The notes under the pieces were generated by a model, which saw nothing but the letters and a program-made list of their open reading frames with translations, searched no databases and was not told where the DNA came from. 64,000 nt of DNA from Halostagnicola sp. A-GB9-2 (GTDB lineage Archaea; Halobacteriota; Halobacteria; Halobacteriales; Natrialbaceae). Both the position numbers and the translations under genes were made by a program. Within the stretch, counting starts at the first letter, position 1. Each line of letters starts with the position of its first letter. Shown here in pieces: positions 1 through 64,000 of this stretch. Location of the stretch: NCBI RefSeq assembly GCF_030068615.1, contig NZ_JASJOC010000001.1, positions 682,001 to 746,000 on the forward strand, in the 5' to 3' direction.

Positions 1-477
1 GATCGGTTCGCCGAGTTCCGCGGCGTTCGAGCGGGCGTAGACGTGGTTATTCGAAAGCCGCACGAGGTCGCCGTCCTCGGCGTCGTCGCTCCAGGTCGCC
101 GCCGACGTGTCCTCGACCCGGGCGGGGTACGGACCCGCCGTCGCCGCGGAGGATTCGGCATTGATCTCGCTGACGCCCGCGGGCACCGGTCGGTGGCGGT
201 CCTGTCTGTCCTCTGCGGCATCAGGTTTCGGCTCGAGGACCGACAGCGCGTCGAAGCCGGTTCTTTCCTCGCCGTACCCACAGTCGACGACCTCGACGTT
301 GATGTCGACGCCGTCGATGTCTTTGATGCGAGTCTTCACCTCGTCTTCGGGATCGAGTTCGTCGGGCGGAACCTTCTGTGAAACGTACACCGTCACGCTG
401 TCCGCTCGCTCGTCGTAGTCGACGCCGATCACGTTCTCGCACTCGAGGAGGTACTCGTAGTCTCGCGTTGTTGGCAT
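1..477 (-). CDS. Putative chymotrypsin-fold serine protease, N-terminal part (cut by window edge)
   Basis: The frame opens at an ATG at 475-477 and stays open to base 1, so only the first 159 codons are present. The first ~70 residues form an acidic alpha/beta segment that includes VTVYVSQKVPPDEL and IDGVDINVEVVDCGYG. A variable linker follows, then LSNNHVYARSN near residues 141-151. That short motif resembles the catalytic-His region of trypsin-like or Nal1-like proteases, where an Asn-His pair follows a strand. The Asp and Ser of the triad would lie outside the window, so protease activity cannot be confirmed here. No signal peptide is visible, which suggests a cytoplasmic protein. Confidence 0.6.
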   Translation of the reverse strand, partial: MPTTRDYEYLLECENVIGVDYDERADSVTVYVSQKVPPDELDPEDEVKTRIKDIDGVDINVEVVDCGYGEERTGFDALSVLEPKPDAAEDRQDRHRPVPAGVSEINAESSAATAGPYPARVEDTSAATWSDDAEDGDLVRLSNNHVYARSNAAELGEPI

Positions 478-668
478 GGGTTCAGTTCACACGCTCCGTA
501 ATAACCAACAGTTAGATCCATAGGAACATAATTGTTTGGCGGAGATTACACCTTCAATCAACGGTTATCGATCAAATTTGAATGCTGAACACGCACGGCC
601 GTTCGTCGCCAGTTTCACCTCACTTAAGGGGTCGCACTTCCTCTCATCGGGCAGGAGGAGTCAAGAGA

Positions 669-1367
669 ATGTCCGACTTGCCGGACGACTTCAAGTGTAC
701 AGTCACGAACTGGGACTACATCTACAGCCTGTGTCGGGACGTCAGCGACGAGGTTCGTCACGACGAGTTCGAACCGGACGTGATCGTCGCGCTCGCTCGA
801 GGCGGCTGGTTCGCGGGGCGGTGCGTCTGCGATTTCCTGGGAATGGACGACCTGACGAGTCTGAAGATGGAACACTACGTCGGCACCGCCGAGAAGACCG
901 GCGAGCCGACGGTCCGGTATCCGATGCCCGAGGGAAGCGTCGAGGGCAAGGACGTTCTCATCATCGACGATATCGCCGACACCGGCGGCTCGATCAAACG
1001 AGCTGAGGAGTACGTCACGGACCGCGACGCGGGCTCGGTTCGGACCGCAACGCTCCAACTGCTCGGCACCAGCGAGTTCGAACCCGACTATGTCGGCGAG
1101 CGACTCGAGGAGTGGACCTGGGTCGTCTACCCGTGGAACTTCATCGAGGACATGGTCGACCTGATCACGAGCGCGATGGAGAAGGCGGATCAGGAGTCCT
1201 ACACGAAAGACGACGTTCGCCACTATCTCAACCACTTCCACGAAGTCGAACGGATCGAGATGGAAATCGCCCAGCCGAACCGGCTGAGCGAGGTCCTGAC
1301 CGAAATGGAACGGCGCGACCTCCTCGAGATGACCGCGCCAGGCCACTGGAAACTGCTCGAGGAGTAA
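669..1367 (+). CDS. Phosphoribosyltransferase family protein (type I PRTase)
   Basis: This 232-aa protein transfers a phosphoribosyl group from PRPP, probably to a purine base or related substrate. The PRPP loop is clear: VLIIDDIADTGGS around residues 96-108. An ALARGGWFAGR segment earlier matches the PPi-binding loop of xanthine/guanine-type enzymes. The last ~60 residues run beyond a minimal PRTase and read as helices ending in RLSEVLTEMERRDLLEM, which could be a winged-helix-like appendage. The ATG at 669 was chosen because it follows a GGAGG-like stretch and starts MSDLPDDF, as in haloarchaeal relatives. The substrate is not determined. Confidence 0.85.
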   Translation: MSDLPDDFKCTVTNWDYIYSLCRDVSDEVRHDEFEPDVIVALARGGWFAGRCVCDFLGMDDLTSLKMEHYVGTAEKTGEPTVRYPMPEGSVEGKDVLIIDDIADTGGSIKRAEEYVTDRDAGSVRTATLQLLGTSEFEPDYVGERLEEWTWVVYPWNFIEDMVDLITSAMEKADQESYTKDDVRHYLNHFHEVERIEMEIAQPNRLSEVLTEMERRDLLEMTAPGHWKLLEE

Positions 1368-1426
1368 CCGTCTTTCCGATACGCCTCGTTTCCGTTCCTA
1401 TACGCTTCGTTTCATCAAGCACTACC

Positions 1427-2092
1427 ATGACAGACCCCGAGAACGAGCCGAATACCGAGAACGATGTCGACGACCAGCTCGAGACGATTCTTCGCGCGTT
1501 TTTGTTGAAAGACGAGGGACGAACGGGCTGGCAGCTTCGCGGCGTCGACAACCCCGAATCCGTCGCCGGGCACACGTGGGGTGTCGCGCTTTTTTGTCTA
1601 CTCTACGCGGACCACGACGACGCACCCGCGGGCGTCGATCCGGATCGTGCGCTCCGAATGGCCGTCGTCCACGATCTCGCCGAAGCCGAAACAGGGGATT
1701 TCGCGACGCGAGCTGACTCGACCGCTGACACCGTCGATCCCGGAGAGAAAGAACAACTCGAGGAGGCCGCGATAACCGATCTGTTCGAGCCGTTCGACGA
1801 GGACGGCGACCTCCGGGCGATCTGGGACGAGTACGAGACTCGAGCGTCACCGACGGCCCGGTTCGTCAAGGACATGGACCTCGTGGACATGTGTTTTCAG
1901 GCGGTCTACTACGAGCGTGAGGAGCGATACGATACTGCGGACGATTCCACTCACGACGAGCAGTTCGCGGAGTACGAGGCGCTCGACGAGTTCTTCGCGA
2001 CCGCGACGCCGCGGATCCGAACCGAGATCGGACGGCGTCTCCTCGAGCGGGCTCGAGAGAGCTACGAAGCGGCGAGAGAACGACGGCGGTAA
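1427..2092 (+). CDS. HD-domain phosphohydrolase, YfbR/HDDC2-like (5'-nucleotidase type)
   Basis: This 221-aa metal-dependent phosphohydrolase is likely to act on deoxynucleoside monophosphates or related phosphates. The HD signature is visible: His49 in AGHTWGVALF, the His82-Asp83 pair in VVHDLAEAETGD, and a later Asp in VKDMDLVDM. The family is usually 180-220 aa, so it is full length. It lies about 60 bp downstream of the phosphoribosyltransferase on the same strand, which fits nucleotide salvage or clean-up. The start at 1427 gives an acidic leader (MTDPENEP) before the conserved helix. The exact substrate is inferred from family only. Confidence 0.8.
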   Translation: MTDPENEPNTENDVDDQLETILRAFLLKDEGRTGWQLRGVDNPESVAGHTWGVALFCLLYADHDDAPAGVDPDRALRMAVVHDLAEAETGDFATRADSTADTVDPGEKEQLEEAAITDLFEPFDEDGDLRAIWDEYETRASPTARFVKDMDLVDMCFQAVYYEREERYDTADDSTHDEQFAEYEALDEFFATATPRIRTEIGRRLLERARESYEAARERRR

Positions 2093-2132
2093 CGGCGACG
2101 AGGGGCTGTTCGGCGTCCTGCGTGCCTCCCGC

Positions 2133-3623
2133 TCATTTTTCAGCTGCGGGTGTCGGAACGGGTTCGGGTCCTTCCCGCGGCGGGTCGTCCCGGTCGTCGT
2201 CTTCATCGGTCGTTGTATCCTCGCCATCCTCGTCGTCGACGATCGCGTTCTTCCACGTGCCTCGAGTGAACCACGCGCCGGCGGCGATCGCGCCGATGAC
2301 GTCACCGACGAGGACGCCCACCCAGATGCCGGTCGTTCCCCAGTCGGCGACGAACAGCAGGTAGACCGTAACGAGTACGCGGCCGAACCAGAGCGCCACC
2401 ACCGAAAAGACCAGCGCGGTTTTCGTGTTGCCCGCGCCGCGGAACGCACCCAGGAAGACCTGCATGACGCCCATGAAGACGAACATCAACGCGGCGATCT
2501 GTAGGTAGGTCGTCCCGTAGGCGAGGGTCTCCGCCCGTCCGTCGACCTCCGCGGTGAGGAACACCGAGACGATCGGTTCGGGGAACAGGAACGCGATCGC
2601 TCCGGCAACTGCCATCACCGCGGCGATCACCCCCGTCGCGAGCCAGGTTGCCCGCTCCGCGCGCTCGGGCTTGTCGGCACCGAGGTTCTGGCCGACAATG
2701 GTATCCGTCGCCTGACTCATCCCCAGCGCCGGGAGAAACGCCAGCGAGATGAGGCGGTTCCCCAGTCCGTAGGCTGCTACGACCGCCGGCGGAAACGTCG
2801 CGACCATCGCCGTCATCGCGATCATCGCGAGCGAACTCATCGACTGCTCGAGTGCCGTCGGGACGCCCAACCTCGTGATCTTGGAGACGTACTTCGGCCG
2901 CGGGATCAGGTGCTCCGCCTCGATCTTCGGGCCGACGTCCGTATAGAACAGGACGTAGAACCCGATCGCCGTGGCCAACCCTCTCGAGAGCACGGTCGCG
3001 ACCGCCGCGCCCTGTATCTCGAGGCGCGGAAACGGACCGACGCCGAAGATCAACACGGGATCGATGACGAGATTGAAAATGACGCTGACGAACATCACGA
3101 CCATCGGCGCGCGGGTGTTGCCGTAGCCGCGCATCAGCGAAACGAAGATAAAGAAGCCGAACAGGAACGGCATCCCGAGAAAGAACACCCGCATGTACTC
3201 CGAAGCGAGCGGGATGATCGCGGCTTCCGTTTCCGCGTCGGCGGGCAACATCGCGAGCATCGAGTCCGTGGCGAAAAAGCCGATTATGCCGATTCCGATC
3301 GCGACGAGCGTGATGAACGAGACGGTCTGGCCGGCGATCAACCCGCCCTTGCCGCTGTCCGCTCCGGTGTGCTGAGCAATCAGAATCGCCCCCGCGGCGG
3401 TAAAGCCCCCGCCGATCGAAATTAAAAAGAAAATCAGCGGAAAGGCGAGGCTCAACGCGCCGACGGCGTCGGGCGAGAGCGCTCCCAGCCAGAACGTGTC
3501 GCCGACGTTGTAGGCGACCTGCAGGAGCTGAATAACCACGAGCGGCCACGCCAACAGGAACATGGGCCGGACGAGCGATCCGTCCGTGAGATCGCTCTCA
3601 CTCGAGGTGTGTTCGGAGGGCAT
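2133..3623 (-). CDS. MATE family multidrug/Na+ efflux transporter
   Basis: A 496-aa integral membrane protein with the twelve hydrophobic segments expected of MATE (NorM/DinF-like) exporters, which expel cationic drugs or metabolites against a Na+ or H+ gradient. Family hallmarks include PLVVIQLLQVAYNVGDTFWLG near the N-terminus, VIFNLVIDPVLIFG in the first half, and the repeated QATDTIVGQNLGA and FRGAGNTKTAL segments marking the two halves. The last ~35 residues are an acidic, disordered cytoplasmic tail. ATG 3623 is preferred, though 3641 and 3677 are in frame. It converges with the HD gene, separated by about 40 bp. Confidence 0.9.
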   Translation of the reverse strand: MPSEHTSSESDLTDGSLVRPMFLLAWPLVVIQLLQVAYNVGDTFWLGALSPDAVGALSLAFPLIFFLISIGGGFTAAGAILIAQHTGADSGKGGLIAGQTVSFITLVAIGIGIIGFFATDSMLAMLPADAETEAAIIPLASEYMRVFFLGMPFLFGFFIFVSLMRGYGNTRAPMVVMFVSVIFNLVIDPVLIFGVGPFPRLEIQGAAVATVLSRGLATAIGFYVLFYTDVGPKIEAEHLIPRPKYVSKITRLGVPTALEQSMSSLAMIAMTAMVATFPPAVVAAYGLGNRLISLAFLPALGMSQATDTIVGQNLGADKPERAERATWLATGVIAAVMAVAGAIAFLFPEPIVSVFLTAEVDGRAETLAYGTTYLQIAALMFVFMGVMQVFLGAFRGAGNTKTALVFSVVALWFGRVLVTVYLLFVADWGTTGIWVGVLVGDVIGAIAAGAWFTRGTWKNAIVDDEDGEDTTTDEDDDRDDPPREGPEPVPTPAAEK

Positions 3624-3848
3624 TACGATTCGAAATAGCATGCCATCTATATGAGTGCTCGTAGCCATTGGCAACATTCCACATGGCAGGATTGGGTCTC
3701 ACCGCCAAAACGCGGACGATCACACTGCGAAGGCAATTTTCTCAGAGGTCCGTCGATATCGGTCCGAGGCCCGTCGATATCAGTGAGGTCGTAAATCGCC
3801 GGACACCCAACCCGTATCGTTTTGTCAGTTGCCTCCCCACTCTGTGTC

Positions 3849-4706
3849 ATGACAATCGGCGTTATCGGCGGCAGCGGAATCTACGAAGCACTGCCACTCG
3901 AGAACACCCGAACGGAATCGGTCTCGACGCCCTACGGCGAACCGAGCGACGACATCACCCTGGGCGAACTCGGCGGGAAGGAGGTTGCGTTCCTTCCGCG
4001 ACACGGAACCGACCACCAACATACGCCGACGGATGCGGAGTACCGGGCGAACATCTACGCGCTCAAATCCGTCGGTGTCGACCGCGTCATCGCCACGAAC
4101 GCCGTCGGGAGCCTCCGTGAGGACCTCCCGCCCCAGACGCTGGTCGTCCCGGACCAGATTTTCGACCGGACGAAACACCGCACTCCGACGTTCTTCGGCG
4201 ACGGGATGGTCGTCCACATGGGATTCGCACAGCCGTACTGCCCGGAGATGGTCGCTCACCTCGCCGAATCCGCGCGGGAGGCGACGGATGCGACCACCGC
4301 CGAAAACGGCACCTACGTCTGTATCGAGGGCCCGCAGTACTCGACGAAAGCAGAAAGCGAATTCTACCGCGAGCAAGGCTGGGACATCATCGGCATGACG
4401 GCGATACCCGAGGCGAAACTCGCCCGCGAAGCGGAGCTGAGCTACGCGACGGTCGCCGGCGTCACCGACTACGACGTCTGGAAAACAGATAGTGAGGTCA
4501 CGCTCGAGGAGGTCCTCGAGAACGCCGAGGCCAACCAGGAGTCGATCAACGAGGTCGTCGAACACGCCATCCGAACCATGCCAGAGGACTTCGAGAGCCA
4601 CGCCTGGTCGGCGCTGGAGGGAACGATCAACACGCCCGCTGAGTCGATTCCCGAGGAGACTCGCGAGCGCGTCGAGCTGTTGGCTGGAGAGTATCTCGAG
4701 GAGTAA
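3849..4706 (+). CDS. mtnP: S-methyl-5'-thioadenosine phosphorylase
   Basis: This 285-aa enzyme phosphorolyses methylthioadenosine to adenine and methylthioribose-1-phosphate, recycling the by-product of polyamine synthesis and SAM use. The purine nucleoside phosphorylase fold shows as IGVIGGSGIYE at the N-terminus, RHGTDHQHTP for phosphate, IATNAVGSLRED, and IEGPQYSTKAES followed by IGMTAIPEAKLAREAE and TDYDVWK near the C-terminus. These match MTAP rather than inosine phosphorylases. ATG 3849 places MTIGVIGGSG directly at the first strand. It is a single gene with its own upstream gap. Confidence 0.92.
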   Translation: MTIGVIGGSGIYEALPLENTRTESVSTPYGEPSDDITLGELGGKEVAFLPRHGTDHQHTPTDAEYRANIYALKSVGVDRVIATNAVGSLREDLPPQTLVVPDQIFDRTKHRTPTFFGDGMVVHMGFAQPYCPEMVAHLAESAREATDATTAENGTYVCIEGPQYSTKAESEFYREQGWDIIGMTAIPEAKLAREAELSYATVAGVTDYDVWKTDSEVTLEEVLENAEANQESINEVVEHAIRTMPEDFESHAWSALEGTINTPAESIPEETRERVELLAGEYLEE

Positions 4707-4774
4707 GTGATCGGGAGCCGCCGTCGCCGGCCGTCGGACGCGACGAAATCGGTTCGCATCACCTCTATTTTTGA

Positions 4775-5125
4775 CCCGCGGCTCGACTCTCCAGAGCCAG
4801 AGAGCGAGCGGCCGACCAAGCTGCCGCGGAAGTAACCGGGTCGCCAGCCGTACTCGCCAGCGTGCTCTCGGAACTGGACACGCGTATCGCCGACACGCCA
4901 GCCCAAGATCTCAGAGAGGTGTCCGGCGTCTCGTCGCTCTCGATTCTTCTCCTCGAGCCGAGAACGCTCGAGAAGGTTATGCTCGGCCCCGAAGGGGACA
5001 CCGAGCCGTTGTACTGGCGGCTTCGAACGTGGCTCCACCGACTCGAACGCTGGTTGTTCGACACGCATCCGCCGACGGAGGATCGGATCGAGTCGCTTCG
5101 AACACTGGAGCACAGATCGCGCTAA
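4775..5125 (+). pseudogene. C-terminal remnant of an HtpX-like M48 metalloprotease
   Basis: An open frame of about 117 codons following a TGA at 4772 reads RERAADQAAAEVTGSPAVL and ends LFDTHPPTEDRIESLRTLE. In M48 peptidases the first segment follows the third zinc ligand, with the consensus E-x-x-A-D-x-x-A-x-x-x-T-G-x-P, and the HPPTxxRIxxL block is the usual C-terminus. The HExxH zinc motif and the N-terminal membrane helices are missing, and no open frame just upstream supplies them. A GTG at 4862 could still start an 87-aa product, but that product would lack all catalytic residues. I read this as a decayed gene with an intact-looking tail. Confidence 0.7.
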
Positions 5126-5171
5126 GAGAGAGGCGGAGAAGAACGGAGCGATTACACCGACTCGACCGAGC

Positions 5172-5555
5172 CTACACTGGTTCGAACGTCAGCACTCGAT
5201 CCCCAGTCGTTTCCGAAACGGCGACCGCGATGTCGACCTCGAGGCCGTTTTCGACCTTCTCGAGGTCGAGACCGGCGACCTGACCGGTGAGCCGAACCGG
5301 GCCGAAGTTCGCGATCGCGGTCGCGTACGGCGCGTCCTCCTCGAACGACGGCGTCGGAACATGGGTCACCGTGAACGTCTCGATCGTCCCGGTACCGGGA
5401 AGGGGTGGTTGCTCGAGTTCGGTCGAACCACACTCCGGACACACCCGACGCGGCGGAAGTGAGCCGTGTCCCTCCGAGCACTCGAGGTAGTACGCCTGAT
5501 CCTCTTCGGCGGCGTCGAGCCAGTCGTCGAAACCGGCGTCTCTTGCTTCGCTCAT
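5172..5555 (-). CDS. DUF35 Zn-ribbon/OB-fold protein, thiolase partner
   Basis: This 127-aa protein has the layout of the archaeal OB-fold partners of acetoacetyl-CoA thiolase and similar condensing enzymes, which shape the acyl-CoA tunnel. An N-terminal helix precedes a zinc ribbon in which one knuckle is CPECGS; the other knuckle is partly degenerate (LECSEGHG). An OB-fold (GTIETFTVTHVP, then GPVRLTGQVAG) makes up the rest. It lies directly downstream of the thiolase and is joined to it through a tandemly repeated coupling region, which supports a joint complex. Confidence 0.85.
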   Translation of the reverse strand: MSEARDAGFDDWLDAAEEDQAYYLECSEGHGSLPPRRVCPECGSTELEQPPLPGTGTIETFTVTHVPTPSFEEDAPYATAIANFGPVRLTGQVAGLDLEKVENGLEVDIAVAVSETTGDRVLTFEPV

Positions 5556-5674
5556 TCGACCACCTCCAGAGCTTCACTCTGGCGTAATCGAATTCGCTCG
5601 CAAGGCTCCCTCATTCGACTCCCTCCAGACGAACGGTCTGGCGTCATCGAACTCGCTCGTAGAGGCTCGCTCAT
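5552..5674 (-). CDS. 40-codon mini-ORF coupled between thiolase and DUF35 genes
   Basis: On the minus strand the thiolase stop and the next ATG overlap as ATGA at 5671-5674. Reading from that ATG gives 40 codons (starting MSEPLRASSM, ending EALEVVE) whose TGA again overlaps the ATG of the DUF35 gene. The ORF arises from duplicated copies of the gene junction: its last residues copy the thiolase C-terminus LEVVE. It may not make a functional protein. It would, however, carry terminating ribosomes to the next start, which keeps the two enzyme genes translationally coupled. Confidence 0.4.
   Translation of the reverse strand: MSEPLRASSMTPDRSSGGSRMREPCERIRLRQSEALEVVE
5553..5674. repeat. Tandem ~60-bp repeat of the thiolase/DUF35 gene junction
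   Basis: The string CATTCGAC(C/T)(A/C)CCTCCA recurs at 5553, 5612 and 5672, a spacing of 59 and 60 bp, and the sequence between is recognisably similar. Each unit contains a short hairpin: CCAGAG-N5-CTCTGG at 5566-5582 and CCAGAC-N5-GTCTGG at 5625-5641. The stem sequences differ but remain self-complementary, so the hairpin is kept while its bases drift. On the minus strand each unit ends in a GGAGG-like ribosome binding site followed by GTCGAATGAG. Confidence 0.8.
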
Positions 5675-6837
5675 TCGACCACCTCCAACACGTGAACCGT
5701 CGCAGAAGCCACGGTTCCGCCCGCGTTGTGTGCGAGGGCAGTCGTCGCGTCTGCGACGGCGTCGCTGTTGACGTGTGCGCCCTCGAGCAAGGACGTGACC
5801 TCAGCGATCTGTGAGGCACCCGTTGCACCGACGGGGTGGCCTTTCGCCTTCAGTCCGCCCGAGAGGTTGACCGGCGTCTCGCCGTCGGCCGTCGTTCGGC
5901 CGTCTCGAGCCGCGGTGAGTCCCTCGCCGACGGGCGCTATGTCGAGCGCTTCGATGGCCAGGACTTCTGCGATCGTAAAGCAGTCGTGGACCTCCGCGAA
6001 ATCGGCGTCGGTCGCGTCGATACCGGCGTCAGCGTACGCCTCCTCGCCCGCTTTGCGTGCCGCGGGCGAGCGCGCGAGGTACTCGCGGTCGTGAAGCGCC
6101 ATTCGATCGCCGCCCTGTCCGGTGCCGGTGATCGCGACCGGCGCGTCGAGGTCGTGTTCCTCGGCGTATGACTCGCTGGTGAGCACGAGCGCCGCCGCTC
6201 CGTCGGAGATCGGACAGGAGTCGTATAGCCCTAACGGCGAGGAAACTTGGGGAGCCTCGAGCACGTCCTCGAGGTCGATCGCTCGCTGGTACTGGGCTTT
6301 CTCGTTCTCGAGTGCGTTGTCGTGGTTCTTGACGGCGATGTGAGCGAGATCTTCGTGTTCTCCGCCGTACGTTTCGAAGTACGCCTGAGCCATCAACGCG
6401 TAGGCTCCGGGGAAGGTGGTCCCCGCCCGAACCTCCCAGAGGTCGTCGGCGGCGATGGCGAGCGCCTCGGTCGCGCCCGCGGTTCCGAGGTTCGTCATCC
6501 GCTCTGCACCTCCGACGAGGAGCACGTCGTCCTCCCCGTTTCGGATCCGCTTGACGGCGTCGGCTACCGCGACGCCGCTCGAGGCGCAGGCGGACTCGTA
6601 CCGCGTCGCCGGAGCCCGAACCCCCGCCGCTTCGGCCATCAACGGCCCCTGATGGCCCTGATGTTCGGAGAGTTCACCCATGAAGTTTCCGTAGAGAACA
6701 CCGTCGACGTCCGACCGTGGAGCACCACTGTGCTCGAACGCATCAATGCTCGCTTGCCCGAAGAGGTCCCGGCTCGTCCGTTCGGGGACGTTCCCGAACG
6801 GCGTGAGTCCGACACCCGCAACGCGTACCTCGCTCAT
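5671..6837 (-). CDS. Thiolase family protein (acetyl-CoA C-acyltransferase-like)
   Basis: A 388-aa condensing enzyme of the archaeal thiolase/SCP2-like type, which in haloarchaea joins or splits acyl-CoA units, for example acetoacetyl-CoA for the mevalonate route. The nucleophilic Cys lies in YESACASSGVAVADA, HDCFTIAEV matches the family region before the C-terminal half, and GGLKAKGHPVGATGASQ carries the C-terminal His and GHPxGxTG loop. Length and order match full-length archaeal members. The adjacent DUF35 gene is the usual partner. Whether it makes acetoacetyl-CoA or acts in beta-oxidation cannot be told from this locus. Confidence 0.9.
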   Translation of the reverse strand: MSEVRVAGVGLTPFGNVPERTSRDLFGQASIDAFEHSGAPRSDVDGVLYGNFMGELSEHQGHQGPLMAEAAGVRAPATRYESACASSGVAVADAVKRIRNGEDDVLLVGGAERMTNLGTAGATEALAIAADDLWEVRAGTTFPGAYALMAQAYFETYGGEHEDLAHIAVKNHDNALENEKAQYQRAIDLEDVLEAPQVSSPLGLYDSCPISDGAAALVLTSESYAEEHDLDAPVAITGTGQGGDRMALHDREYLARSPAARKAGEEAYADAGIDATDADFAEVHDCFTIAEVLAIEALDIAPVGEGLTAARDGRTTADGETPVNLSGGLKAKGHPVGATGASQIAEVTSLLEGAHVNSDAVADATTALAHNAGGTVASATVHVLEVVE

Positions 6838-6967
6838 GGCACACCATACCGTAGCGACGGGTTAATATCTCGCGGTTACCCGACCGATAGCGAACGAATA
6901 ACACCGTTGACGGATCGTGCCGAGACGGTTCCTCGAGTTTATCAACGATAATCACGCAATTGCCCAT

Positions 6968-8035
6968 ATGGACGGCGAATCGATAGACATTCAGGAGTTA
7001 GTGGACCTCACGGAAACGAGTGCGGTGCCGGGGTACGAAGACAGAGTGCGAGCACACGTCATCGACGCGCTCGAGGAGAGCGTCGATCAGGTTCGGACAG
7101 ATCCGATGGGAAACGTCGTCGGAACGCTCGAGGGTGGGAGTGAGCACTCGGTCGCCGTCGCCGCTCACATGGACGAGATCGGGTTTATGGTCAGCCACGT
7201 TCGTGGTAGCGAAGGCGACTTTGGGTTCCTCGAACTCGACGCGCTCGGGGGGTGGGACGCCCGCGTGCTCAAAGCCCAGCGGGTCACGATCCACGCCGAG
7301 GACGGCGATATTCCAGGAATCATCGGCTCGCCGCCGCCCCACACTCTCGACGAGGAAAAACGAGAGAAGACGCCCGAAGTCGACGACGTCGCCGTCGACA
7401 CAGGGCTCCGAGCCGAGGAACTCGAGGAGCGCGTTTCAGTCGGCGACCTCGTCACGATGGAGCAGACAACCAAACGCGTCGGCGAGACGGTGACTGGAAA
7501 GGCCCTCGACGACCGCGTCTGTCTGTTCACCATGCTCGAGGCGGCGCGTCGGATCGAGGATCCGGAAGCGACGATCCACTTCTGTGCGACCGTCCAGGAG
7601 GAGGTCGGTCTCCGAGGGGCCCGCGCGCTCGGCGTCGACGTCGATCCGGACCTGGCGATCGCTCTCGACGTGACCGTCGCCAACGACGTTCCCGGGTTTT
7701 CCGAGGGCGAGCACGTGACCGAACTCGGCGAGGGAACCGCGATCAAACTCAAGGACTCGAGCGTGATCACCAACCCGAAAGTCCACCGCCGATTACGGAG
7801 CGTGGCCGAGGATCAAGAAATCGAATATCAACACGAGATCCTCCCCGCGGGCGGCACCGACACCGCCGGCTTCCAGTTCAGCGCCGGAGCGAAACCGGTC
7901 GGCGCGATTTCGATTCCGACCCGATACCTCCACACCGTCACGGAGACCGCACACCTCGAGGATATCGCCGCGACGATCGATCTGCTGACGGCGTTCCTCG
8001 AGAGCGAAGATGGGTCCCACGACTACACGCTATGA
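6968..8035 (+). CDS. M42 family aminopeptidase
   Basis: This 355-aa protein is a cobalt/zinc-type M42 aminopeptidase, whose members form tetrahedral dodecamers (TET) that trim peptides released by the proteasome. Visible family motifs are VAAHMDEIGFMVSH (metal His/Asp), VTGKALDDRVC, TVQEEVGLRGARAL (catalytic Glu pair), IALDVTVANDVPG (metal Asp), and GGTDTAGFQFSAGAKPVG with a final RYLHTVTET (metal His). ATG 6968 was chosen over the upstream GTG at 6917 because MDGESIDIQELVDLTE aligns with the normal N-terminus. It stands alone and converges with trkA. Confidence 0.92.
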   Translation: MDGESIDIQELVDLTETSAVPGYEDRVRAHVIDALEESVDQVRTDPMGNVVGTLEGGSEHSVAVAAHMDEIGFMVSHVRGSEGDFGFLELDALGGWDARVLKAQRVTIHAEDGDIPGIIGSPPPHTLDEEKREKTPEVDDVAVDTGLRAEELEERVSVGDLVTMEQTTKRVGETVTGKALDDRVCLFTMLEAARRIEDPEATIHFCATVQEEVGLRGARALGVDVDPDLAIALDVTVANDVPGFSEGEHVTELGEGTAIKLKDSSVITNPKVHRRLRSVAEDQEIEYQHEILPAGGTDTAGFQFSAGAKPVGAISIPTRYLHTVTETAHLEDIAATIDLLTAFLESEDGSHDYTL

Positions 8036-8071
8036 CGGACGATAGCAAGGAACAGTCCCAACGGAGCGCGG

Positions 8072-9409
8072 TTACAGTTCCGCCGCGACTTCGCTCAAGA
8101 CCTCAGTCTCGACGAAGACGACGACGTGATCGCCGAGCTCCACGGTCGTCTCGCCACGCGGGGTGATCAACTCGCCGTCTCGAGTGATCGCACCGATGAC
8201 GACGCCGTCCGGGAGTTTTGAGATGGCATCTCGAATGCGGTTGCCGAACAGCAGACTGTCGTGGTCGATTTCGAACTCGAGCACTTCGGCGCGGTCCGAC
8301 TCGAGCATCGCGACGTTTTCGGTTCGCTGCTCGCGGGTGTAGCGCGTGATCTCCTCGGAGGTGACGAGTCGCGGATTGACGGCCACGTCGATGCCGACCG
8401 TCTCGAAGAGGTCGACGTACTCGCCGTACTCGACGACGCCGACGGTTCGTTCGACGCCGATGCGTTTCGCGAGCAACGAGACGAGCAGGTTTTTTTCGTC
8501 GCTGTCTAAGGCCGCGACGACGATGTCAGACTCGTCGATGTGCTCGCGGACGAGAAAGTCGATATCGGTCGCGTCGCTTTCGAGAACGAGCGTCTCCGGC
8601 AGGCACTCGGCGAGCTCTCGAGCGCGTTCGTGGTCCTCTTCGATCAGACGAGGGGACAGTCCTTCTTCTTCGAACAGCCGAGCCGTCTGGTAGCCGATTT
8701 CGCTGCCGCCGACGATGACGATCTCGTTTGCGTCCTCGAGCGTCGGTGCGGGGGTAAGCGAACTGGCGAACCCGCGAACGCTCTCCGAAGAGCCGATGAC
8801 GACGATCGCGTCGTCGGGTTCGATTACCGTCTCCCCCGTCGGGATGACGACGTCGTCGTCGCGAAAGATTGCGGCGAACGTCAGCGACTCGTACCGATCG
8901 GCTTCCGAGACGGTCTCGCCGGCGATCGGACTCTCCGGGTCGACCTCGAACTCCGCCATCTGGACGAGGCCGTCGGCGAACGTGTCGACGTCGTGTGCGC
9001 CGGGAAGACCGGCGATCTTGACGATCGTCTCCGCGGTGTGGAGGTTCGTACAGACCATGAAGTCGACGCCGAACGCGCCGTCGGCCTGTTCCCAGGTCCG
9101 CAACAGCGTCGTGTTCTTCACTCGAGCGATCGTGAACGGATCGTCGACCGTTTTCGCCGCACCGCAGACGACGATGTTCGTCTCGTCGCCGTCGGTACTC
9201 GCGATCACCATGTCCGCGTCCTCGATGCCCGCCTCCTCGAGGGTGCTTCGCGTGGTCCCGTCGCCTTCGATGGCGAGGACGTCCAGCGAGTACGTGATCG
9301 ATTCGACACGTTCGGAGTCGCTGTCGACGACGACGACGTCGTGGTCGTCGGCGAGCCCCGCCGCGATGTTCGAGCCGACCTCACCTGCGCCGACGATGAT
9401 TATCCGCAC
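8072..9409 (-). CDS. trkA: Trk potassium uptake regulatory protein TrkA (duplicated RCK)
   Basis: A 445-aa cytosolic regulator of the Trk/Ktr K+ channel made of two tandem RCK units. The first Rossmann domain starts IIIVGAGEVGSNIAAGLA, followed by DSDSERV and EGDGTTRSTLEEAG. A TrkA_C domain with VIPTGETVIEPDDAIVVIG comes next. A second Rossmann domain begins IVIVGGSEIGYQTARLF, and the closing TrkA_C has GDHVVVFVETEVL. NAD(H) or ATP binding gates K+ flow, which matters in haloarchaea because KCl is the main cytoplasmic osmolyte. No trkH gene is adjacent. Confidence 0.92.
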   Translation of the reverse strand: MRIIIVGAGEVGSNIAAGLADDHDVVVVDSDSERVESITYSLDVLAIEGDGTTRSTLEEAGIEDADMVIASTDGDETNIVVCGAAKTVDDPFTIARVKNTTLLRTWEQADGAFGVDFMVCTNLHTAETIVKIAGLPGAHDVDTFADGLVQMAEFEVDPESPIAGETVSEADRYESLTFAAIFRDDDVVIPTGETVIEPDDAIVVIGSSESVRGFASSLTPAPTLEDANEIVIVGGSEIGYQTARLFEEEGLSPRLIEEDHERARELAECLPETLVLESDATDIDFLVREHIDESDIVVAALDSDEKNLLVSLLAKRIGVERTVGVVEYGEYVDLFETVGIDVAVNPRLVTSEEITRYTREQRTENVAMLESDRAEVLEFEIDHDSLLFGNRIRDAISKLPDGVVIGAITRDGELITPRGETTVELGDHVVVFVETEVLSEVAAEL

Positions 9410-9517
9410 GTGAGCGCCACCTGCAACATGCGAATAGCTATTCGATGAAGGTGTAAGTCCGTTTCTATCCCTCGAAGTTATTCCTCCGGCAGAAAGTAGC
9501 GGTCCGTACCGGGACGA

Positions 9518-10048
9518 TCACGGCGTCTCGTGTACCCTGAGTTCGACCTCGCGGGGCTCGCCTTCGATATCTGTGACGAGTCGCTGGACGACTGTGCGAG
9601 CTTCCTCGAGTAGTCGCGGCTGCACCTTGCCGATCACCCAATCGAGCGAGACGAATCGGGGGAGCGAGATCGCGTTGCCGTCCGCCGAGTGGGGGTCGTA
9701 CACCGCCTCGAAGTAGATACGACTGGCCGTTTCGACGCCCTCGGGAGCGGCTTCGGGTTCCGACTCGACCCGCCACGTTCCGCGAGCGTCGATATCCTTG
9801 CGGAGCTCCCATTCGAGGGAGTGGGGATTGTCGACGGCGACGACCTCCGAGCGGGCGGTGTAGCCGAGTTTCCACCAGGCGAGCCGAAGGTCGTAGATCG
9901 CGCCGACGCCGCCCGCGTCGCCCTCGCGGCGCTTGCGAACGGACTCGAGGTGTTCCGTATACCGCGGATACTCGGTGAAAGCGACGACGTAGGGGAAGAC
10001 GTCCTCGGGCGGACGGTGAACGACGGTGCTGAGGAGGATCCTGTCCAC
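9518..10048 (-). CDS. SRPBCC (START/RatA-like) family protein
   Basis: This 176-aa protein has the helix-grip pattern of the SRPBCC superfamily. It begins MDRILLSTVVHRPPEDVFPYV, runs through FTEYPRYTEHLESV and a strand-rich middle with WKLGYTARSEVVAVDNP, and ends in a long amphipathic helix, KVQPRLLEEARTVVQRL. The family binds hydrophobic ligands such as polyketides, lipids or quinones. Haloarchaeal paralogues are numerous and mostly uncharacterised, so no ligand is proposed. It is divergent from the FAD oxidoreductase at 10145. Confidence 0.75.
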   Translation of the reverse strand: MDRILLSTVVHRPPEDVFPYVVAFTEYPRYTEHLESVRKRREGDAGGVGAIYDLRLAWWKLGYTARSEVVAVDNPHSLEWELRKDIDARGTWRVESEPEAAPEGVETASRIYFEAVYDPHSADGNAISLPRFVSLDWVIGKVQPRLLEEARTVVQRLVTDIEGEPREVELRVHETP

Positions 10049-10114
10049 AGTGTCACTATGGCCGCGCTGAACGTAAGAATTTCCGTATAGTCGCGATTCG
10101 AAGGAGTCACTAGC

Positions 10115-10122
10115 TTTCTATA
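10115..10122 (+). promoter_or_regulatory. TATA-like box upstream of the FAD oxidoreductase
   Basis: TTTCTATA ends 22 bases before the ATG at 10145, the distance expected if transcription starts at or next to the start codon, as in many leaderless haloarchaeal genes. Confidence 0.45.
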
Positions 10123-10144
10123 CACCGGACGAAAACACCTGACT

Positions 10145-10900
10145 ATGCGAGACATTTGTATCGTCGGCGGCGGCGTCGCCGGACTCGCCGCATCGATCTT
10201 CACCGCTCGAGCAGGGCTGGATACCATCGTCATCGACGGCGGAGAATCCATCCTCGCCCGTAACGCCAGCCTCGAGAACTACCCCGGCTTTCCGGACGGA
10301 ATCGATGCACGGCGGTACCTGCGCCTCGTCCACGAACAGGCACAGAACGCGGGCGTCGAAGTCGAACTCGGACGCGTCTCGAGCGTCGAGCAAATCGACG
10401 AGACGGATCCCGAATCGGGGTTCGTCCTCGAGACCGAGGGCGGCGAGCCGATCGAAGCCCAACGGGTGATCGCCGCCTCGTGGTCCGACAGCGAGTATCT
10501 GGTCCCGCTGGACGTGGGTCGAATGCAACGCGGGAGCAAGCACTACGTGAGCGTCGACGAAGACGGACGAACCGCCGTCGAGGGAGTCTACGCGGCGGGG
10601 CGTCTCGCCGGCGAACCACACCAGACGATCGTCGCCGCCGGCCACGGCTCGAAAGTCGGGCTGACAGCGATCCACGATTCGGACGTCAACTTCTATCACG
10701 ACTGGGTCGTCCCCGAGGGATACTTTACCGGCCGTGACCGTGACGTGCCGCCGGGCTGTGAAGAGATCGACGACGAGGAACGGCTTCGACGGGACGAAGC
10801 GGCCCGAGAGACGATCCTCGAGGCCTTCGAGGAACCGCTCGAGGAGAAGCCGACGATGCATCCCAGCGTGGATCGAGAGGAGGAAAACAGCGGTCTGTAG
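10145..10900 (+). CDS. Thioredoxin-reductase-like FAD-dependent oxidoreductase, short form
   Basis: This 251-aa flavoprotein starts with the FAD dinucleotide-binding loop IVGGGVAGLAASIF and has the TrxR-like ENYPGFPDGI segment. Its C-terminal FAD site is TAVEGVYAAGRLAGEPHQTIVAAGHG. At about 250 aa it is shorter than typical thioredoxin reductases (~310-340 aa). It shows neither the redox CxxC nor a clear central NADPH-binding GxGxxA domain. It is therefore an FAD-binding relative whose electron partner is unknown, not a classical TrxR. A ~65-aa charged tail follows the FAD domain. Confidence 0.75.
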   Translation: MRDICIVGGGVAGLAASIFTARAGLDTIVIDGGESILARNASLENYPGFPDGIDARRYLRLVHEQAQNAGVEVELGRVSSVEQIDETDPESGFVLETEGGEPIEAQRVIAASWSDSEYLVPLDVGRMQRGSKHYVSVDEDGRTAVEGVYAAGRLAGEPHQTIVAAGHGSKVGLTAIHDSDVNFYHDWVVPEGYFTGRDRDVPPGCEEIDDEERLRRDEAARETILEAFEEPLEEKPTMHPSVDREEENSGL

Positions 10901-10966
10901 CCACACGTGACAACGCCGGTTATCCCTCGCTACGCTTAACATACCTCCCCCGAGAAAGACAAACGA

Positions 10967-12202
10967 ATGCTCGAGGGAGTCAACGTCGCGCTCGGGGTGT
11001 CAGGATCGATCGCCGCCGTCAAGACGGTCGAACTCGCCCACGAACTGCGACGTCGGGGTGCCGAAGTTCGTGGCGTGATGACCGACAGCGCCCGGGGAAT
11101 CATCCATCCGTGGGCGCTCGAGTTCGCCACGGAGAACGATGTCGTGACGGAGATCACGGGCGGCGTCGAGCACGTCGAGTTGTGCGGCTACGACGGCTGG
11201 GCCGACGTCCTGCTGATCGCGCCGGCGACGGCGAACACGGTCGGAAAGATCGCCGGCGCCGTCGACGACACGCCGGTGACAACGTGTGCGACGACCGCGC
11301 TGGGAGCGGATACGTCAGTCGTCATCGCCCCCGCCATGCACGAACCGATGTACGACCATCCTGGCGTCCTCGAGGCGATCGAAACCGTCGACGACTGGGG
11401 CGTCGAGTTCGTCGATCCCCGGATCGAGGAGGGAAAAGCGAAGATAGCCAGCGAGGAAGCCATCGTCTGTGAAACCGCTCGAGCGGTCGGCGACCGCTCG
11501 CTCGAGGGCGAACACGTCGTTGTCACGAGCGGCGCGACCAGCGAGTCGATCGATCCCGTCCGAGTGCTGACGAACCGCTCGTCGGGACGGATGGGACGAG
11601 CCGTCGCGCGGGCCTGTTACGTTCGCGGCGCGGACGTGACGCTCGTCCACGGCGTCGTCGGGACACAATCCATCGCTCGAGCATCGGCGATCGCCGGCGC
11701 GTCGGCGGCTACCGACGGCGGAGCCGAACTTCCGTATGCCGCCCTCGAGCAGGTCCAAACCGCCGGGGAAATGCTCGAGGCGACGATCGAGCGCTGCTCG
11801 ACCGGCGACGCGCTCGTTTCGGCGGCGGCGATCGGCGACTACACGGTCGAGTCGAGCGCCGAAAAGCTTCGCTCCGGAGCGGACCGAACGCTCGATCTCG
11901 AGCCAACGGCAAAGGTGATCGACGAAGTCCGGGAACGATATCCGAATCTCCCGATAGTCGGCTTCAAGACCGAAACGACCGGCGACGACGAGGCGATGAT
12001 CGAAACGGCGCGAACGAGCCTCGATCGCACGGATCTAACGTTCGTCGTCGCGAACGACGCGAGCGTTATGGGCTCGGATCGGACCCGCGCACTACTAGTC
12101 CACGAGGAGAACGCGGCGCGCTATGAGGGAACGAAGGCCGGACTCGGCGGCGAGATCGCCGAATCACTCGCCGTCGTTCTCGGGAACGAGGCCTCGATCT
12201 GA
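10967..12202 (+). CDS. coaBC: Bifunctional phosphopantothenoylcysteine decarboxylase / phosphopantothenate-cysteine ligase
   Basis: A 411-aa fusion enzyme of coenzyme A synthesis that couples cysteine to 4'-phosphopantothenate and decarboxylates the product. The N-terminal CoaC flavoprotein half begins VNVALGVSGSIAAVKTVELA and carries LLIAPATANTVGKIAGAVDD and a PAMHEPMYDHP substrate loop. The C-terminal CoaB half starts near residue 183 with VVTSGATSESIDPVRVLTNR and SSGRMG, then SAAAIGDYTV and VGFKTETTGDD. The length matches archaeal CoaBC. A GCTTAACATA box 25 bp upstream suggests a short leader. Confidence 0.93.
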   Translation: MLEGVNVALGVSGSIAAVKTVELAHELRRRGAEVRGVMTDSARGIIHPWALEFATENDVVTEITGGVEHVELCGYDGWADVLLIAPATANTVGKIAGAVDDTPVTTCATTALGADTSVVIAPAMHEPMYDHPGVLEAIETVDDWGVEFVDPRIEEGKAKIASEEAIVCETARAVGDRSLEGEHVVVTSGATSESIDPVRVLTNRSSGRMGRAVARACYVRGADVTLVHGVVGTQSIARASAIAGASAATDGGAELPYAALEQVQTAGEMLEATIERCSTGDALVSAAAIGDYTVESSAEKLRSGADRTLDLEPTAKVIDEVRERYPNLPIVGFKTETTGDDEAMIETARTSLDRTDLTFVVANDASVMGSDRTRALLVHEENAARYEGTKAGLGGEIAESLAVVLGNEASI

Positions 12203-12280
12203 CGAGTGCTCGATCGAATACCCGCGTTACTGAAATTATCGGTTCTTCAACTGATTCCGTCGGTGGCCGAGGGATCGTCA

Positions 12281-12288
12281 ACTTTTAC
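12281..12288 (+). promoter_or_regulatory. TATA-like box upstream of hpt
   Basis: ACTTTTAC is centred about 27 bases before the ATG at 12312, compatible with leaderless transcription of hpt. Confidence 0.45.
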
Positions 12289-12311
12289 TCCCTAACCGAC
12301 TCATCCACGAC

Positions 12312-12878
12312 ATGGATCAGTTACAACGGTCGTTGCTCGAGGCCCCGATTATCGAGAAAGAGGGTTATCATTACTTCGTGCATCCGATCAGCGACGGCGT
12401 TCCGAAACTCGATCCCGGCCTCCTGCGAGAGATCGTTATTCGGATTATTCGGAAAGCGAACCTCGAGGAGGTCGACCGTATCGTCACGCCCGCGGCCATG
12501 GGAATCCATATTTCTACTGCCGTGTCTCTGATGACGGACATCCCGCTGACGGTGATCCGAAAGCGAAAGTACGGCCTCGAAGACGAAGTTGCGATTTCCC
12601 AGCAGACCGGCTACTCGGAAAACGAGATGTACATCAACGACGTTCGCGAGGGCGAGCGCGTCCTCGTTCTCGACGACGTGCTCTCGACCGGCGGCACGCT
12701 CGCGGCCGTCCTCGAGGCCCTAGACGGTATTGGTGCCGAGGTAATCGACACGGTTGCGGTCATCAAGAAAGTCGGCGGCGAGAACAAAGTCGCTGACATC
12801 GACCATCATGTCAAAACCTTGATTAACGTCGATGTCGTCGACGGAGAGGTCGTTATCGTCGACGAACAAGGAGACTGA
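12312..12878 (+). CDS. hpt: Hypoxanthine/guanine phosphoribosyltransferase (archaeal type)
   Basis: This 188-aa purine salvage enzyme converts hypoxanthine or guanine plus PRPP to IMP or GMP. The PRPP-binding loop is [20 protein letters not shown] and the PPi loop region is [16 protein letters not shown]. The N-terminus [21 protein letters not shown] and the overall length match archaeal HGPRTases, which are closer to adenine PRTases than to bacterial Hpt. It is a monocistronic gene with a near-leaderless promoter. Base specificity is taken from the family. Confidence 0.88.
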
Positions 12879-12964
12879 TCACGGTCCCGAAAATTCGGCC
12901 GACGGAATATTTAATTCGATTTGAAACAACAACAGAGTGTGTATCCGAGTCACATGGTTGAGTC

Positions 12965-14929
12965 ATGAACCAATGGGACAACCGGTCGTCGAAGGCCCTA
13001 ACTCGTCGCCAACTGCTCTCCGGGGTCGGTTCGGCCGTCGTTGTAACCACGGCAGGCTGTCTCACCGAGGACGACGAAGTGTCGTTTCCCCTCGGGGTTC
13101 AGTTAGAGGTCGATACGGACAACAGCGACCGACTCGAGTGGACAGCCGCTATCGCCCAGATGATGGAGAGCACCGGCTACTTCGAGGTCGATGTCGAAGA
13201 GCACGATTTCGACGATTTCCTCGAGCGGGTTTTCGAAGACGACTACCCCCAGTACGGACACGTTCCGTTTCTCAGCCTCTCGGGGACCTTCAATCCGGAG
13301 AGTTACTGTGACTCGCTCCACGGGACGGCGAACCGAGGGCAATGTTGCAACCTGAACGGACTCGGATACGACGAACTCGACGAACTGATCGATCGCGCCC
13401 GATTCGGAACGGATGTCGCCGACGACCCCCAACTCCGGGAACGGCGATACGACGAGGTCTGGCACGAGTTAGCCGAGTTCCGGGGAAGCTCCATCATTAC
13501 ATTCCTCACAGAGGAGTACGTTCGACGGGCGGCCGTCCGCGGGTTCTCCCCGTACCCGTTTTCGGAGTGGACACTGAAATATGCGCTCCACTCTCCGTCA
13601 GAAGAAGCCTTGACCTGGGTAGATCGGAACGCACAGCGCCCGGCTGAGACTGACTGGTCGGACTACCAGGAAGGTGGCACGCTTCGGTACGGAATCGGTG
13701 CGAACATCAGTTCGTTCGATCCACCGTATAGCACAGATACGCACTCGGTGGCGGCACAATCGCTTATTTTCGAAGGGCTGACCACGATGGATGCCGAGGG
13801 GAACATCTATCCCTGGCTCGCAAAACGGTACGAGGCGTTAGACGTCCAAGATATCGACCGCAGGGCGTACGAACCGTATATGACAACCGTCCCGACCGAC
13901 GAAAAAGGCGTTCTCGAGTTCGGCGAGGGCGGCCCGGTGCAAGCGGTCGCGGTTCACCCGGACGACGACCGAATCGACGACGACGAGGCCCGCGTGCTCA
14001 CGCCAGAAGGCGCAGCCGACGCGGTCGACGAGGGCGTCTACGGAATGCAGTACCGATACCACCTTCAAGAGGGCGTCGCGTTCCACAACGGCGAGGAACT
14101 GACCGCCGACCACGTCGTTTCGACGGTCGAGCGGTACGAAAACTCCGACATGTCATCGCAGACGTTCGATTCGGTGCTCCACGTCGATGCCGTCGACGAG
14201 TACACCGTCGATATCTACGCGCAGGTCCCGGACGCCGAGGCCGAACGAGAACTGCCCGGTTTCGAGATTCACGCGCTCGAGCAGGCGGAGCTGGGGGCCA
14301 ACGAAATCGATCCGCTCGAGGGAGAAGCACCGATCGGGACCGGTCCCTACGAGTTCGAGGAGTTCGAAGACGGACAGTACTTCGTGGCGACAAAAAACGA
14401 CGGGTACTGGCTCGAGGAGAACGGGCTCGACACCCTCGAGTGGTACGACGGCCCCGACGGGTTCCCCGCCGGGCCCGTAATCGACGAGATCGACATCGAC
14501 ATCATTTCGGACGATTCGACTCGGAGCGCCGCCCTGCAGAACGGAGAAATCGACGTGACGTTCGGGCTCGTCTCTTCGACGCTCAACGAGTACGACTCGG
14601 ACGACGGTTATATCGTCGATTCGGTCCAGAGCGGCGGCTATCAGTTCTTCCAGTATCCCGTCACCGTCGAGCCCTGGGACGACCACCGACTCCGAAAGGC
14701 CGTCAATCACCTCGTTCCTCGAGAACAGATCGTCGACGAAGTCCTCGACGGCTGGGGAGAGCCGGCCTGGACGATGCTCCCGGAACTCGCACATGGGACG
14801 GGCACGGCCGATTACGACGCGCTCGAGTCCGAGCTTCGGGAGAAAAACGAGTTCGATCCGGACGCCGCAGTCGAGTTGATAAAGGAAGTCATCGAAGATC
14901 GTGGGTACGACTCGAGCGTCCAACAATGA
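12965..14929 (+). CDS. Peptide-type ABC transporter substrate-binding lipoprotein with circularly permuted domain order
   Basis: A 654-aa extracytoplasmic binding protein. It has a Tat-type leader (TRRQLL) and a lipobox-like TTAGC with Cys32. Residues ~42-225 resemble the C-terminal lobe of the neighbouring binding protein (23688-25706): matching landmarks include YCDSLHG/CCNLNG, RARFGTDVADD, and YDEVWHELAEF. Residue 237 onward (GGTLRYGI) follows the normal N-terminal order: FHNGEELTA, PIGTGPYEF, and REQIVDEVLDGWG near the end. The protein stops where a normal SBP_bac_5 protein would enter its C-terminal lobe. The two halves are therefore in swapped order. It overlaps the next permease start by 4 bp (ATGA). 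Confidence 0.85.
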   Translation: MNQWDNRSSKALTRRQLLSGVGSAVVVTTAGCLTEDDEVSFPLGVQLEVDTDNSDRLEWTAAIAQMMESTGYFEVDVEEHDFDDFLERVFEDDYPQYGHVPFLSLSGTFNPESYCDSLHGTANRGQCCNLNGLGYDELDELIDRARFGTDVADDPQLRERRYDEVWHELAEFRGSSIITFLTEEYVRRAAVRGFSPYPFSEWTLKYALHSPSEEALTWVDRNAQRPAETDWSDYQEGGTLRYGIGANISSFDPPYSTDTHSVAAQSLIFEGLTTMDAEGNIYPWLAKRYEALDVQDIDRRAYEPYMTTVPTDEKGVLEFGEGGPVQAVAVHPDDDRIDDDEARVLTPEGAADAVDEGVYGMQYRYHLQEGVAFHNGEELTADHVVSTVERYENSDMSSQTFDSVLHVDAVDEYTVDIYAQVPDAEAERELPGFEIHALEQAELGANEIDPLEGEAPIGTGPYEFEEFEDGQYFVATKNDGYWLEENGLDTLEWYDGPDGFPAGPVIDEIDIDIISDDSTRSAALQNGEIDVTFGLVSSTLNEYDSDDGYIVDSVQSGGYQFFQYPVTVEPWDDHRLRKAVNHLVPREQIVDEVLDGWGEPAWTMLPELAHGTGTADYDALESELREKNEFDPDAAVELIKEVIEDRGYDSSVQQ

Positions 14930-15879
14930 GCCTTCGACGGTTTATCGTTCGACGGCTGTTGTTGATCGTTCCGATCCTCTTTGGCGTCTCGGTGATCACG
15001 TTTTCGCTCGTTCATTTGACGCCGGGCGATCCGATCAGCCGAATGGTCGCCCAGAACCCGAACGTGGCACCGGCCGACGAGGCGCAACTTCGCGCACAGT
15101 ACGGCCTCGACGGACCGGTCTGGGAGCAGTACCTGACCTGGATCGGAAACGTCGTAACCGGAGACCTCGGCGATGTCTACGGGACGAACCGAACGGTCTC
15201 GGAAGTACTTTTCCTCCGGCTCCCCGAAACCGTCGCACTCGGCGTCTTCGGCTGGCTATTTGCCCTCGGCATCGCGATTCCGACCGGGGTGTACGCCGCC
15301 GTCCGAAAGGGGACGGTCGGAGACACTGTCAGCCGCGTTGTCGCCCTGTCGGGGGCGTCGGTTCCGAACTTCTGGCTCGGACTCCTGTTGATCCTCGCGT
15401 TCGTTCTCTGGGCGGGGTGGTGGAACGTCCAGCCACCGCGAGAACCGCTCTACCATCCGTCGATGCTGTGGCACCTGATACTGCCCGGAATTACGGTCGG
15501 GACGGCCGCCTGCGCGTCTATCATGCGAGTGCTTCGGAGCTCGATGGCGGAGGAACTGAACAAGGAATACACCACCGCCGCCAGGGCGAAAGGACTTCCG
15601 GAGCGCCAGGTCGTCTACAAACACGTTCTTCGCAACTCGCTGAGCTCCGTGGTTACGCTCGTGGCAACGTTGACGGCCGGTATCGTCGCAGGCGCTATCG
15701 TCGTCGAGGTCGTGTTCGCCTGGCCCGGGCTCGGACAGGAACTCGTCGAAGCGATTCACGGCCACGAGATTAACCTCGTCGTAGCGATCACGCTGTTTAC
15801 CGGCTTGTTCGTCGTCCTCTGTAACTTACTCGCGGACATCATCTATGCCGTGCTCGATCCGAGGATCAGATATGAGTAA
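14926..15879 (+). CDS. dppB: Dipeptide/oligopeptide ABC transporter permease, DppB type
   Basis: A 317-aa six-helix permease. It begins MSLRRFIVRRLLLIVPILFG and has the DppB signature LVHLTPGDP. The cytoplasmic EAA loop (EYTTAARAKGLPERQVVYKH) is the contact point for the ATPase. The start overlaps the binding-protein stop as ATGA at 14926-14929. It is clearly paralogous to the permease at 22704-23660, sharing VPNFWLGL/IPNFWLGL, MRVLRSSMAEELNKEY/MRIMRTSMAEELNKEY and VVEVVFAWPGLG. This operon has no ATPase gene, so it may borrow those encoded at 18964-21673. Confidence 0.92.
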   Translation: MSLRRFIVRRLLLIVPILFGVSVITFSLVHLTPGDPISRMVAQNPNVAPADEAQLRAQYGLDGPVWEQYLTWIGNVVTGDLGDVYGTNRTVSEVLFLRLPETVALGVFGWLFALGIAIPTGVYAAVRKGTVGDTVSRVVALSGASVPNFWLGLLLILAFVLWAGWWNVQPPREPLYHPSMLWHLILPGITVGTAACASIMRVLRSSMAEELNKEYTTAARAKGLPERQVVYKHVLRNSLSSVVTLVATLTAGIVAGAIVVEVVFAWPGLGQELVEAIHGHEINLVVAITLFTGLFVVLCNLLADIIYAVLDPRIRYE

Positions 15880-16933
15880 GGGACGAACCGAGCGCGGCCG
15901 AATACGAATAACCGGATTCGATACCGAGCCCGTCACCGATCGGGAGAATTCGAACGATCCGGCAGAACTGACCGATCGGGGGAAGAAAACGCGCACCGAA
16001 TCACCCCGGCGCTGGCAACGCGGAGTGTGGCAATTCAGTCGAAACCGTTCGGCACTGATCGGTCTCTGCATCGTCGTCTCGATGTCGATCGTCGCGATCC
16101 TCGCTCGTCCGATCGAGATCTGGGGCGTGACCGTCCAGCCGGTCTCGCTCGCACCGTATCCGCCCTCGGATATCCTCTGGCTCACGCACGACGTCTCGCC
16201 GTACGATCCGCCATCCGTTACACATCCGATGGGGATCGACGGCGAAGGCCGCGATATCTTCTCGAGGGTACTCGCCGGCGGTCGGTACAGCATCTCCATC
16301 GGCCTCATCGTCGTCCTGATCACGAGCACAGTGGGAGTCGTGTACGGTTCGATTTCGGGGTACTACGGCGGATGGATCGACGAGTTCCTGATGCGTCTCG
16401 TCGATATGATCCTCGCGTTTCCGGGGCTCGTACTCGCGCTTGCTATCGTTGCGATGTTCGGAAGCGGCTACTGGCAACTCGTGATCGCGTTCTCGCTGTT
16501 CGGGTGGGCGAGTTACGCTCGACTCATCCGCGGGGAAGTCCTGAACGTCAAAGAATCGGAGTACGTCGTCGCGGCGAAAGCGCTCGGAGCCGGCGATTTA
16601 TCGATCATATTCCGACACATCGTCCCGAACGCCATCCCGCCGGTGATCGTCCTCGCGACGCTCAACATCGGAACGGTCGTCATCGGCGTCGCCGCGCTTG
16701 GCTTTCTCGGCCTCGGTCTCTCGCCGGCGACCGCGGAGTGGGGGACGATGCTCGAGGGCGCTCGAGACTCGATCATCCACGGGCCGGGGGGCGACGTTCG
16801 CTGGTGGGTAACGGTCTTTCCCGGCGGTGCGATTTTCCTCTTCGTGCTGTCGATCAATCTGATCGGCGACGCGATCAACGATACGCTCGATACTCGAGAA
16901 TCCGATACAGCCGCGCGAAACGAGTTGTGGTGA
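15872..16933 (+). CDS. dppC: Dipeptide/oligopeptide ABC transporter permease, DppC type
   Basis: A 353-aa second permease subunit. A ~55-aa charged N-terminal cytoplasmic stretch precedes the first membrane helix (RSALIGLCIVVSMSIVAIL), and MGIDGEGRDIFSRVLAGGRYS is the family motif. The EAA loop is YVVAAKALGAGDLSIIFRHI. The start at 15872 overlaps the DppB stop by 8 bp. It shares the odd TERGRI(R/Q)I(T/S)GF N-terminal motif with the DppC at 21673-22695, so the whole B-C pair is duplicated in the convergent cluster. The gene is followed by a structured repeat. Confidence 0.92.
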   Translation: MSKGRTERGRIRITGFDTEPVTDRENSNDPAELTDRGKKTRTESPRRWQRGVWQFSRNRSALIGLCIVVSMSIVAILARPIEIWGVTVQPVSLAPYPPSDILWLTHDVSPYDPPSVTHPMGIDGEGRDIFSRVLAGGRYSISIGLIVVLITSTVGVVYGSISGYYGGWIDEFLMRLVDMILAFPGLVLALAIVAMFGSGYWQLVIAFSLFGWASYARLIRGEVLNVKESEYVVAAKALGAGDLSIIFRHIVPNAIPPVIVLATLNIGTVVIGVAALGFLGLGLSPATAEWGTMLEGARDSIIHGPGGDVRWWVTVFPGGAIFLFVLSINLIGDAINDTLDTRESDTAARNELW

Positions 16934-16941
16934 CGGTCCTG

Positions 16942-17022
16942 ATAGGGTCGGTTGTCAGTCATTTCCGGCCAGTCGCCACCCCGCTCTGGCGACAAACCGG
17001 TACACAGGGACAACCGACCTAT
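16942..17022. repeat. Structured interspersed repeat, copy 1
   Basis: An 81-bp unit bounded by near-perfect inverted ends, ATAGGGTCGGTTGT and ACAACCGACCTAT. An internal stem GTCGCC/GGCGAC encloses ACCCCGCTCT. It sits 8 bp after the dppC stop codon and could act as a transcript terminator. A second copy in the same orientation lies at 18866-18964. No transposase is nearby, so it resembles a non-autonomous or REP-like element. Confidence 0.75.
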
Positions 17023-17138
17023 GAAAGCGGGGCACCGAAAACGATTACTCGGATACTTCTCACTCGATACCCGTCCGAGCATCCTGTTCCACCGCGAATC
17101 GTCGAATGACTTTTTGTGATAGACACACAGATGACAGT

Positions 17139-17705
17139 ATGTCTGATTCTGACTCGGCGGCCGACCGGATCGAGTACCGGAAACGGAACGCCGTCGACCC
17201 CGAGGCGTTCCTTCTCGACCTCAAGGTCGTCGAGCCGACTGAACGGGGCGAGAACTTACGTTTTGCTCCTGAGTTCACCGAGCGGATCGAAACGCAACTC
17301 GAGTGCGTTCGTGCCGACGGCGTCGAGACGAGCGACGTCGCTACAATGTTCGGAGCGAACGAGGACGACGTAACGGATCCCGGTCGGGAGTACACCGCGT
17401 ACAAGATCCACGCGACGGTTCGAAACTGGCCGTCGGACGCGGCACTCGAGTTGGACGTCGCAACCGACAGGGAACTACAGACGGAAACCGACCGCTGGGC
17501 CGACGTTCCGGGCAGACAACGGTACAACATACTCCAATCGCTTCGGTCGTTTCACGATGAGTGTCCGTTCTGCAACGGCGAGGTTTCGATCAGTGACGAG
17601 ACGGTCGAATCCTGCTGTGGCGACCTCGAGGTCGTGACGGTCAACTGTCGTGACTGCGGTCGGCGATTGCTCGAGTTCTCCGCCGATGCCGTTCCGGACG
17701 CGTGA
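17139..17705 (+). CDS. Hypothetical haloarchaeal protein with C-terminal zinc-ribbon-like cysteines
   Basis: I do not recognise a named family for this 188-aa acidic protein. The N-terminal ~130 residues are mostly helical and charged, with a segment TAYKIHATVRNWPSD. The C-terminal third has CPFCNGEVSI, then ESCCGDLEV and NCRDCGRRL: paired Cys motifs that would bind one or two zinc ions. ATG 17139 (MSDSDSAADRIEYRKRNAVD) fits better than the upstream one at 17106. It belongs to a 2 kb patch of small genes between the two transporter clusters, flanked by the structured repeats. Confidence 0.6.
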   Translation: MSDSDSAADRIEYRKRNAVDPEAFLLDLKVVEPTERGENLRFAPEFTERIETQLECVRADGVETSDVATMFGANEDDVTDPGREYTAYKIHATVRNWPSDAALELDVATDRELQTETDRWADVPGRQRYNILQSLRSFHDECPFCNGEVSISDETVESCCGDLEVVTVNCRDCGRRLLEFSADAVPDA

Positions 17706-17810
17706 TGGCTCCGGTTGAGACCGACTTTTGTCGCGACGTGGCCGATGGTGTCGTGGCCGATGGTCCGATTGGGAACAACGTTCATACCGAGTCAGGAGAG
17801 ATACGTAGCA

Positions 17811-18215
17811 ATGGGTTTTAGAGACCTGCTCGAGCGGTTCCGCCGACCCGAACACACCGGATCGAACCGGTGTACTCCGTGTACGATACTGAACGTCGGG
17901 GTCGCGATAGGGCTCGCACTCGCGGCCGCGGCAGTCGCGCTGTCTACCAGCGGACGATCCGCCGCAACGGCTATCGGAGCGGTGATAGCCGCACTGTTGG
18001 GAGTAACGATTTACCTCCGCGGATACCTCGTTCCGGGGACACCGCGGCTCACGAAGACCTACGGCCCAGACTGGCTCCTAAAGCGGTTCGGAAAACAGCC
18101 GACGGGTGTCGACGACGGCGCTGATGTGGATCTGGCGTTGAAGGGTGTCGCCGCGAGGTCGAACACGGACGACGAACGCGAAAGCGACGCAACCGGCGAT
18201 GAGACCGCCGAGTGA
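17811..18215 (+). CDS. Haloarchaeal two-helix membrane protein, possibly C-terminally shortened
   Basis: This 134-aa protein begins MGFRDLLERFRRPEHTGSN, then RCTPCTILNVGVAIGLALAA and a second hydrophobic stretch before LRGYLVPGTPRLTKTYGPDWL. That RCxPCT plus YLVPGTPxLT layout is common to a family of uncharacterised haloarchaeal membrane proteins. From memory, these continue into a longer cytoplasmic domain. Here the sequence turns into a low-complexity acidic tail (DDERESDATGDETAE) soon after the second helix, so the C-terminal domain may be missing. A GGAG ribosome site precedes ATG 17811. Function unknown. Confidence 0.6.
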   Translation: MGFRDLLERFRRPEHTGSNRCTPCTILNVGVAIGLALAAAAVALSTSGRSAATAIGAVIAALLGVTIYLRGYLVPGTPRLTKTYGPDWLLKRFGKQPTGVDDGADVDLALKGVAARSNTDDERESDATGDETAE

Positions 18216-18217
18216 CT

Positions 18218-18254
18218 ACTCCCGCGACTTCAGTCGCGGACATTCCCCTTGGGA
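18218..18254. terminator. Strong hairpin between convergent genes, similar to IS200/IS605-type ends
   Basis: CCGCGACT-TC-AGTCGCGG is an 8-bp perfect stem with a 2-base loop, followed by ACATTCCCCTTGGGA. It lies between the stop codons of two converging genes, so it can terminate transcription from either side. The same kind of sequence commonly ends IS200/IS605 (tnpB-type) elements in haloarchaea, so it may be a scar of such an insertion. No tnpA or tnpB is present. Confidence 0.5.
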
Positions 18255-18288
18255 TCCGATAAGAGTCGCGTTCCGAATCCGATTCACG

Positions 18289-18820
18289 GCGAAATACGGA
18301 CGGTCGTTTCGTCGTACAACCCGTCTCGTTTCGGGTTGTCGACGTTGATGGCCGCGCTGATCGTGTACTCACCTTCGGCAACCGGCTCCCACTCCCGGTT
18401 GGATACCTGAAACAGCTGCGACCAACGTTTTCGAAACCGGACTCGTTCGCCCCGATCGAAGTGTAACTCGCCGCTCCTGTCGGGCGGGTCCCTCGTCTCG
18501 ACTCTCGAGGCTTCCTGAGCGCCGTCAACCGACCACGTCCAGCGAACGGGCGAACGCGTTCTGATCGTGATCGGAATCGGCAACGCGTTTTTCATCGTCA
18601 CCGTAAACGGGATCGGCGTATCGGGGCTAAACTCGGTCTTTGGCGTCCTAACGCGCACCGAAACGGCACGGCGGCGGAGCAGATGCGGAATCAGACGCTT
18701 ACTCCAGGCGGACCCGTTGACGGACCGCATTGCCTGGGGACGCTCCGAGGACGAGTTCTCGTTCGGGGAGAAGTGATCGTCGTCCCGGGAAAGCGCATCC
18801 GACTCGTATATCCGGCGCAT
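18289..18820 (-). CDS. Haloarchaeal BsuPI-like beta-sandwich protein
   Basis: A ~176-aa protein starting MRRIYESDALSRDDDHF from ATG 18820. Its main part is an Ig-like beta sandwich: VSVRVRTPKTEFSPDTPIPF, TVTMKNALPIPITIRT, PVRWTWSVDG, FDRGERVRFRKRW, and EGEYTISAAINVDNP. This matches a conserved haloarchaeal family related to the BsuPI inhibitor fold. No signal peptide or catalytic residue is seen, so a binding or structural role is likely but unproven. It converges with the small membrane-protein gene and is divergent from repeat copy 2. Confidence 0.65.
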
Positions 18821-18865
18821 TACCGAATAATAGTGGTTAGAGCACCTAAATTGTTCCGAGGGCCC

Positions 18866-18964
18866 ATAGGATCGGTTGGCAGTCATTTCCGGCCAGTTGC
18901 TACCCCGCTCTGTTTGCTACCCCGCTCTGGCGACAAACCGGTACACAGGGACAACCGACCCTAT
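18866..18964. repeat. Structured interspersed repeat, copy 2 (with internal duplication)
   Basis: A 99-bp relative of the repeat at 16942-17022 in the same orientation, with ends ATAGGATCGGTTGG and ACAACCGACCCTAT. It carries an internal duplication of TTGCTACCCCGCTCTG. Its right end touches the stop codon of the ATPase gene, so it could be the terminator of the right-hand transporter operon. Together the two copies frame the 17.0-18.9 kb block. Confidence 0.75.
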
Positions 18965-20337
18965 CAATCGTCGGCGGCCGTCCCGTCGGCACCCTCGCGC
19001 CCGCGTTTGGCCGTTCGGGTAGCGTAGCGATCAGCGTAGCGGAGACAGCCGATCTCGTGTGTCTCAGTTAGCTCGATAGCCGTCGGAGTAGTCGTTTCAC
19101 ATGGGGAAACGAACCGCTCGGCGAGCGTCTCTGCGGCGGCATCGACGTTTTCGGAGTGGAGTTCGTCGATCGAACTCGAGAGGAGGTCCTCCGCCGCCGG
19201 ATCCGAGACGCGCTCGGGGATACCGAACTCCTCGCGAACCAGTTCGTCGATTTCCATCCGCGAGAGCGTCGACACGTCGTCTCGAGCCGACTCGTCGGTA
19301 ATGGTGAACAGCTCCGTAACCGAACGAGCGTCCTCGGCACGGAGTGTGAAATTCAACAGCGATCGCCACGTCGATTGGGCGACATCGAACTCCTCGGGGG
19401 CGATTACGCGCGGACACCGCGTATGGAACCGGCAGCCGGTCGGCGGGTCGATTGGTGAGGGTACCTGTCCTTCGAGGAGGATCTTCTCCCCCTCCCAGAG
19501 CGGATCCGGTTCGGGAATCGCGGAAAGCAACGCCTCGGTGTAGGGGTGGTACGGTTCCGAGAACACCTCGCTGGTCGTCCCGACTTCGGCGAACTCGCCG
19601 AGGTACATGACGGCGATCCGATCCGCGATGTGCTCGACCACGCTCAGATCGTGAGCGATAAAAATGTAGGAGAGGTCGAACTCCGCTTGCAGATCCTCGA
19701 GGAGATTGAGAATTTGGGCCTGCACGCTGACGTCCAGGGCGCTCACCGGCTCGTCGCAGACGATGATCTCCGGATCGACGGCTAATGCGCGTGCGATACC
19801 GATCCGCTGTCGCTGACCGCCCGAGAACTCGTGTGGATACCGGTAGGCGTGGCTCGGATTGAGTCCGACGGTCTCGAGGAGGCTCTGGACTCGCACGTTT
19901 CGTTCTTCACCCGAAGCGATACCGTGGATGTCGAACGGTTCGCCGACGATGTCGCCGACGGTGAGACGAGGGTTCAGACTCGAGAACGGATCCTGAAAGA
20001 TGTACTGCAGGTCCGTCCGGAGGTCCCGGAGATCCGAACTCGAGAGATCCGTCAACTCGATCTCGCGGCGCTCGCCGTCCGCCGTCTCTTTGGTGTACGT
20101 AATCGAGCCGCCGGTCGGTTCGATAAGCCGAAGCATCGATCGACCGAGCGTCGTCTTGCCGCAACCGCTTTCGCCGACGACCCCCAGCGTTTCGCCGGGG
20201 TACAACTCGAGGTCGATGCCGTCGACGGCCTTGACGAGCTGTGACCGACCGAGGAGGTTGTCGATGAACCCGCTGCTCGACTCGTAGTGTTTCGTGAGGG
20301 CTTCCGTTCGCAAGATCGGCTCGTTCTGGCTACTCAT
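18964..20337 (-). CDS. dppF: Oligopeptide ABC transporter ATP-binding protein, DppF type
   Basis: A 457-aa ATPase. Walker A is [14 protein letters not shown], the signature is [16 protein letters not shown], and Walker B is [19 protein letters not shown]. The oligopeptide-family C-terminal motif follows: [17 protein letters not shown]. It has a ~110-residue C-terminal extension beyond the usual DppF end, acidic and mostly helical, of unknown role. The start at 20337 overlaps the DppD stop by 8 bp. As one of the only two ATPases in the region it may energise both convergent permease pairs. Confidence 0.93.
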
Positions 20338-21673
20338 GATGTTCACTTGAGACGTATTCGGTCGGGGTGTGATCGTCTTCGACGGTAACCGTGTATCCGA
20401 TACCGTCCTCGAGGTCACCCGTGTACTCGAGACATTTCGCTGATCTGGTCCCCGATTCGACATCATCGAACTCGACCAATCGCGGCTCCTTTTGCTTGCA
20501 GATCTCTTCTGCGTACGGACAGCGGGGATGGAAACTACAGCCCGACGGCGTTTCGATCAGATCGGGCATCGTTCCGGGAATCGTCTGCAACCGGTCGCGG
20601 TCGTCGCCGATTCGCGGAATCGAACTCATCAACCCGACGGTGTAGGGGTGTTTCGGGTCGTAGTACAGCTCTTCGACCGGCGACTTTTCGACGGGTTGGC
20701 CCGCGTACATCACCATTACCCGGTCACAGAGTTCGGCGACGACGCCGAGGTCATGCGTGATGAGCTGGACCGCGGTATCGAACTCGTCGGTGAGTTCCTC
20801 TAAGAGCTCGAGGATCTTCGCCTCGGTCGTCACGTCGAGGGCGGTCGTCGGCTCGTCGGCGATAATCACGTCGGGATCACACGAGAGCGCCATCGCGATC
20901 ACGGCTCGCTGTTGCATCCCGCCGGAGAACTCGTGGGGGTAATCGGTGTACCGGTTCTCAGCGTCCGGAATCCCGACTGTATCGAGCAGTTCGATGCCCC
21001 GTTGTTTGGCCTCCTCGTCGCCGTAATCGAGGTGGTGTCTGATCGCCTCGGCGATCTGTTCGCCGACGGTGTAGACCGGGTTGAGTGCGGTCTGGGCGTC
21101 CTGGAAGATCATGGCGATGTTGTTCCCCCTGAGCCGTCGAACGGCCGGCTCCGGCGCGCGGAGCAGTTCGACGTAGCTGGTATCGCCGTCGTGGACGATG
21201 AAATCCTCCTCGCCGATCAGGCCGAGCTCCGATGCGTATCCCTGATCGATGACATCGCGTATACCGAGTTCGCCGTCCGCACGCAATCGCGGTAAGTCCG
21301 CGGTTTCGTGCTCCGGATTGCCGGTCACGTCCAACCCCGAGACGCCGCGGTCCTCGAGGCGCTCGATGACGTTCGCAAAATCGGACTCCCGGCGGAGCTC
21401 GCCGACATCGACGACGTGTTCGGGATAGGATTCCTCGAGTTCCTCGACGGTGTCGGGGTCACAAAAGCGAATCGACCCCGACTCTATCTCGCCGGGGCTC
21501 TCGATGAGGCGCAACAGCGACAACGCGGTGACGCTCTTTCCCGCACCGCTTTCGCCGACCACGCCGAACTTCTCTCCGGCGTCGATCGTATAGGAGAGGT
21601 CGTCGACAGCCGTAACAACGCCCTCTGACGTGTAAAACGAAACCGTCAGGTTGTCGATCTCGAGTAGAGCCAT
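20330..21673 (-). CDS. dppD: Oligopeptide ABC transporter ATP-binding protein, DppD type
   Basis: A 447-aa ATPase, about 100 residues longer than usual. Walker A is [15 protein letters not shown], the signature [16 protein letters not shown], and Walker [20 protein letters not shown], with the oligopeptide motif [13 protein letters not shown]. The extra length is an insertion of roughly 90 residues between Walker A and the Q-loop ([20 protein letters not shown] onward), seen in some haloarchaeal DppD proteins. ATG 21673 overlaps the DppC stop. Upstream in-frame codons are only a shadow of dppC. Confidence 0.92.
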
Positions 21674-22695
21674 TAGCCGCCACCTCCGTGGCCAACGTCG
21701 TCGACCTGCGTGTCGAGTGCGTCGTTGATGACGTCGCCGATCATGTTCATCGACATGACGAACAGGAAGATCATAAGTCCAGGGAAGATGGTTGCCCACC
21801 AGTACCACGCTCCGCCGGCACCCGTAGCGAGGGTGTCGCGCTCGGCGTCGAGCATCGTCCCCCACTCGGGGGTTCCGGGGCTAAATCCGATCCCGAGGAA
21901 CCCAAGCGCCGCGACGCCGATAACGACGGTACCGATACTCAGCGTCGCCTGAACGACCACCGGTGCGATCGCGTTCGGGATGATGTGTCTGAACAGAACC
22001 GAGCGGTCCCGCGCGCCGAGTGCCTTCGCGGCGAGGACGTACTCGTTTTGCTTGACCTTCAGGATCTCGCCGCGGATGATACGGGCGTAGGAGGCCCAGC
22101 CGACGAGTGCGAACGCACCGACTAGCGGCCAGAATCCGCCGCCGAACAGGGCGACGAGGATCAGTGCCAGGACGAGGGCCGGAAACGCGAACACGAGGTC
22201 GAGAAACCGCATCAGCACGCTATCGACCCAGCCGCCGAAGTAGCCCGAAATACTGCCGTAGATCACGCCGACCGTCGCCGCGATCGCGGTCACGACGAGG
22301 CCGATCGAAATACTGTATCTGCCCCCGACCATCACTCGAGAGAGCATATCCTGTCCCTGCCGGTTCGTTCCCATCAAGTGGGTCATCGATGGAGCGTCGT
22401 GTCGACCACCGACCGCCGTGGCAGTCGGGTCGAACGGTGCGAGCGAGAAGGGTTGAACGGTCATGCCGGACACGGAGATGGGGCGTGCCACCAAGGCGGT
22501 CACCGTCATCAGCACGACGACGACGATTCCGATGAGCGCCAGTCGGTCCCGCGCGAGGCGACTCACGATCCGCCGCCACAAACTCATCGGTTCGACGTAT
22601 TCCTCCTGTTTTTCCTGTGCGGTCTCTGACTCCCAGTCTTCGCCACCACCCGTTTCGAACCCCGATATCTGAATTCGTCCTCGTTCTGTTGACAT
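21673..22695 (-). CDS. dppC: Oligopeptide ABC transporter permease, DppC type
   Basis: A 340-aa permease starting MSTERGRIQISGFETGGGED. It has a charged N-terminal stretch, the motif MGTNRQGQDMLSRVMVGGRY, and the EAA loop YVLAAKALGARDRSVLFRHI. It is paralogous to the DppC at 15872-16933. Eight bases separate it from the upstream DppB stop, and the downstream ATPase overlaps it. The ~20 C-terminal residues are glycine-rich (QVDDVGHGGGG). Confidence 0.92.
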   Translation of the reverse strand: MSTERGRIQISGFETGGGEDWESETAQEKQEEYVEPMSLWRRIVSRLARDRLALIGIVVVVLMTVTALVARPISVSGMTVQPFSLAPFDPTATAVGGRHDAPSMTHLMGTNRQGQDMLSRVMVGGRYSISIGLVVTAIAATVGVIYGSISGYFGGWVDSVLMRFLDLVFAFPALVLALILVALFGGGFWPLVGAFALVGWASYARIIRGEILKVKQNEYVLAAKALGARDRSVLFRHIIPNAIAPVVVQATLSIGTVVIGVAALGFLGIGFSPGTPEWGTMLDAERDTLATGAGGAWYWWATIFPGLMIFLFVMSMNMIGDVINDALDTQVDDVGHGGGG

Positions 22696-22703
22696 AGATT
22701 GTG

Positions 22704-23660
22704 TTAATATTCGTCCCTAATTCGTGGATCGAGCAGTGCGTAGACGATGTCCGCGAGCAAGTTCGCGAGCACGACGACCGCACCGGTCAGCAGCGTGATC
22801 GCCATCAAGAGATTGATCTCCCGGAGCTGGATCGCCTCGACGAGTTCTCTCCCGAGGCCGGGCCAGGCGAACACGACCTCGACGACGACCGACCCGGAGA
22901 CGAGACTCGCGGTGAGGAACGCGGCGACGGTCGTGACCGAGATGAGCGAGTTTCGCAACACGTGTTTGAGGATGACGGTTCGTTCGGGGAGCCCCTTCGC
23001 ACGCGCTGCGGTCACGTACTCCTTGTTCAGTTCCTCGGCCATCGACGTCCGCATGATCCGCATCATGTTCGCCGAGGCCGCCGTTCCGATCGTGACTCCC
23101 GGGAGAATCAGCCACCAGAGCATCTCTCGAGAGAGCAAGCCTGTCTGCGGGTCGAGCGTCGGGAAGAGATCGAGTTGGACGGCGAAGATCGCCATCAACA
23201 TTAATCCCAGCCAGAAGTTCGGGATCGAGATGCCCGACAGGGCGGCAAATCGACTGACATCGTCGCCGAGTTCGTCTTTGTTGACCGCCGCGTAAATTCC
23301 TCCCGGAACGGCGATCAGTATCGCGAACACCCAACCGAACGCTCCGAGCAAGAGCGTTTCCGGAAGGCGCGCCATGACGATCGTATCGGCGCTCCGACTC
23401 GAGGAGTACACCTCGCCGAAATCACCGGTGAAGATTCCCTGCATCCAGTCGAGATACTGGACCCAGATGGGGTCATTGAGTCCGAACTCCTCGCGGAGTC
23501 GAACGGATTCTCCGGGCGGAACGTTGGGATTTGCCGCGACCATCTGACTGACGACATCGCCAGGAGCGGCGTGCATAATTCCGAACGTTACTACCGAAAC
23601 GCCGAACAACACCGGAATAGAGGTGAGGACCCGCCGTAATATGTACTTTTGTAAACTCAT
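22704..23660 (-). CDS. dppB: Oligopeptide ABC transporter permease, DppB type
   Basis: A 318-aa permease with a first helix VLTSIPVLFGVSVVTFGI, the MHAAPGDVVSQMV signature, and the EAA loop EYVTAARAKGLPERTVILKH. It is the second gene of a five-gene operon (SBP, B, C, D, F), 27 bp downstream of the binding-protein stop. It is closely similar to the permease at 14926-15879 throughout, which shows that the SBP-B-C modules of the two clusters share a common origin. Confidence 0.92.
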   Translation of the reverse strand: MSLQKYILRRVLTSIPVLFGVSVVTFGIMHAAPGDVVSQMVAANPNVPPGESVRLREEFGLNDPIWVQYLDWMQGIFTGDFGEVYSSSRSADTIVMARLPETLLLGAFGWVFAILIAVPGGIYAAVNKDELGDDVSRFAALSGISIPNFWLGLMLMAIFAVQLDLFPTLDPQTGLLSREMLWWLILPGVTIGTAASANMMRIMRTSMAEELNKEYVTAARAKGLPERTVILKHVLRNSLISVTTVAAFLTASLVSGSVVVEVVFAWPGLGRELVEAIQLREINLLMAITLLTGAVVVLANLLADIVYALLDPRIRDEY

Positions 23661-23687
23661 TCCTATATGAATTTTGAGCGGGTTGCG

Positions 23688-25706
23688 CTACCGATCCAGG
23701 TAGATGATCTGCTCGTCCGCGGGGTTGTACAGCGCGTAACTCAGTATGATCTGCGTCTGTGGATGGACGTTGAACCCGACGACATCCGTGTTCGTCGTCC
23801 CAGTGTTCAACGAGTAGTCGACGATCGTGTTTGCACACATATCCGCGTATTCTGGCCAGAACTCGTCGTACGCCGCCCGTCGAGCGTCCTGATCTTCGGC
23901 GACGTCGACACCGAACCGACAGCCCCGCAATTGATCGACAAACTCGTCCGGAAGCACCCCCTCCGCCAGGAAGAAGTTACAACAGCCGTTATAATTATCC
24001 GGGTCGGTGATCGCTTCGATGAACCCGTGGGTGTCAGGAGTTCCGGCGAGACCGATAACGGCCGGAGCGTTACGTTCTGCGTTATCAGTTCGAGCTTCAT
24101 CCGTGTAGAGTTCCGAGGTCCAGTCACCCAGTTCCGCAGGGGTTTCCAGTTCGGCCTCGAACAAGCCGCTGTCGTTTAACTCGTCGACGACGAGTTCCAT
24201 CTTATCGACCCGTTCGTCGTCGTCGGAGTTCGTCTCGATGACGACCTCGACCGGCGTCTCGATGCTCGCCTCCTCGAGCAAGGCTTCTGCCTCCTCAACA
24301 TCGGGCTCGACGTTGTACGCCCAGTCCTCCTCGACGATTTCGTCGTATTCTTGGGCCGTTCCAAGATCGGCGGCGGGCGACGGGAACGGAACCTGGGCGG
24401 GATCACCCCACCCCTGCTCGACGAGATCGACAATCTGCTGGCGAGGGATAAGCGCGCTGACCGCCTGTCGGACTTCCCGTTCGGCGAAGGCACCGCCAGT
24501 GTCGGTGTCGTCCATCGGGAACTGCATGAATTTAAAGCCGAGCGCTTCCGTCGCAGAGACCACGTAATCATCGGACGTGTGGAAGTTGTTGCGGGCCTCG
24601 GACGGTAACTCGTAGGCGATATCGACATCGCCGTCTTCCAAGGCGTTGCTCCGCCCGGTACTGTCGTCGACGAATCGAATGTTAATCTCGTCGATAACGG
24701 GACCCTCCGGGAAGTCCGCCGGTCCGTCGTACCACGGGATGTTCTCGAGGCCGACTTCTTCGACCCAGTAGTTATCGGTGCGCTCGAGGAGGAGCTGTTG
24801 GCTCTCGTCGAACTCCGCGACCTCGTAGGGCCCCGTCCCAATCGGTACCATATCCTCGTCGTCGCGCGGGTCCAACTCCCCGGCCGGGACGTCGAAGTGT
24901 TCCGAGGGGTAAATCATGGGCGGCAACTCGATGAAAGCCGCAGCGTCTGGATCCTGAGCGTAGAGTTCGAACTCGTATCCGTCGTCGCCGTCGGTCGCTT
25001 CGGCGTGAAGGAAGCTATCGAACATCTGCCCTTGATTGTCGGAGCCGACGTATCTGTCGTAAGAGCGAACGACGTTCTCCGCGGTGAGTTCCTCGCCGTT
25101 GTGGAACTCGATCCCTTCGTGCAGTCGTCCCTCGACCCGGACGCCGAAAACACCGTCGGCGACGGCGTCAGCGGCTTCGTCTCGAGTGATAACTCGAATC
25201 GATTCCCCGTCTTCTGCGGGGAGATCGTCCGGATGCTGTATCAAGACGAGATTAGTGTCGTCGTCCAGATCGAAAATCGGGATCCCGTCCTCGACTTCGG
25301 CGGGTTCCACCTCGATCATATACTCCTCGTAATCGGTCGCACTGACGTCGTTAGCCTCGTCGGCCTCGTACTCCTCTGCCATCCAGAGGTAGGATTCGGC
25401 GTCGGAGTTCGTCGTCAACAATCCGTCGTACACGGCCTCGAAAACCACCGAGTCTTCGGCCTGCGTACTCTGAGCCTGGTCGTAGTCGGAAATGCTGCTT
25501 CTCGGAATGGCAAACTCGAGGCGACCCCCCTCGACGATTTCGTCGACGTCTACCTCGTTGCGCTCGAGTGCGGCGTCGATATCTACTTCTTCGTCACCGT
25601 TCCCCCCGAGACAGCCGGCGACGCCGGCGACACCGGCTGCTGCAATCCCCTGAAGGACGCGACGGCGATTAATAATCGATTCACGTGAACTCAATTGTCG
25701 GGACAT
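23688..25706 (-). CDS. Peptide-type ABC transporter substrate-binding lipoprotein (canonical domain order)
   Basis: A 672-aa extracytoplasmic SBP_bac_5 binding protein. A twin-arginine leader (NRRRVLQGIAAAGVAGVAG) ends in a lipobox Cys (AGC), so it is exported folded and lipid-anchored. The order is standard: GGRLEFAIP, FHNGEELTAENVV, VPIGTGPYEV, FMQFPMDD with REVRQAVSALIPRQQI, then the C-terminal lobe with NGCCNFFL, CRFGVDVAEDQDARRAAYDEF and ILSYALYNP. ATG 25706 is chosen because a GGAG site lies 9 bases upstream; the ATG at 25721 overlaps that site. It is the reference against which the permuted protein at 12965 can be aligned. Confidence 0.9.
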   Translation of the reverse strand: MSRQLSSRESIINRRRVLQGIAAAGVAGVAGCLGGNGDEEVDIDAALERNEVDVDEIVEGGRLEFAIPRSSISDYDQAQSTQAEDSVVFEAVYDGLLTTNSDAESYLWMAEEYEADEANDVSATDYEEYMIEVEPAEVEDGIPIFDLDDDTNLVLIQHPDDLPAEDGESIRVITRDEAADAVADGVFGVRVEGRLHEGIEFHNGEELTAENVVRSYDRYVGSDNQGQMFDSFLHAEATDGDDGYEFELYAQDPDAAAFIELPPMIYPSEHFDVPAGELDPRDDEDMVPIGTGPYEVAEFDESQQLLLERTDNYWVEEVGLENIPWYDGPADFPEGPVIDEINIRFVDDSTGRSNALEDGDVDIAYELPSEARNNFHTSDDYVVSATEALGFKFMQFPMDDTDTGGAFAEREVRQAVSALIPRQQIVDLVEQGWGDPAQVPFPSPAADLGTAQEYDEIVEEDWAYNVEPDVEEAEALLEEASIETPVEVVIETNSDDDERVDKMELVVDELNDSGLFEAELETPAELGDWTSELYTDEARTDNAERNAPAVIGLAGTPDTHGFIEAITDPDNYNGCCNFFLAEGVLPDEFVDQLRGCRFGVDVAEDQDARRAAYDEFWPEYADMCANTIVDYSLNTGTTNTDVVGFNVHPQTQIILSYALYNPADEQIIYLDR

Positions 25707-25721
25707 AGTTGTATTCTCCAT

Positions 25722-26271
25722 TTTTGTTTGTATCTCTGTCTCTCCCTGGAACGTTCATCAAACGAGCACCCAATTTACACAGTACACCCACAACGTTCGT
25801 ATTGGGAGATTATTGATCATGTTATACTACATCACACGTACAACGGGGAAACCATAAATAAGTTAGTATTGCCATTCATTATGTCGAGAATATTATTGGC
25901 AAATTAGAAAGTTATTAGCGGTATTAGCAGGCACACGTCCATAGTCGGTAGGAGAAGATTGCGAAAATTCGCATGGAGTTTTTTGTGTATTGGTGTGCAC
26001 GTTCGAACAGAAATTTGCACATTCGAGAATACGGGAACAGAACAGTTCACCAGCTTTTCATAATTGTCTCGGTCCGAAAATTCGGCATTCGGTTCTCGGT
26101 CAGATGCCGCGCGTGCGGTAGCGCAGAATCCGTCGGTGGGTTCGACCTTTCCTCGCGGTTGTTGATAACTCAAATCCCGTCTCGGCTTCGTATCACCTTT
26201 TGACCCGGCCTGTCCGTCTTCGGTATTCCGGCTCCCACCGTGCTACGCCCGGATAGTGCTCGTCTCAAAAG
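25722..26271. other. AT-rich intergenic region upstream of the right transporter operon
   Basis: About 550 bp without a convincing gene, distinctly more AT-rich than its neighbours near 25740-26000. It contains a minus-strand TATA-like CTTATTTATGG (25852-25862) that may serve the binding-protein gene. Short frames occur on both strands but have no family features. Confidence 0.4.
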
Positions 26272-26410
26272 TAGCGAGAGATGTTTTGAACTATGTCGAG
26301 ACGCACTCTCGAGTTGGTTCGCACTAAAACATAGCGGGAGGTAGATTTGAACTACGCCGAGACGTGCTCACTTCGTTGCGCGCGCCTCGTCTCATTCAAA
26401 TCTACTCTAA
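26272..26410. repeat. Two degenerate hairpin repeats derived from the tRNA-Met 3' end
   Basis: TAGCGGGAGGTAGATTTGAA plus CTAC at 26332-26355 is identical over 24 bases to 26476-26499, the 3' end of the initiator tRNA-Met. A more diverged copy, TAGCGAGAGATGTTTTGAA, starts at 26272, and both are followed by CTAYGYCGAGACG. Each forms a hairpin: GTAGATTTGAA (26341) pairs with TTCAAATCTAC (26395-26405), and ATGTTTT pairs with AAAACAT. These look like attachment-site scars or a repeat family seeded by the tRNA. Confidence 0.7.
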
Positions 26411-26414
26411 ACCA

Positions 26415-26474
26415 TTTTCAGGGATTCCGCCTCACGCCTCGCTACGCTCGGCGTTCGGTATTAATCCCTGAAAA
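26415..26474. repeat. Perfect 12-bp inverted repeat next to the tRNA-Met 3' end
   Basis: TTTTCAGGGATT at 26415-26426 and its exact complement AATCCCTGAAAA at 26463-26474 enclose 36 bases rich in CGCTACGCTCGGCG. The right arm stops 1 base before the tRNA 3' end, so on the minus strand this is the first structure transcribed after the tRNA. It may serve as its terminator or be the end pair of a small inserted element. Confidence 0.6.
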
Positions 26475-26475
26475 G

Positions 26476-26550
26476 TAGCGGGAGGTAGATTTGAACTACC
26501 GGTCTGCGGGTTATGAGCCCGCCGGAATCTCCTGGCTATCCCATCCCGCT
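26476..26550 (-). tRNA. tRNA-Met(CAT), initiator type
   Basis: The minus strand folds as a 75-nt cloverleaf. The acceptor AGCGGGA pairs with TCCCGCT plus discriminator A, and the T arm carries GTTCAAATC. The anticodon loop CTCATAA is flanked by GGG and CCC. The three consecutive G:C pairs at the base of the anticodon stem and the A1-U72 end are the marks of archaeal initiator tRNA. No intron is present. Confidence 0.93.
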
Positions 26551-26616
26551 ATCATATCATATCGGGTTTGCCTAGTTAAGGGTTGTGATTCGGCTACCGT
26601 ATGCGGGTTTCTACCG

Positions 26617-27063
26617 TTAGTCTCGGTGTACCTTCCACGTGTAAAGGCTCTCACAGGTGTAGTTGACGAAAAAGCCGACGCCGATTCCGACCACGTTGGC
26701 GATCATGAACCAAACAGTGAACCAATACACCAGGATGGTCAACACCGAAAGTGTCACGAGAAACCCGGCAAATCGGACGAGATAGGACTTAAGAAGGCGA
26801 CGAACCAGAGCTCGTGGCCCCATCTTTCCGTGCGAGGAGAACGTCCAACGTTCGTTGATCGCGAAGATAACGCTGATCGCGAAAATCCAGGCGATGACTT
26901 TCCCGCCGACGGGACCGAGCGCCGTGAGCGAGACGAGTGCGAACAGAACGACATTGTCGACCGTTGCACCCACGAGCCCGACACCGGCAAACTGCGTAAA
27001 TCGAGCTCGAGACCGAAGCGCGGACAGTCGAATTCGGAGAATCTCCGTGAATGACTTACTCAT
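26617..27063 (-). CDS. GtrA family membrane protein
   Basis: This 148-aa protein has four hydrophobic segments in the GtrA pattern. The first is FAGVGLVGATVDNVVLFALV, followed by GKVIAWIFAISVIFAINERWTFS with the conserved NERWTF-like motif. The last segment ends GIGVGFFVNYTCESLYTWK. GtrA-like proteins help flip polyprenyl-linked sugars or support cell-surface polysaccharide synthesis, but no glycosyltransferase is adjacent. The gene is transcribed the same way as the tRNA-Met downstream of it. Confidence 0.85.
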   Translation of the reverse strand: MSKSFTEILRIRLSALRSRARFTQFAGVGLVGATVDNVVLFALVSLTALGPVGGKVIAWIFAISVIFAINERWTFSSHGKMGPRALVRRLLKSYLVRFAGFLVTLSVLTILVYWFTVWFMIANVVGIGVGFFVNYTCESLYTWKVHRD

Positions 27064-27388
27064 CAGCTCATCAGAGACCGCACGATTCCGTTAGTGGATC
27101 CTGAGTGGACAACTGTGCTATGGTTGCCGTCTGTTGGACCGGCACATTCGTCGCGTGTACCGGCACCCTTCTCGGATCGAGTCGCTTCTCGAGTTCTCGA
27201 GGAGAACGTTCACTGAGACCGATATCCGGCCGAATAGCGGGGACAACGACACCAGCAGACCGACCCATATGTATCTATTACTTCCAATCGGTAAGGAAAA
27301 GGGTTCTGACAGCGGCTTCCCGTTGAACTGGACTCGAGTCGGCCGTATCGGCCGTTCGAAACTACGCTTGCCAACTGTCTATCGACGG
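27064..27388. other. Intergenic region, no supported gene
   Basis: 325 bp between GtrA and the small HAH_0734-type gene. Open frames here on both strands lack recognisable features and have no supporting start context. Confidence 0.4.
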
Positions 27389-27655
27389 TTACACCGCGAG
27401 GTCGCCCTTCGGTCGAATCACATCGACGGCTTCGGCGTCGACGCGGTCGACGTCGAGGAAGTGCGGAAGAAACTCTCGACGTTCGAACTCGTCGAACTCG
27501 GATTCGGCACCGACGGTACACCAGAGCTGTACCTCCTCGGGACCGTGCCACTCGCCGTTGCGACTGATACCGAAGCAGACCAGCTCCTCCCCGTCGTAGT
27601 CGATAACAGCCCCCTTCCGAATACCGGGGTCGCCGTGGATGATAAGCCGCTTCAT
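27389..27655 (-). CDS. HAH_0734 family small haloarchaeal protein
   Basis: An 88-aa protein that I recognise as a conserved haloarchaeal family of unknown function. It starts MKRLIIHGDPGIRKGAVIDY, has SRNGEWHGPEEVQLWCTVG in the middle and ends VDVIRPKGDLAV. The predicted structure is a compact beta-rich domain with the invariant EWHGP motif. No neighbour points to a role. The short length is normal for the family. Confidence 0.8.
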   Translation of the reverse strand: MKRLIIHGDPGIRKGAVIDYDGEELVCFGISRNGEWHGPEEVQLWCTVGAESEFDEFERREFLPHFLDVDRVDAEAVDVIRPKGDLAV

Positions 27656-27879
27656 AGTCGGCGATTCGAACGGTAACGGATTAAACGCTTCGAAGCCCGC
27701 AGTTGGGAACTAGCAACGGGACGTACCACTGCAGGATCGACTACCGTCCTCAATAGAGATCATTCACCAGCCTCAACGGAAATCATCTCCCCAACATAAT
27801 TGGTCTTTGCGCCCGCCCGCGAGGCGAGCACGGAATGAATAGCTGGCTCGAGTCCAACGTTCCTCCTCGAGCCAAACTG

Positions 27880-27958
27880 ATACTGTCGGCTGTAAGTCGT
27901 TCACAATTTTCGTCGCCTCGGGGTGTGAAAATCTTCACATAGTTACAGCCGGCAGTAT
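27880..27958. repeat. MITE-like element with 16-bp terminal inverted repeats
   Basis: ATACTGTCGGCTGTAA at 27880-27895 and TTACAGCCGGCAGTAT at 27943-27958 are inverted copies with one mismatch, enclosing 47 bp. The interior carries a second hairpin, GTGAA-AATC-TTCAC. The 79-bp size, paired ends and lack of coding sequence fit a miniature inverted-repeat element whose transposase is elsewhere. Confidence 0.65.
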
Positions 27959-28045
27959 GATGGTCGCCGCCAAACCGTGTTCCCTTGCCGACGCGACCGC
28001 CGTGTGGGTTCAGTCGGGGGGTTCCCGCGACGACGAACCAAACGG

Positions 28046-28053
28046 GTTTTAAG
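28046..28053 (+). promoter_or_regulatory. TATA-like box of the ribosomal protein operon
   Basis: GTTTTAAG lies 36-43 bases before the L44e ATG at 28089 and is the only clear TATA-like element in the upstream gap. Expected transcription start is near 28075, giving a short leader. Confidence 0.5.
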
Positions 28054-28088
28054 CGGCGCAATCATAGCCTGCTTCAAGTGAACTAACC

Positions 28089-28373
28089 ATGCAGATGCCA
28101 CGCCGATTCAATACGTACTGTCCGCACTGTAACGAACATCACCAGCACGAAGTCGAGAAGGTTCGAACCGGTCGCCAGACTGGGATGAAAAAGGTTGCCG
28201 ACCGACAGCGAAAACGCCAGACGTCTTCGATCGGTAACTCCGGGAAGTTCTCGAAAGTTCCCAGTGGGAACAAACCGACGAACAAGACCGACCTCAAATA
28301 CCGCTGTAGCGAGTGTGGCAACGCACACCTTCGAGAAGGATGGCGCGCTGGCCGAATCGAATTCCAGGAGTGA
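28089..28373 (+). CDS. rpl44e: 50S ribosomal protein L44e
   Basis: This 94-aa protein of the archaeal/eukaryotic large subunit sits near the E site. It begins [20 protein letters not shown] with the first zinc pair CPHC, has the conserved basic [17 protein letters not shown] stretch, and closes with [19 protein letters not shown] carrying the second pair CSEC. All four zinc ligands are present. It heads a co-directional string with S27e and aIF2-alpha, the standard archaeal arrangement. Confidence 0.97.
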
Positions 28374-28378
28374 TTACA

Positions 28379-28552
28379 ATGGCAGGATCTTACTACAACG
28401 TCCACTGCGGTGACTGCGAGAACGAACAGATCGTCTTCGGAAAAGCCTCCACGGAGGTCGCGTGTGCCGTCTGCGGAACGACGCTCGCCCGACCGACCGG
28501 CGGCAAAGCCGAAATCGACCACGAGATCGTAGAGACAGTCGAGTCACGATGA
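28379..28552 (+). CDS. rps27e: 30S ribosomal protein S27e
   Basis: A 57-aa zinc-ribbon ribosomal protein reading [20 protein letters not shown], then [20 protein letters not shown]. The four zinc Cys are in CGDC and CAVC. Only 5 bases separate it from the L44e stop, and its own TGA overlaps the aIF2-alpha ATG (ATGA at 28549-28552), so the three genes are translationally coupled. Confidence 0.96.
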
Positions 28553-29349
28553 AGTACAGTGGCTGGCCCGACCCCGGCGAACTCGTCGTCGGCAAGATCG
28601 ACGAGATTGAGGACTTCGGCGTCTTCGTCGATCTCGAGGAGTATCAGGACAAGCGCGGCCTGATTCACATCTCCGAGGTCGCAAGCGGCTGGATCAAGAA
28701 CGTCCGCGACCACGTCCGCGAAGGCCAGATCGTCGTCTGTAAAGTCCTCGACGTCGACGAATCCCACGAACAGATCGATCTCTCCCTAAAAGACGTCAAC
28801 GACCACCAGCGCTCGGACAAGATCCAGGACTGGAAAAACGAGCAGAAGGCGGACAACTGGATGGATCTGGCGCTCGAGGAGGACAGCGACGACGAGGCTT
28901 ACACGGCGATCGCAAACGAACTGATCGGCGTCCACGGAAGCCTTTATGACGGATTCAAGCAGGCGGCGATCCACGGCGCGGAAGCGCTCGAGGACACCGA
29001 CCTCTCCGACGACGAGATCGACGCACTCGTCGAAACCGCTCGGGAAAACGTCTCGGTGCCCTACGTCAATGTCACCGGCTATGTCGACCTCGAGAACGCC
29101 TCTCCGTCGGGTGTCGACGGCATCCGTGAGGCGCTCGAGGCCGCCGAAGGAAACGGCGAAGTGCCCGACGAAGTCGAACTCGAAGTCGTCTACGTCGGTG
29201 CACCGGAGTACCGCATCAAGGTCCGTGCGCCGAACTACAAGACCGCCGAATCCCAGCTCGAAGAGAGCGCGAGCCGCGCGGTTGCGGCGATCCAAGAACA
29301 GGGCGGCGACGGCGAGTACCACCGAGAGCGCAAGACCGACGACGAGTAA
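28549..29349 (+). CDS. eif2a: Translation initiation factor aIF2, alpha subunit
   Basis: A 266-aa subunit of the aIF2 heterotrimer, which delivers initiator Met-tRNA to the small subunit. The N-terminal S1/OB domain reads [22 protein letters not shown] with [16 protein letters not shown] and [16 protein letters not shown] helical middle domain and a C-terminal alpha/beta domain ending in [20 protein letters not shown] follow. The eukaryotic Ser51 loop region is modified as in archaea. Its location after L44e-S27e and before nop10 is the conserved archaeal gene order. Confidence 0.96.
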
Positions 29350-29403
29350 GAACGTGAAAAGGAGTCGTCGCACGCCCACTGTTGCGTGCGAAGGAGACAA
29401 TGA

Positions 29404-29583
29404 ATGAAATCTAACATACGGGTGTGTTCGGCGTGGGAACAGGCCCACGAACGTCCGGTGTACACGCTTTCTGAGACGTGCCCGGAGTGTGGGGCCGACG
29501 CCGTCAACAGCGCGCCGGCACCGTTCGATCCGACCGACAAACACGGCGAGTACCGACGCGCACTTAAGCGTCGCAATCGCTGA
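29404..29583 (+). CDS. nop10: RNA-protein complex protein Nop10
   Basis: A 59-aa component of the H/ACA ribonucleoprotein that guides pseudouridylation. It starts MKSNIRVCSAWEQAHERPVY and has TLSETCPECGADAVNSAPAP, then FDPTDKHGEYRRALKRRNR. The second zinc pair CPECG is intact, but the first CxxC of other archaea is reduced to a single Cys (VCSAW), which I recall as normal in haloarchaea. It lies between aIF2-alpha and the PAC2 gene, as in most archaea. Confidence 0.94.
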   Translation: MKSNIRVCSAWEQAHERPVYTLSETCPECGADAVNSAPAPFDPTDKHGEYRRALKRRNR

Positions 29584-29590
29584 TACGGGT

Positions 29591-30367
29591 ATGGACGAAC
29601 TCGAGATCGACGCAGTTGCCGAGGTCGAGGTCGACGACCCAGTGCTCGTCGAAGGGCTTCCCGGCGTCGGACACGTCGGAACGCTCGCCGCAGAACACAT
29701 TCTCGAGGAACTCGACGAAGAGAGTACCGTGATTCGACGCGTCTATTCGCGCGAGTTCCCACCGCAGGTGACGATCGAGGACGGCGTCGCCGAACTGACC
29801 TGTGCGACGCTTCACGCGGTATCGAACCCCGACGGGCGCGACATGCTCGTGCTCACCGGCGATCACCAGGCACAGACCAACGCCGGCCACTACGCGCTCA
29901 CCACCGCGTTTCTCGACATCGCAGACGAGTTCGATACGTCGGAAATTTACTCGCTGGGCGGGGTTCCGACGGGCGAGCTCATCGAAGAGTACGCGGTCAT
30001 CGGCGCAGTTACCGACGAATCCCGCGTCGAACCCCTCGAGGAGGTCGGCGTCGAGTTCCGCGAGGACGAACCGGCCGGCGGCATCGTCGGCGTGAGCGGC
30101 CTCTTGCTCGGACTCGGTGCGCGACGCGGCTTCGACGCGGCGTGTTTGATGGGCGAAACCAGCGGCTACCTCGTCGATCCCAAGAGCGCTCGGGCAGTGT
30201 TGGAAGTGCTCGAGGAGGTCGTCGGGATGGAACTCGAGTACGAATCCCTCGACGAGCGTGCCGACGAGATGGAAGACGTCATCGGCAAGATTCAGGAGAT
30301 GGAACAACAGCAACAACAGCAGTCGATGGAGATGCCGACCGACGACGACCTGCGGTATATCGGATAA
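29591..30367 (+). CDS. PAC2 family protein (proteasome assembly chaperone-like)
   Basis: A 258-aa PAC2-fold protein, usually annotated in archaea as a proteasome assembly chaperone and found next to nop10. Diagnostic stretches are DPVLVEGLPGVGHVGTLAAE near the N-terminus, MLVLTGDHQAQTNAGHYALT, IYSLGGVPTGE and GIVGVSGLLLGLGARRGFD. The C-terminus is a coiled stretch EMEDVIGKIQEMEQQQQQQS with a glutamine run, followed by DDLRYIG. It begins 7 bases after the nop10 stop. The chaperone role in archaea is inferred from the eukaryotic homologue. Confidence 0.9.
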   Translation: MDELEIDAVAEVEVDDPVLVEGLPGVGHVGTLAAEHILEELDEESTVIRRVYSREFPPQVTIEDGVAELTCATLHAVSNPDGRDMLVLTGDHQAQTNAGHYALTTAFLDIADEFDTSEIYSLGGVPTGELIEEYAVIGAVTDESRVEPLEEVGVEFREDEPAGGIVGVSGLLLGLGARRGFDAACLMGETSGYLVDPKSARAVLEVLEEVVGMELEYESLDERADEMEDVIGKIQEMEQQQQQQSMEMPTDDDLRYIG

Positions 30368-30478
30368 CAGAAACGCCGTAACGATTTTTCCGGACAGTGA
30401 AAAGACTCAGCCCCGTTACTCGTTCGCCGAGCGACGCATTCGGAAGAATCCTCAAGTGACGTTATTGGGGAAACACCA

Positions 30479-31159
30479 TCAAGCGACACCACCGACCCCC
30501 ATTACGAGGAAAACGACACCGAAGCCGAGGAGAACGACGCCGCTTAGTACCGAAATAGCCGGAGCGAAGGCGTCGATACGCCGACCCACTGAAACCAGCG
30601 CCGCCGGATAGCTCACGATCCAGGCCGCGATCCCGATGAAGAAGCCGAGCAACAGCGCGGCCGAACCGGTCTGGACGACCAGCGCCCCCGAAAGCGCTTC
30701 GCTAGCGCCCGGAACGTGAGCAAAAATGTCGAGAGTGCCGGACTGGAGGAGACCGACGCCGACGGTGAGCCAAAACCCGATCTGGTAGGGGTTCGTCAGT
30801 GAGAGGGCGAACGTCTTCCGGAAGCCGTTCGAATCCCCGTCGGTCGCATCGACAAAGCCACTCGAGGAGCGCGCTTCCTGAAACGCACCCATGGCAAAAT
30901 ACAGCATGAGAACGCCGCCGACAAGATAGAGAGCGGGCCTGATTACCGGATACTGATCAATGATCGCCACGACGCCCGCGAGTGCACCGACGAAAAAGAC
31001 GAAATCCGCGAACATGGCACCGAGTCCGGCGCTGAATCCGGCTCTCCATCCACGGAGAACGCTTTCCTCGGCAATAATGGCATTCATCGGTCCCGGCGGG
31101 GCGGCCAACGCGATGCCGAAGACGGCGCCCACGAGGACCGTCGTAACGATCGTAAACAC
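30479..31159 (-). CDS. LysE family amino-acid exporter
   Basis: A 226-aa membrane protein of the LysE/RhtB family, which exports amino acids or related small molecules. Six hydrophobic segments are seen. The N-terminal helix is followed by the family motif GIALAAPPGPMNAIIAEESV, then GWRAGFSAGLGAMFADFVFF. SLTNPYQIGFWLTVGVG is the conserved NP segment before helix four. The start at 31159 directly precedes the first helix. Substrate unknown. It converges with the PAC2 gene, with about 110 bp between. Confidence 0.87.
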   Translation of the reverse strand: MFTIVTTVLVGAVFGIALAAPPGPMNAIIAEESVLRGWRAGFSAGLGAMFADFVFFVGALAGVVAIIDQYPVIRPALYLVGGVLMLYFAMGAFQEARSSSGFVDATDGDSNGFRKTFALSLTNPYQIGFWLTVGVGLLQSGTLDIFAHVPGASEALSGALVVQTGSAALLLGFFIGIAAWIVSYPAALVSVGRRIDAFAPAISVLSGVVLLGFGVVFLVMGVGGVA

Positions 31160-31284
31160 GTATTCAACTTGAGGGAGAGCGTCTTTGAAAGGCTATCGAC
31201 AGCGTTCAAGAAGAGCAGCGGCACACACTCATCGTCTCGTTCCGGCGTCGAATTCGACTCGAAGGGAACTTCGTGCCTGGTGCA

Positions 31285-31548
31285 TTATCGCTCTTCTCTC
31301 CGAATGACGCGCTCGATCTTTTCGTAGGGAACGCTCCCCTCGCCAACGGGCTGTCCGTCGAGCTCGAGGTATGCCGGCTCGGAGTCGGGATCACGGCTCC
31401 CCGTAATCTCACCGGTCACTTCGATGCGTTCCTCACCCGTCATCGCGTAGCTCTCGACGTCGACGATGTCGCCGATATCGACCAGTTCGTCGACCAGTTC
31501 CATCGCTTCTCGTTCGTCGGCTTCCGGCGGGATCTGTAGTTCAGTCAT
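31285..31548 (-). CDS. Small conserved haloarchaeal protein, unknown function
   Basis: An 87-aa very acidic protein starting MTELQIPPEADEREAMELV with a helical N-terminus. A short beta-rich part has SYAMTGEERIEVTGEITG, then AYLELDGQPVGEGSVPYEKI and a basic end. I do not recognise a domain; the second half could be a small OB- or SH3-like barrel. It lies 36 bp downstream of the small zinc-finger gene on the same strand, so the two may be co-transcribed. Confidence 0.6.
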   Translation of the reverse strand: MTELQIPPEADEREAMELVDELVDIGDIVDVESYAMTGEERIEVTGEITGSRDPDSEPAYLELDGQPVGEGSVPYEKIERVIRREER

Positions 31549-31583
31549 ACGTGGATTCGATTAGACGGTGCATTCGATTGGGC

Positions 31584-31742
31584 TCACCACAACTGTGCGC
31601 GTGGCGTCTCGCAGCTATCGCAGATGACCGCTTCGTTTCCCTTGTAGCGTCCTTTCTCGAGTCGCCCGTCCGAACAGGACGGACACGCCCGCCCCTCGAG
31701 AAGGGCGACTAACCGACTGCCATCGCATTGGGTCGTTGCCAT
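31584..31742 (-). CDS. Small haloarchaeal zinc-finger protein (HVO_A0556-like)
   Basis: A 52-aa single-domain zinc protein reading MATTQCDGSRLVALLEGRAC, with ligands CPSC and CDSC separated by DGRLEKGRYKGNEAVI, and ending CETPRAQLW. It matches the pattern of the many 50-60 aa haloarchaeal zinc micro-proteins; I assign the subfamily from memory. ATG 31742 starts right at the conserved block. Upstream in-frame codons are a shadow of the opposite gene's leader. Confidence 0.7.
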   Translation of the reverse strand: MATTQCDGSRLVALLEGRACPSCSDGRLEKGRYKGNEAVICDSCETPRAQLW

Positions 31743-31850
31743 ATCACTACTCTCCGCCGGTCGATACCGAAGGGGTTGGCCATGCACCTGCAGGTCGGAG
31801 CCGCGAGTCGACACGGCTATTTCGATGTCCCGAGAACGTCCAGAGAGATA

Positions 31851-32414
31851 ATGTGGCCCTGGGGACACCTCGGCGTCGCGTACTTGCTGTACAGTATCTA
31901 CACGCATCGCCGATTCGACCGCCCGCCGAGTGCGTTGCCGGCGATCGCGCTCGCGATCGGCTCGCAGTTTCCGGACCTCGTCGACAAACCCCTGGCGTGG
32001 ACGTTCGACGTGCTTCCCGGGGGGCGAACGCTCGGTCACTCGATCTTCTTCGCGATCGCGCTCGTCTCCGTCGTCTACGCGCTCGCGATTCGGTTCGACC
32101 GTCTCGAGGTCGGGACGGCGTTCGTCATCGGTCACGTTTCGCACGTCATCACCGATATCCCGCCATCGGTGCTCGGGGGCGACTTCTCGGGGACCGAGTA
32201 CCTCCTCTGGCCCGTGGTCGAACAGCCGCCGGAGGAACCCGTCGGCGGTATCCTCGACGCCATCCTTACCTACTACGCGCTCGGCCCGTACGAAATCGTC
32301 CAGTTTGGCCTGTTCGCCGCCGCCGCGATCGTCTGGTACCGCGACGGCATGCCCGGGCTGGGGTACGTCCGATCGCTCCTCGCTCGAGGCCGGGGGACTA
32401 AAGCGGAGTCGTAG
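31851..32414 (+). CDS. Membrane-bound metal-dependent hydrolase-like protein (YdjM/DUF457 type)
   Basis: This 187-aa protein begins MWPWGHLGVAYLLYSIYTHR and has GSQFPDLVDKPLAW and RTLGHSIFFAIALVSVVYAL. These are the family's metal-binding signature: His near the start, Asp in FPDL-D, His in LGHS. A last pair of membrane segments includes IVQFGLFAAAAIVWY. The family sits in the inner membrane. Its enzymatic activity is poorly established, so the name is descriptive. ATG 31851 was chosen because the conserved GHLGVAY motif should lie near the N-terminus. Confidence 0.75.
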   Translation: MWPWGHLGVAYLLYSIYTHRRFDRPPSALPAIALAIGSQFPDLVDKPLAWTFDVLPGGRTLGHSIFFAIALVSVVYALAIRFDRLEVGTAFVIGHVSHVITDIPPSVLGGDFSGTEYLLWPVVEQPPEEPVGGILDAILTYYALGPYEIVQFGLFAAAAIVWYRDGMPGLGYVRSLLARGRGTKAES

Positions 32415-32616
32415 TCGCTATGTGAAGTGCCCCGAGGCTTGTCCTCGAGGTACTCCCGCTATATCTCTGCAGATCGCCTCGCCACTCGAGTCCATCCCGG
32501 CTTGGCGGAAAAAAGACGTTCTCGAGGAACTCGAGGAGGGTGCCCAGAGTACCGCGAGACGGTTTCGCCGCTGTCGAACCGCTGGTGCTATCCCCGCGGT
32601 GACCCACGTTCCGGAT

Positions 32617-33213
32617 ATGCGCCAGTTTGTACTCATCGGGCACGACGTCCCGACGGAACCGAACTTCTCCCTCGACGACCTCGCGGGCGGAGCGGGGAGA
32701 CTCGACGCGCTCTGTCGCTCGATCACCGCATCGTTCGTGACCTCCCACGGCATTCGAGAGGACGTTCGCGTCCACCTCGTGATTCAGGACGAACTCGCGA
32801 TCACCTTCAACGGGAGCGAACTGCGGAATCTCCACCCCGACGAGCGTTCGACCGCCGCGCTCGTTCGGACGGCCCTCGAGCACCGCGAGGAGGCCATCGG
32901 CGCGCTTCCGGCAGAGCCGAGCCCCGGCGTCGAACTCTACCGACGCGGATTCGAAGCCACGCTCGAGGCGGTCGCGGAGGACGGTACGGTCGTCCAGCTT
33001 CACGAGGGCGGCGAGGCGGTCGTCGACGCGTCGGTGCCGACAGATTCCGTCTTCGTCCTCTCGGATCACCGCGATTTCACGGCGGACGAACAGGAACTCC
33101 TCGAGGAGCACGCCGATCGGCGGCTTCGGCTCGGCCCGAAGCGCCTCCACGCGGACCAGGCGATTACCATCGCTCATCACGTTCTCGACACCGACGGCTA
33201 CGAGCGGTTCTGA
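32617..33213 (+). CDS. trmY: tRNA (pseudouridine(54)-N1)-methyltransferase
   Basis: A 198-aa SPOUT-class methyltransferase that makes N1-methylpseudouridine at position 54 in the T loop of archaeal tRNAs. It starts MRQFVLIGHDVPTEPNFSLD, which is characteristic of TrmY. DVRVHLVIQDELAITFNGSE follows, and the C-terminal SAM-binding knot contains SVFVLSDHRDFTADE and LRLGPKRLHADQAITIAHH. Length and motifs are complete. Its last 24 coding bases are duplicated immediately downstream. Confidence 0.93.
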   Translation: MRQFVLIGHDVPTEPNFSLDDLAGGAGRLDALCRSITASFVTSHGIREDVRVHLVIQDELAITFNGSELRNLHPDERSTAALVRTALEHREEAIGALPAEPSPGVELYRRGFEATLEAVAEDGTVVQLHEGGEAVVDASVPTDSVFVLSDHRDFTADEQELLEEHADRRLRLGPKRLHADQAITIAHHVLDTDGYERF

Positions 33214-33238
33214 GCACCGACGGCTACGAGCGGTTCTG
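33189..33238. repeat. 24-bp tandem duplication at the trmY stop codon
   Basis: CACCGACGGCTACGAGCGGT plus TCTG at 33189-33212 is repeated exactly at 33215-33238, with AG between. The first copy ends in the trmY stop codon; the second is untranslated. Confidence 0.85.
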
Positions 33239-33310
33239 TGCGACCAGCCAGTTTCGAGGCGAAGCACAAGCGACTAAACCCCGCCGCGACATTCTCCGGT
33301 CGAACGCCGA

Positions 33311-33811
33311 ATGTCCGAACAGAAACGTCTCGTCGTCGTCTGTGGACTGCCCGGGACGGGAAAAACGACAGTCGCACGAGATCTCACCGAACGCACCGGA
33401 GGCACCCTGATGCGAACCGACGTCGTCCGAAAAGACCTGTTTCCAGAGCCGGAGTACACCGACGAGGAGGTTCAGGCTACGTACGACGAACTGTTCGACC
33501 GGACGCGATCGGCACTCGAGCAAGACGGTATTGCGGTCCTCGATGGAACCTTCCGCCGGGAATCGCTCCGCGACCGGGCGCGTCGCGTGGCCCGCAAAAC
33601 GGATGCGACGTTCGATCTCGTCCGCGTTACGTGTAGCGAAAAGGTCGTTCGCGAGCGGATCAACGAGCGTGAAAACGACGAGAGCGATGCCGACTTTTCA
33701 GTCCACAAACTGCTCCAATCGGAGTTCGAGCCGCCGACGATCGCTCACCAGACGGTCGATAACTCCGGCTCAGTTGCGGAAACGAGACAACAAATCGCCG
33801 AGCTGTGGTGA
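33311..33811 (+). CDS. P-loop kinase-like ATPase (AAA_33 type)
   Basis: A 166-aa protein with Walker A GLPGTGKTTVARDL at residues 12-25. MRTDVVRKDL and VLDGTFRRESLRDRARRVA follow, where Asp and Arg groups fit a small-molecule phosphotransferase lid, and then an NERENDESDADF segment. The layout resembles AAA_33 kinases such as gluconate/APS kinase-like or RNA-end kinases. The acceptor is unknown. It starts ~100 bp after trmY and is the last host gene before the tRNA-Pro integration site. Confidence 0.75.
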   Translation: MSEQKRLVVVCGLPGTGKTTVARDLTERTGGTLMRTDVVRKDLFPEPEYTDEEVQATYDELFDRTRSALEQDGIAVLDGTFRRESLRDRARRVARKTDATFDLVRVTCSEKVVRERINERENDESDADFSVHKLLQSEFEPPTIAHQTVDNSGSVAETRQQIAELW

Positions 33812-33922
33812 AGCGCTGACGGGATGGGGAAACTGATCGCACTGTTATCGACTTCCGCGGCCTCTCGAGACGTGATCCGATCCAGTAACCGTTAACCCTC
33901 TCGGCGTACTCGAATCGAATGC

Positions 33923-33995
33923 GGGCCGGTGGGGTAGCTTGGTATCCTTCGGCCTTCGGGTGGCCGTAACCGCAGTTCGAATCTGCGCCGGCCCA
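33923..33995 (+). tRNA. tRNA-Pro(CGG), integration site of the accessory element
   Basis: A 73-nt cloverleaf with acceptor GGGCCGG/CCGGCCC plus A. The anticodon stem CGGCC/GGCCG encloses TTCGGGT (anticodon CGG), and the T arm is CGCAG-TTCGAAT-CTGCG. No intron is present. The last 24 bases (33972-33995) recur perfectly at 59437-59460 and, with one inserted C, in part at 59596-59616, which identifies this tRNA as an integrase target. Confidence 0.95.
33972..33995. other. attL-type site (tRNA-Pro 3' end)
   Basis: The 24-bp block from GCAGTTCGAATC to GCCGGCCCA forms the left boundary of the accessory element. The tRNA is intact on this side and the recombinase gene lies at the other boundary. 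Confidence 0.85.
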
Positions 33996-34241
33996 TCTTA
34001 CTCCACCCGTGGTTTGCCGCCGAGTGTAATCGCTATGCGGCGACGGTTTCGGCGGAGCGTTTGCGCTCCCGCGGGGGTTGAACTGAACTGCATCGCAACC
34101 ACGGGTTCCCATTGTCATGCGATTCCTCCTGGAGCCGAATAGTCGTCCCGCGCGAACCGAAAAAAAACCTCTGACCAGCCCTCCTATCCGCGCGCACTGA
34201 CACACAATAGAGATCACTATCCCTCACACGAAGAACCGCTA

Positions 34242-34433
34242 ATGTCTACTACCAATCTGCGCCAAGTTATTGGTCTACGCCAGTTTGCAGGCCTCCTACT
34301 CACAGTGACCATGCTCATAATCAGTTACCTCGGACACATCGATGCACTCACCGCACCGCCAGTCGTATTTGCAGCCCTGCTTATCACAACCTCAACCCTG
34401 TCTTTTCAGGCGGCGAAACACAGCCACCACTAA
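34242..34433 (+). CDS. Small two-helix membrane protein, unknown
   Basis: A 63-aa frame reading MSTTNLRQVIGLRQFAGLLL, then two hydrophobic stretches (LLTVTMLIISYLG and APPVVFAALLITT) and a polar tail FQAAKHSHH. The pattern fits a small membrane protein of two helices. No homologue is recognised. It is the first open frame inside the element, about 100 bp before the promoter of the kinase cassette. Confidence 0.45.
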   Translation: MSTTNLRQVIGLRQFAGLLLTVTMLIISYLGHIDALTAPPVVFAALLITTSTLSFQAAKHSHH

Positions 34434-34497
34434 CTATTGTCAGTTGGCCCGCAACGAGGATGTACCTAAGTACGTTACTGGGCGACCTAGCCGAGAA

Positions 34498-34507
34498 CCT
34501 TTATAAC
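34498..34507 (+). promoter_or_regulatory. TATA box of the kinase/receiver cassette
   Basis: CCTTTATAAC lies 29 bases before the GTG start at 34536, in a good position for near-leaderless transcription of the three-gene cassette. Confidence 0.55.
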
Positions 34508-34535
34508 GTTCCTCTCAAAATAGGAAGTATTAGCA

Positions 34536-36767
34536 GTGTCCCAACTCGAGCCAATTGACCGTGAGGTTGTTCGATTTTCGAGTGATAGCCAGTTACTGTC
34601 TGAACTCGGAGAACGGTTGATAGCCTCGCGTAAAGTGGCGCTTGCCGAACTCATTAAGAATGCGTATGATGCAGATGCAACAAAGTGCAATATTTGGCTA
34701 ACTGATAGTGGTGAAACCCTTGTTGTGAAGGATGATGGTCATGGAATGACTGAACAAGAATTCCGTGACCACTGGATGACGATCGCTACATCTAACAGAA
34801 GTGAAAACCCCACGAGTCGGAGGTACAATCGTGAGGTCACGGGCTCTAAAGGCGTTGGTCGATTCGCAGTTCGTAACTTAGGGTTGGAACTGAAGTTAGA
34901 ATCGGTCGCATACGACCCTGAAGCTGACGAACATCGTCGATTAGTAGCGAACTTCGATTGGCGTGAATTCGAAAGCGGTTCTGGGCTCAGCGAAATGGAG
35001 ATTGAGTACCGACTGTTTGATGATGTTGATGAATCAGATGAAGGAACCTGTCTTCAAATTTCTGCACTGCGAGACGACTGGTCTCAATCAGAACTTGAAC
35101 AGGTTTCTGATGGCGTCTTAGATATAGTGTCTGCCCCGTATGAGCCAGAACCATCAAATGTGGCTCCAGAATCTGAAGAAGATCCAGGTTTTTCAGTGTA
35201 TTTCTCACCTCCTGGTGAGGAAGATGTCACTGAGAGCCCAGCAAAAGAAATTTACGATCGATGGACTGCTCTCGCCGAAATTAACCTCGATGGGAGAACT
35301 GTCACCTATCAATATAACCATGATTCCGAGTCATTCGGCGGGCCATCTGAATATACCTATGAGCTGGAAAAGAATCATATTGGTGAGTTAGAAGGAGAAG
35401 TGCGGTTTTTCGATAAATCTTCAGGCCAATTCAGAGGGATGGAAACAATAGATGGCCGTCAGGTTCGAACATGGCTTAATGAGAATGGAGGTGTGCGAGT
35501 GATGGACAAAGGATTCCGCATGCCTCCGTATGGTGACAAAGGGAATGACTGGTTGAATCTCTCTGAGTCACACGCTCGGCGTGTACGTGATTGGCGCTCC
35601 CCTATCACCGAGGCACTGTTTCCGGGAGATGAATTGAGCATCGACATGCGTCGTGCACAACTGGGGCTACCGCGGAAAAGCCAGGTTTTGGGCGCTGTAG
35701 AGGTTTCAAGCTATCGACCTGGCGAAGAGTCTGAAGAGGATGAAACCGATCGATTAGTTCCGGCAATGGATCGTCAAGGATTCATTCAGAACGAAGCCTT
35801 CTATCAACTCCAAGATATTGTGCGTGGTGCGCTCGAAGGCATTGCGATTATTCACAAGCAGGCTGAACGAAGGGAAAAAATCGAAAAGGCAAATCGGAGC
35901 CGATCAAAGCTTGATAAGGTAGCTACGTCGACGGTAAATAAAATTGAGACTTCATCAGGCGTTGATTCTTCAGAGAAAGATGAGTTGGTTGGAGAGGTGA
36001 GGGAGCTGAAGAGGCAAGCTGAGGAGTCGGTGGAAGCTGAGCGAGAGGCACGAAAAGCTGTTGAGTCGATGAATTTGTTGGGTGCTGTGTCCGCCTTCAT
36101 GAGCCATGAGTCATCGAAGATCTTAGACAACGCTCAAAAGCTAGTTCGACACTGGAAGTCGATACCAGTGGAAGAGCGGGACGAGAAGACACAGGAGGTG
36201 CTTGAGAAGACAGAGTCTACAATTAATGATTATAAAAAACACTTGGGGTATGCTGAGAACTTTATGAAGGGCTTGTCTGAGGGTGATGAGACTCAGGAGA
36301 TCAATCCGAAAATGCAGGTCAAACATGTTGTGAACCGGTTCGAGTCCTACACTATACGGCGCTCTATTACAGTTGAAAACAAAATTGATTTTGAATTAGA
36401 TGGGCCTACAATGAACATCGCTGTGTATTCTGGGGTAGTGACAAACCTGTTCACGAATGCAATTAAGGCGGTTTCTGAGGAGGCTGCTCCGGAGGAGGGG
36501 AATAAGATCCGATTCGAGGCGGAGAATACCGGTGAATACCATAAATTGCGGGTCATCGACAATGGAAGTGGAATTGATGAAGAGGAGGAAGATGAAATCT
36601 TTGACCCACTGTACTCGACAACTAATGTAGAAGGCCCTGGAAGTATTGGCGCTGGCCTTGGATTGTATATTGTAAAGAACGTAGTGGAAACACAAGGTGG
36701 AGAAATTGAGTTGGTGGAACCACCAGAACCATATGAGACGGCGTTCGAAGTACGATATCCAATATGA
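34536..36767 (+). CDS. Double-GHKL ATPase: N-terminal HSP90/MutL-like ATPase plus C-terminal histidine-kinase core
   Basis: A 743-aa protein with two separate Bergerat ATP-binding folds. The first shows ELIKNAYDADA (residues 38-48), KDDGHGM (65-71) and TGSKGVGRFA (102-111), as in HSP90/MutL/MORC-type ATPases. The second, at the C-terminus, shows NLFTNAIKAV (from 637), DNGSG (675) and GAGLGLYIVKN (~706), typical of histidine kinases. A helical dimer region before it contains the sequence SHESSK with His524 as the likely phospho-acceptor. No membrane segment or PAS domain is present, so it is cytosolic. The GTG start at 34536 follows a TATA box. The next gene overlaps by 4 bp and has a receiver domain. 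An immune-sensor role is inferred. Confidence 0.8.
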   Translation: MSQLEPIDREVVRFSSDSQLLSELGERLIASRKVALAELIKNAYDADATKCNIWLTDSGETLVVKDDGHGMTEQEFRDHWMTIATSNRSENPTSRRYNREVTGSKGVGRFAVRNLGLELKLESVAYDPEADEHRRLVANFDWREFESGSGLSEMEIEYRLFDDVDESDEGTCLQISALRDDWSQSELEQVSDGVLDIVSAPYEPEPSNVAPESEEDPGFSVYFSPPGEEDVTESPAKEIYDRWTALAEINLDGRTVTYQYNHDSESFGGPSEYTYELEKNHIGELEGEVRFFDKSSGQFRGMETIDGRQVRTWLNENGGVRVMDKGFRMPPYGDKGNDWLNLSESHARRVRDWRSPITEALFPGDELSIDMRRAQLGLPRKSQVLGAVEVSSYRPGEESEEDETDRLVPAMDRQGFIQNEAFYQLQDIVRGALEGIAIIHKQAERREKIEKANRSRSKLDKVATSTVNKIETSSGVDSSEKDELVGEVRELKRQAEESVEAEREARKAVESMNLLGAVSAFMSHESSKILDNAQKLVRHWKSIPVEERDEKTQEVLEKTESTINDYKKHLGYAENFMKGLSEGDETQEINPKMQVKHVVNRFESYTIRRSITVENKIDFELDGPTMNIAVYSGVVTNLFTNAIKAVSEEAAPEEGNKIRFEAENTGEYHKLRVIDNGSGIDEEEEDEIFDPLYSTTNVEGPGSIGAGLGLYIVKNVVETQGGEIELVEPPEPYETAFEVRYPI

Positions 36768-37852
36768 CATTTGAGACGGAGAGCGTTATTTTATTTGAAG
36801 ACAGACCAAGCCGTGCCCGGGAATTCCAGGACGCTTGGGAGGAGGAGATGACTAACGAAGATCTGAATCTGGAAAAGTTTGAGCCAGATTCAGAGTTTGA
36901 GTCCTTTGACGTGATCGAACCATTGAGAGAAACATTAGCTGATCCAGAATTTCCACTCTTAGTAATCCTGGATGAAGATTTAACCGAGGATACAGACCAT
37001 GGTGTTCGGCAGCAAGATGTCCGTGAAGTATGTGACGAGGAGAACATCCCGTTGTGTATCTATCACCGAGAGCGTGATGAAGAGGATGAGACGAAACGAC
37101 GCATCGAAGAGTATGAAGAGGACGTTATCAAGCTTGACCCGAGTCGTGATTTCGAGCGGTTAGCGACAGATGCAGCTAATATTGCGCGAGCATTTCGAGA
37201 AATTCGGACGAAGTACCTCTCACTAAAAGGTGCTGAAGAGCAACATCCAATTGCTGAGATCTTGTGTGCGGATCAAGCAGTTAGGTCGCAGATGGATCAA
37301 TACAAGTGGGGGAATCCGAGAACAATAGTTGGACAGATTGACGGGATGTCCGAAGCTGAGAAAGACCGTCAATTCACCACGTTGCTCGGATATTGGATTT
37401 ATAATGAGCTCCTGGAGTTCCCCGGTGGCTTATTGAATGCGGTCGCCACAGCTGCTTATCTCAACGTGGATCATGAAGCATTTAAGAAAGACGAGCAGTA
37501 TCAGGAGCCATTTAGCGACGCATTGTATGAGGGCCCATTTTCAGAGATGGATCAATGGTGGTGGAAGCCACAGGTAGATCAAATTCGGGCAAACCACATG
37601 ACTGCTGAAGATAGTGGAATTCCAGATGGGCCGGAATTATTTGAGCACCTTGGCTGTGACCCAATTAACACCTCTAGATGTCACGATGAGGAAATGGGTG
37701 GTGATCATGAAGCAAGGTATTACGGAGTGATGATTCAGAAACCAGTATGTAAGGATCATTCAAAAGATGGTGGGGGATGGTTGCCAATGGGGGCTACTCG
37801 ATCGCGGATAAGTGTGGCGAAGCATGCGGAGTATAACCCGTGGATGCAGTAG
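36764..37852 (+). CDS. Receiver-domain protein with unknown C-terminal domain
   Basis: A 362-aa protein. Residues 1-125 match a response-regulator receiver: the acidic pair Glu12-Asp13 in ILFEDRPSR, a likely phospho-acceptor Asp70 in LLVILDEDL, and Lys123 in VIKLDP. The usual Thr/Ser position is replaced in PLCIYHRER. The C-terminal ~230 residues form no DNA-binding domain that I recognise. They contain QTVR-free helical sequence with EFPGGLLNAVATAAYLNVD, DQWWWKPQVDQIRANHM and a CHDEE/CKDH pair of Cys-His sites that could bind metal. It overlaps the kinase gene (ATGA), so the pair is translated together. The output is probably enzymatic or protein-binding rather than transcriptional. Confidence 0.7.
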   Translation: MTFETESVILFEDRPSRAREFQDAWEEEMTNEDLNLEKFEPDSEFESFDVIEPLRETLADPEFPLLVILDEDLTEDTDHGVRQQDVREVCDEENIPLCIYHRERDEEDETKRRIEEYEEDVIKLDPSRDFERLATDAANIARAFREIRTKYLSLKGAEEQHPIAEILCADQAVRSQMDQYKWGNPRTIVGQIDGMSEAEKDRQFTTLLGYWIYNELLEFPGGLLNAVATAAYLNVDHEAFKKDEQYQEPFSDALYEGPFSEMDQWWWKPQVDQIRANHMTAEDSGIPDGPELFEHLGCDPINTSRCHDEEMGGDHEARYYGVMIQKPVCKDHSKDGGGWLPMGATRSRISVAKHAEYNPWMQ

Positions 37853-37858
37853 GTTACA

Positions 37859-38680
37859 ATGACTGACGGAGAATTTGAATTCAAGCAGTTAGGTGGAGAA
37901 CACCAAGGAAAGGTATTCTCTAAATTCAATAGCTTTTGTAACCAACTGAAGAACGTTTTGAACGTCTCTGTGAGTAATGATTCTGATTTCTTAACAGATA
38001 TTAACAGGAGTGAGGAAGGGTTAGAAGTAGAGAGTCCACCAGGGGCGATGTTCCAATTTACAGGTATTCCATATCCTTCTGATGATGGCGTAGATGGTCA
38101 AAAATTGCATATTGGTGCCGTATTTGAACAAACTATCATTGGGCGAGAAACTGATGAAGGGATCGTTTACGAGACTTCCAAATCCACAATGAGGGTTGTC
38201 TATTTGAAGGTGTTAGGGGGGCGGAACCCGAGTACAGGAATATTCCCTGCCGAAATAAAGAACGGATATCATTTCGATTTTGAATTTCCACCCGACGATG
38301 GCCATCCGATATTCCATGTGCAGTACGACCCAGAATCAATCGATTTAGAGGTTCTGGAGCAACAATATGCCATTCAGAATGAGGAGGTAGTTGATCTCGA
38401 GGTTCTAGATGCGCCTAGGGTACCGAGTGCGCCAGTGGATGTCGCTGGCCTCACATATATGTTAACGAAAGAGCTTCCAGAAGAGGTCGAATGGCCTGGT
38501 AAATTGACTGGTGAATTGGAGAAACTACCAAAGTATCCGAATGAATGTTATGAACCTGATCCTCAAAACAATCAGTGCATGTTACCAGAATGGTGGTATG
38601 TCCATGCAAGTGAGGATAGTGATCTTTCTGGAGAAACGGTAACCTCACGGACTATGGATAGCTTCTCAAACAGCACTTAA
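37859..38680 (+). CDS. Unknown third gene of the kinase/receiver cassette
   Basis: A 273-aa acidic, beta-rich protein starting MTDGEFEFKQLGGEHQGKVF; I recognise no domain. Notable stretches are GIFPAEIKNGYHFDFEFPPD, a possible ligand-binding beta sheet, and a C-terminal WYVHASEDSD. No membrane helix or signal is seen. It starts 6 bp after the receiver gene stop and shares that gene's AT-rich codon usage, so it belongs to the same operon. A regulator, toxin or adaptor role is possible but nothing in the sequence decides. Confidence 0.6.
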   Translation: MTDGEFEFKQLGGEHQGKVFSKFNSFCNQLKNVLNVSVSNDSDFLTDINRSEEGLEVESPPGAMFQFTGIPYPSDDGVDGQKLHIGAVFEQTIIGRETDEGIVYETSKSTMRVVYLKVLGGRNPSTGIFPAEIKNGYHFDFEFPPDDGHPIFHVQYDPESIDLEVLEQQYAIQNEEVVDLEVLDAPRVPSAPVDVAGLTYMLTKELPEEVEWPGKLTGELEKLPKYPNECYEPDPQNNQCMLPEWWYVHASEDSDLSGETVTSRTMDSFSNST

Positions 38681-38971
38681 TGGAAGTGCTGGTTGAGGTA
38701 TCGACAGTTGCACGTGGCGGAGGAACCGGAGTTCTGGGGTGAACCGGAGGGGAGTGTGATTCCCCGGCATTCTGTAGACTATATCGTTCCTGAGAACCAC
38801 ATCGAGTTGGATAAGCTGCTCACCTACTTGAATTCCGAGAAAGCGAAGGAATGGATCGAAGCGCATGCGTAGAAGGCCTATACTGATCACATTCGGATTC
38901 AATCGGAAGTGATCGAAGACTTGCCGGTGCCGGAGGAGCTCGCAGAAACTATTCAGACGTCCCTAGTGTGA
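38681..38971 (+). pseudogene. C-terminal fragment of a restriction-type DNA methyltransferase, with a nonsense codon
   Basis: In the frame directly after the previous stop (TAA 38678-38680) there are 96 codons with no ATG at the start, reading RHSVDYIVPENHIELDKLL and TYLNSEKAKEWIEAHA. A TAG follows at 38870-38872, then KAYTDHIRIQSEVIEDLPVP. This is the shape of the C-terminal end of Eco57I/TaqI/PglX-type methylases (short strand, then YLNS..., then ...LPVP). One C-to-T change in a CAG would create the TAG. The catalytic domain is absent. It is a remnant of a lost modification gene, between the kinase cassette and the second defence operon. Confidence 0.65.
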
Positions 38972-39198
38972 TGACTGGAGAATTTGATGTTGGTGATTGG
39001 GTTCAGATCGATATTTCTGATGAGACTGATCCGGATTTTGAACGCCTGCATAGGCAGCGAGGTACTGTTCTAGACACGTTGGTGGACAATACGGGTGCTT
39101 CGACTGGAAATCCGCGTAATAGTACTCTGTATCGCATCGCGCTAGCCGAGGGGGACAAGACGGTCAATGTGCAGTGGCAGGACTTGAGACCGGTGTGA
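38971..39198 (+). CDS. Small SH3/KOW-like protein, paralogue of 46297-46521
   Basis: A 75-aa protein reading MTGEFDVGDWVQIDISDETD, then PDFERLHRQRGTVLD, ending LYRIALAEGDKTVNVQWQDL plus RPV. It has the short-strand pattern of an SH3-like barrel, with GDxVxIDI at the start and W-x-DLRP at the end. Its ATG overlaps the TGA of the methylase remnant (TGATG). A close paralogue follows the DndD-like operon at 46297, so the gene pair seems to travel with restriction-type modules. Confidence 0.65.
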   Translation: MTGEFDVGDWVQIDISDETDPDFERLHRQRGTVLDTLVDNTGASTGNPRNSTLYRIALAEGDKTVNVQWQDLRPV

Positions 39199-39494
39199 TG
39201 ATTGTTTGTAGTCAGAATGTGGTTTACTCACAACGAGAGGTGTGATTGTACGCTACTGGTCTATCTGTTACGGCTCATTCGTGTCTTTCTTGGAAGAACT
39301 ATTTCCGGTGGATTTCGTAAACCCATTCATCACCAGGGCCAGATGTGTGAGTGTGCTGGCCCACTTTGTCACACTCTGTCATAGTGCGCTCCAATCATCA
39401 ACGTCTTAGTCACGTCGACAATTACTAATCGGTACCCGTCGCTGGTGAATAACTATAAAAGGCCCGTGTACTTCAAATTCACATATATAACCAA
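39199..39494. promoter_or_regulatory. Promoter region of the methylase/helicase/ATPase operon
   Basis: Nearly 300 bp with no supported gene. A clear TATA-like CTATAAAAG at 39453-39461 lies 34-42 bases before the ATG at 39495, the only good archaeal promoter for the following six-gene string. Confidence 0.5.
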
Positions 39495-41636
39495 ATGTCT
39501 GAGGAACCGCCACTAAAAGATGCTATTTCGCAGGGAGGTAACGCAATCTATGAACAATTCGACGCAGTTGACAGTGAGATTCTGGCCCGTCTTGACGACT
39601 GGACATCATATCACGGCCTCGATCGCACGAAAAATCCCCTCCTGACCGTCGCACACCAAGCCGCATTCAACGTTCTCTTAAAAAGCGCCCTCTACTCACA
39701 CCATCGGCTCGATGGATACGAGCTAACCAGTCTCAATGCAGACACGGACATTCGTGAGTGCTTTGCTGAGGCGAAATCCACCATCGGCAGTAACGCGTTC
39801 GAGGAGTGCATCCTCGACGAAGTGGCGTTCACCGCTGATTCAAACACGCTGCAAAAAATAATTGAACCAAGACACCTTCTCGTCAACGCAGACGATCCTG
39901 CCGAGACAATAGGGTGGTTGTTCGAGTCCATCATACTACAGGACTCCCGGCGGAAACTCGGCCAGTTCCGTACGCCAGACCACGTTGCCGAAGTGCTAGC
40001 CGACTGGGCAATCACCAGCGCCGACGACACAGTATTAGACCCTGGCATGGGTGCAGGAGCACTGACAGCAAAAGCTTACAAACGGAAACAAGATCACCGG
40101 GGTAAAAGCAGCGTTCGAGAAATGCACGGTGTGGATGTCAACCCACTTGCAGTGGTGATGTCCACTACCGCGATTAAGCTCATCAATGGGGATGGAACCC
40201 CGAATTTCTACCATCGCGACTTTCTCGAAATTGATCTACCGGAATCAAAAGAGCATATCGACCCATCGACTACATCTATCTCCGAGAAAGTAGACGCGAT
40301 TGTCTCTAACCCGCCCTACTCCCGACATCACGAACTGAGCCAGGAGGACAAGGCATGGATCAAAAAGAAAGTACAAGAGGAAGCAGGGGGCCTCTCGCTA
40401 TCTGGACGGTCACCTATGTTTCTCTACTTCTACATTCACGCGACGCAATTCCTGAAGCAGGGAGGACGGATGGCATTCCTCACGCCGTCAGAATTCCTCG
40501 AAACAAACTACGGCACCCCCCTCAAAGAATATCTTCTGAACAATTTCAACATAAACGCTGTCATCCTCCACGACCACGACTCACTTACATTCGAGGATGT
40601 CAAGACCACCTCGTGTATTGTCCTGCTCGAACGTGACAACAATCCTAGTTCTGAGACTCATACTCGCTTCGTTGAGCTCAACGAGTGGCCGGACGCAGAT
40701 GACCTTCTGGATGTGATTAGCACAGGTACCACGGACTGTGACTTTGGCAGCGTCTGGGTTACCGAACAGGGTCAACTTGAGCCAGAGGAGAAATGGACGA
40801 AGTACTTTGACCCAGATCCAGTCACACGCTTCCCCGATCTCAAACCACTCCGTGATGTCGGCAGACTGAAACGCGGGATCGCTACCGGCGATAACGACTA
40901 CTTCTGCCTGACCGATGAACAGGTCGAAGAATGGGACATCGAGGATCAATATCTCTCACCGCTAATTCGCAATTCCACCAGTGTGGAACACTACGATTGC
41001 ATAGACGATGATTTCGAAGAGTGGGGTGAGGTGAACAAAGAAAGATGGCTGCTGTACCACGTTGATGGTGAAACGAGTTCGCTGGGAAGCAAAGGCGTGC
41101 GTGAGTATCTGAAACACGGTCTCGAACAGGGCGCAAACGAAAGCTATCTTGCCCAATCGAGAGCAGTCTGGTACCGAGTAGATCGGCGTAAACCCGCAGA
41201 TGTTTGGGCAACATACATGACCCAGAATGGGTTCCGATTCATCCACAACAAAATCGACGCGCGGAACCTGAATAACCTCCATAGTGTCTATTTTGACGAT
41301 TACTCCGACCGGCAAGTGCGTGCCATTTGTGCGTATCTAAACAGCAATGTCGTTGACCAAATCGTGGCGCAAAGTGGCCGTACGTACGCTCAGGGCTTGC
41401 AGAAAATCGAACCGAATGAACTGAAGGAAGTTCCAGTCATTGACCCGGACAAGCTAACCAGCGGACAGGTGTCTCGATTAGCTGAGTTGTTCGATCGGCT
41501 GTGTATAGCCGCTCGAGCCGACGACGAAGACGAAGACGAGGTGAGAACCGTAATAGACGGGTATCTGAGTAAGATATTGAACAGTCACCAAGAAGAAGCC
41601 TCGCGTCTACAGCCGTCTGTGGAAAGGATTCAATAA
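39495..41636 (+). CDS. N6-adenine DNA methyltransferase (Eco57I/TaqI class)
   Basis: A 713-aa class gamma-type adenine methylase. A helical N-terminal domain precedes the SAM site LDPGMGAGALTAKAY (from residue 182), an acidic HGVDVNPLAV follows, and the catalytic NPPY lies at residues 272-275 (VSNPPYSRHHELS). The C-terminal 300 residues resemble a TaqI/Eco57I specificity domain with KRGIATGDNDYFCLTDEQ, then YLNSNVVDQIVAQSGRTY. No nuclease motif is fused, so modification only is expected. The helicase gene starts 24 bp downstream. It probably marks host DNA for the following helicase/ATPase genes. Confidence 0.88.
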   Translation: MSEEPPLKDAISQGGNAIYEQFDAVDSEILARLDDWTSYHGLDRTKNPLLTVAHQAAFNVLLKSALYSHHRLDGYELTSLNADTDIRECFAEAKSTIGSNAFEECILDEVAFTADSNTLQKIIEPRHLLVNADDPAETIGWLFESIILQDSRRKLGQFRTPDHVAEVLADWAITSADDTVLDPGMGAGALTAKAYKRKQDHRGKSSVREMHGVDVNPLAVVMSTTAIKLINGDGTPNFYHRDFLEIDLPESKEHIDPSTTSISEKVDAIVSNPPYSRHHELSQEDKAWIKKKVQEEAGGLSLSGRSPMFLYFYIHATQFLKQGGRMAFLTPSEFLETNYGTPLKEYLLNNFNINAVILHDHDSLTFEDVKTTSCIVLLERDNNPSSETHTRFVELNEWPDADDLLDVISTGTTDCDFGSVWVTEQGQLEPEEKWTKYFDPDPVTRFPDLKPLRDVGRLKRGIATGDNDYFCLTDEQVEEWDIEDQYLSPLIRNSTSVEHYDCIDDDFEEWGEVNKERWLLYHVDGETSSLGSKGVREYLKHGLEQGANESYLAQSRAVWYRVDRRKPADVWATYMTQNGFRFIHNKIDARNLNNLHSVYFDDYSDRQVRAICAYLNSNVVDQIVAQSGRTYAQGLQKIEPNELKEVPVIDPDKLTSGQVSRLAELFDRLCIAARADDEDEDEVRTVIDGYLSKILNSHQEEASRLQPSVERIQ

Positions 41637-41660
41637 GCAACGTATCGACTGTCCACACAA

Positions 41661-43742
41661 ATGTCTCTTCGTGACTATGAATGGGATGGCTACTATCCCG
41701 GCAGTGCCGACCACCTCCGGGAGTTCTTCATCCCTGCCCTCCGACGAAGCACAACCTACGATCGCATAACAGGCGACTTCTCCTCATCGGTAATATCGAT
41801 TTTCTCAGAAGGGCTGAAGCAGTTCATCGACAACGGAGGGAAGATTCGACTAATTACGGGTATAGAACTATTCCCGTCCGATATCGAAGCGATTGAACGC
41901 GGCAAGACGGACGATGTGTTGGTTGACAAGATTGACTGGGAGGAAGTCGAAGACGGCAGCTCTGAAGAGGTATTGGAAGCGTTAGCGTGGTTGATTGCCA
42001 ACGATATCCTGGATATCAAGGTTGGGGCGATTGTCGATGAGAAGCAACGCCCTCGAAGCAGCGACTATGGCCAGTGGCACCAAAAAGTCGCGATTTTCTC
42101 TGACGTCAATGCGAGCATCTCAGTTGTTGGCTCACCAAACGAATCGTTCAAAGCTCTCCAGCGAAACCGCGAGTCTCTCGACTTGAACAGAAGCTGGGTC
42201 ACACATCCAACTGAGGACTGGGACGAAGCTACCAAGGTCGAAAGCCACCAGAACGAGTTCGAGTCCCTCTGGGACGATCGCGCCGACGGTGCTCGAGTAT
42301 TCAACTTCCCTGAGGCTGTCGAGTCTGACATTCTGGAGTATAAACCCAGGTACGAACCGGACTGGGACGAAGTTACGAACGTAGCACAGGAACAGGAGGA
42401 TGGCCCATCACCACGTCCGTACCAACAAGATGCAATCGACCTGTTCCTCGAAAACGACTACCGAATCCTATTGGAACATGCAACCGGCACCGGGAAGACC
42501 TGGACATCCCTGTTTTCTGCTTCCGAGGTCGCCACTGATGACTCTGTCATCGTGATACTCGCACCGACAACGGATTTAGTCAAACAATGGGCTTCATCCG
42601 ACAACGTAGGGCAGTTCTTCCCGAACTCGGTTGTGATTGAGTGTACCGGAGATGAGGACTGGTCGAAGGATCTCTACGACATGCTGCTTACCGACCGGGA
42701 TGCACCGTTGGTTGTTGTCTCGACAATGTTCCCGGGCACAATGTCAAAAATATTTGAGATGGTCAACACTCGAACTCGCTCTTCAGACCAGATTCTCATC
42801 GCCGACGAAGTACACAATGTTGGGTCTGAGCGCCGGAGAGAAGCACTTGACCAATTCCAACCGACCGGTGGCCGAATTGGACTGAGTGCGACACCAGAAC
42901 GTGGTGATGACGGAGACGAATTCATCGAACGATATTTCGGCGATGTCGTCGATACTATCACGCTCGAGGACGCCATTGAACACTACGGCGTACTCAGCGA
43001 GTACGAATATCATGTCCACACTGTCACGCTAAACTCGGTCGAACGTGAGGAGTACAACGAACTTTCGAAGGATATCGCCCAGAAGTACCAGCGCTATCGA
43101 AGTTCTGAGAACGATCCCATTACTGAGGTTGCCGATCGAAACCCACCGCTGCGCGGTGCGATCATGGAGCGAGCGCGCGTATTGAAAGAGTGCCAGGCGA
43201 AAGACGTGGTGACAGCTGATGTAATCGGAGGGTTAGGGGAGAAGACATTGGTGTTCTGTAATACGAGAGACCATGCTCGCCGGGTGAAATCAGTTATCGA
43301 CGAATCCTCGGCACGTAACATCGGGTTGTTCTTTGGGTCGCTCTCTTCAGATGAGCGAGACGGCTTCATGTCCGACTTTGAAGATGGGTTCCTTGACACT
43401 CTAGTCTCCATCGACGTACTAAACGAGGGTATCGACGTCCCGGAATGTGACTCAGCGGTATTGGTAGCAAACTCCATGTCGGAGCGCGAGGCTGTTCAGC
43501 GCCGGGGGCGAGTGTTACGCAAAGCAGAGGAGGAAACTCGCGCCCAAATACACGACTTTATTACATTACCTGTGGCCCAAGAGGAAATCGCATTCCAATA
43601 CGCCGATTTATCCACTGCTGAAGTCAACCTGATTAAGAAGGAGCTACTGCGTGTTGAGCGAATGAACGAGGCCGCGTGGAATCGGGAACAAAATGACCTA
43701 GATATTATAAGACTCCGGAATCAGGTTGCAGTATACGAATGA
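41661..43742 (+). CDS. PLD-nuclease/SF2 helicase fusion
   Basis: A 693-aa protein. The N-terminal ~200 residues are phospholipase-D-like: YDRITGDFSSSVISIFSEG and a catalytic HQKVAIF (His140, Lys142) followed by SVVGSPNES (from 155), as in PLD nucleases. The rest is an SF2 helicase: ATGTGKTW (Walker A, 274-281), ADEVH (DEVH 382-385), GLSATPER (motif III), and QRRGRVLRKA (motif VI). It would translocate on and cut DNA. DISARM's DrmC and several restriction-like systems use PLD nucleases, but in this form nuclease and helicase are one protein. The stop overlaps the next ATG. Confidence 0.85.
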   Translation: MSLRDYEWDGYYPGSADHLREFFIPALRRSTTYDRITGDFSSSVISIFSEGLKQFIDNGGKIRLITGIELFPSDIEAIERGKTDDVLVDKIDWEEVEDGSSEEVLEALAWLIANDILDIKVGAIVDEKQRPRSSDYGQWHQKVAIFSDVNASISVVGSPNESFKALQRNRESLDLNRSWVTHPTEDWDEATKVESHQNEFESLWDDRADGARVFNFPEAVESDILEYKPRYEPDWDEVTNVAQEQEDGPSPRPYQQDAIDLFLENDYRILLEHATGTGKTWTSLFSASEVATDDSVIVILAPTTDLVKQWASSDNVGQFFPNSVVIECTGDEDWSKDLYDMLLTDRDAPLVVVSTMFPGTMSKIFEMVNTRTRSSDQILIADEVHNVGSERRREALDQFQPTGGRIGLSATPERGDDGDEFIERYFGDVVDTITLEDAIEHYGVLSEYEYHVHTVTLNSVEREEYNELSKDIAQKYQRYRSSENDPITEVADRNPPLRGAIMERARVLKECQAKDVVTADVIGGLGEKTLVFCNTRDHARRVKSVIDESSARNIGLFFGSLSSDERDGFMSDFEDGFLDTLVSIDVLNEGIDVPECDSAVLVANSMSEREAVQRRGRVLRKAEEETRAQIHDFITLPVAQEEIAFQYADLSTAEVNLIKKELLRVERMNEAAWNREQNDLDIIRLRNQVAVYE

Positions 43743-43918
43743 CTCTCGACAGAGACTTGCGAGAAATAGTTCAGGATGAAATAGACGATCCTCACGAACG
43801 CGAGTTGGTTACGAAGATCCTCGAGTGGGAGAACCCACGTGTACACCATGGCACCCGTCAGGACAAAAAGCGTCATATGGACAACTTCATTAACGAATAT
43901 CTGAACGACCGAGACTAA
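43739..43918 (+). CDS. 59-aa coupled protein of the helicase/ATPase operon
   Basis: ATG 43739 overlaps the helicase stop (ATGA), and its own stop is 5 bp before the ATPase start, so it is a genuine coupled gene. It reads MTLDRDLREIVQDEIDDPHE, then RELVTKILEWENPRVHHG and a basic/acidic end HMDNFINEYLNDRD. It is entirely helical and charged, with no domain that I recognise. A small bridging subunit or inhibitor is plausible. Confidence 0.7.
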   Translation: MTLDRDLREIVQDEIDDPHERELVTKILEWENPRVHHGTRQDKKRHMDNFINEYLNDRD

Positions 43919-43923
43919 CATAC

Positions 43924-45885
43924 ATGAAATTTGAGCGAGTTAAACTGCGGAACTTCCGCCCATACCGAGACGTCAAAGTCGATTTCACCATCTCTGACGG
44001 TCAAATCCATATCATTGAAGGCCCGCAGGGGGCGGGGAAAACAAGCTTCCACAAAGCAATCCAATGGGGACTATATGGTGATTCCGAGTACGACAATTTC
44101 CGCCAAAATTGGAACGCAACCGCCCGAGAGGAAGACGAGAGGGAGATGTTCGTCGAAATCAAGTTTACCGAAGACAACATTGACCACCTCCTACGACGTG
44201 AGATATCCTCGTTCAACCCTGACCTCGAACGTGCCTACGAAGACCTCAAGCTAGTCATAGACGGCGAAAACAGATACGAGGGAGAACGCGCACAAGACGA
44301 AATCAACGAGTTGCTTCCCGAGCAGCTGAAGGAGTTCTTCTTCCTTGACGGCGAGCGTATTCGAAAACTTATCGATGACGAAACTGGTCGAAAGGTCAAG
44401 GAAGACATTGAGACCATCCTCAAACACCAGTCCATTATCCACGCCAAGGAAGACCTCGACTACGTCATCGACAACAAGTACGACCCAGAACTGGAACGAG
44501 CACGCGAGGAGAAGAGCGAGCGGGAGGAACTCAACCAGGAATACAAGCAAATTCGCGACGAGATCGCAGAGTTGGAAAAAGAACGGGATGAGCTGCGTGA
44601 CGAACGTGGAAACAAGAAACGAACACTCGAGGACACGCGCGAGGAATTAGAGAAGTACGACGACGAACTCGCCGAGCAACTCCAGTCTCGGGAAGACAAC
44701 ATTGCGGAACTGAAGGCCTCGAAAACCAGCGAGCTTGATGACCTCCGTGATGCGTGGACTCAACTCCCGTATGCTATCTTGGAAGACACGATCGATGACA
44801 TCGTCGACGACTTGCAGGAGCGTGCCGATGACCTGACCGAACTCCGGTCGTCGGTGCATAAGCAAGAAATAGTAGAAGAGCTTCAGCAAGAAGCTCTAGA
44901 CGGTCGGTGCCCCATTTGTGGCGAGGAACACGTAGAGGTCGTCCCCGAGGTACACGCAAACGGCGGAGAAGACGTTGAATCGGAAGCTTCGCTTACTGAC
45001 CAAATTCATTCACTACGTCAACGGATCAACACCCTAAACAGCGCATCTCCTCCGGATCGCATCCCGGGGGAAGTGATGGGCGAAATTCAGCGCCTCCGGA
45101 ACGAGATCCGAAAGGAGGAGGGTAAACGCCAAGAACTGATGGAGGAGTTTGGCGGGCGCCCTACCGATGCCGAAGGCCAAAAGCAGCGCTACAAGGAGAA
45201 TATCAACCGGTTAGAGTCACGTCTCGACGAGATTCAGGACGAACTCGATAAGAAGGCAGAGAAAATCAAAGATTTACAGAGCGAGCGTGACCGCATTCAA
45301 AGGGAGAAACAAAAGAAATCGGGCCAGAAGACCATCGACGACACTATCGAAAAAATCGAAGCCGCGGAACAAGCCATCGACCATTTAGATGGCATTCGTG
45401 AGGCTCACATCGAACAAAAGCGGGAGGCTATCAAGCGGAAGATGGACGAGGTGTTCAAGCAGGTTAGCCAGTCCGAGTTTATTAAGGGTCGCTACAAGGG
45501 CATTGATTTCGCCGGTGATGCCGAGGACGATGACTCATTCGTTCTGGAGCTGGTGAAAAATAATGGTTCGAAGAAGGCGATGAACGACCATCCGCCGTCG
45601 GCAGGTGAAACGCAGCTGACGGCGCTGTCGTTCATCTTCGGTCTTAACGAGTACGCCAAGTACTCCACGACGATTGTATTCGACACCGTGGCTGGCCGGC
45701 TAGACCTCGACAACAGTCGTGCGCAGGGGCAGTTCTTCACGACGCTTGAAGAGCCGATTGTGCTGTTGGTAACCGACGCTGAACTCCAGCAGCTTGAGCA
45801 GTCAATTAAGGGTTATACCGGTGTGCATTACGTAATTAAACCGGACAAGAACATGGATTCGACAATGGAGTTGGTCGATCAATGA
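43924..45885 (+). CDS. DndD/SMC-like ATPase with zinc hook
   Basis: A 653-aa ABC-class ATPase of the SMC/Rad50/DndD group. The N-terminus has LRNFRPYRDVKVDF and Walker A GPQGAGKTSF (residues 33-42). FFFLDGERIRKLIDDETG is a hallmark of DndD. Long coiled coils with many EELxxE/KxxRDE heptads flank a zinc hook CPICGEEH at residues 329-336. The C-terminal lobe has PPSAGETQLTALSFIFG (signature/D-loop) and IVFDTVAGRLD (Walker B). The family binds and tethers DNA ends or marks. No DndB, DndC or DndE-sulfur gene is present, so the protein is DndD-like without the phosphorothioate pathway. Confidence 0.85.
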   Translation: MKFERVKLRNFRPYRDVKVDFTISDGQIHIIEGPQGAGKTSFHKAIQWGLYGDSEYDNFRQNWNATAREEDEREMFVEIKFTEDNIDHLLRREISSFNPDLERAYEDLKLVIDGENRYEGERAQDEINELLPEQLKEFFFLDGERIRKLIDDETGRKVKEDIETILKHQSIIHAKEDLDYVIDNKYDPELERAREEKSEREELNQEYKQIRDEIAELEKERDELRDERGNKKRTLEDTREELEKYDDELAEQLQSREDNIAELKASKTSELDDLRDAWTQLPYAILEDTIDDIVDDLQERADDLTELRSSVHKQEIVEELQQEALDGRCPICGEEHVEVVPEVHANGGEDVESEASLTDQIHSLRQRINTLNSASPPDRIPGEVMGEIQRLRNEIRKEEGKRQELMEEFGGRPTDAEGQKQRYKENINRLESRLDEIQDELDKKAEKIKDLQSERDRIQREKQKKSGQKTIDDTIEKIEAAEQAIDHLDGIREAHIEQKREAIKRKMDEVFKQVSQSEFIKGRYKGIDFAGDAEDDDSFVLELVKNNGSKKAMNDHPPSAGETQLTALSFIFGLNEYAKYSTTIVFDTVAGRLDLDNSRAQGQFFTTLEEPIVLLVTDAELQQLEQSIKGYTGVHYVIKPDKNMDSTMELVDQ

Positions 45886-46262
45886 GCTTCGATGCCATCG
45901 AAGGCGGCGCCACCATCCACGCTGACAGCGAAAAGCTCACCAAAATCAAGAAGCACGTCAATGAGGAATTCCGAAACGAAGACGAAAACGACCTTGCTGT
46001 CAGTCGTGTTGTCGATTTAGCTGTTGCTGTGGGTCTTGAGGAGAACAACAGAAGTGAACACAGCTTGGATGGTGCCGACCGAACAAGTATCGGTTCTCTC
46101 GATCCCCAGGGTGTATTGAAAACGCTCATCGAAATTAGGCACCCCGAGAAGTCCGGTGAGGAACTCGTGACGCTCCTGCGGGAGTATTATGCTGGTGGTG
46201 TCGATATCATCGCCAACGACATCGATAACAACGATTACTTCGATTACGAGAGATACCTCTAA
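45882..46262 (+). CDS. 126-aa partner of the DndD-like ATPase
   Basis: The start overlaps the ATPase stop by 4 bp. The protein begins MSFDAIEGGATIHADSEKL and has TKIKKHVNEEFRNEDENDLA followed by a hydrophobic helix VSRVVDLAVAVGLEE, then a C-terminal helix EELVTLLREYYAGG and acidic tail. Size and position match the small last genes of Dnd-like operons, and the central helix could be a ribbon-helix-helix-like or DndE-like DNA-contact element. The resemblance is weak. Unrecognised otherwise. Confidence 0.6.
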   Translation: MSFDAIEGGATIHADSEKLTKIKKHVNEEFRNEDENDLAVSRVVDLAVAVGLEENNRSEHSLDGADRTSIGSLDPQGVLKTLIEIRHPEKSGEELVTLLREYYAGGVDIIANDIDNNDYFDYERYL

Positions 46263-46296
46263 TTCTCTCGGTGGTTCTTTCAGTTTATCTAGATAT

Positions 46297-46521
46297 ATGA
46301 ATTGGCTTGATGTTGGTGACGAAGTGCGGGTTGACATCCCGGACAAAGATGACCCTGATTTTGAGCGTCTCCATGGGCGTCATGGGACAGTGGTTGAGGT
46401 ATTAGAAGATGATGCTGGTTTTGTTACTGGTGATCCGCGTGATAGTCTACTGTATCGCATCGAGTTAACCAAGGGAGATGAGGCGGTCGATGTGCGATGG
46501 CGAGATCTGAGACCGTTGTGA
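46297..46521 (+). CDS. Small SH3/KOW-like protein, paralogue of 38971-39198
   Basis: A 74-aa protein reading MNWLDVGDEVRVDIPDKDDP, then DFERLHGRHGTVVEV, ending LLYRIELTKGDEAVDVRWRD plus LRPL. It aligns residue by residue with the 75-aa protein at 38971, sharing VGD-V-DI, DPDFERLH-R-GTV, DPR-S-LYRI-L and W-DLRP. It follows the 126-aa gene by 34 bp. Both copies sit last behind a DNA-modification gene or its remnant, which suggests a linked accessory function. Confidence 0.65.
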   Translation: MNWLDVGDEVRVDIPDKDDPDFERLHGRHGTVVEVLEDDAGFVTGDPRDSLLYRIELTKGDEAVDVRWRDLRPL

Positions 46522-46575
46522 CTGTGATGTGTGACTGCGCCCTGTGACTGTGATGTGTGACTGTGCCCTGTGACT
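46517..46575. repeat. 26-bp tandem repeat, 2.3 copies
   Basis: TGTGACTGTGATGTGTGACT plus GCGCCC starts at 46517, is repeated at 46543 with one change (GTGCCC), and begins a third time at 46569. It runs from the last codons of the small SH3-like gene into the following gap. Confidence 0.8.
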
Positions 46576-46844
46576 TCTATCCATCACATATCCAAGTGGA
46601 AATTTATTTAGTGTTGGTTGGGTATGCTGTCAGTGTGCACTTGGCAATCTGGAATCGAACTGAAGACAGTTGGATTGGTTGGAAGAACGTGCCTGAGAAA
46701 GATATCAAGGGGCTGGTTGATTACCGACTTTATGACGATAGTGCGAACGCACAGGAGGTTGAGATCCACGTCTGGTCGGGTGAATCTCCGCCGGAGTCTG
46801 TGCAGCAGGCTATCGATCGTGGTGAGATTGAGGTTCGTGTTTGA
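46557..46844 (+). CDS. Hypothetical protein, start uncertain
   Basis: An open frame of up to 95 codons with possible GTG starts at 46557 and 46635. The stronger part reads HLAIWNRTEDSWIGWKNVPE, then KGLVDYRLYDDSANAQEVEI and HVWSGESPPESVQQAI. It looks like a compact alpha/beta protein, but I recognise no family. The upstream start would fall inside the 26-bp tandem repeat, so the true N-terminus is likely downstream. Confidence 0.4.
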   Translation: MTVPCDFYPSHIQVEIYLVLVGYAVSVHLAIWNRTEDSWIGWKNVPEKDIKGLVDYRLYDDSANAQEVEIHVWSGESPPESVQQAIDRGEIEVRV

Positions 46845-46935
46845 TCAGTGAAGGTGGGTGTGGGCCCTGGTGTTGCTGTGTCGCCCATGCGCGATTATAA
46901 GATTCGGCTAGCAAAAGAGAGAGGATCAGAAAACC

Positions 46936-47487
46936 CTACTCTGTGAGAGCGTTAAGAGCGGCTTCAGCACGGGATCGAGCTTCTTGGGCGACGAACGCAC
47001 GACCTGAGTCGCCAGCTGCGTCTGCTTCGCGCTCGAGCACATCCATTACAGACACGAGTTCCTCGAGTTCGTCGAGTGCGCTGGTAGCGCTAACCGGCCC
47101 AGTAGATGCAGTGGCTTTTGCGGTTGTGGATGTGGGCATTGTATCGGGTTCTTCAATCGTTTGTTCTTCGGTGTCTTCTGGGTCTGTTTCGTCGAGGATA
47201 CCGAGGGCGATGGTACGTTCGCTGATAGCGTCGAGAAGCTCCTGGTTGTCAGAGACGCGTTCGATATCCTCTGTGTCGGCTTTCTCGTACCCTTCTTTTC
47301 CGTCGAGAGAATTCAGCACTTGCCGGGCGTACTCTTCGCTGGCACCGGTGATGGTGGCTGCTTCTTTGTTGGTTATCTCGTCGTCTATGTCGAGGACATG
47401 GAGTGCAACGAGTCGTTCTTTTTTGTTTCCAGGCAGTTCGTCTTCATCGTCGATGTTGGATTCCGTATCGGTGTTTTCTGCGGACAT
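46936..47487 (-). CDS. Acidic protein with HTH-like N-terminus, unknown
   Basis: A 183-aa acidic protein. Residues ~20-65 (KKERLVALHVLDIDDEITNK, EAATITGASEEYARQVLNSL) read as a helix-turn-helix that could bind DNA. A linker with TTAKATASTG follows, then a C-terminal coiled helix EELVSVMDVLEREADAAG with ARSRAEAALNAL. It resembles small regulatory or partition-like proteins of haloarchaeal plasmids and viruses. No partner gene is adjacent. Confidence 0.5.
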   Translation of the reverse strand: MSAENTDTESNIDDEDELPGNKKERLVALHVLDIDDEITNKEAATITGASEEYARQVLNSLDGKEGYEKADTEDIERVSDNQELLDAISERTIALGILDETDPEDTEEQTIEEPDTMPTSTTAKATASTGPVSATSALDELEELVSVMDVLEREADAAGDSGRAFVAQEARSRAEAALNALTE

Positions 47488-47586
47488 GGGTATGCTGGTC
47501 GCTGGTGTTGGCGCTCTTAGGGGGAGCGTTTAGCGAGTTGTTTGGTCATAAGGGGGTTAAATCTGATTATCCACCCAAACAGCCAA

Positions 47587-47799
47587 CTACTGCTCGAGTT
47601 CGAGCGTGTGGGTATGTCCGCACTCGAGGAGAATTGATCCTTCACCGCGAAGAAGGGTGTCGGTGACGTTGTTGGGGTAGGGACAGGGTTAGAGTTTGTC
47701 GCAGTAGGCGCAGTATGCCAGTGCAGCCGCGTTCGACCGGCTAGCGCTTGGATGGGTGCGTTGATGAAAGAAGGCGATGAGAGAGGAGATGAGAGGCAT
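47587..47799 (-). pseudogene. Small zinc-ribbon gene interrupted by a TAA, coupled to the short recombinase
   Basis: The recombinase stop and an ATG overlap as TAATG at 47797-47801. Reading on gives 36 codons (MPLISSLIAFFHQRTHPSAS, ending LAYCAYCDKL) and then TAA at 47689-47691. In the same frame it continues PCPYPNNVTDTLLRGEGSIL and LECGHTHTLELEQ to TAG at 47587. The cysteines CAYC before and CxY/CGH after the stop look like one zinc ribbon cut in two. Either the gene is broken by a nonsense codon, or only the 36-aa piece is made. Confidence 0.5.
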
Positions 47800-48413
47800 T
47801 ATGAGAGTCCTGCTTCTTCGAAGGCTTCGGTGGTGGTTTCTTGGTCTGCGCCACCGAGATACGGCTTAATCGATTCGTAGTCTTCCCAGCCACCAGCGGA
47901 CATTACGACTTCGGGATTCATCCCTTTTCGCACCAAGCATGTGTGCGCGTAGTATGCTCGAAGATCGTGGGGACTGAGGCGCACCCATTCTCGACGTCCA
48001 GTTTTATCAGCGACGACTTCTCCAATATCTTCGTAGATCTGCTGAATGCGTCGCTTCCCGACACCAACAATCGGTTCGGTCTGTCCGATGCTGTTCGTGC
48101 GGATGAACCTGGTGAGAAGGCGTTCGACGTCTGAGGGGAGGTATGCTTCTCGGTATTTTCCGTTCTCGAGTTCTCCAGTGGTGTCTTTTCCTTCTGGAAC
48201 GGCCAAGAAGTGGGCGTCGAGGGAAGGATCGTCGGCGGCGAGGATGTGGCGAGGTTGTGCGTTCGCGATCTCTCCGACGCGGAGGCCGACTTCTCCTGCA
48301 ACTCGAAGCATGATTTCAGTTCGGAAGCTGTCGGCGGCGTCGACGAGGTGTTCTCGATACTCGTGTTCGTTCGGGATGAGTCGAAGCTGGTTCTTGAGAG
48401 TCTTGATTTGCAT
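47799..48413 (-). CDS. Short tyrosine recombinase (catalytic domain)
   Basis: A 204-aa protein consisting almost entirely of the tyrosine-recombinase catalytic domain. The first Arg is in GEVGLRVGEIAN, the His-x-x-Arg pair in SPHDLRAYYAHTC, and the nucleophile is probably the Tyr in YESIKPYLGG. There is no separate core-binding domain, as in some archaeal plasmid/virus integrases. It starts at MQIKTLKNQLRLIPNEHEY. As it is far from both att sites, it may resolve dimers or invert DNA rather than integrate the element. Confidence 0.8.
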   Translation of the reverse strand: MQIKTLKNQLRLIPNEHEYREHLVDAADSFRTEIMLRVAGEVGLRVGEIANAQPRHILAADDPSLDAHFLAVPEGKDTTGELENGKYREAYLPSDVERLLTRFIRTNSIGQTEPIVGVGKRRIQQIYEDIGEVVADKTGRREWVRLSPHDLRAYYAHTCLVRKGMNPEVVMSAGGWEDYESIKPYLGGADQETTTEAFEEAGLS

Positions 48414-48810
48414 GTGAGTGAGTAGCGTGATTGGGGCGTGTTTGCGCCTTGTTTCACCTTTTCTTAAGAAAGAACGAAAAAGGTTGGGGTGTGGGTTAGG
48501 ATATTGGGTTGATCTCCGGGGGTATTCGCGTATGTGTTTCGTAGTAATAGGACAAGTGCGAAACGGTGGGTTAGAGCGGGTATGTCGAGGGTCGAAAGGT
48601 GGGGTTCGAGAGGTGATGTTGGGGTGCATCAGTTGGGTATCGTTATATTGTGAAACCTCGAGTGTGGGGTTCGCCGGTCGAAGACGTCCCAATAACCATG
48701 ACCGGACTATCCGGACTGTCTCGCGTGTTGTGCTTAAAGGAAGCCACGAATAGGAATTCTCGGGAAGACAGAGAGATATGCCGCCATTCACAACGAGGGG
48801 TGTGTCAATA
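48414..48810. other. Gap upstream of the short recombinase with a 12-bp palindrome
   Basis: Nearly 400 bp without a supported gene. TTTCTTAAGAAA at 48460-48471 is a perfect palindrome ~46 bases before the recombinase start and may be its TATA/operator region. Nothing else is evident. Confidence 0.4.
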
Positions 48811-49017
48811 TCAGTTGTGGCGATCGGTGAATCGTTCTTTGGCGTGTTTTCCGCACAGGTATTCGTCGGTTTCGGGATCTTGCCACACTGCGTCGTCTCC
48901 ACAGATTGTGCACGTTCCGTCAACTGCGGTGATGGGGCCGGTATCTCCCATCTCCAGCGATTCTCTCACGATTTTCTCGGCTTCCGTTTCGACTTCTTCG
49001 TCGGTCATTTCGGTCAT
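48811..49017 (-). CDS. Small zinc-finger protein
   Basis: A 68-aa protein with a helical, acidic start (MTEMTDEEVETEAEKIVRES) and a zinc site CTICGDDAVWQD followed by EYLCGKHAKERFTD. The ligands would be the Cys of CTIC plus the Cys and His of LCGKH. It is a typical small zinc-finger protein of haloarchaeal mobile elements. Two copies of the 51-bp promoter module lie directly upstream (49071-49121 and 49176-49226) in its orientation. Confidence 0.6.
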   Translation of the reverse strand: MTEMTDEEVETEAEKIVRESLEMGDTGPITAVDGTCTICGDDAVWQDPETDEYLCGKHAKERFTDRHN

Positions 49018-49070
49018 ACTGTGGGATTGTCTTGGGAAGGGTAAAAATTGGGCGATGGTTGGATCTAGGG

Positions 49071-49121
49071 TGGGACGTAGTTTATAAACAGATGGGGCGA
49101 CATCTGAAATTGATGATGAAG
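49071..49121 (-). promoter_or_regulatory. 51-bp promoter module, copy A
   Basis: On the minus strand this reads CTTCATCATCAATTT, then a degenerate GTCGCCCC, TTTATAA and finally CGTCCCA. Spacing is the same as in copies B and C. The TATA box at 49081-49087 would start transcription ~40 bases before the zinc-finger gene at 49017. Confidence 0.7.
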
Positions 49122-49175
49122 AGAATGTGGTGAGTTTGGGGGTAGGGGTGTCAAGGATCTCGAAGTATTCAGATA

Positions 49176-49226
49176 TGGGACGCACTTTATAAGTGAATGG
49201 GACAATTTATGAAACTGATGATGAAG
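49176..49226 (-). promoter_or_regulatory. 51-bp promoter module, copy B
   Basis: On the minus strand: CTTCATCATCAGTTT, 8 bases, GTCCC, a TTATAAA box and CGTCCCA. It lies 105 bp upstream of copy A in the same orientation, so it may be a tandem promoter or drive a short untranslated RNA. Confidence 0.7.
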
Positions 49227-49636
49227 TATATATATAACGGGGTTGGTGGGTGGAGGGTGTCAGGAGTACTAGTCGGTCGGGTATACTTTTTCGAGTTTTC
49301 CGGAAGTTTGGATCATGGTTTTGATGGTCGTCTGCCGCTGGTGTTTTCAGGGGCATGTTTGTTCCGTTTGTCGGTGTAGTTGTGCTTGTTTGTATGATTT
49401 GGTCGTCTTATATCTATTTTCTTATATTACCCCAGAACGTTTATATTCCTACGTATGCAAAATATACTGTAGGCTGTCCTGATAGGCAAAGAGAGGAGAG
49501 GTACGAACCGAAGGCTGCCTTACGTGGCTGTCTCTGGTTGTGCTCTCCCAGATCTAGTTTTAGCGCGTGCGGTGCTGTATCTGTTCGCATCCTGAATACT
49601 CCCTGACCCCCTTTCCTACCTTTTAGTCGAGATTTT
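49227..49636. other. Gap between promoter modules, no supported gene
   Basis: About 410 bp, AT-rich and with scattered TATATA runs (49228-49236, 49426-49450). No frame on either strand has a convincing start or family feature. Confidence 0.4.
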
Positions 49637-49687
49637 CTTCATCATCAGTTTGGTTCCCTGTCCCGTTTATTTATATAAGAAGCCCCA
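49637..49687 (+). promoter_or_regulatory. 51-bp promoter module, copy C
   Basis: CTTCATCATCAGTTT, 8 bases, GTCCC, TTTATATAA and GCCCCA: same length and element spacing as copies A and B but on the plus strand, facing the gene at 49798. Shared control of the zinc-finger gene and the 316-aa gene is likely. Confidence 0.7.
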
Positions 49688-49797
49688 TCCCGGGATTGGA
49701 ACTGACTGGTGATGTCCCATGGAACGATCCCGGTTGGATGGGGTTGGGTATATCCAATCTCTTATTAGTCCCCGCTGGGTCGATAGAATCGAATTGT

Positions 49798-50748
49798 ATG
49801 TCCCAAGATACGGCCCGTCGGCGGTTATCGACTGATGTCGACGAGATCATCGGGAAGCATGCCGAGCAGAACAACTGCACAAAACGTGAGATGCTGGAGA
49901 AGATGGTGCAAGCCTATGACGATCGCGATGATTTAGTATCGATTAATCAGCGCCAGACGGAGAAACTTGATAGACTGTGCGATGCGTTGCTGGGCGACGC
50001 AGAGACGGCGAGCACGACTGACACTGTCGAGTCGGACACGGAGAATGAGTCCGAGTCTGGCACAGGATTGAGTGTCGACACGGAGAATCACCCGGACGAA
50101 CTGTCGGTCGATCACGACGTGGAGCTTGATCCTGCCGAGAGAGATTGGGGCGAGGACGTGGCGCCTCGCGCGGAGCCGCGTGTGGCGGCTGTGCGTGGGT
50201 TCTTGAATCGTGAGTTAGTGAACCTAGACAGTATTCCTGAAGAGTTACTTGATGATGCTATCGACGTTCTCGACGTACACGATTCATCTGTTCGACGATA
50301 CAAATATGAGTACGGTGAGGATCTCGATGTCTGGTATCCGCATCCGTCGGCTGATCCTAATTTCAAGCCGAACCAGATCTATGATCGGGTTATTGAGGCA
50401 AAGAAAGACGCTGCGAAACGGAATAAATCGAAAGTCACTGAGAAGTACCCGGATTTGCGTTCATGCTTCCCTCACGCGTCAGAAGGATGGGACGATGGGG
50501 ATGAGGACTCGCCGGTGGTGGAGAAGGATGTGTTCTTCAGTGATGTCGGCACTCGTGATAGCAAGTTGAGAGAGTTGGTCAGTCGGACAATTGATTACAT
50601 CGAGACGTATGGATCACAGACAGCTGGCGTGATTTATCTCTCGTATCTGATCCATTTCGCTGATCAGAAGGACATCAGTCTCGAGGCTTGGCGGTCGGCG
50701 GTGCGAGAGAATTGGGCCGACCACAAGTATTGGGTCGAGGATTGGTAG
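49798..50748 (+). CDS. Element protein with RHH-like N-terminus, unknown
   Basis: A 316-aa acidic protein. The N-terminal ~50 residues (RRRLSTDVDEIIGKHAEQNN, then CTKREMLEKMVQAYDD) look like a ribbon-helix-helix or similar DNA-binding unit. A disordered Ser/Glu/Asp-rich linker follows to ~residue 120. The C-terminal ~190 residues are folded: VRGFLNRELVNLDSIPEELL, FKPNQIYDRVIEAKKDAAK and a final helix pair ending in WADHKYWVEDW. It may be a replication or partition protein of the element. ATG 49798 is likely, but in-frame upstream starts exist at 49738 and 49696. Confidence 0.55.
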   Translation: MSQDTARRRLSTDVDEIIGKHAEQNNCTKREMLEKMVQAYDDRDDLVSINQRQTEKLDRLCDALLGDAETASTTDTVESDTENESESGTGLSVDTENHPDELSVDHDVELDPAERDWGEDVAPRAEPRVAAVRGFLNRELVNLDSIPEELLDDAIDVLDVHDSSVRRYKYEYGEDLDVWYPHPSADPNFKPNQIYDRVIEAKKDAAKRNKSKVTEKYPDLRSCFPHASEGWDDGDEDSPVVEKDVFFSDVGTRDSKLRELVSRTIDYIETYGSQTAGVIYLSYLIHFADQKDISLEAWRSAVRENWADHKYWVEDW

Positions 50749-51874
50749 AGTCGCAATAGCCGGCTAGTGCGACGGTTACAGTGGCGTCAGGGTGGCGTGA
50801 CCGATGCAGTACGTCTAGCGTATTCCTGGGCCGCTGGGGAGGCCGCAGTCGGGTTGCTGGCAGGGTGGTGGCCGACGTGTCGTGGTGGGAGGTAGAGGTC
50901 GTGCGGGATGGGATCGAGTAGGTCGATATTGGGCGTGACGTTCTCGGTGGCACTAGCCGGTGAGTCGGGCATTGCGGTGGGGATGTCGGCTTGTTATCGG
51001 ATGGTTTCGCGGTAAGGGGTCGGTGGCTTCGAGGATGGCTTCGGGGGGTCTCGCGGAGGTCGCCAACCGTGTTGATCTTTGGGTGGATACGAGGGCTTTG
51101 GCTGTTACGTCACCGATTCCTGTGAGAGATATGACGGGGGTGTCAGTGGCGATCTCGACTGTCGGAGTATCTGCCTCGGACGATGGTCGGGTACTGTCCC
51201 TTGGCCATACTGAGCGAATGTTTGCTAGGTCACAGGATCAGTGGACTTGTCGGATTGTGGTGAGGGTTGAAAGAATCGTATAGATTATCGGCCATTCGTT
51301 AGTTGATATTGCCCATCTGAGCAATAAGCGGGTACTTTCAAGACTTTGAGGCAGTTTCTTCGGAGATTGCGGACGCGTGTTGCTATCATTTTCTGTTGGG
51401 GGCGCCTCTTGGGTGACGAGTGCTGGACAGTACCAAGGAGTTGGTATTGGTTGGAGGGTCGATTGTGAGAGCGGCCAGGGCTGCGTTTACTACCACGCTT
51501 TGGCTCTGCTGTTGTGGGTGTCCTTGGTGTGTTCGTCCGTTCTCTAAGTGTGTCTGCTGTCTGATGTTTTGGGTTTGGGTCTCCATTTTGAGGGTCTCGT
51601 TTAGCTTTTTCATTATAGGGGTATATCTTCAGATAGCGGAAGATGCGAATTTGAAGGTTTCAGGGCTGTTTTACCCGGTCTCTTCCGTACACATTATGTG
51701 TAAGAAATAAGGATATTTGGCATCTCGGGAATGGCCGAAAGAAAACGTGTAAGCTGCTATCAAATTGCGTGTAAAAACATACTAGGTATGTCATGTATTC
51801 GCTCTTGATTGTTCGGAAGGTATACAACAGACTTTTATTCACCATGGTGTTGAGTGTATACATATGGCCAATCC
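50749..51874. other. 1.1-kb gap, no supported gene
   Basis: Open frames here are short and unconvincing on both strands. A small hairpin TACCAA-GGAG-TTGGTA lies at 51431-51446. The length and unusual G/T-rich strand bias leave room for a replication origin or an RNA gene, but no iterons were seen. Confidence 0.35.
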
Positions 51875-52927
51875 ATGAGCAAACTCAAAGCCAACGATAG
51901 GGTGTCGAAACATACCACTCTCTTCGAGCACGACGACTGCAAAACTGACTGGACGCGACAAAGCATCCTCCAAGACGTACAAGCCGAACAGTATCAGCAG
52001 GCACAGAAACGCCTCAAGCGCTGGTACAGCCATTGCTTCGGTATCGACGAAGACGACTGGCAGTTCGTCGAAGCGATGGCGAGTCTCCGGAATCAAAGCA
52101 GCCGGATAACTCCTATCACACGCGAGGTGGATGGCGAATATCAGAACGAAACCGGGTTCCTACAAACCCTCATGCAGGGTCACGGAGTAATTCGGGACTA
52201 CTTTGATGCAGATACTGATGCGCTGTTTGAGGCTGATTTAATTTACTATCCAAGCATCGATGGGCAGGAGCGACAGCGTCTGATCTACAAGCCGTTCTAC
52301 TGCCTCAGTAGCAACGCGTTGGACTGTATTGATGTGCGCGTTCAAGGGCCGGATATCGGTGACCTGGGCGAGTCTGTAACGCACAGTCTGGGCTGTCGGT
52401 TAGTCAGCGAGTATCTGAAGAGGTCGGTGGAGCATCACACAGGCGATAGGGTGACTGTCGAGTACTACGTTGAACATCTGATTGAAGAGCATACTATCGA
52501 CGTAGTCGTGCGCAAGAATAATCCCGAGACGTCACAGATGGAGATATTCGCTGTTGTAGAGGTTGAGACCGGATTGAATCGGGAAAGCGAGGTGCTTGAG
52601 GACTTCACCAAGCTTGGCCACGTTGACTGTTCGAGGAAGTTCTGGATCTCACCGACGCGAAATATCGCTAATCGGTGCCTGAACGTGATTTTGGCACGGG
52701 ATTGGCTCGATATTGACACCGTACCGGAAGAGTTGCCTCTGTTGACCGGTGAGGGTGTGTTACACAATACTAACCAACGACTCAAGAGCGCGACATTCGA
52801 ACCGGAGAACGTGAAATGGTCTGAGGTGCCTCACACGCCGGTTACTGATGTCCTGTCCTATCAAGACATGTATGATATGCTCAAGACGCAGTACGACCCG
52901 ACTCTGTTCGATTTGCCGAGGACGTGA
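51875..52927 (+). CDS. Putative PD-(D/E)XK-type nuclease
   Basis: A 350-aa protein with a helical N-terminal half (QYQQAQKRLKRWYSHCFGID) and a C-terminal half containing HTIDVVVRKNNPETSQMEIF followed by AVVEVETGL. The D-then-ExE arrangement on adjacent strands, followed by a helix with NRESEVLEDFTKLGHV, fits a restriction-endonuclease-like fold. The metal Lys is not clearly conserved. It is a stand-alone gene, so a defence or DNA-repair nuclease role is inferred from fold and location only. Confidence 0.5.
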   Translation: MSKLKANDRVSKHTTLFEHDDCKTDWTRQSILQDVQAEQYQQAQKRLKRWYSHCFGIDEDDWQFVEAMASLRNQSSRITPITREVDGEYQNETGFLQTLMQGHGVIRDYFDADTDALFEADLIYYPSIDGQERQRLIYKPFYCLSSNALDCIDVRVQGPDIGDLGESVTHSLGCRLVSEYLKRSVEHHTGDRVTVEYYVEHLIEEHTIDVVVRKNNPETSQMEIFAVVEVETGLNRESEVLEDFTKLGHVDCSRKFWISPTRNIANRCLNVILARDWLDIDTVPEELPLLTGEGVLHNTNQRLKSATFEPENVKWSEVPHTPVTDVLSYQDMYDMLKTQYDPTLFDLPRT

Positions 52928-53056
52928 CGAGGTTACTATTTTCTGCTGTGGAGGAATTATCGGTGCTATGGTAATTTATTGGTCAGGATGAGCGTTTAGT
53001 GATGGTGCTAAGGCGTTAGTAATAGGGTTGATTGTTTTGGCTTGGACAGAACGGTG

Positions 53057-53329
53057 TCAACTGACGTCTTCTTCGCCTGTACCGAGGCCGCGCGAGATGA
53101 GGCAGTCCCGGCATTGGTCACCGATTTGCATGGTTGTATCACAGAAGACACATTTCTCCACTGGCGCGTGATCGCCCGTGATACGGGTGGTGGACAGTTT
53201 TGGAAAAGACCATTCACAGTCGTTGCAGGACTGACCGCGGTTAGTCATGTTGCTGGACTCGCAGTTTGGACACTGTACATCGTCTGCGAACTCTTGCGGA
53301 GAGATTCCTTGGAGACTGTCAGATTTCAT
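53057..53329 (-). CDS. Double zinc-ribbon protein
   Basis: A ~90-aa protein with two zinc ribbons. The first has CPNCESSNMTNRGQSCNDCE and the second CVFCDTTMQIGDQCRDC. The N-terminal ~20 residues are polar (KSDSLQGISPQEFADD). The start overlaps the end of the upstream 67-aa gene, so the pair is co-translated. It probably binds DNA, RNA or a protein partner. No enzymatic motif. Confidence 0.6.
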   Translation of the reverse strand: MKSDSLQGISPQEFADDVQCPNCESSNMTNRGQSCNDCEWSFPKLSTTRITGDHAPVEKCVFCDTTMQIGDQCRDCLISRGLGTGEEDVS

Positions 53330-53331
53330 CA

Positions 53332-53535
53332 TTACAAAAACACCTTCTTTACGTAGAGACCGTGGCTGTCACGTCGCATTTTGACTGATCCCATGTCGGT
53401 TGCTTGGTGCAGCACTGTACGTGCGGCCCAGTCGTTGATGTGATCGCTGGTTAGGTTGTCAGTAGTGACAATTTCGCACGTTTCGAGTGTTCTGCGGAGG
53501 GTATTCCATGCGTCTTCGGTTTCTGTCTGATTCAT
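53332..53535 (-). CDS. Small partner of the double zinc-ribbon protein
   Basis: A 67-aa protein reading MNQTETEDAWNTLRRTLETC, then NLTSDHINDWAARTVLHQAT and SVKMRRDSHGLYVKKVFL. Helical N-terminus and a strand-rich end suggest a small winged-helix-like domain. The gene pair 53057-53535 has the compact two-gene layout of toxin-antitoxin or regulator pairs, but neither protein shows a known toxin motif. Confidence 0.5.
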   Translation of the reverse strand: MNQTETEDAWNTLRRTLETCEIVTTDNLTSDHINDWAARTVLHQATDMGSVKMRRDSHGLYVKKVFL

Positions 53536-53642
53536 CTTGCAAATATTAGTATACATCAGATACATAAAAGGGTTTGGCGCCTGCGACAATAACTTGTCCC
53601 ATGGACAAAGGAATTAAATACACGTGACTCTTACCAATAACC

Positions 53643-53900
53643 ATGCGAGACAGAGGAATACTAACAGAACGAGATCGCGAAATCATCCCCAACGAACCCA
53701 ACAACCCACGCCGACCCGAAGTCAAAACGAGAGTCAGAAACCGAATCGGCAACCTCGAAGAAGACTTAGCAATCATCGAGGAACACGAACCAGCGTTGAC
53801 CGACGAACTGCGCGAAGCAGTATGCGAAGGTACCGAGACAGCTTCGATTCAGGACGTGCTGGAGGAAGTTCGAGCATTACGAGAAGATCTTACCAACTGA
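53643..53900 (+). CDS. Small helical haloarchaeal protein
   Basis: An 85-aa protein beginning MRDRGILTERDREIIPNEPN with a mid-part KTRVRNRIGNLEEDLAIIEE and a C-terminal amphipathic helix IQDVLEEVRALREDL. Similar small proteins starting M-R-D-R-x-I-L-T are frequent in haloarchaeal mobile elements and viruses, from memory. A regulatory, dimerising role is plausible. It is divergent from the 67-aa gene. Confidence 0.6.
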   Translation: MRDRGILTERDREIIPNEPNNPRRPEVKTRVRNRIGNLEEDLAIIEEHEPALTDELREAVCEGTETASIQDVLEEVRALREDLTN

Positions 53901-53944
53901 ACACCGTAGCGCAACTCCCGACCGTCGTCTGAAGGTACCGAGTA

Positions 53945-54298
53945 TTACTCGAGACTCTTCTCGACGACCTGATGTGCTTCCCACACCGCTTGCAGCTCTG
54001 GGCAGACCGTCACTTCCTTCGACTCCGTAAACTCGATCACACCTGACTTAGCCATCCGTGGAAGGTGCTGCTGAATACAGCTGATGTAGGACGAATTTCT
54101 GTCATCGCCAAGTTCAGCGAGGTGATCAGCGATCGTAGCTGCATCTGTTTCAGTACCGCCCATGGTTGCGAGGAATTCAATGATGAGACGTCGCCGCTCA
54201 TTTTGAAGGAGCGAGTATGCATCGCTGGGAGAGATCGTCTTAGTTGGCCGGTTGGATTTAGTGTTGATACCATTCCGAAGCGTGTTGAGCAGTTGCAT
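53945..54298 (-). CDS. Winged-helix transcriptional regulator (DUF7344-like)
   Basis: A 117-aa protein with an N-terminal basic tail (NGINTKSNRPTKTISPSDAY). A winged helix follows: SLLQNERRRLIIEFLATMGG, TDAATIADHLAELG and YISCIQQHLPRMAKSGVIEF. This is the layout of the large haloarchaeal family of DUF7344-type regulators, common in mobile elements. ATG 54298 or 54301 would work. Target unknown. Confidence 0.75.
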   Translation of the reverse strand: MQLLNTLRNGINTKSNRPTKTISPSDAYSLLQNERRRLIIEFLATMGGTETDAATIADHLAELGDDRNSSYISCIQQHLPRMAKSGVIEFTESKEVTVCPELQAVWEAHQVVEKSLE

Positions 54299-54316
54299 CA
54301 AGGGCCTCTATGAGCG

Positions 54317-54481
54317 ACTGCTCAAGCCGCTAGTATAAAACTGAAGACCAGGTCTCTTCTGTGTCGAACGGTGTCTCGCCGCCGAGCTGCCCCACCCATC
54401 CTCAGTCAAAAAGTAGTGTTCATCCATCTTCGGATGCTCAATCAGGCCGAGATTCGTGAGATTCGAGGCAAACGGACAGTG
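54317..54481 (-). pseudogene. C-terminal remnant of a PhiH1-like winged-helix repressor
   Basis: On the minus strand the frame reads CPFASNLTNLGLIEHPKMDE, HYFLTEDGWG and on to a TAG within 54302-54320, with an in-frame TAG just upstream. The segment resembles the wing of PhiH1-type repressors that read LxxLGLxxHP...YxLTxxG. No start codon and no recognition helix remain, so this is a fragment. Confidence 0.35.
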
Positions 54482-54521
54482 CTATTTTTGAAAGGTGGTT
54501 TTGTACGTGTAAGCGTATTTG

Positions 54522-55154
54522 TCAGAAGTTAAATTCGTCTTGAAGTTGTCTAGCCCTTTTATACATTCCTGACCCTGGTCTATGCACAGTCTTTGGGTCA
54601 CTAACCATAGCAGTGACCATTTCTGGCGTCTGCCGTGGATTATCTGTATAGAATGGATTCCGGTCAGCTTCAACTACTGTTTCATACCCCTCTAAACCAA
54701 TCGCGATACAGCCTACCGGTGTTTTTGAAATCGCGCGGAGCACCGCAGTAGCCCAATTTCGATCTAGTGACTGCTTTGGTATAGCCAAATATACATGCTC
54801 GAATACAGGATCGTGATTGTAAGGCTGGGTCAAAAGCGTTAAAGCTTGGCCGATGCCACTGTATATCTTCGATTTTTGATTGGATGAGTCACCAGAGTAA
54901 CCTTTCACCTCATAGGCATTAACCGACATCGGACATCCTTGTACTTGCTCCCAAACATCAACATCAGGTGAGAAGCGAGCAGAATGGTTCGAGTTCCCAA
55001 TATTATTGATCTTTTCAACTTCGAAGGCATACTGGGAATGTTGATCTCTTTGTTGTTTCAGGAAACAGGCCAATACGAAACTCACTACTTTCTCATTATT
55101 TACTGGGAGTTTGCCAGAGTCCCATTTCTCTCTTAGCTCTCCAATGAATGCCAT
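54522..55154 (-). CDS. Putative PD-(D/E)XK nuclease-like protein
   Basis: A 210-aa protein with SPDVDVWEQVQGCPMSVNAY followed by EVKGYSGD, which is the D...E-x-K pattern of restriction-endonuclease folds. IGQALTLLTQPYNHDPVFEH and VYLAIPKQSLDRNW supply the expected helix and strand after it. The N-terminal helix region has VVSFVLACFLKQQRDQHSQY. It is AT-rich in codon use, like the kinase cassette. A stand-alone nuclease in the element. Defence use is inferred. Confidence 0.55.
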   Translation of the reverse strand: MAFIGELREKWDSGKLPVNNEKVVSFVLACFLKQQRDQHSQYAFEVEKINNIGNSNHSARFSPDVDVWEQVQGCPMSVNAYEVKGYSGDSSNQKSKIYSGIGQALTLLTQPYNHDPVFEHVYLAIPKQSLDRNWATAVLRAISKTPVGCIAIGLEGYETVVEADRNPFYTDNPRQTPEMVTAMVSDPKTVHRPGSGMYKRARQLQDEFNF

Positions 55155-55517
55155 CTCACATGGGATATGATGAGTAACACCTAATGAATCCCATGTGATC
55201 TCTGGTGAATTTTGTGCACCACTTGCTGTTGTGACCTATGAAAGAACAGTACTCACGTTTCGTCGGTTCTGTTGTAACTCTCAACAGCTGATAAGAATGG
55301 CGCGCTAAATTTAGAGAGTGCATTCAGCAAACTTCTAAAATTCGACCACCTCGAGATTCCCCGATGGCCTGGAAATCGAATTCCCGACCGCGCCTCGAAT
55401 GAGGGGTAGCGCTGACCATGATGGGGAGTGGTGTGCGTGGGATACCCAGAGAGATGGCGCATTAGGGGGGGGGTTGAGTGAGGGTGCGGTTAGAGTACGT
55501 GGATTGATTGGCTGGTG
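55155..55517. other. Gap without a supported gene
   Basis: About 360 bp; includes a run of nine G at 55466-55474. No frame with family features. Confidence 0.35.
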
Positions 55518-56417
55518 TTACTCGCTGGGGGAGTGGTGGGCAGTGAATGCGGTGATGGCTTCGTTTAAGTTCACAAACTCGACTGGGTCATTATCGGGAG
55601 TTGTTTCACTTGTGGAGTCCTGGATTGTGTTAATTCGTACGAGGTCGTATAGGTCGTTGATGTCTATACTCGATTTATGAGTGGAGCTGTTAGGTCTTTC
55701 TTCGATAAGGTATTCGATGTATTCAAGTGTGTAGTAATTTGTGTCCAGTTTAAGTAGTGTGTCTTCAAACGTTTCGGTGTGTGTTCCAGGTTCGTCTCGA
55801 GGAAGGTTGCTTACGAGTGTCTGGAAGGTTTTACTGGTCGGTTCTCGATCAGGCGTGTACACTCTAAGTTCATTTTCTGGCGTCCCTCGAATCCACTTGA
55901 GGTCTTCTTCGATATCAGCTTCCGGGAGTGAATCGTCGACAGGTAGCACTCTAATGTCTTGAACCGTTAGTGGATCGCCGTTCATCGTGACCGAGTTATT
56001 GACCGTTTGAATCCTTCCTTCCAAGTCTTCGTCTTCGATGCGCCTGAGTTCGTATAACTCAATTCCTGCCCCAAGCGCTTGCTCGATTGCGCCTGACTGA
56101 AACCCGCTCTTCGATACAACCACACCAATGTTTGCAGTTGAGTTCGCTACATTATTCATGGTTTCCGCGATCACGGATTGATCAACACGATAGCTCCAGA
56201 ATTTACACTCAATAACGATGAATACACTGTGATGAGTTGCGTTCGTCCATACTGCCACATCTACTTCTTTAGAACCCCCGTGATTCAACGGCAGATCGTA
56301 TCTTGTCTCCACTCGATCGACGCCCTCACCATCTTCTAATCCAGCCACAATTCTTTCGTAAATTTCACTGTCGACGTCGTCCCATTCGACAGTCTCGTCG
56401 TTGGCGTTTGGAGTCAT
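55518..56417 (-). CDS. Mrr-like restriction endonuclease domain protein
   Basis: A 299-aa protein. Its N-terminal ~130 residues carry a clear PD-(D/E)XK core: HGGSKEVDVAVW, VFIVIECKFWSYRVDQSVIA and NIGVVVSKSGFQSGAIEQAL, the Mrr/REase pattern of D, E-x-K and a following helix. The C-terminal half is acidic and of unknown fold. ATG 56417 (MTPNANDETVEWDDVD) fits best; 56432 is also in frame. It probably cuts foreign or modified DNA. No methyltransferase is adjacent. Confidence 0.7.
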   Translation of the reverse strand: MTPNANDETVEWDDVDSEIYERIVAGLEDGEGVDRVETRYDLPLNHGGSKEVDVAVWTNATHHSVFIVIECKFWSYRVDQSVIAETMNNVANSTANIGVVVSKSGFQSGAIEQALGAGIELYELRRIEDEDLEGRIQTVNNSVTMNGDPLTVQDIRVLPVDDSLPEADIEEDLKWIRGTPENELRVYTPDREPTSKTFQTLVSNLPRDEPGTHTETFEDTLLKLDTNYYTLEYIEYLIEERPNSSTHKSSIDINDLYDLVRINTIQDSTSETTPDNDPVEFVNLNEAITAFTAHHSPSE

Positions 56418-56875
56418 ACTAAGCACTTGCAACCCCGGCTGATAATACTTGATACTCTACAAATCAATTATTACAATTGGTTGGTCTTTGTCCACCGAGC
56501 AAATTCCGTTTTGCAGCTATGGTAAATGCCAGAATCGACATAGTCACGAGGTTGGCGTGTGATTGGCATATGCTCTGTATTCACCTATGGTGGCTATCAG
56601 AGAGGGAGATGATCGTTCCAGTAATGTCTTGCCCTATACTGAACGATACGTGCTTCACCTGTACTGAACGTCAACTACGTATGCTTATTGACCGCTGGGG
56701 TTCCTACCAACCAGCGTATCTGTTCGAAGAGTCGTGATGAATACAGAGCGCATATCAGTTATCAGTCCCGTTCTCAAATTGAGTAAATTTAATTAGCTCA
56801 ATATTCTAGGGAACGGTTATCAGATTGACTGTGAGCGGCGTAAATCGTATTAGAAAGAACACCATATCGATTCAC
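56418..56875. other. Gap without a supported gene
   Basis: About 460 bp, AT-rich. A frame at 56477 (with TCTERQLRML near its end) has no family features and a weak start context. Confidence 0.35.
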
Positions 56876-57421
56876 ATGGTGGAGGAAGAGGAAATACCTG
56901 ATCAGATTAAGGACAAAGAAAAAATTGCTGCGGAAAAGATATTTCCATTTCCTACACGAAGCTACGTGAAGAATCCTTTCTCATCAAAGGAAGACGCAGA
57001 TGATAATGAGGATTGCAAAAATACATACTCAGAAGTGCTAGACCGAAAGAAGATATTTCCATTACATTTCAAAGAGACGAATAGCAGTGAGCTTGCCGCG
57101 TTATTGATTCATGAAGATTGGTATGAGACATTGAAACCGCTGTATGATTATTTTGTTACAATTTCAGGAACGGTGAGTGTGGCGGGCGTACCGGAGAACG
57201 TCAAATTGATAGTTGAAGGGTTAACTCAATTCGTTCCAGAATATGGAATGCAGGGGTGGATTTTTACCATCTCAGTTTTAGGTGCGCTGAAATTGGCTGC
57301 AAGTCGAGCCCTCGAAGTGGGGAGATTTAAATATGAACAGAGTGTGATATATACGCCGCGCATGCCTGGCGAAATTGGCTACGGGGGAGACCTAAGATTG
57401 GTATCGGATTTGGACTTGTAA
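56876..57421 (+). CDS. Unknown protein with two hydrophobic segments
   Basis: A 181-aa protein. The N-terminal 90 residues are charged and helical (VEEEEIPDQIKDKEKIAAEK). Two moderately hydrophobic stretches in the C-terminal half (FVTISGTVSVAGVPENVKLI and WIFTISVLGALKLAASRA) suggest membrane association. I recognise no family. Codon use is AT-rich, so it was acquired with the element. A membrane effector for one of the defence modules is imaginable but not supported. Confidence 0.45.
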   Translation: MVEEEEIPDQIKDKEKIAAEKIFPFPTRSYVKNPFSSKEDADDNEDCKNTYSEVLDRKKIFPLHFKETNSSELAALLIHEDWYETLKPLYDYFVTISGTVSVAGVPENVKLIVEGLTQFVPEYGMQGWIFTISVLGALKLAASRALEVGRFKYEQSVIYTPRMPGEIGYGGDLRLVSDLDL

Positions 57422-57773
57422 GACGGCACCGTTCCTTAACATTATGGCTTGTTTATAGGAATTCATAATGTTTACTATGAGCTATGTGTCAGTGGTCACC
57501 TCATACTCTATATTCAGCAGGCTGCTCTTGGCATAGTTCGGATAGATCGATAGCCGCTTCGGTAACTACTTGCACTGTACTTACCGCGAGTTTCATTGAG
57601 TCTCTAAATAAAGAAATTGTGCTACTATCTACTGTTATGAACAAGTGTATAGTAGGTCGCTTCAACATTCAGAATATGACTACAGAAGACGCTGCCGCTC
57701 TCGATTCACTTACAATCTCATCGCGTGAAGGAATAAAAAGGCGCACGAGCACAATCAATTTCCAGGTGATCCC
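57422..57773. other. Gap without a supported gene
   Basis: About 350 bp, AT-rich; a frame from 57484 runs through the next gene's start in another frame and looks like a shadow. Confidence 0.35.
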
Positions 57774-58202
57774 ATGCGGGTCGCATTTGAGAACTGGGAC
57801 GGACATCAACAGGCGCGGGTGAAGACTCCAACCGAACACCTAGAATTCAGCATTAGCCCGAAGGACTTTATCAGACATATCGATGGGGAGACGTGGCCGA
57901 CTCGAAGCGACGCAAAAACGACGGTGTTTGAGATAGATCGCTATCCGACTATTATGTACGATCGCGCAGAGGAACTCGAGGGCTCTGAAGAGCTTGACGC
58001 GGCTGTTGATGAGGTGTGGGAAGAGATGAAGGAGTTCTGGTGGGACGAGGTTGAATTCGTTGATGAGATCAAGGTCATGGGCGAGCACACCGTGGAAGTG
58101 TGCTACGAAGAGACGAAGAGTAGGGTTAGATGTTGTCGAGGTAGCGCCGTCGAAGCTCCATTTTCTCGCGTTCCGAGCGAGAGTCGTAGTGTTCGTCGAT
58201 GA
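57774..58202 (+). CDS. Unknown acidic protein overlapping the integrase 3' end
   Basis: A 142-aa protein reading MRVAFENWDGHQQARVKTPT, then LEFSISPKDFIRHIDGETWP, a helix EELEGSEELDAAVDEVWEEM and EFVDEIKVMGEHTVEVCYEE. The last ~25 codons lie inside the antisense end of the integrase (58126-58202), so the conserved part probably ends near residue 117 and the tail is read through integrase sequence. No recognised family. Confidence 0.5.
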   Translation: MRVAFENWDGHQQARVKTPTEHLEFSISPKDFIRHIDGETWPTRSDAKTTVFEIDRYPTIMYDRAEELEGSEELDAAVDEVWEEMKEFWWDEVEFVDEIKVMGEHTVEVCYEETKSRVRCCRGSAVEAPFSRVPSESRSVRR

Positions 58203-59145
58203 CGTCCTTTGAGACGTCGAGTCGGTCGCTGACGACTTCAGCAGGAGTGTCCATCGACAAGAAGTGGGTGATGGCGCCTCTGCGGAACGCGTGTGGGCCG
58301 ACGCTGTCTGGGCACTTGCTGGCGGTCATGCGTCCTTGGACAGCTTCGCAGTGGTCTGGGTCGCGGTCGTGCGGGCAGTCTTTACCGTACATGCACGGTC
58401 TTGATAGTCTGTAGACGTAGGTTTGGAACGTATTTTTTGTGATCCGTCCATGCTTAGTGGTGAACAGTGGTTTTCGGTCGTGGTCGTCGGTTACATCGTG
58501 CCGGTGTTCACCAATATAGTCTCGGAGGATGTTGACGGTGCGCGTTGAGATTGCGACTGATCGTTCTCCTTTCTCCTTGTTTTTCAACGGCGTATCCTGT
58601 TCGGGCCGATGGTGTAACTCAAGGAATTCTTCACGGAGATGGAGGTGATCAAGGTCGATACTCCGAGCAGCTCCAGCGCGCATTCCGGTCTCCCAGATCA
58701 GGCGCGCGATAGCATGATGAATTCCTGCGTAACTGAATTTGTCATGGTGGGCGAGAATGTCGTTCGCTTTCTCCTCCCGTACGACGTCTTTCTCACGAAC
58801 AGGTTTGCGATCGACAGCAGGTGAGTCGATGCTTTCAGAGAGGCCGTCACGCACGCCGTCGATATTCTCACAGAATCTGATGAACACGCGCAGTGTATCC
58901 ATCTGTGACTTTAGTGTGGTCTGGTTGACTTGCTCTGAGCGCCAGAGCCTGAAGCGGTGGATGTCGCGTCCACCGACGTCGTTCAAGTTCCCGATTTCTT
59001 CGTTCTTGCACCATTTGATGAAGTGTTTGAGTCGGTAGCCATGCGATTGTAGGGTGGCTTCGGCGACTTCGCTCCTGCGCTGCTGTTTGTACATCTCGAC
59101 GGCTTCGTCTGGTTCGAGTGGTTCGAGTTCGTCTGGGTTCGTCAT
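58126..59145 (-). CDS. Tyrosine recombinase/integrase of the element
   Basis: A 339-aa phage-type integrase. The N-terminal core-binding domain contains SHGYRLKHFIKWCKNEEIGN and LKSQMDTLRVFIRFCENIDG. The catalytic domain has Arg in WETGMRAGAARSIDL, Lys near KNKEKGERSVAIS, HAFRRGAITHF (His-x-x-Arg) and DEHYDSRSERE with the nucleophilic Tyr. A zinc-like CMYGKDCPHDRDPDHC insertion occurs before the HxxR box, as in many haloarchaeal integrases. ATG 59145 starts the conserved part. It lies 290 bp from the right att site, so it is the probable integrase for tRNA-Pro. Confidence 0.92.
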   Translation of the reverse strand: MTNPDELEPLEPDEAVEMYKQQRRSEVAEATLQSHGYRLKHFIKWCKNEEIGNLNDVGGRDIHRFRLWRSEQVNQTTLKSQMDTLRVFIRFCENIDGVRDGLSESIDSPAVDRKPVREKDVVREEKANDILAHHDKFSYAGIHHAIARLIWETGMRAGAARSIDLDHLHLREEFLELHHRPEQDTPLKNKEKGERSVAISTRTVNILRDYIGEHRHDVTDDHDRKPLFTTKHGRITKNTFQTYVYRLSRPCMYGKDCPHDRDPDHCEAVQGRMTASKCPDSVGPHAFRRGAITHFLSMDTPAEVVSDRLDVSKDVIDEHYDSRSEREKMELRRRYLDNI

Positions 59146-59436
59146 GGATTGCCTTATTGGGGTTGCTCCAGAGGAATTGCAGTAGGTTCCCGTTGAGGCG
59201 ATGGCGGCGTGGAGCCGGTCGGTTGGTCGGCTAACGTGATATTGACTGGGTGTAGGGTTGGCTTGATTGCGGGCCAGCCAGCGACGGCTCGATTCCTTCG
59301 TGGAGTCGGAAGCGGAACGAGCGTAGCGAGTGAGAACCGATAGGCCGTAAGCGCAATGACGCGAGGCCGTCAGGCTGAGTGTCATCAAAGAAGGCTGGCA
59401 CACGCGCAGCGCGAGCGAGCATGTGTCAGACTTCAA

Positions 59437-59460
59437 GCAGTTCGAATCTGCGCCGGCCCA
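59437..59460. other. attR-type site (copy of tRNA-Pro 3' end)
   Basis: Perfect 24-bp match to 33972-33995, from GCAGTTCGAATC to GCCGGCCCA. It marks the right boundary of the element. Confidence 0.9.
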
Positions 59461-59461
59461 C

Positions 59462-59515
59462 TTCTCCCGCAACGCAAACCTGTGAGCGATAGCGAACGAT
59501 CTGCGTTGCGGAGAA
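59462..59515. repeat. Inverted repeat just outside attR
   Basis: TTCTCCCGCAACGCA at 59462-59476 is complementary, apart from one missing base, to TGCGTTGCGGAGAA at 59502-59515. The hairpin separates attR from the second tRNA-derived scar. Confidence 0.6.
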
Positions 59516-59595
59516 TGGTTTCCAAGCAGATTCGAGCAGGGAAGTCGCACGCCCGGAAAGCGACCGAAGGGAGCGACCCGGAACGTCTTCCCGTG

Positions 59596-59616
59596 TTCGA
59601 CATCTGCGCCGGCCCA
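59596..59616. other. Second, imperfect attachment scar
   Basis: TTCGACATCTGCGCCGGCCC plus A repeats the tRNA-Pro 3' end with one inserted C. Both copies are followed by CTT(C/T)TCCCGCA, so the 157 bp between 59460 and 59617 look like a small residual from an earlier or tandem integration. Confidence 0.7.
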
Positions 59617-60570
59617 CTTTTCCCGCACCTCACGACAACGAGCGATACGTGACGGGAGGCCGCGGTACTGCGAACGGCGAAGCCGTGAGCGGAGCGATCC
59701 GTCCTCGAGGGAGGAGAAATTGATCCAAGCGGGGCAGGACTTCAGGAGGACAACAGTGATCTTGCGGAAGGCGACGGCGGTAACTCTGTAAACGCCACTG
59801 AGCGTTCAGGAATCGTATGCCATGTGTTCGAGAGCCAGGACCATTCTGAAAAAAGGACAAGCAGTGCAGTGATAATAGCGAGAACTGCACCAATTCCCGC
59901 GTCTTCGGTCATGCTACACCGAATGCACCGACAATAATGGAAACACTGGCTATCGTCTCATATCCTCGGATTGCTGGACTGGAAGGCAGACACACGTTTG
60001 TCAATTCTGGTGTTATGAACGTTTCTCATCAATGATTTGAACTATCCTGTGAGAGTATCATTCACCGCACCCGAACACGAACCGACCGACAGTTCGAAAC
60101 GAGTTCTCGAGCAGCCGCTCACAGATTCACCAATCACATTCTCTCGAACGAATCGTACGAGCGAGACCGATGCGTTCACCCAATCGGTGAACGCGAACCA
60201 CAGTCGCGCTTGACCCCGCCCGTTGTGATCCGCCCGTGTGTCGCAGGTAGCTATCAGACATCTGCAACGTCGAATCCCCGTCGTCCCGTGACGGAGACTC
60301 GTGCCTCTGACAACCCTGAGAGATGGAAGTGGGTGCTAATACTCCCAGCGACAGGGCCATTTACTTATTAGACAAAACTGGTAAAACGTTCCTTGTGTTG
60401 GCAATATTTGTGCCAACATTTCGCAAGGTGATCAGTCGAGAGCGACTGCTCGAGTGAACGGCCACAGCCGGCCCACACAACACGAAATCCGGGAAGGAAA
60501 TTCCCCGGTTCGAGAGAGCGTTGCGGCCGAGCGCAACCGTTACCGGCATCGGGACCCTCGAGTCGAACGA
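59617..60570. other. Intergenic region with one operator-like palindrome
   Basis: About 950 bp right of the scars, with host-like composition. No convincing gene. The clearest structure is the palindrome at 60396-60418 (separate entry). Confidence 0.4.
60396..60418. promoter_or_regulatory. 8-bp perfect inverted repeat (operator-like)
   Basis: TGTTGGCA-ATATTTG-TGCCAACA has two perfect 8-bp arms around an AT-rich centre, 150 bases before the ATG at 60571. Size and symmetry are typical of a dimeric repressor site. The cognate regulator is not known. Confidence 0.5.
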
Positions 60571-61305
60571 ATGACTGATGGGCTAGAGCGCGACGTTGCC
60601 GAAACCGAAGCGGTCACACAGCGGCGGGACGACGTGACCGCTCGAGTACGATCACACGCGGGCCAGATCGCCCGCGAACTCGCCCTGTTGCAGGGCGGCG
60701 ACTACGGTCAGGAGACGTTCGACACGGAAGCCGCGACGTGGACGGTAAAATACGAGGGCGGCGACATCCAGTATCTCCGACACAAGCCAAACTCCGGCGA
60801 CGAAACGTACGTCGTCTCGACCAAACAGCCGGCCGATCCCGAGGCGCTCGAGGTGGCGATGGAAGACTACGGGGCGTTCATCGACGCGTACAACGAGTAC
60901 GTCGCGTCGTTCGACGACGTGCTCGAGGACGTTCCCGAGGAGTTCCCGGCGATCGAATCGGCGGCAGATCTCGTCGCAGAACGCGACCGGATCGTCCGGC
61001 GGATTCACGACGCCGCGACCCAGATGGCCGGGCAGTTACACCGCTATGAAGGCGAGTACGGAACCTACTCGACGACGATATCGGGGACCCGCTGGGAGCT
61101 CAAGTGGGACGGCAACGAGGTGTCGTACCTTCGCGTCGGCGGCTCCGACGGAACCTATCTCGTCTCGCAGTACGGCCCGCCCGCCGCATCCGAACTCCGG
61201 CGGCTCGCCGACGACGTGGGGGCGTTCGTCGACTCGTTCAACGACGAGGTGGCCGCCCTGGAATCCGATCTCTCGGAAGTGTCACTGGGTACCGACGGGC
61301 GGTAA
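60571..61305 (+). CDS. Protein made of two tandem ~95-aa copies, unknown function
   Basis: A 244-aa acidic protein with a clear internal duplication. Copy one runs from RSHAGQIARELALLQGGDYG through TWTVKYEGGDIQYLRHK, YVVSTKQPADPEALE and YGAFIDAYNEYVASF. Copy two runs from RIHDAATQMAGQLHRYEGEYG through RWELKWDGNEVSYLRVG, YLVSQYGPPAASELR and VGAFVDSFNDEVAAL. Each copy is helix, four-strand sheet, helix. I recognise no named domain. Upstream GTG/ATG starts would add basic, non-repeated residues, so ATG 60571 is preferred. A dimer-like, ligand-binding role is possible. Confidence 0.7.
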   Translation: MTDGLERDVAETEAVTQRRDDVTARVRSHAGQIARELALLQGGDYGQETFDTEAATWTVKYEGGDIQYLRHKPNSGDETYVVSTKQPADPEALEVAMEDYGAFIDAYNEYVASFDDVLEDVPEEFPAIESAADLVAERDRIVRRIHDAATQMAGQLHRYEGEYGTYSTTISGTRWELKWDGNEVSYLRVGGSDGTYLVSQYGPPAASELRRLADDVGAFVDSFNDEVAALESDLSEVSLGTDGR

Positions 61306-61523
61306 ACGCGATCCAAACACGGGCGGTCCCGATCGCGGCGACTGTGGCTCGAGTCGCCGTTTGTCACGTGTAGGTGATGATTTCTCGGTTTCACGCACCC
61401 CTTACATCGGGCCCGATAATTGACAGTCTCTGCCTACGAACAGTTCAGCGAGGAAAGTATTCGACAATCAGGGTAACTGACTATCTCCCTTTTGGCGATC
61501 TCGCACCCACCGTACAGTGTCTA

Positions 61524-62663
61524 ATGATGACAACACGACGCGCAACGCTATCGGCGATTGGCGCACTGGGAGCGGGAGCGGCGCTTACTGGATCGGCACT
61601 GGCGGTCGGCGAACACGAAGACGACGAGCGAGCGCCGGACGACGAGACCGGCGACGATGAGGTTCCCGACGGAGTCTCGGCGGTTCGAGTCGCTCACTTC
61701 TCGCCGGACGCGCCGGCGGTCGATATCTACCTCGATGGTGAACAGGTTCTCGAGTCGGTCGGCTACAACGACGTGACGCCGTATCTCGAGATCGAGCCCG
61801 GAACAGCGGCGGTGACGATCACCGCGGCGGGCGACGCGGAAGCCGTCGTCTTCGAGGACGACGTTCACTTCGGGCAGGCGTTCTATACGGTCGCGGCGAT
61901 CGGCGAGCTCGAGGCCGACACGTTCAGCCCGCTGATCCTGACCGACGCCGGATCCGCGTTGATTCGGCTCGCACATGCGTCCCCGGACGCGCCTGCGGTC
62001 GACGTGGTCGGTAACGACGGTTCGATGGACCTGTTCGAAAACGTCTCGTTCGGCATGGCGACGAACTACGTCGCGCTTCCCGCCGGCAGTTACAGCCTCG
62101 ACGTGCTCCCCGCTGCGAACGGAGCCGAGGAGCCGGACGCGGGTGGCGAGGCTCCCGAGTACGATGGCGATGGAGCCGACGAGACAGAACACGACGTGGA
62201 CCAAAACGGAGACGGCGATCACGACAAGGTGATGGACGACGAGGATGGCACAGAAGACAACTACGAGAACGACCAGGTTGCAAACGGCCCCGACGAGGCC
62301 GGAGAGGCAGTTGCCAGCGTCGACGTGACCCTCGAGCAAGGCGGCGCGTACACCGCCTACGCGATCGGCTACCTCGAGCCGGAAGCGAACGAGGAAGCGT
62401 TCGACGTCGCCCTTACCGAAGACGGTCCGATGGCGTTAGTCGAAGACGACGACCCGACGGACCCTGCCGAACCCGAGCCCGAGGACGAAGCCCCCGAAGC
62501 GGCAGACGACGATGCTGAGGAGTACCAGGACGAACCTGACGCCGAGGCCGCTCCAGAAGACGATGCAGGTCCGGACGAGGTGACTGAACCCGACAACGAG
62601 TACGACGGTGACAACGAGTCGGCAAACGGCAACGGACCCGCCGGTAACGAGACGGACTACTGA
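61524..62663 (+). CDS. Secreted DUF4397 domain protein
   Basis: A 379-aa exported protein. Residues 1-28 (MMTTRRATLSAIGALGAGAA) are a signal with twin Arg, likely Tat. The DUF4397 domain follows in two beta-rich units, each opening with RVAHFSPDAPAVDIYLDG or RLAHASPDAPAVDVVG. Unit one continues VLESVGYNDVTPYLEIEPG and unit two VSFGMATNYVALPAGSY. A long acidic linker splits the second unit, and the C-terminal ~90 residues are an Asp/Glu/Pro-rich tail without a membrane anchor. Such proteins sit at the cell surface or in the medium. Function unknown. Confidence 0.85.
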   Translation: MMTTRRATLSAIGALGAGAALTGSALAVGEHEDDERAPDDETGDDEVPDGVSAVRVAHFSPDAPAVDIYLDGEQVLESVGYNDVTPYLEIEPGTAAVTITAAGDAEAVVFEDDVHFGQAFYTVAAIGELEADTFSPLILTDAGSALIRLAHASPDAPAVDVVGNDGSMDLFENVSFGMATNYVALPAGSYSLDVLPAANGAEEPDAGGEAPEYDGDGADETEHDVDQNGDGDHDKVMDDEDGTEDNYENDQVANGPDEAGEAVASVDVTLEQGGAYTAYAIGYLEPEANEEAFDVALTEDGPMALVEDDDPTDPAEPEPEDEAPEAADDDAEEYQDEPDAEAAPEDDAGPDEVTEPDNEYDGDNESANGNGPAGNETDY

Positions 62664-62998
62664 CGCAGAGGCTGGCCTCACAGAAGATTCCTCCTTTTGG
62701 TCACTGCGATGGAATCAGCTTCCGTAGTCGAGAACGGAGAGCGTCTTCGTCTCCTAATACTGTTTGACCAGTCGTCCATTCTATCCTCATCCGTCCGGAT
62801 AAACCAACCAATTCAGTCCATTCTGTCCTCATCGCACCCGAATGACCCGAGCAGTACGGACACGACAACGAGTCGACGCTCGAGGACTGTTATGCTGGAC
62901 TATTCTACCATCCGAACAGCCTGAAACGCCACTCGAGGGGCGTTGGTAGCTACCGATTCGAGGAGGAAGGAGTGAAGAAAGCGTCGGCACACGACCGA
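62664..62998. other. Gap without a supported gene
   Basis: About 335 bp between the DUF4397 gene and the PadR gene. It holds two copies of TCCATTCTRTCCTCATC (62774 and 62818), otherwise nothing recognisable. Confidence 0.4.
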
Positions 62999-63274
62999 TC
63001 AGGCGTCGACGTACCGTTGTATCCACTCCTGTCGTTGTTCGAGAATGCGTCGACCCTTTGGGGTCAACGCGTAGTAGTTCGTCCGCCGGTCGATCTCTCC
63101 TTTCTCGACGAGTTCGAACTCGACGAGCGTATCGAGGTTCGGATACAGTCGACCGTGCGTAACTGGTTGGTCGATGTACCTGTTAATATCGTCCAGAATC
63201 TGCTGACCGGACGGACGGTCCATTCCTGCAATAACGTACAACAAGTCGCGTTGGAATCCTGTTAGCTGGTCCAT
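62999..63274 (-). CDS. PadR family transcriptional regulator
   Basis: A 91-aa winged-helix protein consisting of the PadR DNA-binding domain only. It reads MDQLTGFQRDLLYVIAGMDR, then SGQQILDDINRYIDQPVTHG, RLYPNLDTLVEFELVEKGE and NYYALTPKGRRILEQRQEW. The wing motif YALTPKGR is diagnostic. Single-domain PadR regulators are common in haloarchaea. It is transcribed divergently from the NUDIX gene, with 180 bp between them, so it could control itself or that gene. Confidence 0.9.
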   Translation of the reverse strand: MDQLTGFQRDLLYVIAGMDRPSGQQILDDINRYIDQPVTHGRLYPNLDTLVEFELVEKGEIDRRTNYYALTPKGRRILEQRQEWIQRYVDA

Positions 63275-63453
63275 GGATCACCCTCTGAGTAACGACCTTC
63301 ATCGATCTATGGCTTTGTTATAGAGCGTGTACGTTCTCCGAAGCGGTTTCGTTCGTCTCGAGGTGCAGTGATTACTCGCTACGGTTTTGCTTCGATGGCT
63401 CGATCGGAGCCACTGTCGCTGTATTTTTGCGGGCGACCGGCGTATCGGCCGGC

Positions 63454-64000
63454 ATGGACGAGGATTCGCTCGCGTGGGAGACGACCGACAGCACGGTAGC
63501 CTACTCCTGTCCGGGCTTCGATATCGTTAACGAGACCGTTCAGCTTCCCGATGGGACCGAAACCGATTTCGATTACCTCACCGAGCCGCCCAGCGTGTGC
63601 ATCCTTCCGCTGACCCCCGATGGAGACGTCGTCTGCATCGAGGAGTGGAGACAGGCGGTTTCCAGAGTCAACCGTGGGCTCCCCGTCGGCGGCACCGAAT
63701 CCGACGACGTCGACCTCGAGGCAGCCGCTCGACGAGAACTTCGCGAGGAGACCGGCTACGAAGCGGACTCCCTCGAGTCGCTCGTAACGGTCGAGCCTGC
63801 CAACGGATTCGCCGACACGGTCGTTCACTTCTTCGTCGCACGAGGCTGTCGGCCGACGGCCGACCAGCAACTCGATCACGACGAGAGCATCCGAGTCGCG
63901 ACGACGACGCTCAAGGAGCTTACCGAAGCCGTCGCCGACGGAACGATCCGTGACGGCCGGACGGTTCTCGCACTCTCGTACTATCGACTCTTCGGAAACG
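63454..64000 (+). CDS. NUDIX hydrolase (3' end beyond window)
   Basis: 182 codons are present before the window ends. The Nudix box GGTESDDVDLEAAARRELRE plus ETGYEAD matches G-x5-E-x7-R-E-U-x-E-E-x-G-U in full. Upstream strands (PPSVCILPLTPDGDVVCIEE, WRQAVSRVNRGLPVGG) resemble ADP-ribose pyrophosphatases, whose WRQ-x9-ELP segment sits in the same place. ADP-sugar hydrolysis is therefore likely. ATG 63454 directly precedes the conserved region. Only the last few residues appear to be missing. Confidence 0.88.
   Translation, partial: MDEDSLAWETTDSTVAYSCPGFDIVNETVQLPDGTETDFDYLTEPPSVCILPLTPDGDVVCIEEWRQAVSRVNRGLPVGGTESDDVDLEAAARRELREETGYEADSLESLVTVEPANGFADTVVHFFVARGCRPTADQQLDHDESIRVATTTLKELTEAVADGTIRDGRTVLALSYYRLFGN

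Follow-up and report, generated by a model that had tools for sequence, protein, structure and literature searches.

A 25.5-kb, low-G+C integrative island at a tRNA-Pro gene of Halostagnicola sp. A-GB9-2 (positions 33972 to 59460 of the 64,000-nucleotide stretch analyzed, hereafter the window) probably carries a mobile, methylation-marked PbeABCD defense system linked with a two-component module of the GHKL type. The island is bounded by an exact 24-bp direct repeat, of which the left copy, attL (33972 to 33995, + strand), is the final 24 bp of tRNA-Pro(CGG) and the right copy, attR, lies at 59437 to 59460 (+ strand); the number of such repeats expected in shuffles is 0. The tyrosine recombinase of the island (Pfam Phage_integrase; 58126 to 59628, - strand) is encoded by an annotated ORF that overlaps attR. 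The island also harbors a second tyrosine recombinase gene (47799 to 48923, - strand) and a gene for an Mrr_cat/HSDR_N-like nuclease (55518 to 56432, - strand), possibly a further defense gene.

The core of the gene block is identified by its sequence as the already known antiviral module PbeABCD, which was described together with DndCDEA (Xiong et al. 2019, PMC6459918) and later reinterpreted as a CxC ABC-ATPase/DndE system (Rakesh, Aravind, and Krishnan 2024, PMC10853773). The identification follows from the PADLOC matches of PbeA and PbeC, the position of PbeB, and the profile match of PbeD, all encoded on the + strand. PbeA (41661 to 43742; PADLOC PbeA, 1538 bits across the entire model) combines a PLD (HKD) domain with the motif H140xK..D..GSPNES (H140/K142) and an SF2 helicase with Walker A GTGKT (K279), DEVH at 382, and QRRGR at 613; the helicase lysine, given as K280 in an earlier sequence-only reading of this DNA, is K279. 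PbeC (43924 to 45885; PADLOC PbeC, 1386 bits) is a DndD/Rad50-like ABC ATPase with Walker A K39 and a CPIC zinc hook at 329. The 59-amino-acid protein encoded between them (43739 to 43918) owes its tentative identification as PbeB to position; its position and sequence are kept within its clade (6 loci), and a homolog scanned against models gave no match. Directly after PbeC, a 126-amino-acid protein (45882 to 46262) is assigned as PbeD, the DndE-like DNA-binding partner of PbeC, by comparison of its family profile with a PbeD profile built from further Pbe loci of haloarchaea (hhalign, probability 95.6, E = 1.2e-8). The protein itself has no direct model match, one homolog matches PADLOC PbeD at 0.007, and the AF2 model is poor (pLDDT 44).

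Upstream of PbeA lies the gene for an Eco57I-type N6-adenine DNA methylase (39495 to 41636, + strand; Pfam and PDB matches) with the Pfam domains N6_Mtase, Eco57I, and M_Eco57I_C, a C-terminal target-recognition region, and no nuclease. It has the features of Eco57I-class Type II adenine enzymes, namely, a SAM motif, NPPY (at 272), and a target-recognition domain, and its best solved relatives in the PDB are adenine methylases, e.g., BseCI and CamA; adenine specificity is predicted from family and motif. No DndC was found in the host genome (rated 99.97% complete), which places the locus outside the PT type defined by the DndC/D/E/A genes, and a predicted Eco57I/BseCI-type adenine methylase stands in the place of the phosphorothioation genes.

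All six ORFs of the methylase-Pbe operon, together with the packing and the two 4-bp overlaps reported in the sequence-only reading, were recovered unchanged. The spacings are 24 bp between methylase and PbeA, a 4-bp overlap between PbeA and PbeB, 5 bp between PbeB and PbeC, a 4-bp overlap between PbeC and PbeD, and 34 bp between PbeD and the SH3b gene. A putative archaeal TATA-like box, ACTATAAAAGG (39453 to 39462, + strand), lies ∼40 bp 5′ of the methylase ATG, and a sigma-70/terminator scan 3′ of the operon, a type of scan ill suited to archaea, gave no match. Compared with the copy of the set in Haloferax elongans, which is 80 to 85% identical, each of nine genes showed a dN/dS of 0.02 to 0.15 and is therefore under purifying selection. 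The gene block is thus real and intact.

The sixth gene of the operon encodes an SH3-like small protein (46297 to 46521, + strand) and has a paralog (58% identity; 38971 to 39198, + strand), possibly also accessory, so that one copy ends the upstream triad described below and the other ends the Pbe operon. Similar SH3-like genes are scattered in the relatives. A core role for the SH3-like protein was rejected because it is also found in relatives without PbeC of this type, and the sixth gene is probably accessory.

The same parts had been taken in the sequence-only reading for a set without a published counterpart. The gene parts and the restriction-modification-like logic were read correctly, but a PLD-helicase, a small protein, a zinc-hook ABC ATPase, and a small DNA-binding protein are together PbeABCD, and because both this system and its pairing with methylases are already in the literature (Xiong 2019; Rakesh 2024), the core is not new. 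For the core, this is the kind of published counterpart that the sequence-only reading itself had named as its refutation. Of the three small proteins noted there, one is the PbeD/DndE-like protein and another the probably accessory SH3-like protein. The reported lack of DrmA/DrmB, PglZ, and BrxC held, with no PADLOC or NCBIfam match in the ten proteins scanned. Cleavage by the PLD-helicase is not a safe assumption, because the characterized PbeABCD blocks replication without detectable cleavage of viral DNA (Xiong 2019). When the PT mark was lost, Xiong et al. saw neither cleavage nor a growth defect, which speaks against the mechanism proposed below. Finally, the six genes exist as a unit, but the boundary drawn around them omitted a triad of genes immediately upstream (34536 to 38680).

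The triad, encoded on the + strand, begins with a GHKL kinase (34536 to 36767) in which Pfam domains delineate an N-terminal HATPase_c_3 (MORC/Hsp90-like), a DHp-like H-box (H524), and a C-terminal HATPase_c; the H-box histidine and the N, G1, and G2 boxes are kept in 16/16 aligned homologs. The kinase gene shares a 4-bp overlap with that of REC362 (36764 to 37852), a receiver-domain protein recognized by its family profile, which matches solved response regulators (E = 1.7e-4). Residues D13 and D70 are invariant across 15 homologs, and the AF2 model (pTM 0.82) has a receiver-like layout at the N terminus. The C-terminal domain belongs to no known family; Foldseek returned no confident match for the whole receiver model and none for this domain, and a search of viral contigs with the single receiver protein gave no match. 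The third gene (37859 to 38680), located 3′ of the receiver gene in 15/15 aligned loci, encodes P273, a protein with invariant H, D, and R residues for which Pfam, PADLOC, and a profile search of the PDB yielded no credible match. An H-box kinase beside a receiver with acidic residues corresponds to the general features of two-component systems, with phosphotransfer itself predicted.

Membership of the triad in the same set as the methylase and PbeABCD is well supported by the relatives. The scan of genome contigs with PbeA had the Haloferax elongans locus as its sole match, and the remaining relatives were taken from a search of genomes. The triad, methylase, and PbeABCD occur together in four genera, represented by the window, H. 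elongans, and the loci L061 and L062; in the latter two, the eight genes from the methylase through PbeA, PbeB, PbeC, PbeD, GHKL, and REC to P273 are contiguous and co-oriented on one strand with short gaps. Co-occurrence of the triad with Pbe has a P value of 5e-7 (2e-5 without a near-copy). The triad is also found with an Eco57I-type methylase and without Pbe at 11 archaeal loci (L063 to L066 and L075 to L081) and on a Paraburkholderia plasmid, and Pbe also occurs without the triad. At five of the Pbe-free archaeal loci (L065, L066, and L075 to L077), a YgjP-like metallopeptidase gene lies between the methylase and the GHKL kinase.

The partners of PbeA were scored within neighborhoods of ∼8 kb at 21 loci from haloarchaea and plasmids that encode PbeA at full length, a sample that left out short PbeA-like proteins without PLD (L053 to L057), the truncated L071, and the contig-end L050. 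A methylase was present at 10/10 Dnd-free PbeAC loci and a GHKL ATPase at 8/10, compared with 0/11 for methylases of the searched types and 0/11 for GHKL ATPases at Dnd-linked loci. The corresponding Fisher P values (2.8e-6 for methylase and 2e-4 for GHKL; 3.4e-5 when L059, with neither Dnd nor methylase, is counted against) are descriptive only, because the search profiles were partly built from positive loci, C5 methylases lay outside their coverage, and the loci are not independent. The PbeA and PbeC trees group L061, L062, L069, and L070 with the window and H. elongans in a single clade (SH-aLRT 100) separate from the main Dnd-linked clade, and the partner swap between Dnd and methylase/GHKL follows phylogeny in these trees. 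Near Dnd-free PbeABCD, a fusion of a GHKL ATPase with an N6/N4 DNA methylase was observed at L069 (4441 to 7374), L070 (4698 to 7607), and L085 (15946 to 18873), in each case with a second methylase nearby.

In H. elongans, the triad sits between the methylase and PbeA, and directly 5′ of PbeA lies a degraded 158-bp duplicate of the 3′ end of the methylase (L001, 8815 to 8975), 88% identical to the intact methylase. Because this remnant precedes PbeA, adjacency of methylase and PbeA predates the present place of the triad, which was probably inserted between them through duplication and loss. Each gene has nevertheless been kept in exactly one intact copy.

Several described systems resemble parts of the set. 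DndCDEA-PbeABCD shares with it PbeA, the PbeB position, PbeC, and PbeD in the same order, as well as a haloarchaeal, horizontally mobile character, but the window has an adenine methylase in place of DndCDEA, a linked triad, and a PbeC with a CPIC hook from another clade. Xiong et al. (2019) found a methylase within 10 kb of 155/320 Dnd-free PbeAC and proposed methylase pairing, as did Rakesh et al. (2024) with C5 and N4-cytosine methylases. The CxC ABC-ATPase/DndE systems likewise comprise an ATPase-DndE pair, an HKD-SF2 helicase, a small protein, and a methylase replacing PT, but their methylases are cytosine enzymes, whereas that of the window is of the Eco57I N6A type; because cytosine methylases are those mentioned in the available text of Rakesh et al., an adenine methylase of this type appears to be a new Pbe partner. 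GHKL, histidine kinase, and receiver are not mentioned in the text of that paper. Bacteria are known to have kinase-receiver pairs of the HEF_HK/Response_reg_2 type close to methylases (Bellieny-Rabelo 2021, PMC8011034), as well as the paraMORC GHKL ATPases (Iyer 2008, PMC2292703), and these too bring together, as neighbors, a HATPase_c_3 + DHp + HATPase_c kinase, a receiver protein, and a DNA methylase. They are, however, bacterial and mostly linked to C5 methylases, and neither P273 nor a PbeABCD link is among their features as far as the available parts of those papers describe them. Neither Pfam model covers the archaeal versions: the window proteins do not match PF19191 or PF19192, and a bacterial homolog of the kinase matches HEF_HK weakly (0.008, below the cutoff). 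MADS, BREX, and DISARM also combine a methylase with an ATPase or helicase, and DISARM has a PLD protein; matches of the window methylase to MAD2, PglX, and Type I enzymes are confined to its MTase domain.

The sequence itself establishes what the proteins are, that their active sites are intact, that the genes are linked and under selection, and that the set is mobile. From these parts, we infer the following mechanism. The Eco57I-type methylase would mark its sites in the host chromosome with m6A, and PbeC-PbeD, an SMC/Rad50-like ATPase with its DndE-like DNA-binding partner, would scan DNA and recruit PbeB and PbeA to unmarked molecules, where the helicase and PLD domain of PbeA would halt replication or cut DNA; the precedent in this family is a block of replication that depends on PT. 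At the same time, the GHKL kinase may sense DNA or stress in an ATP-driven manner, with phosphate passing from H524 to D70 of the receiver, which would then turn on P273 as a second effector or regulator. A single DNA mark would serve both arms. In its fullest form, which we advance only tentatively, this would be a composite system in which one adenine methylase self-marks for both PbeABCD and the GHKL/receiver/P273 phosphorelay, the latter a signaling-based restriction arm without a recognizable nuclease that would also operate by itself with a methylase in archaea and bacteria.

Because triad and methylase occur without Pbe, and Pbe without the triad, the two may instead be independent neighbors on a defense island, methylase-PbeABCD on the one hand and, on the other, a GHKL-receiver restriction-modification-like set whose own methylase has been lost or which shares the present one by chance. 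The triad has its own Eco57I methylase at the 11 archaeal loci and on the bacterial plasmid, and in the window 814 bp lie between triad and methylase, with one small gene and also a new TATA-like box among them. Such independence is nevertheless doubtful, given that each of the four combined loci has one methylase only and that the eight genes are contiguous and co-oriented in two genera, and the GHKL-methylase fusion at other Dnd-free Pbe loci implies that the combination of GHKL, methylase, and Pbe recurs in another form.

A role for the triad as a mere switch, a two-component system acting on methylase/Pbe expression or activity with no antiviral effector of its own, would agree with the intact kinase and receiver residues and with the proposal that such pairs control restriction-modification systems (Bellieny-Rabelo 2021). 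It is nonetheless rather unlikely, as triad and methylase also stand without a recognized restriction enzyme alongside, and therefore only the methylase is left there for the triad to regulate. Xiong et al. (2019) raised the possibility that Dnd-free PbeABCD is inactive, and by extension PbeABCD could be a solitary relic beside an orphan epigenetic methylase with no role in defense; the intact genes with their low dN/dS, the coupled reading frames, and the methylase at every Dnd-free locus scored make this very improbable.

A methylation-marked PbeABCD joined to the two-component module thus remains the preferred reading. Pairing of Pbe with methylation was already proposed in 2019 and 2024, and the link to the triad is the part that goes beyond the six genes of the sequence-only reading. 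These findings provide comparative support for the ability of PbeABCD to run on methylation, a question left by Xiong et al. and Rakesh et al., and name a compact, testable operon. They further delineate a conserved archaeal four-gene set of methylase, GHKL kinase, receiver, and P273, for which the cited papers, to the extent of their available text, contain no description, and in which two-component signaling occupies the position expected of a restriction nuclease. MORC-like GHKL ATPases are thereby linked to Pbe.
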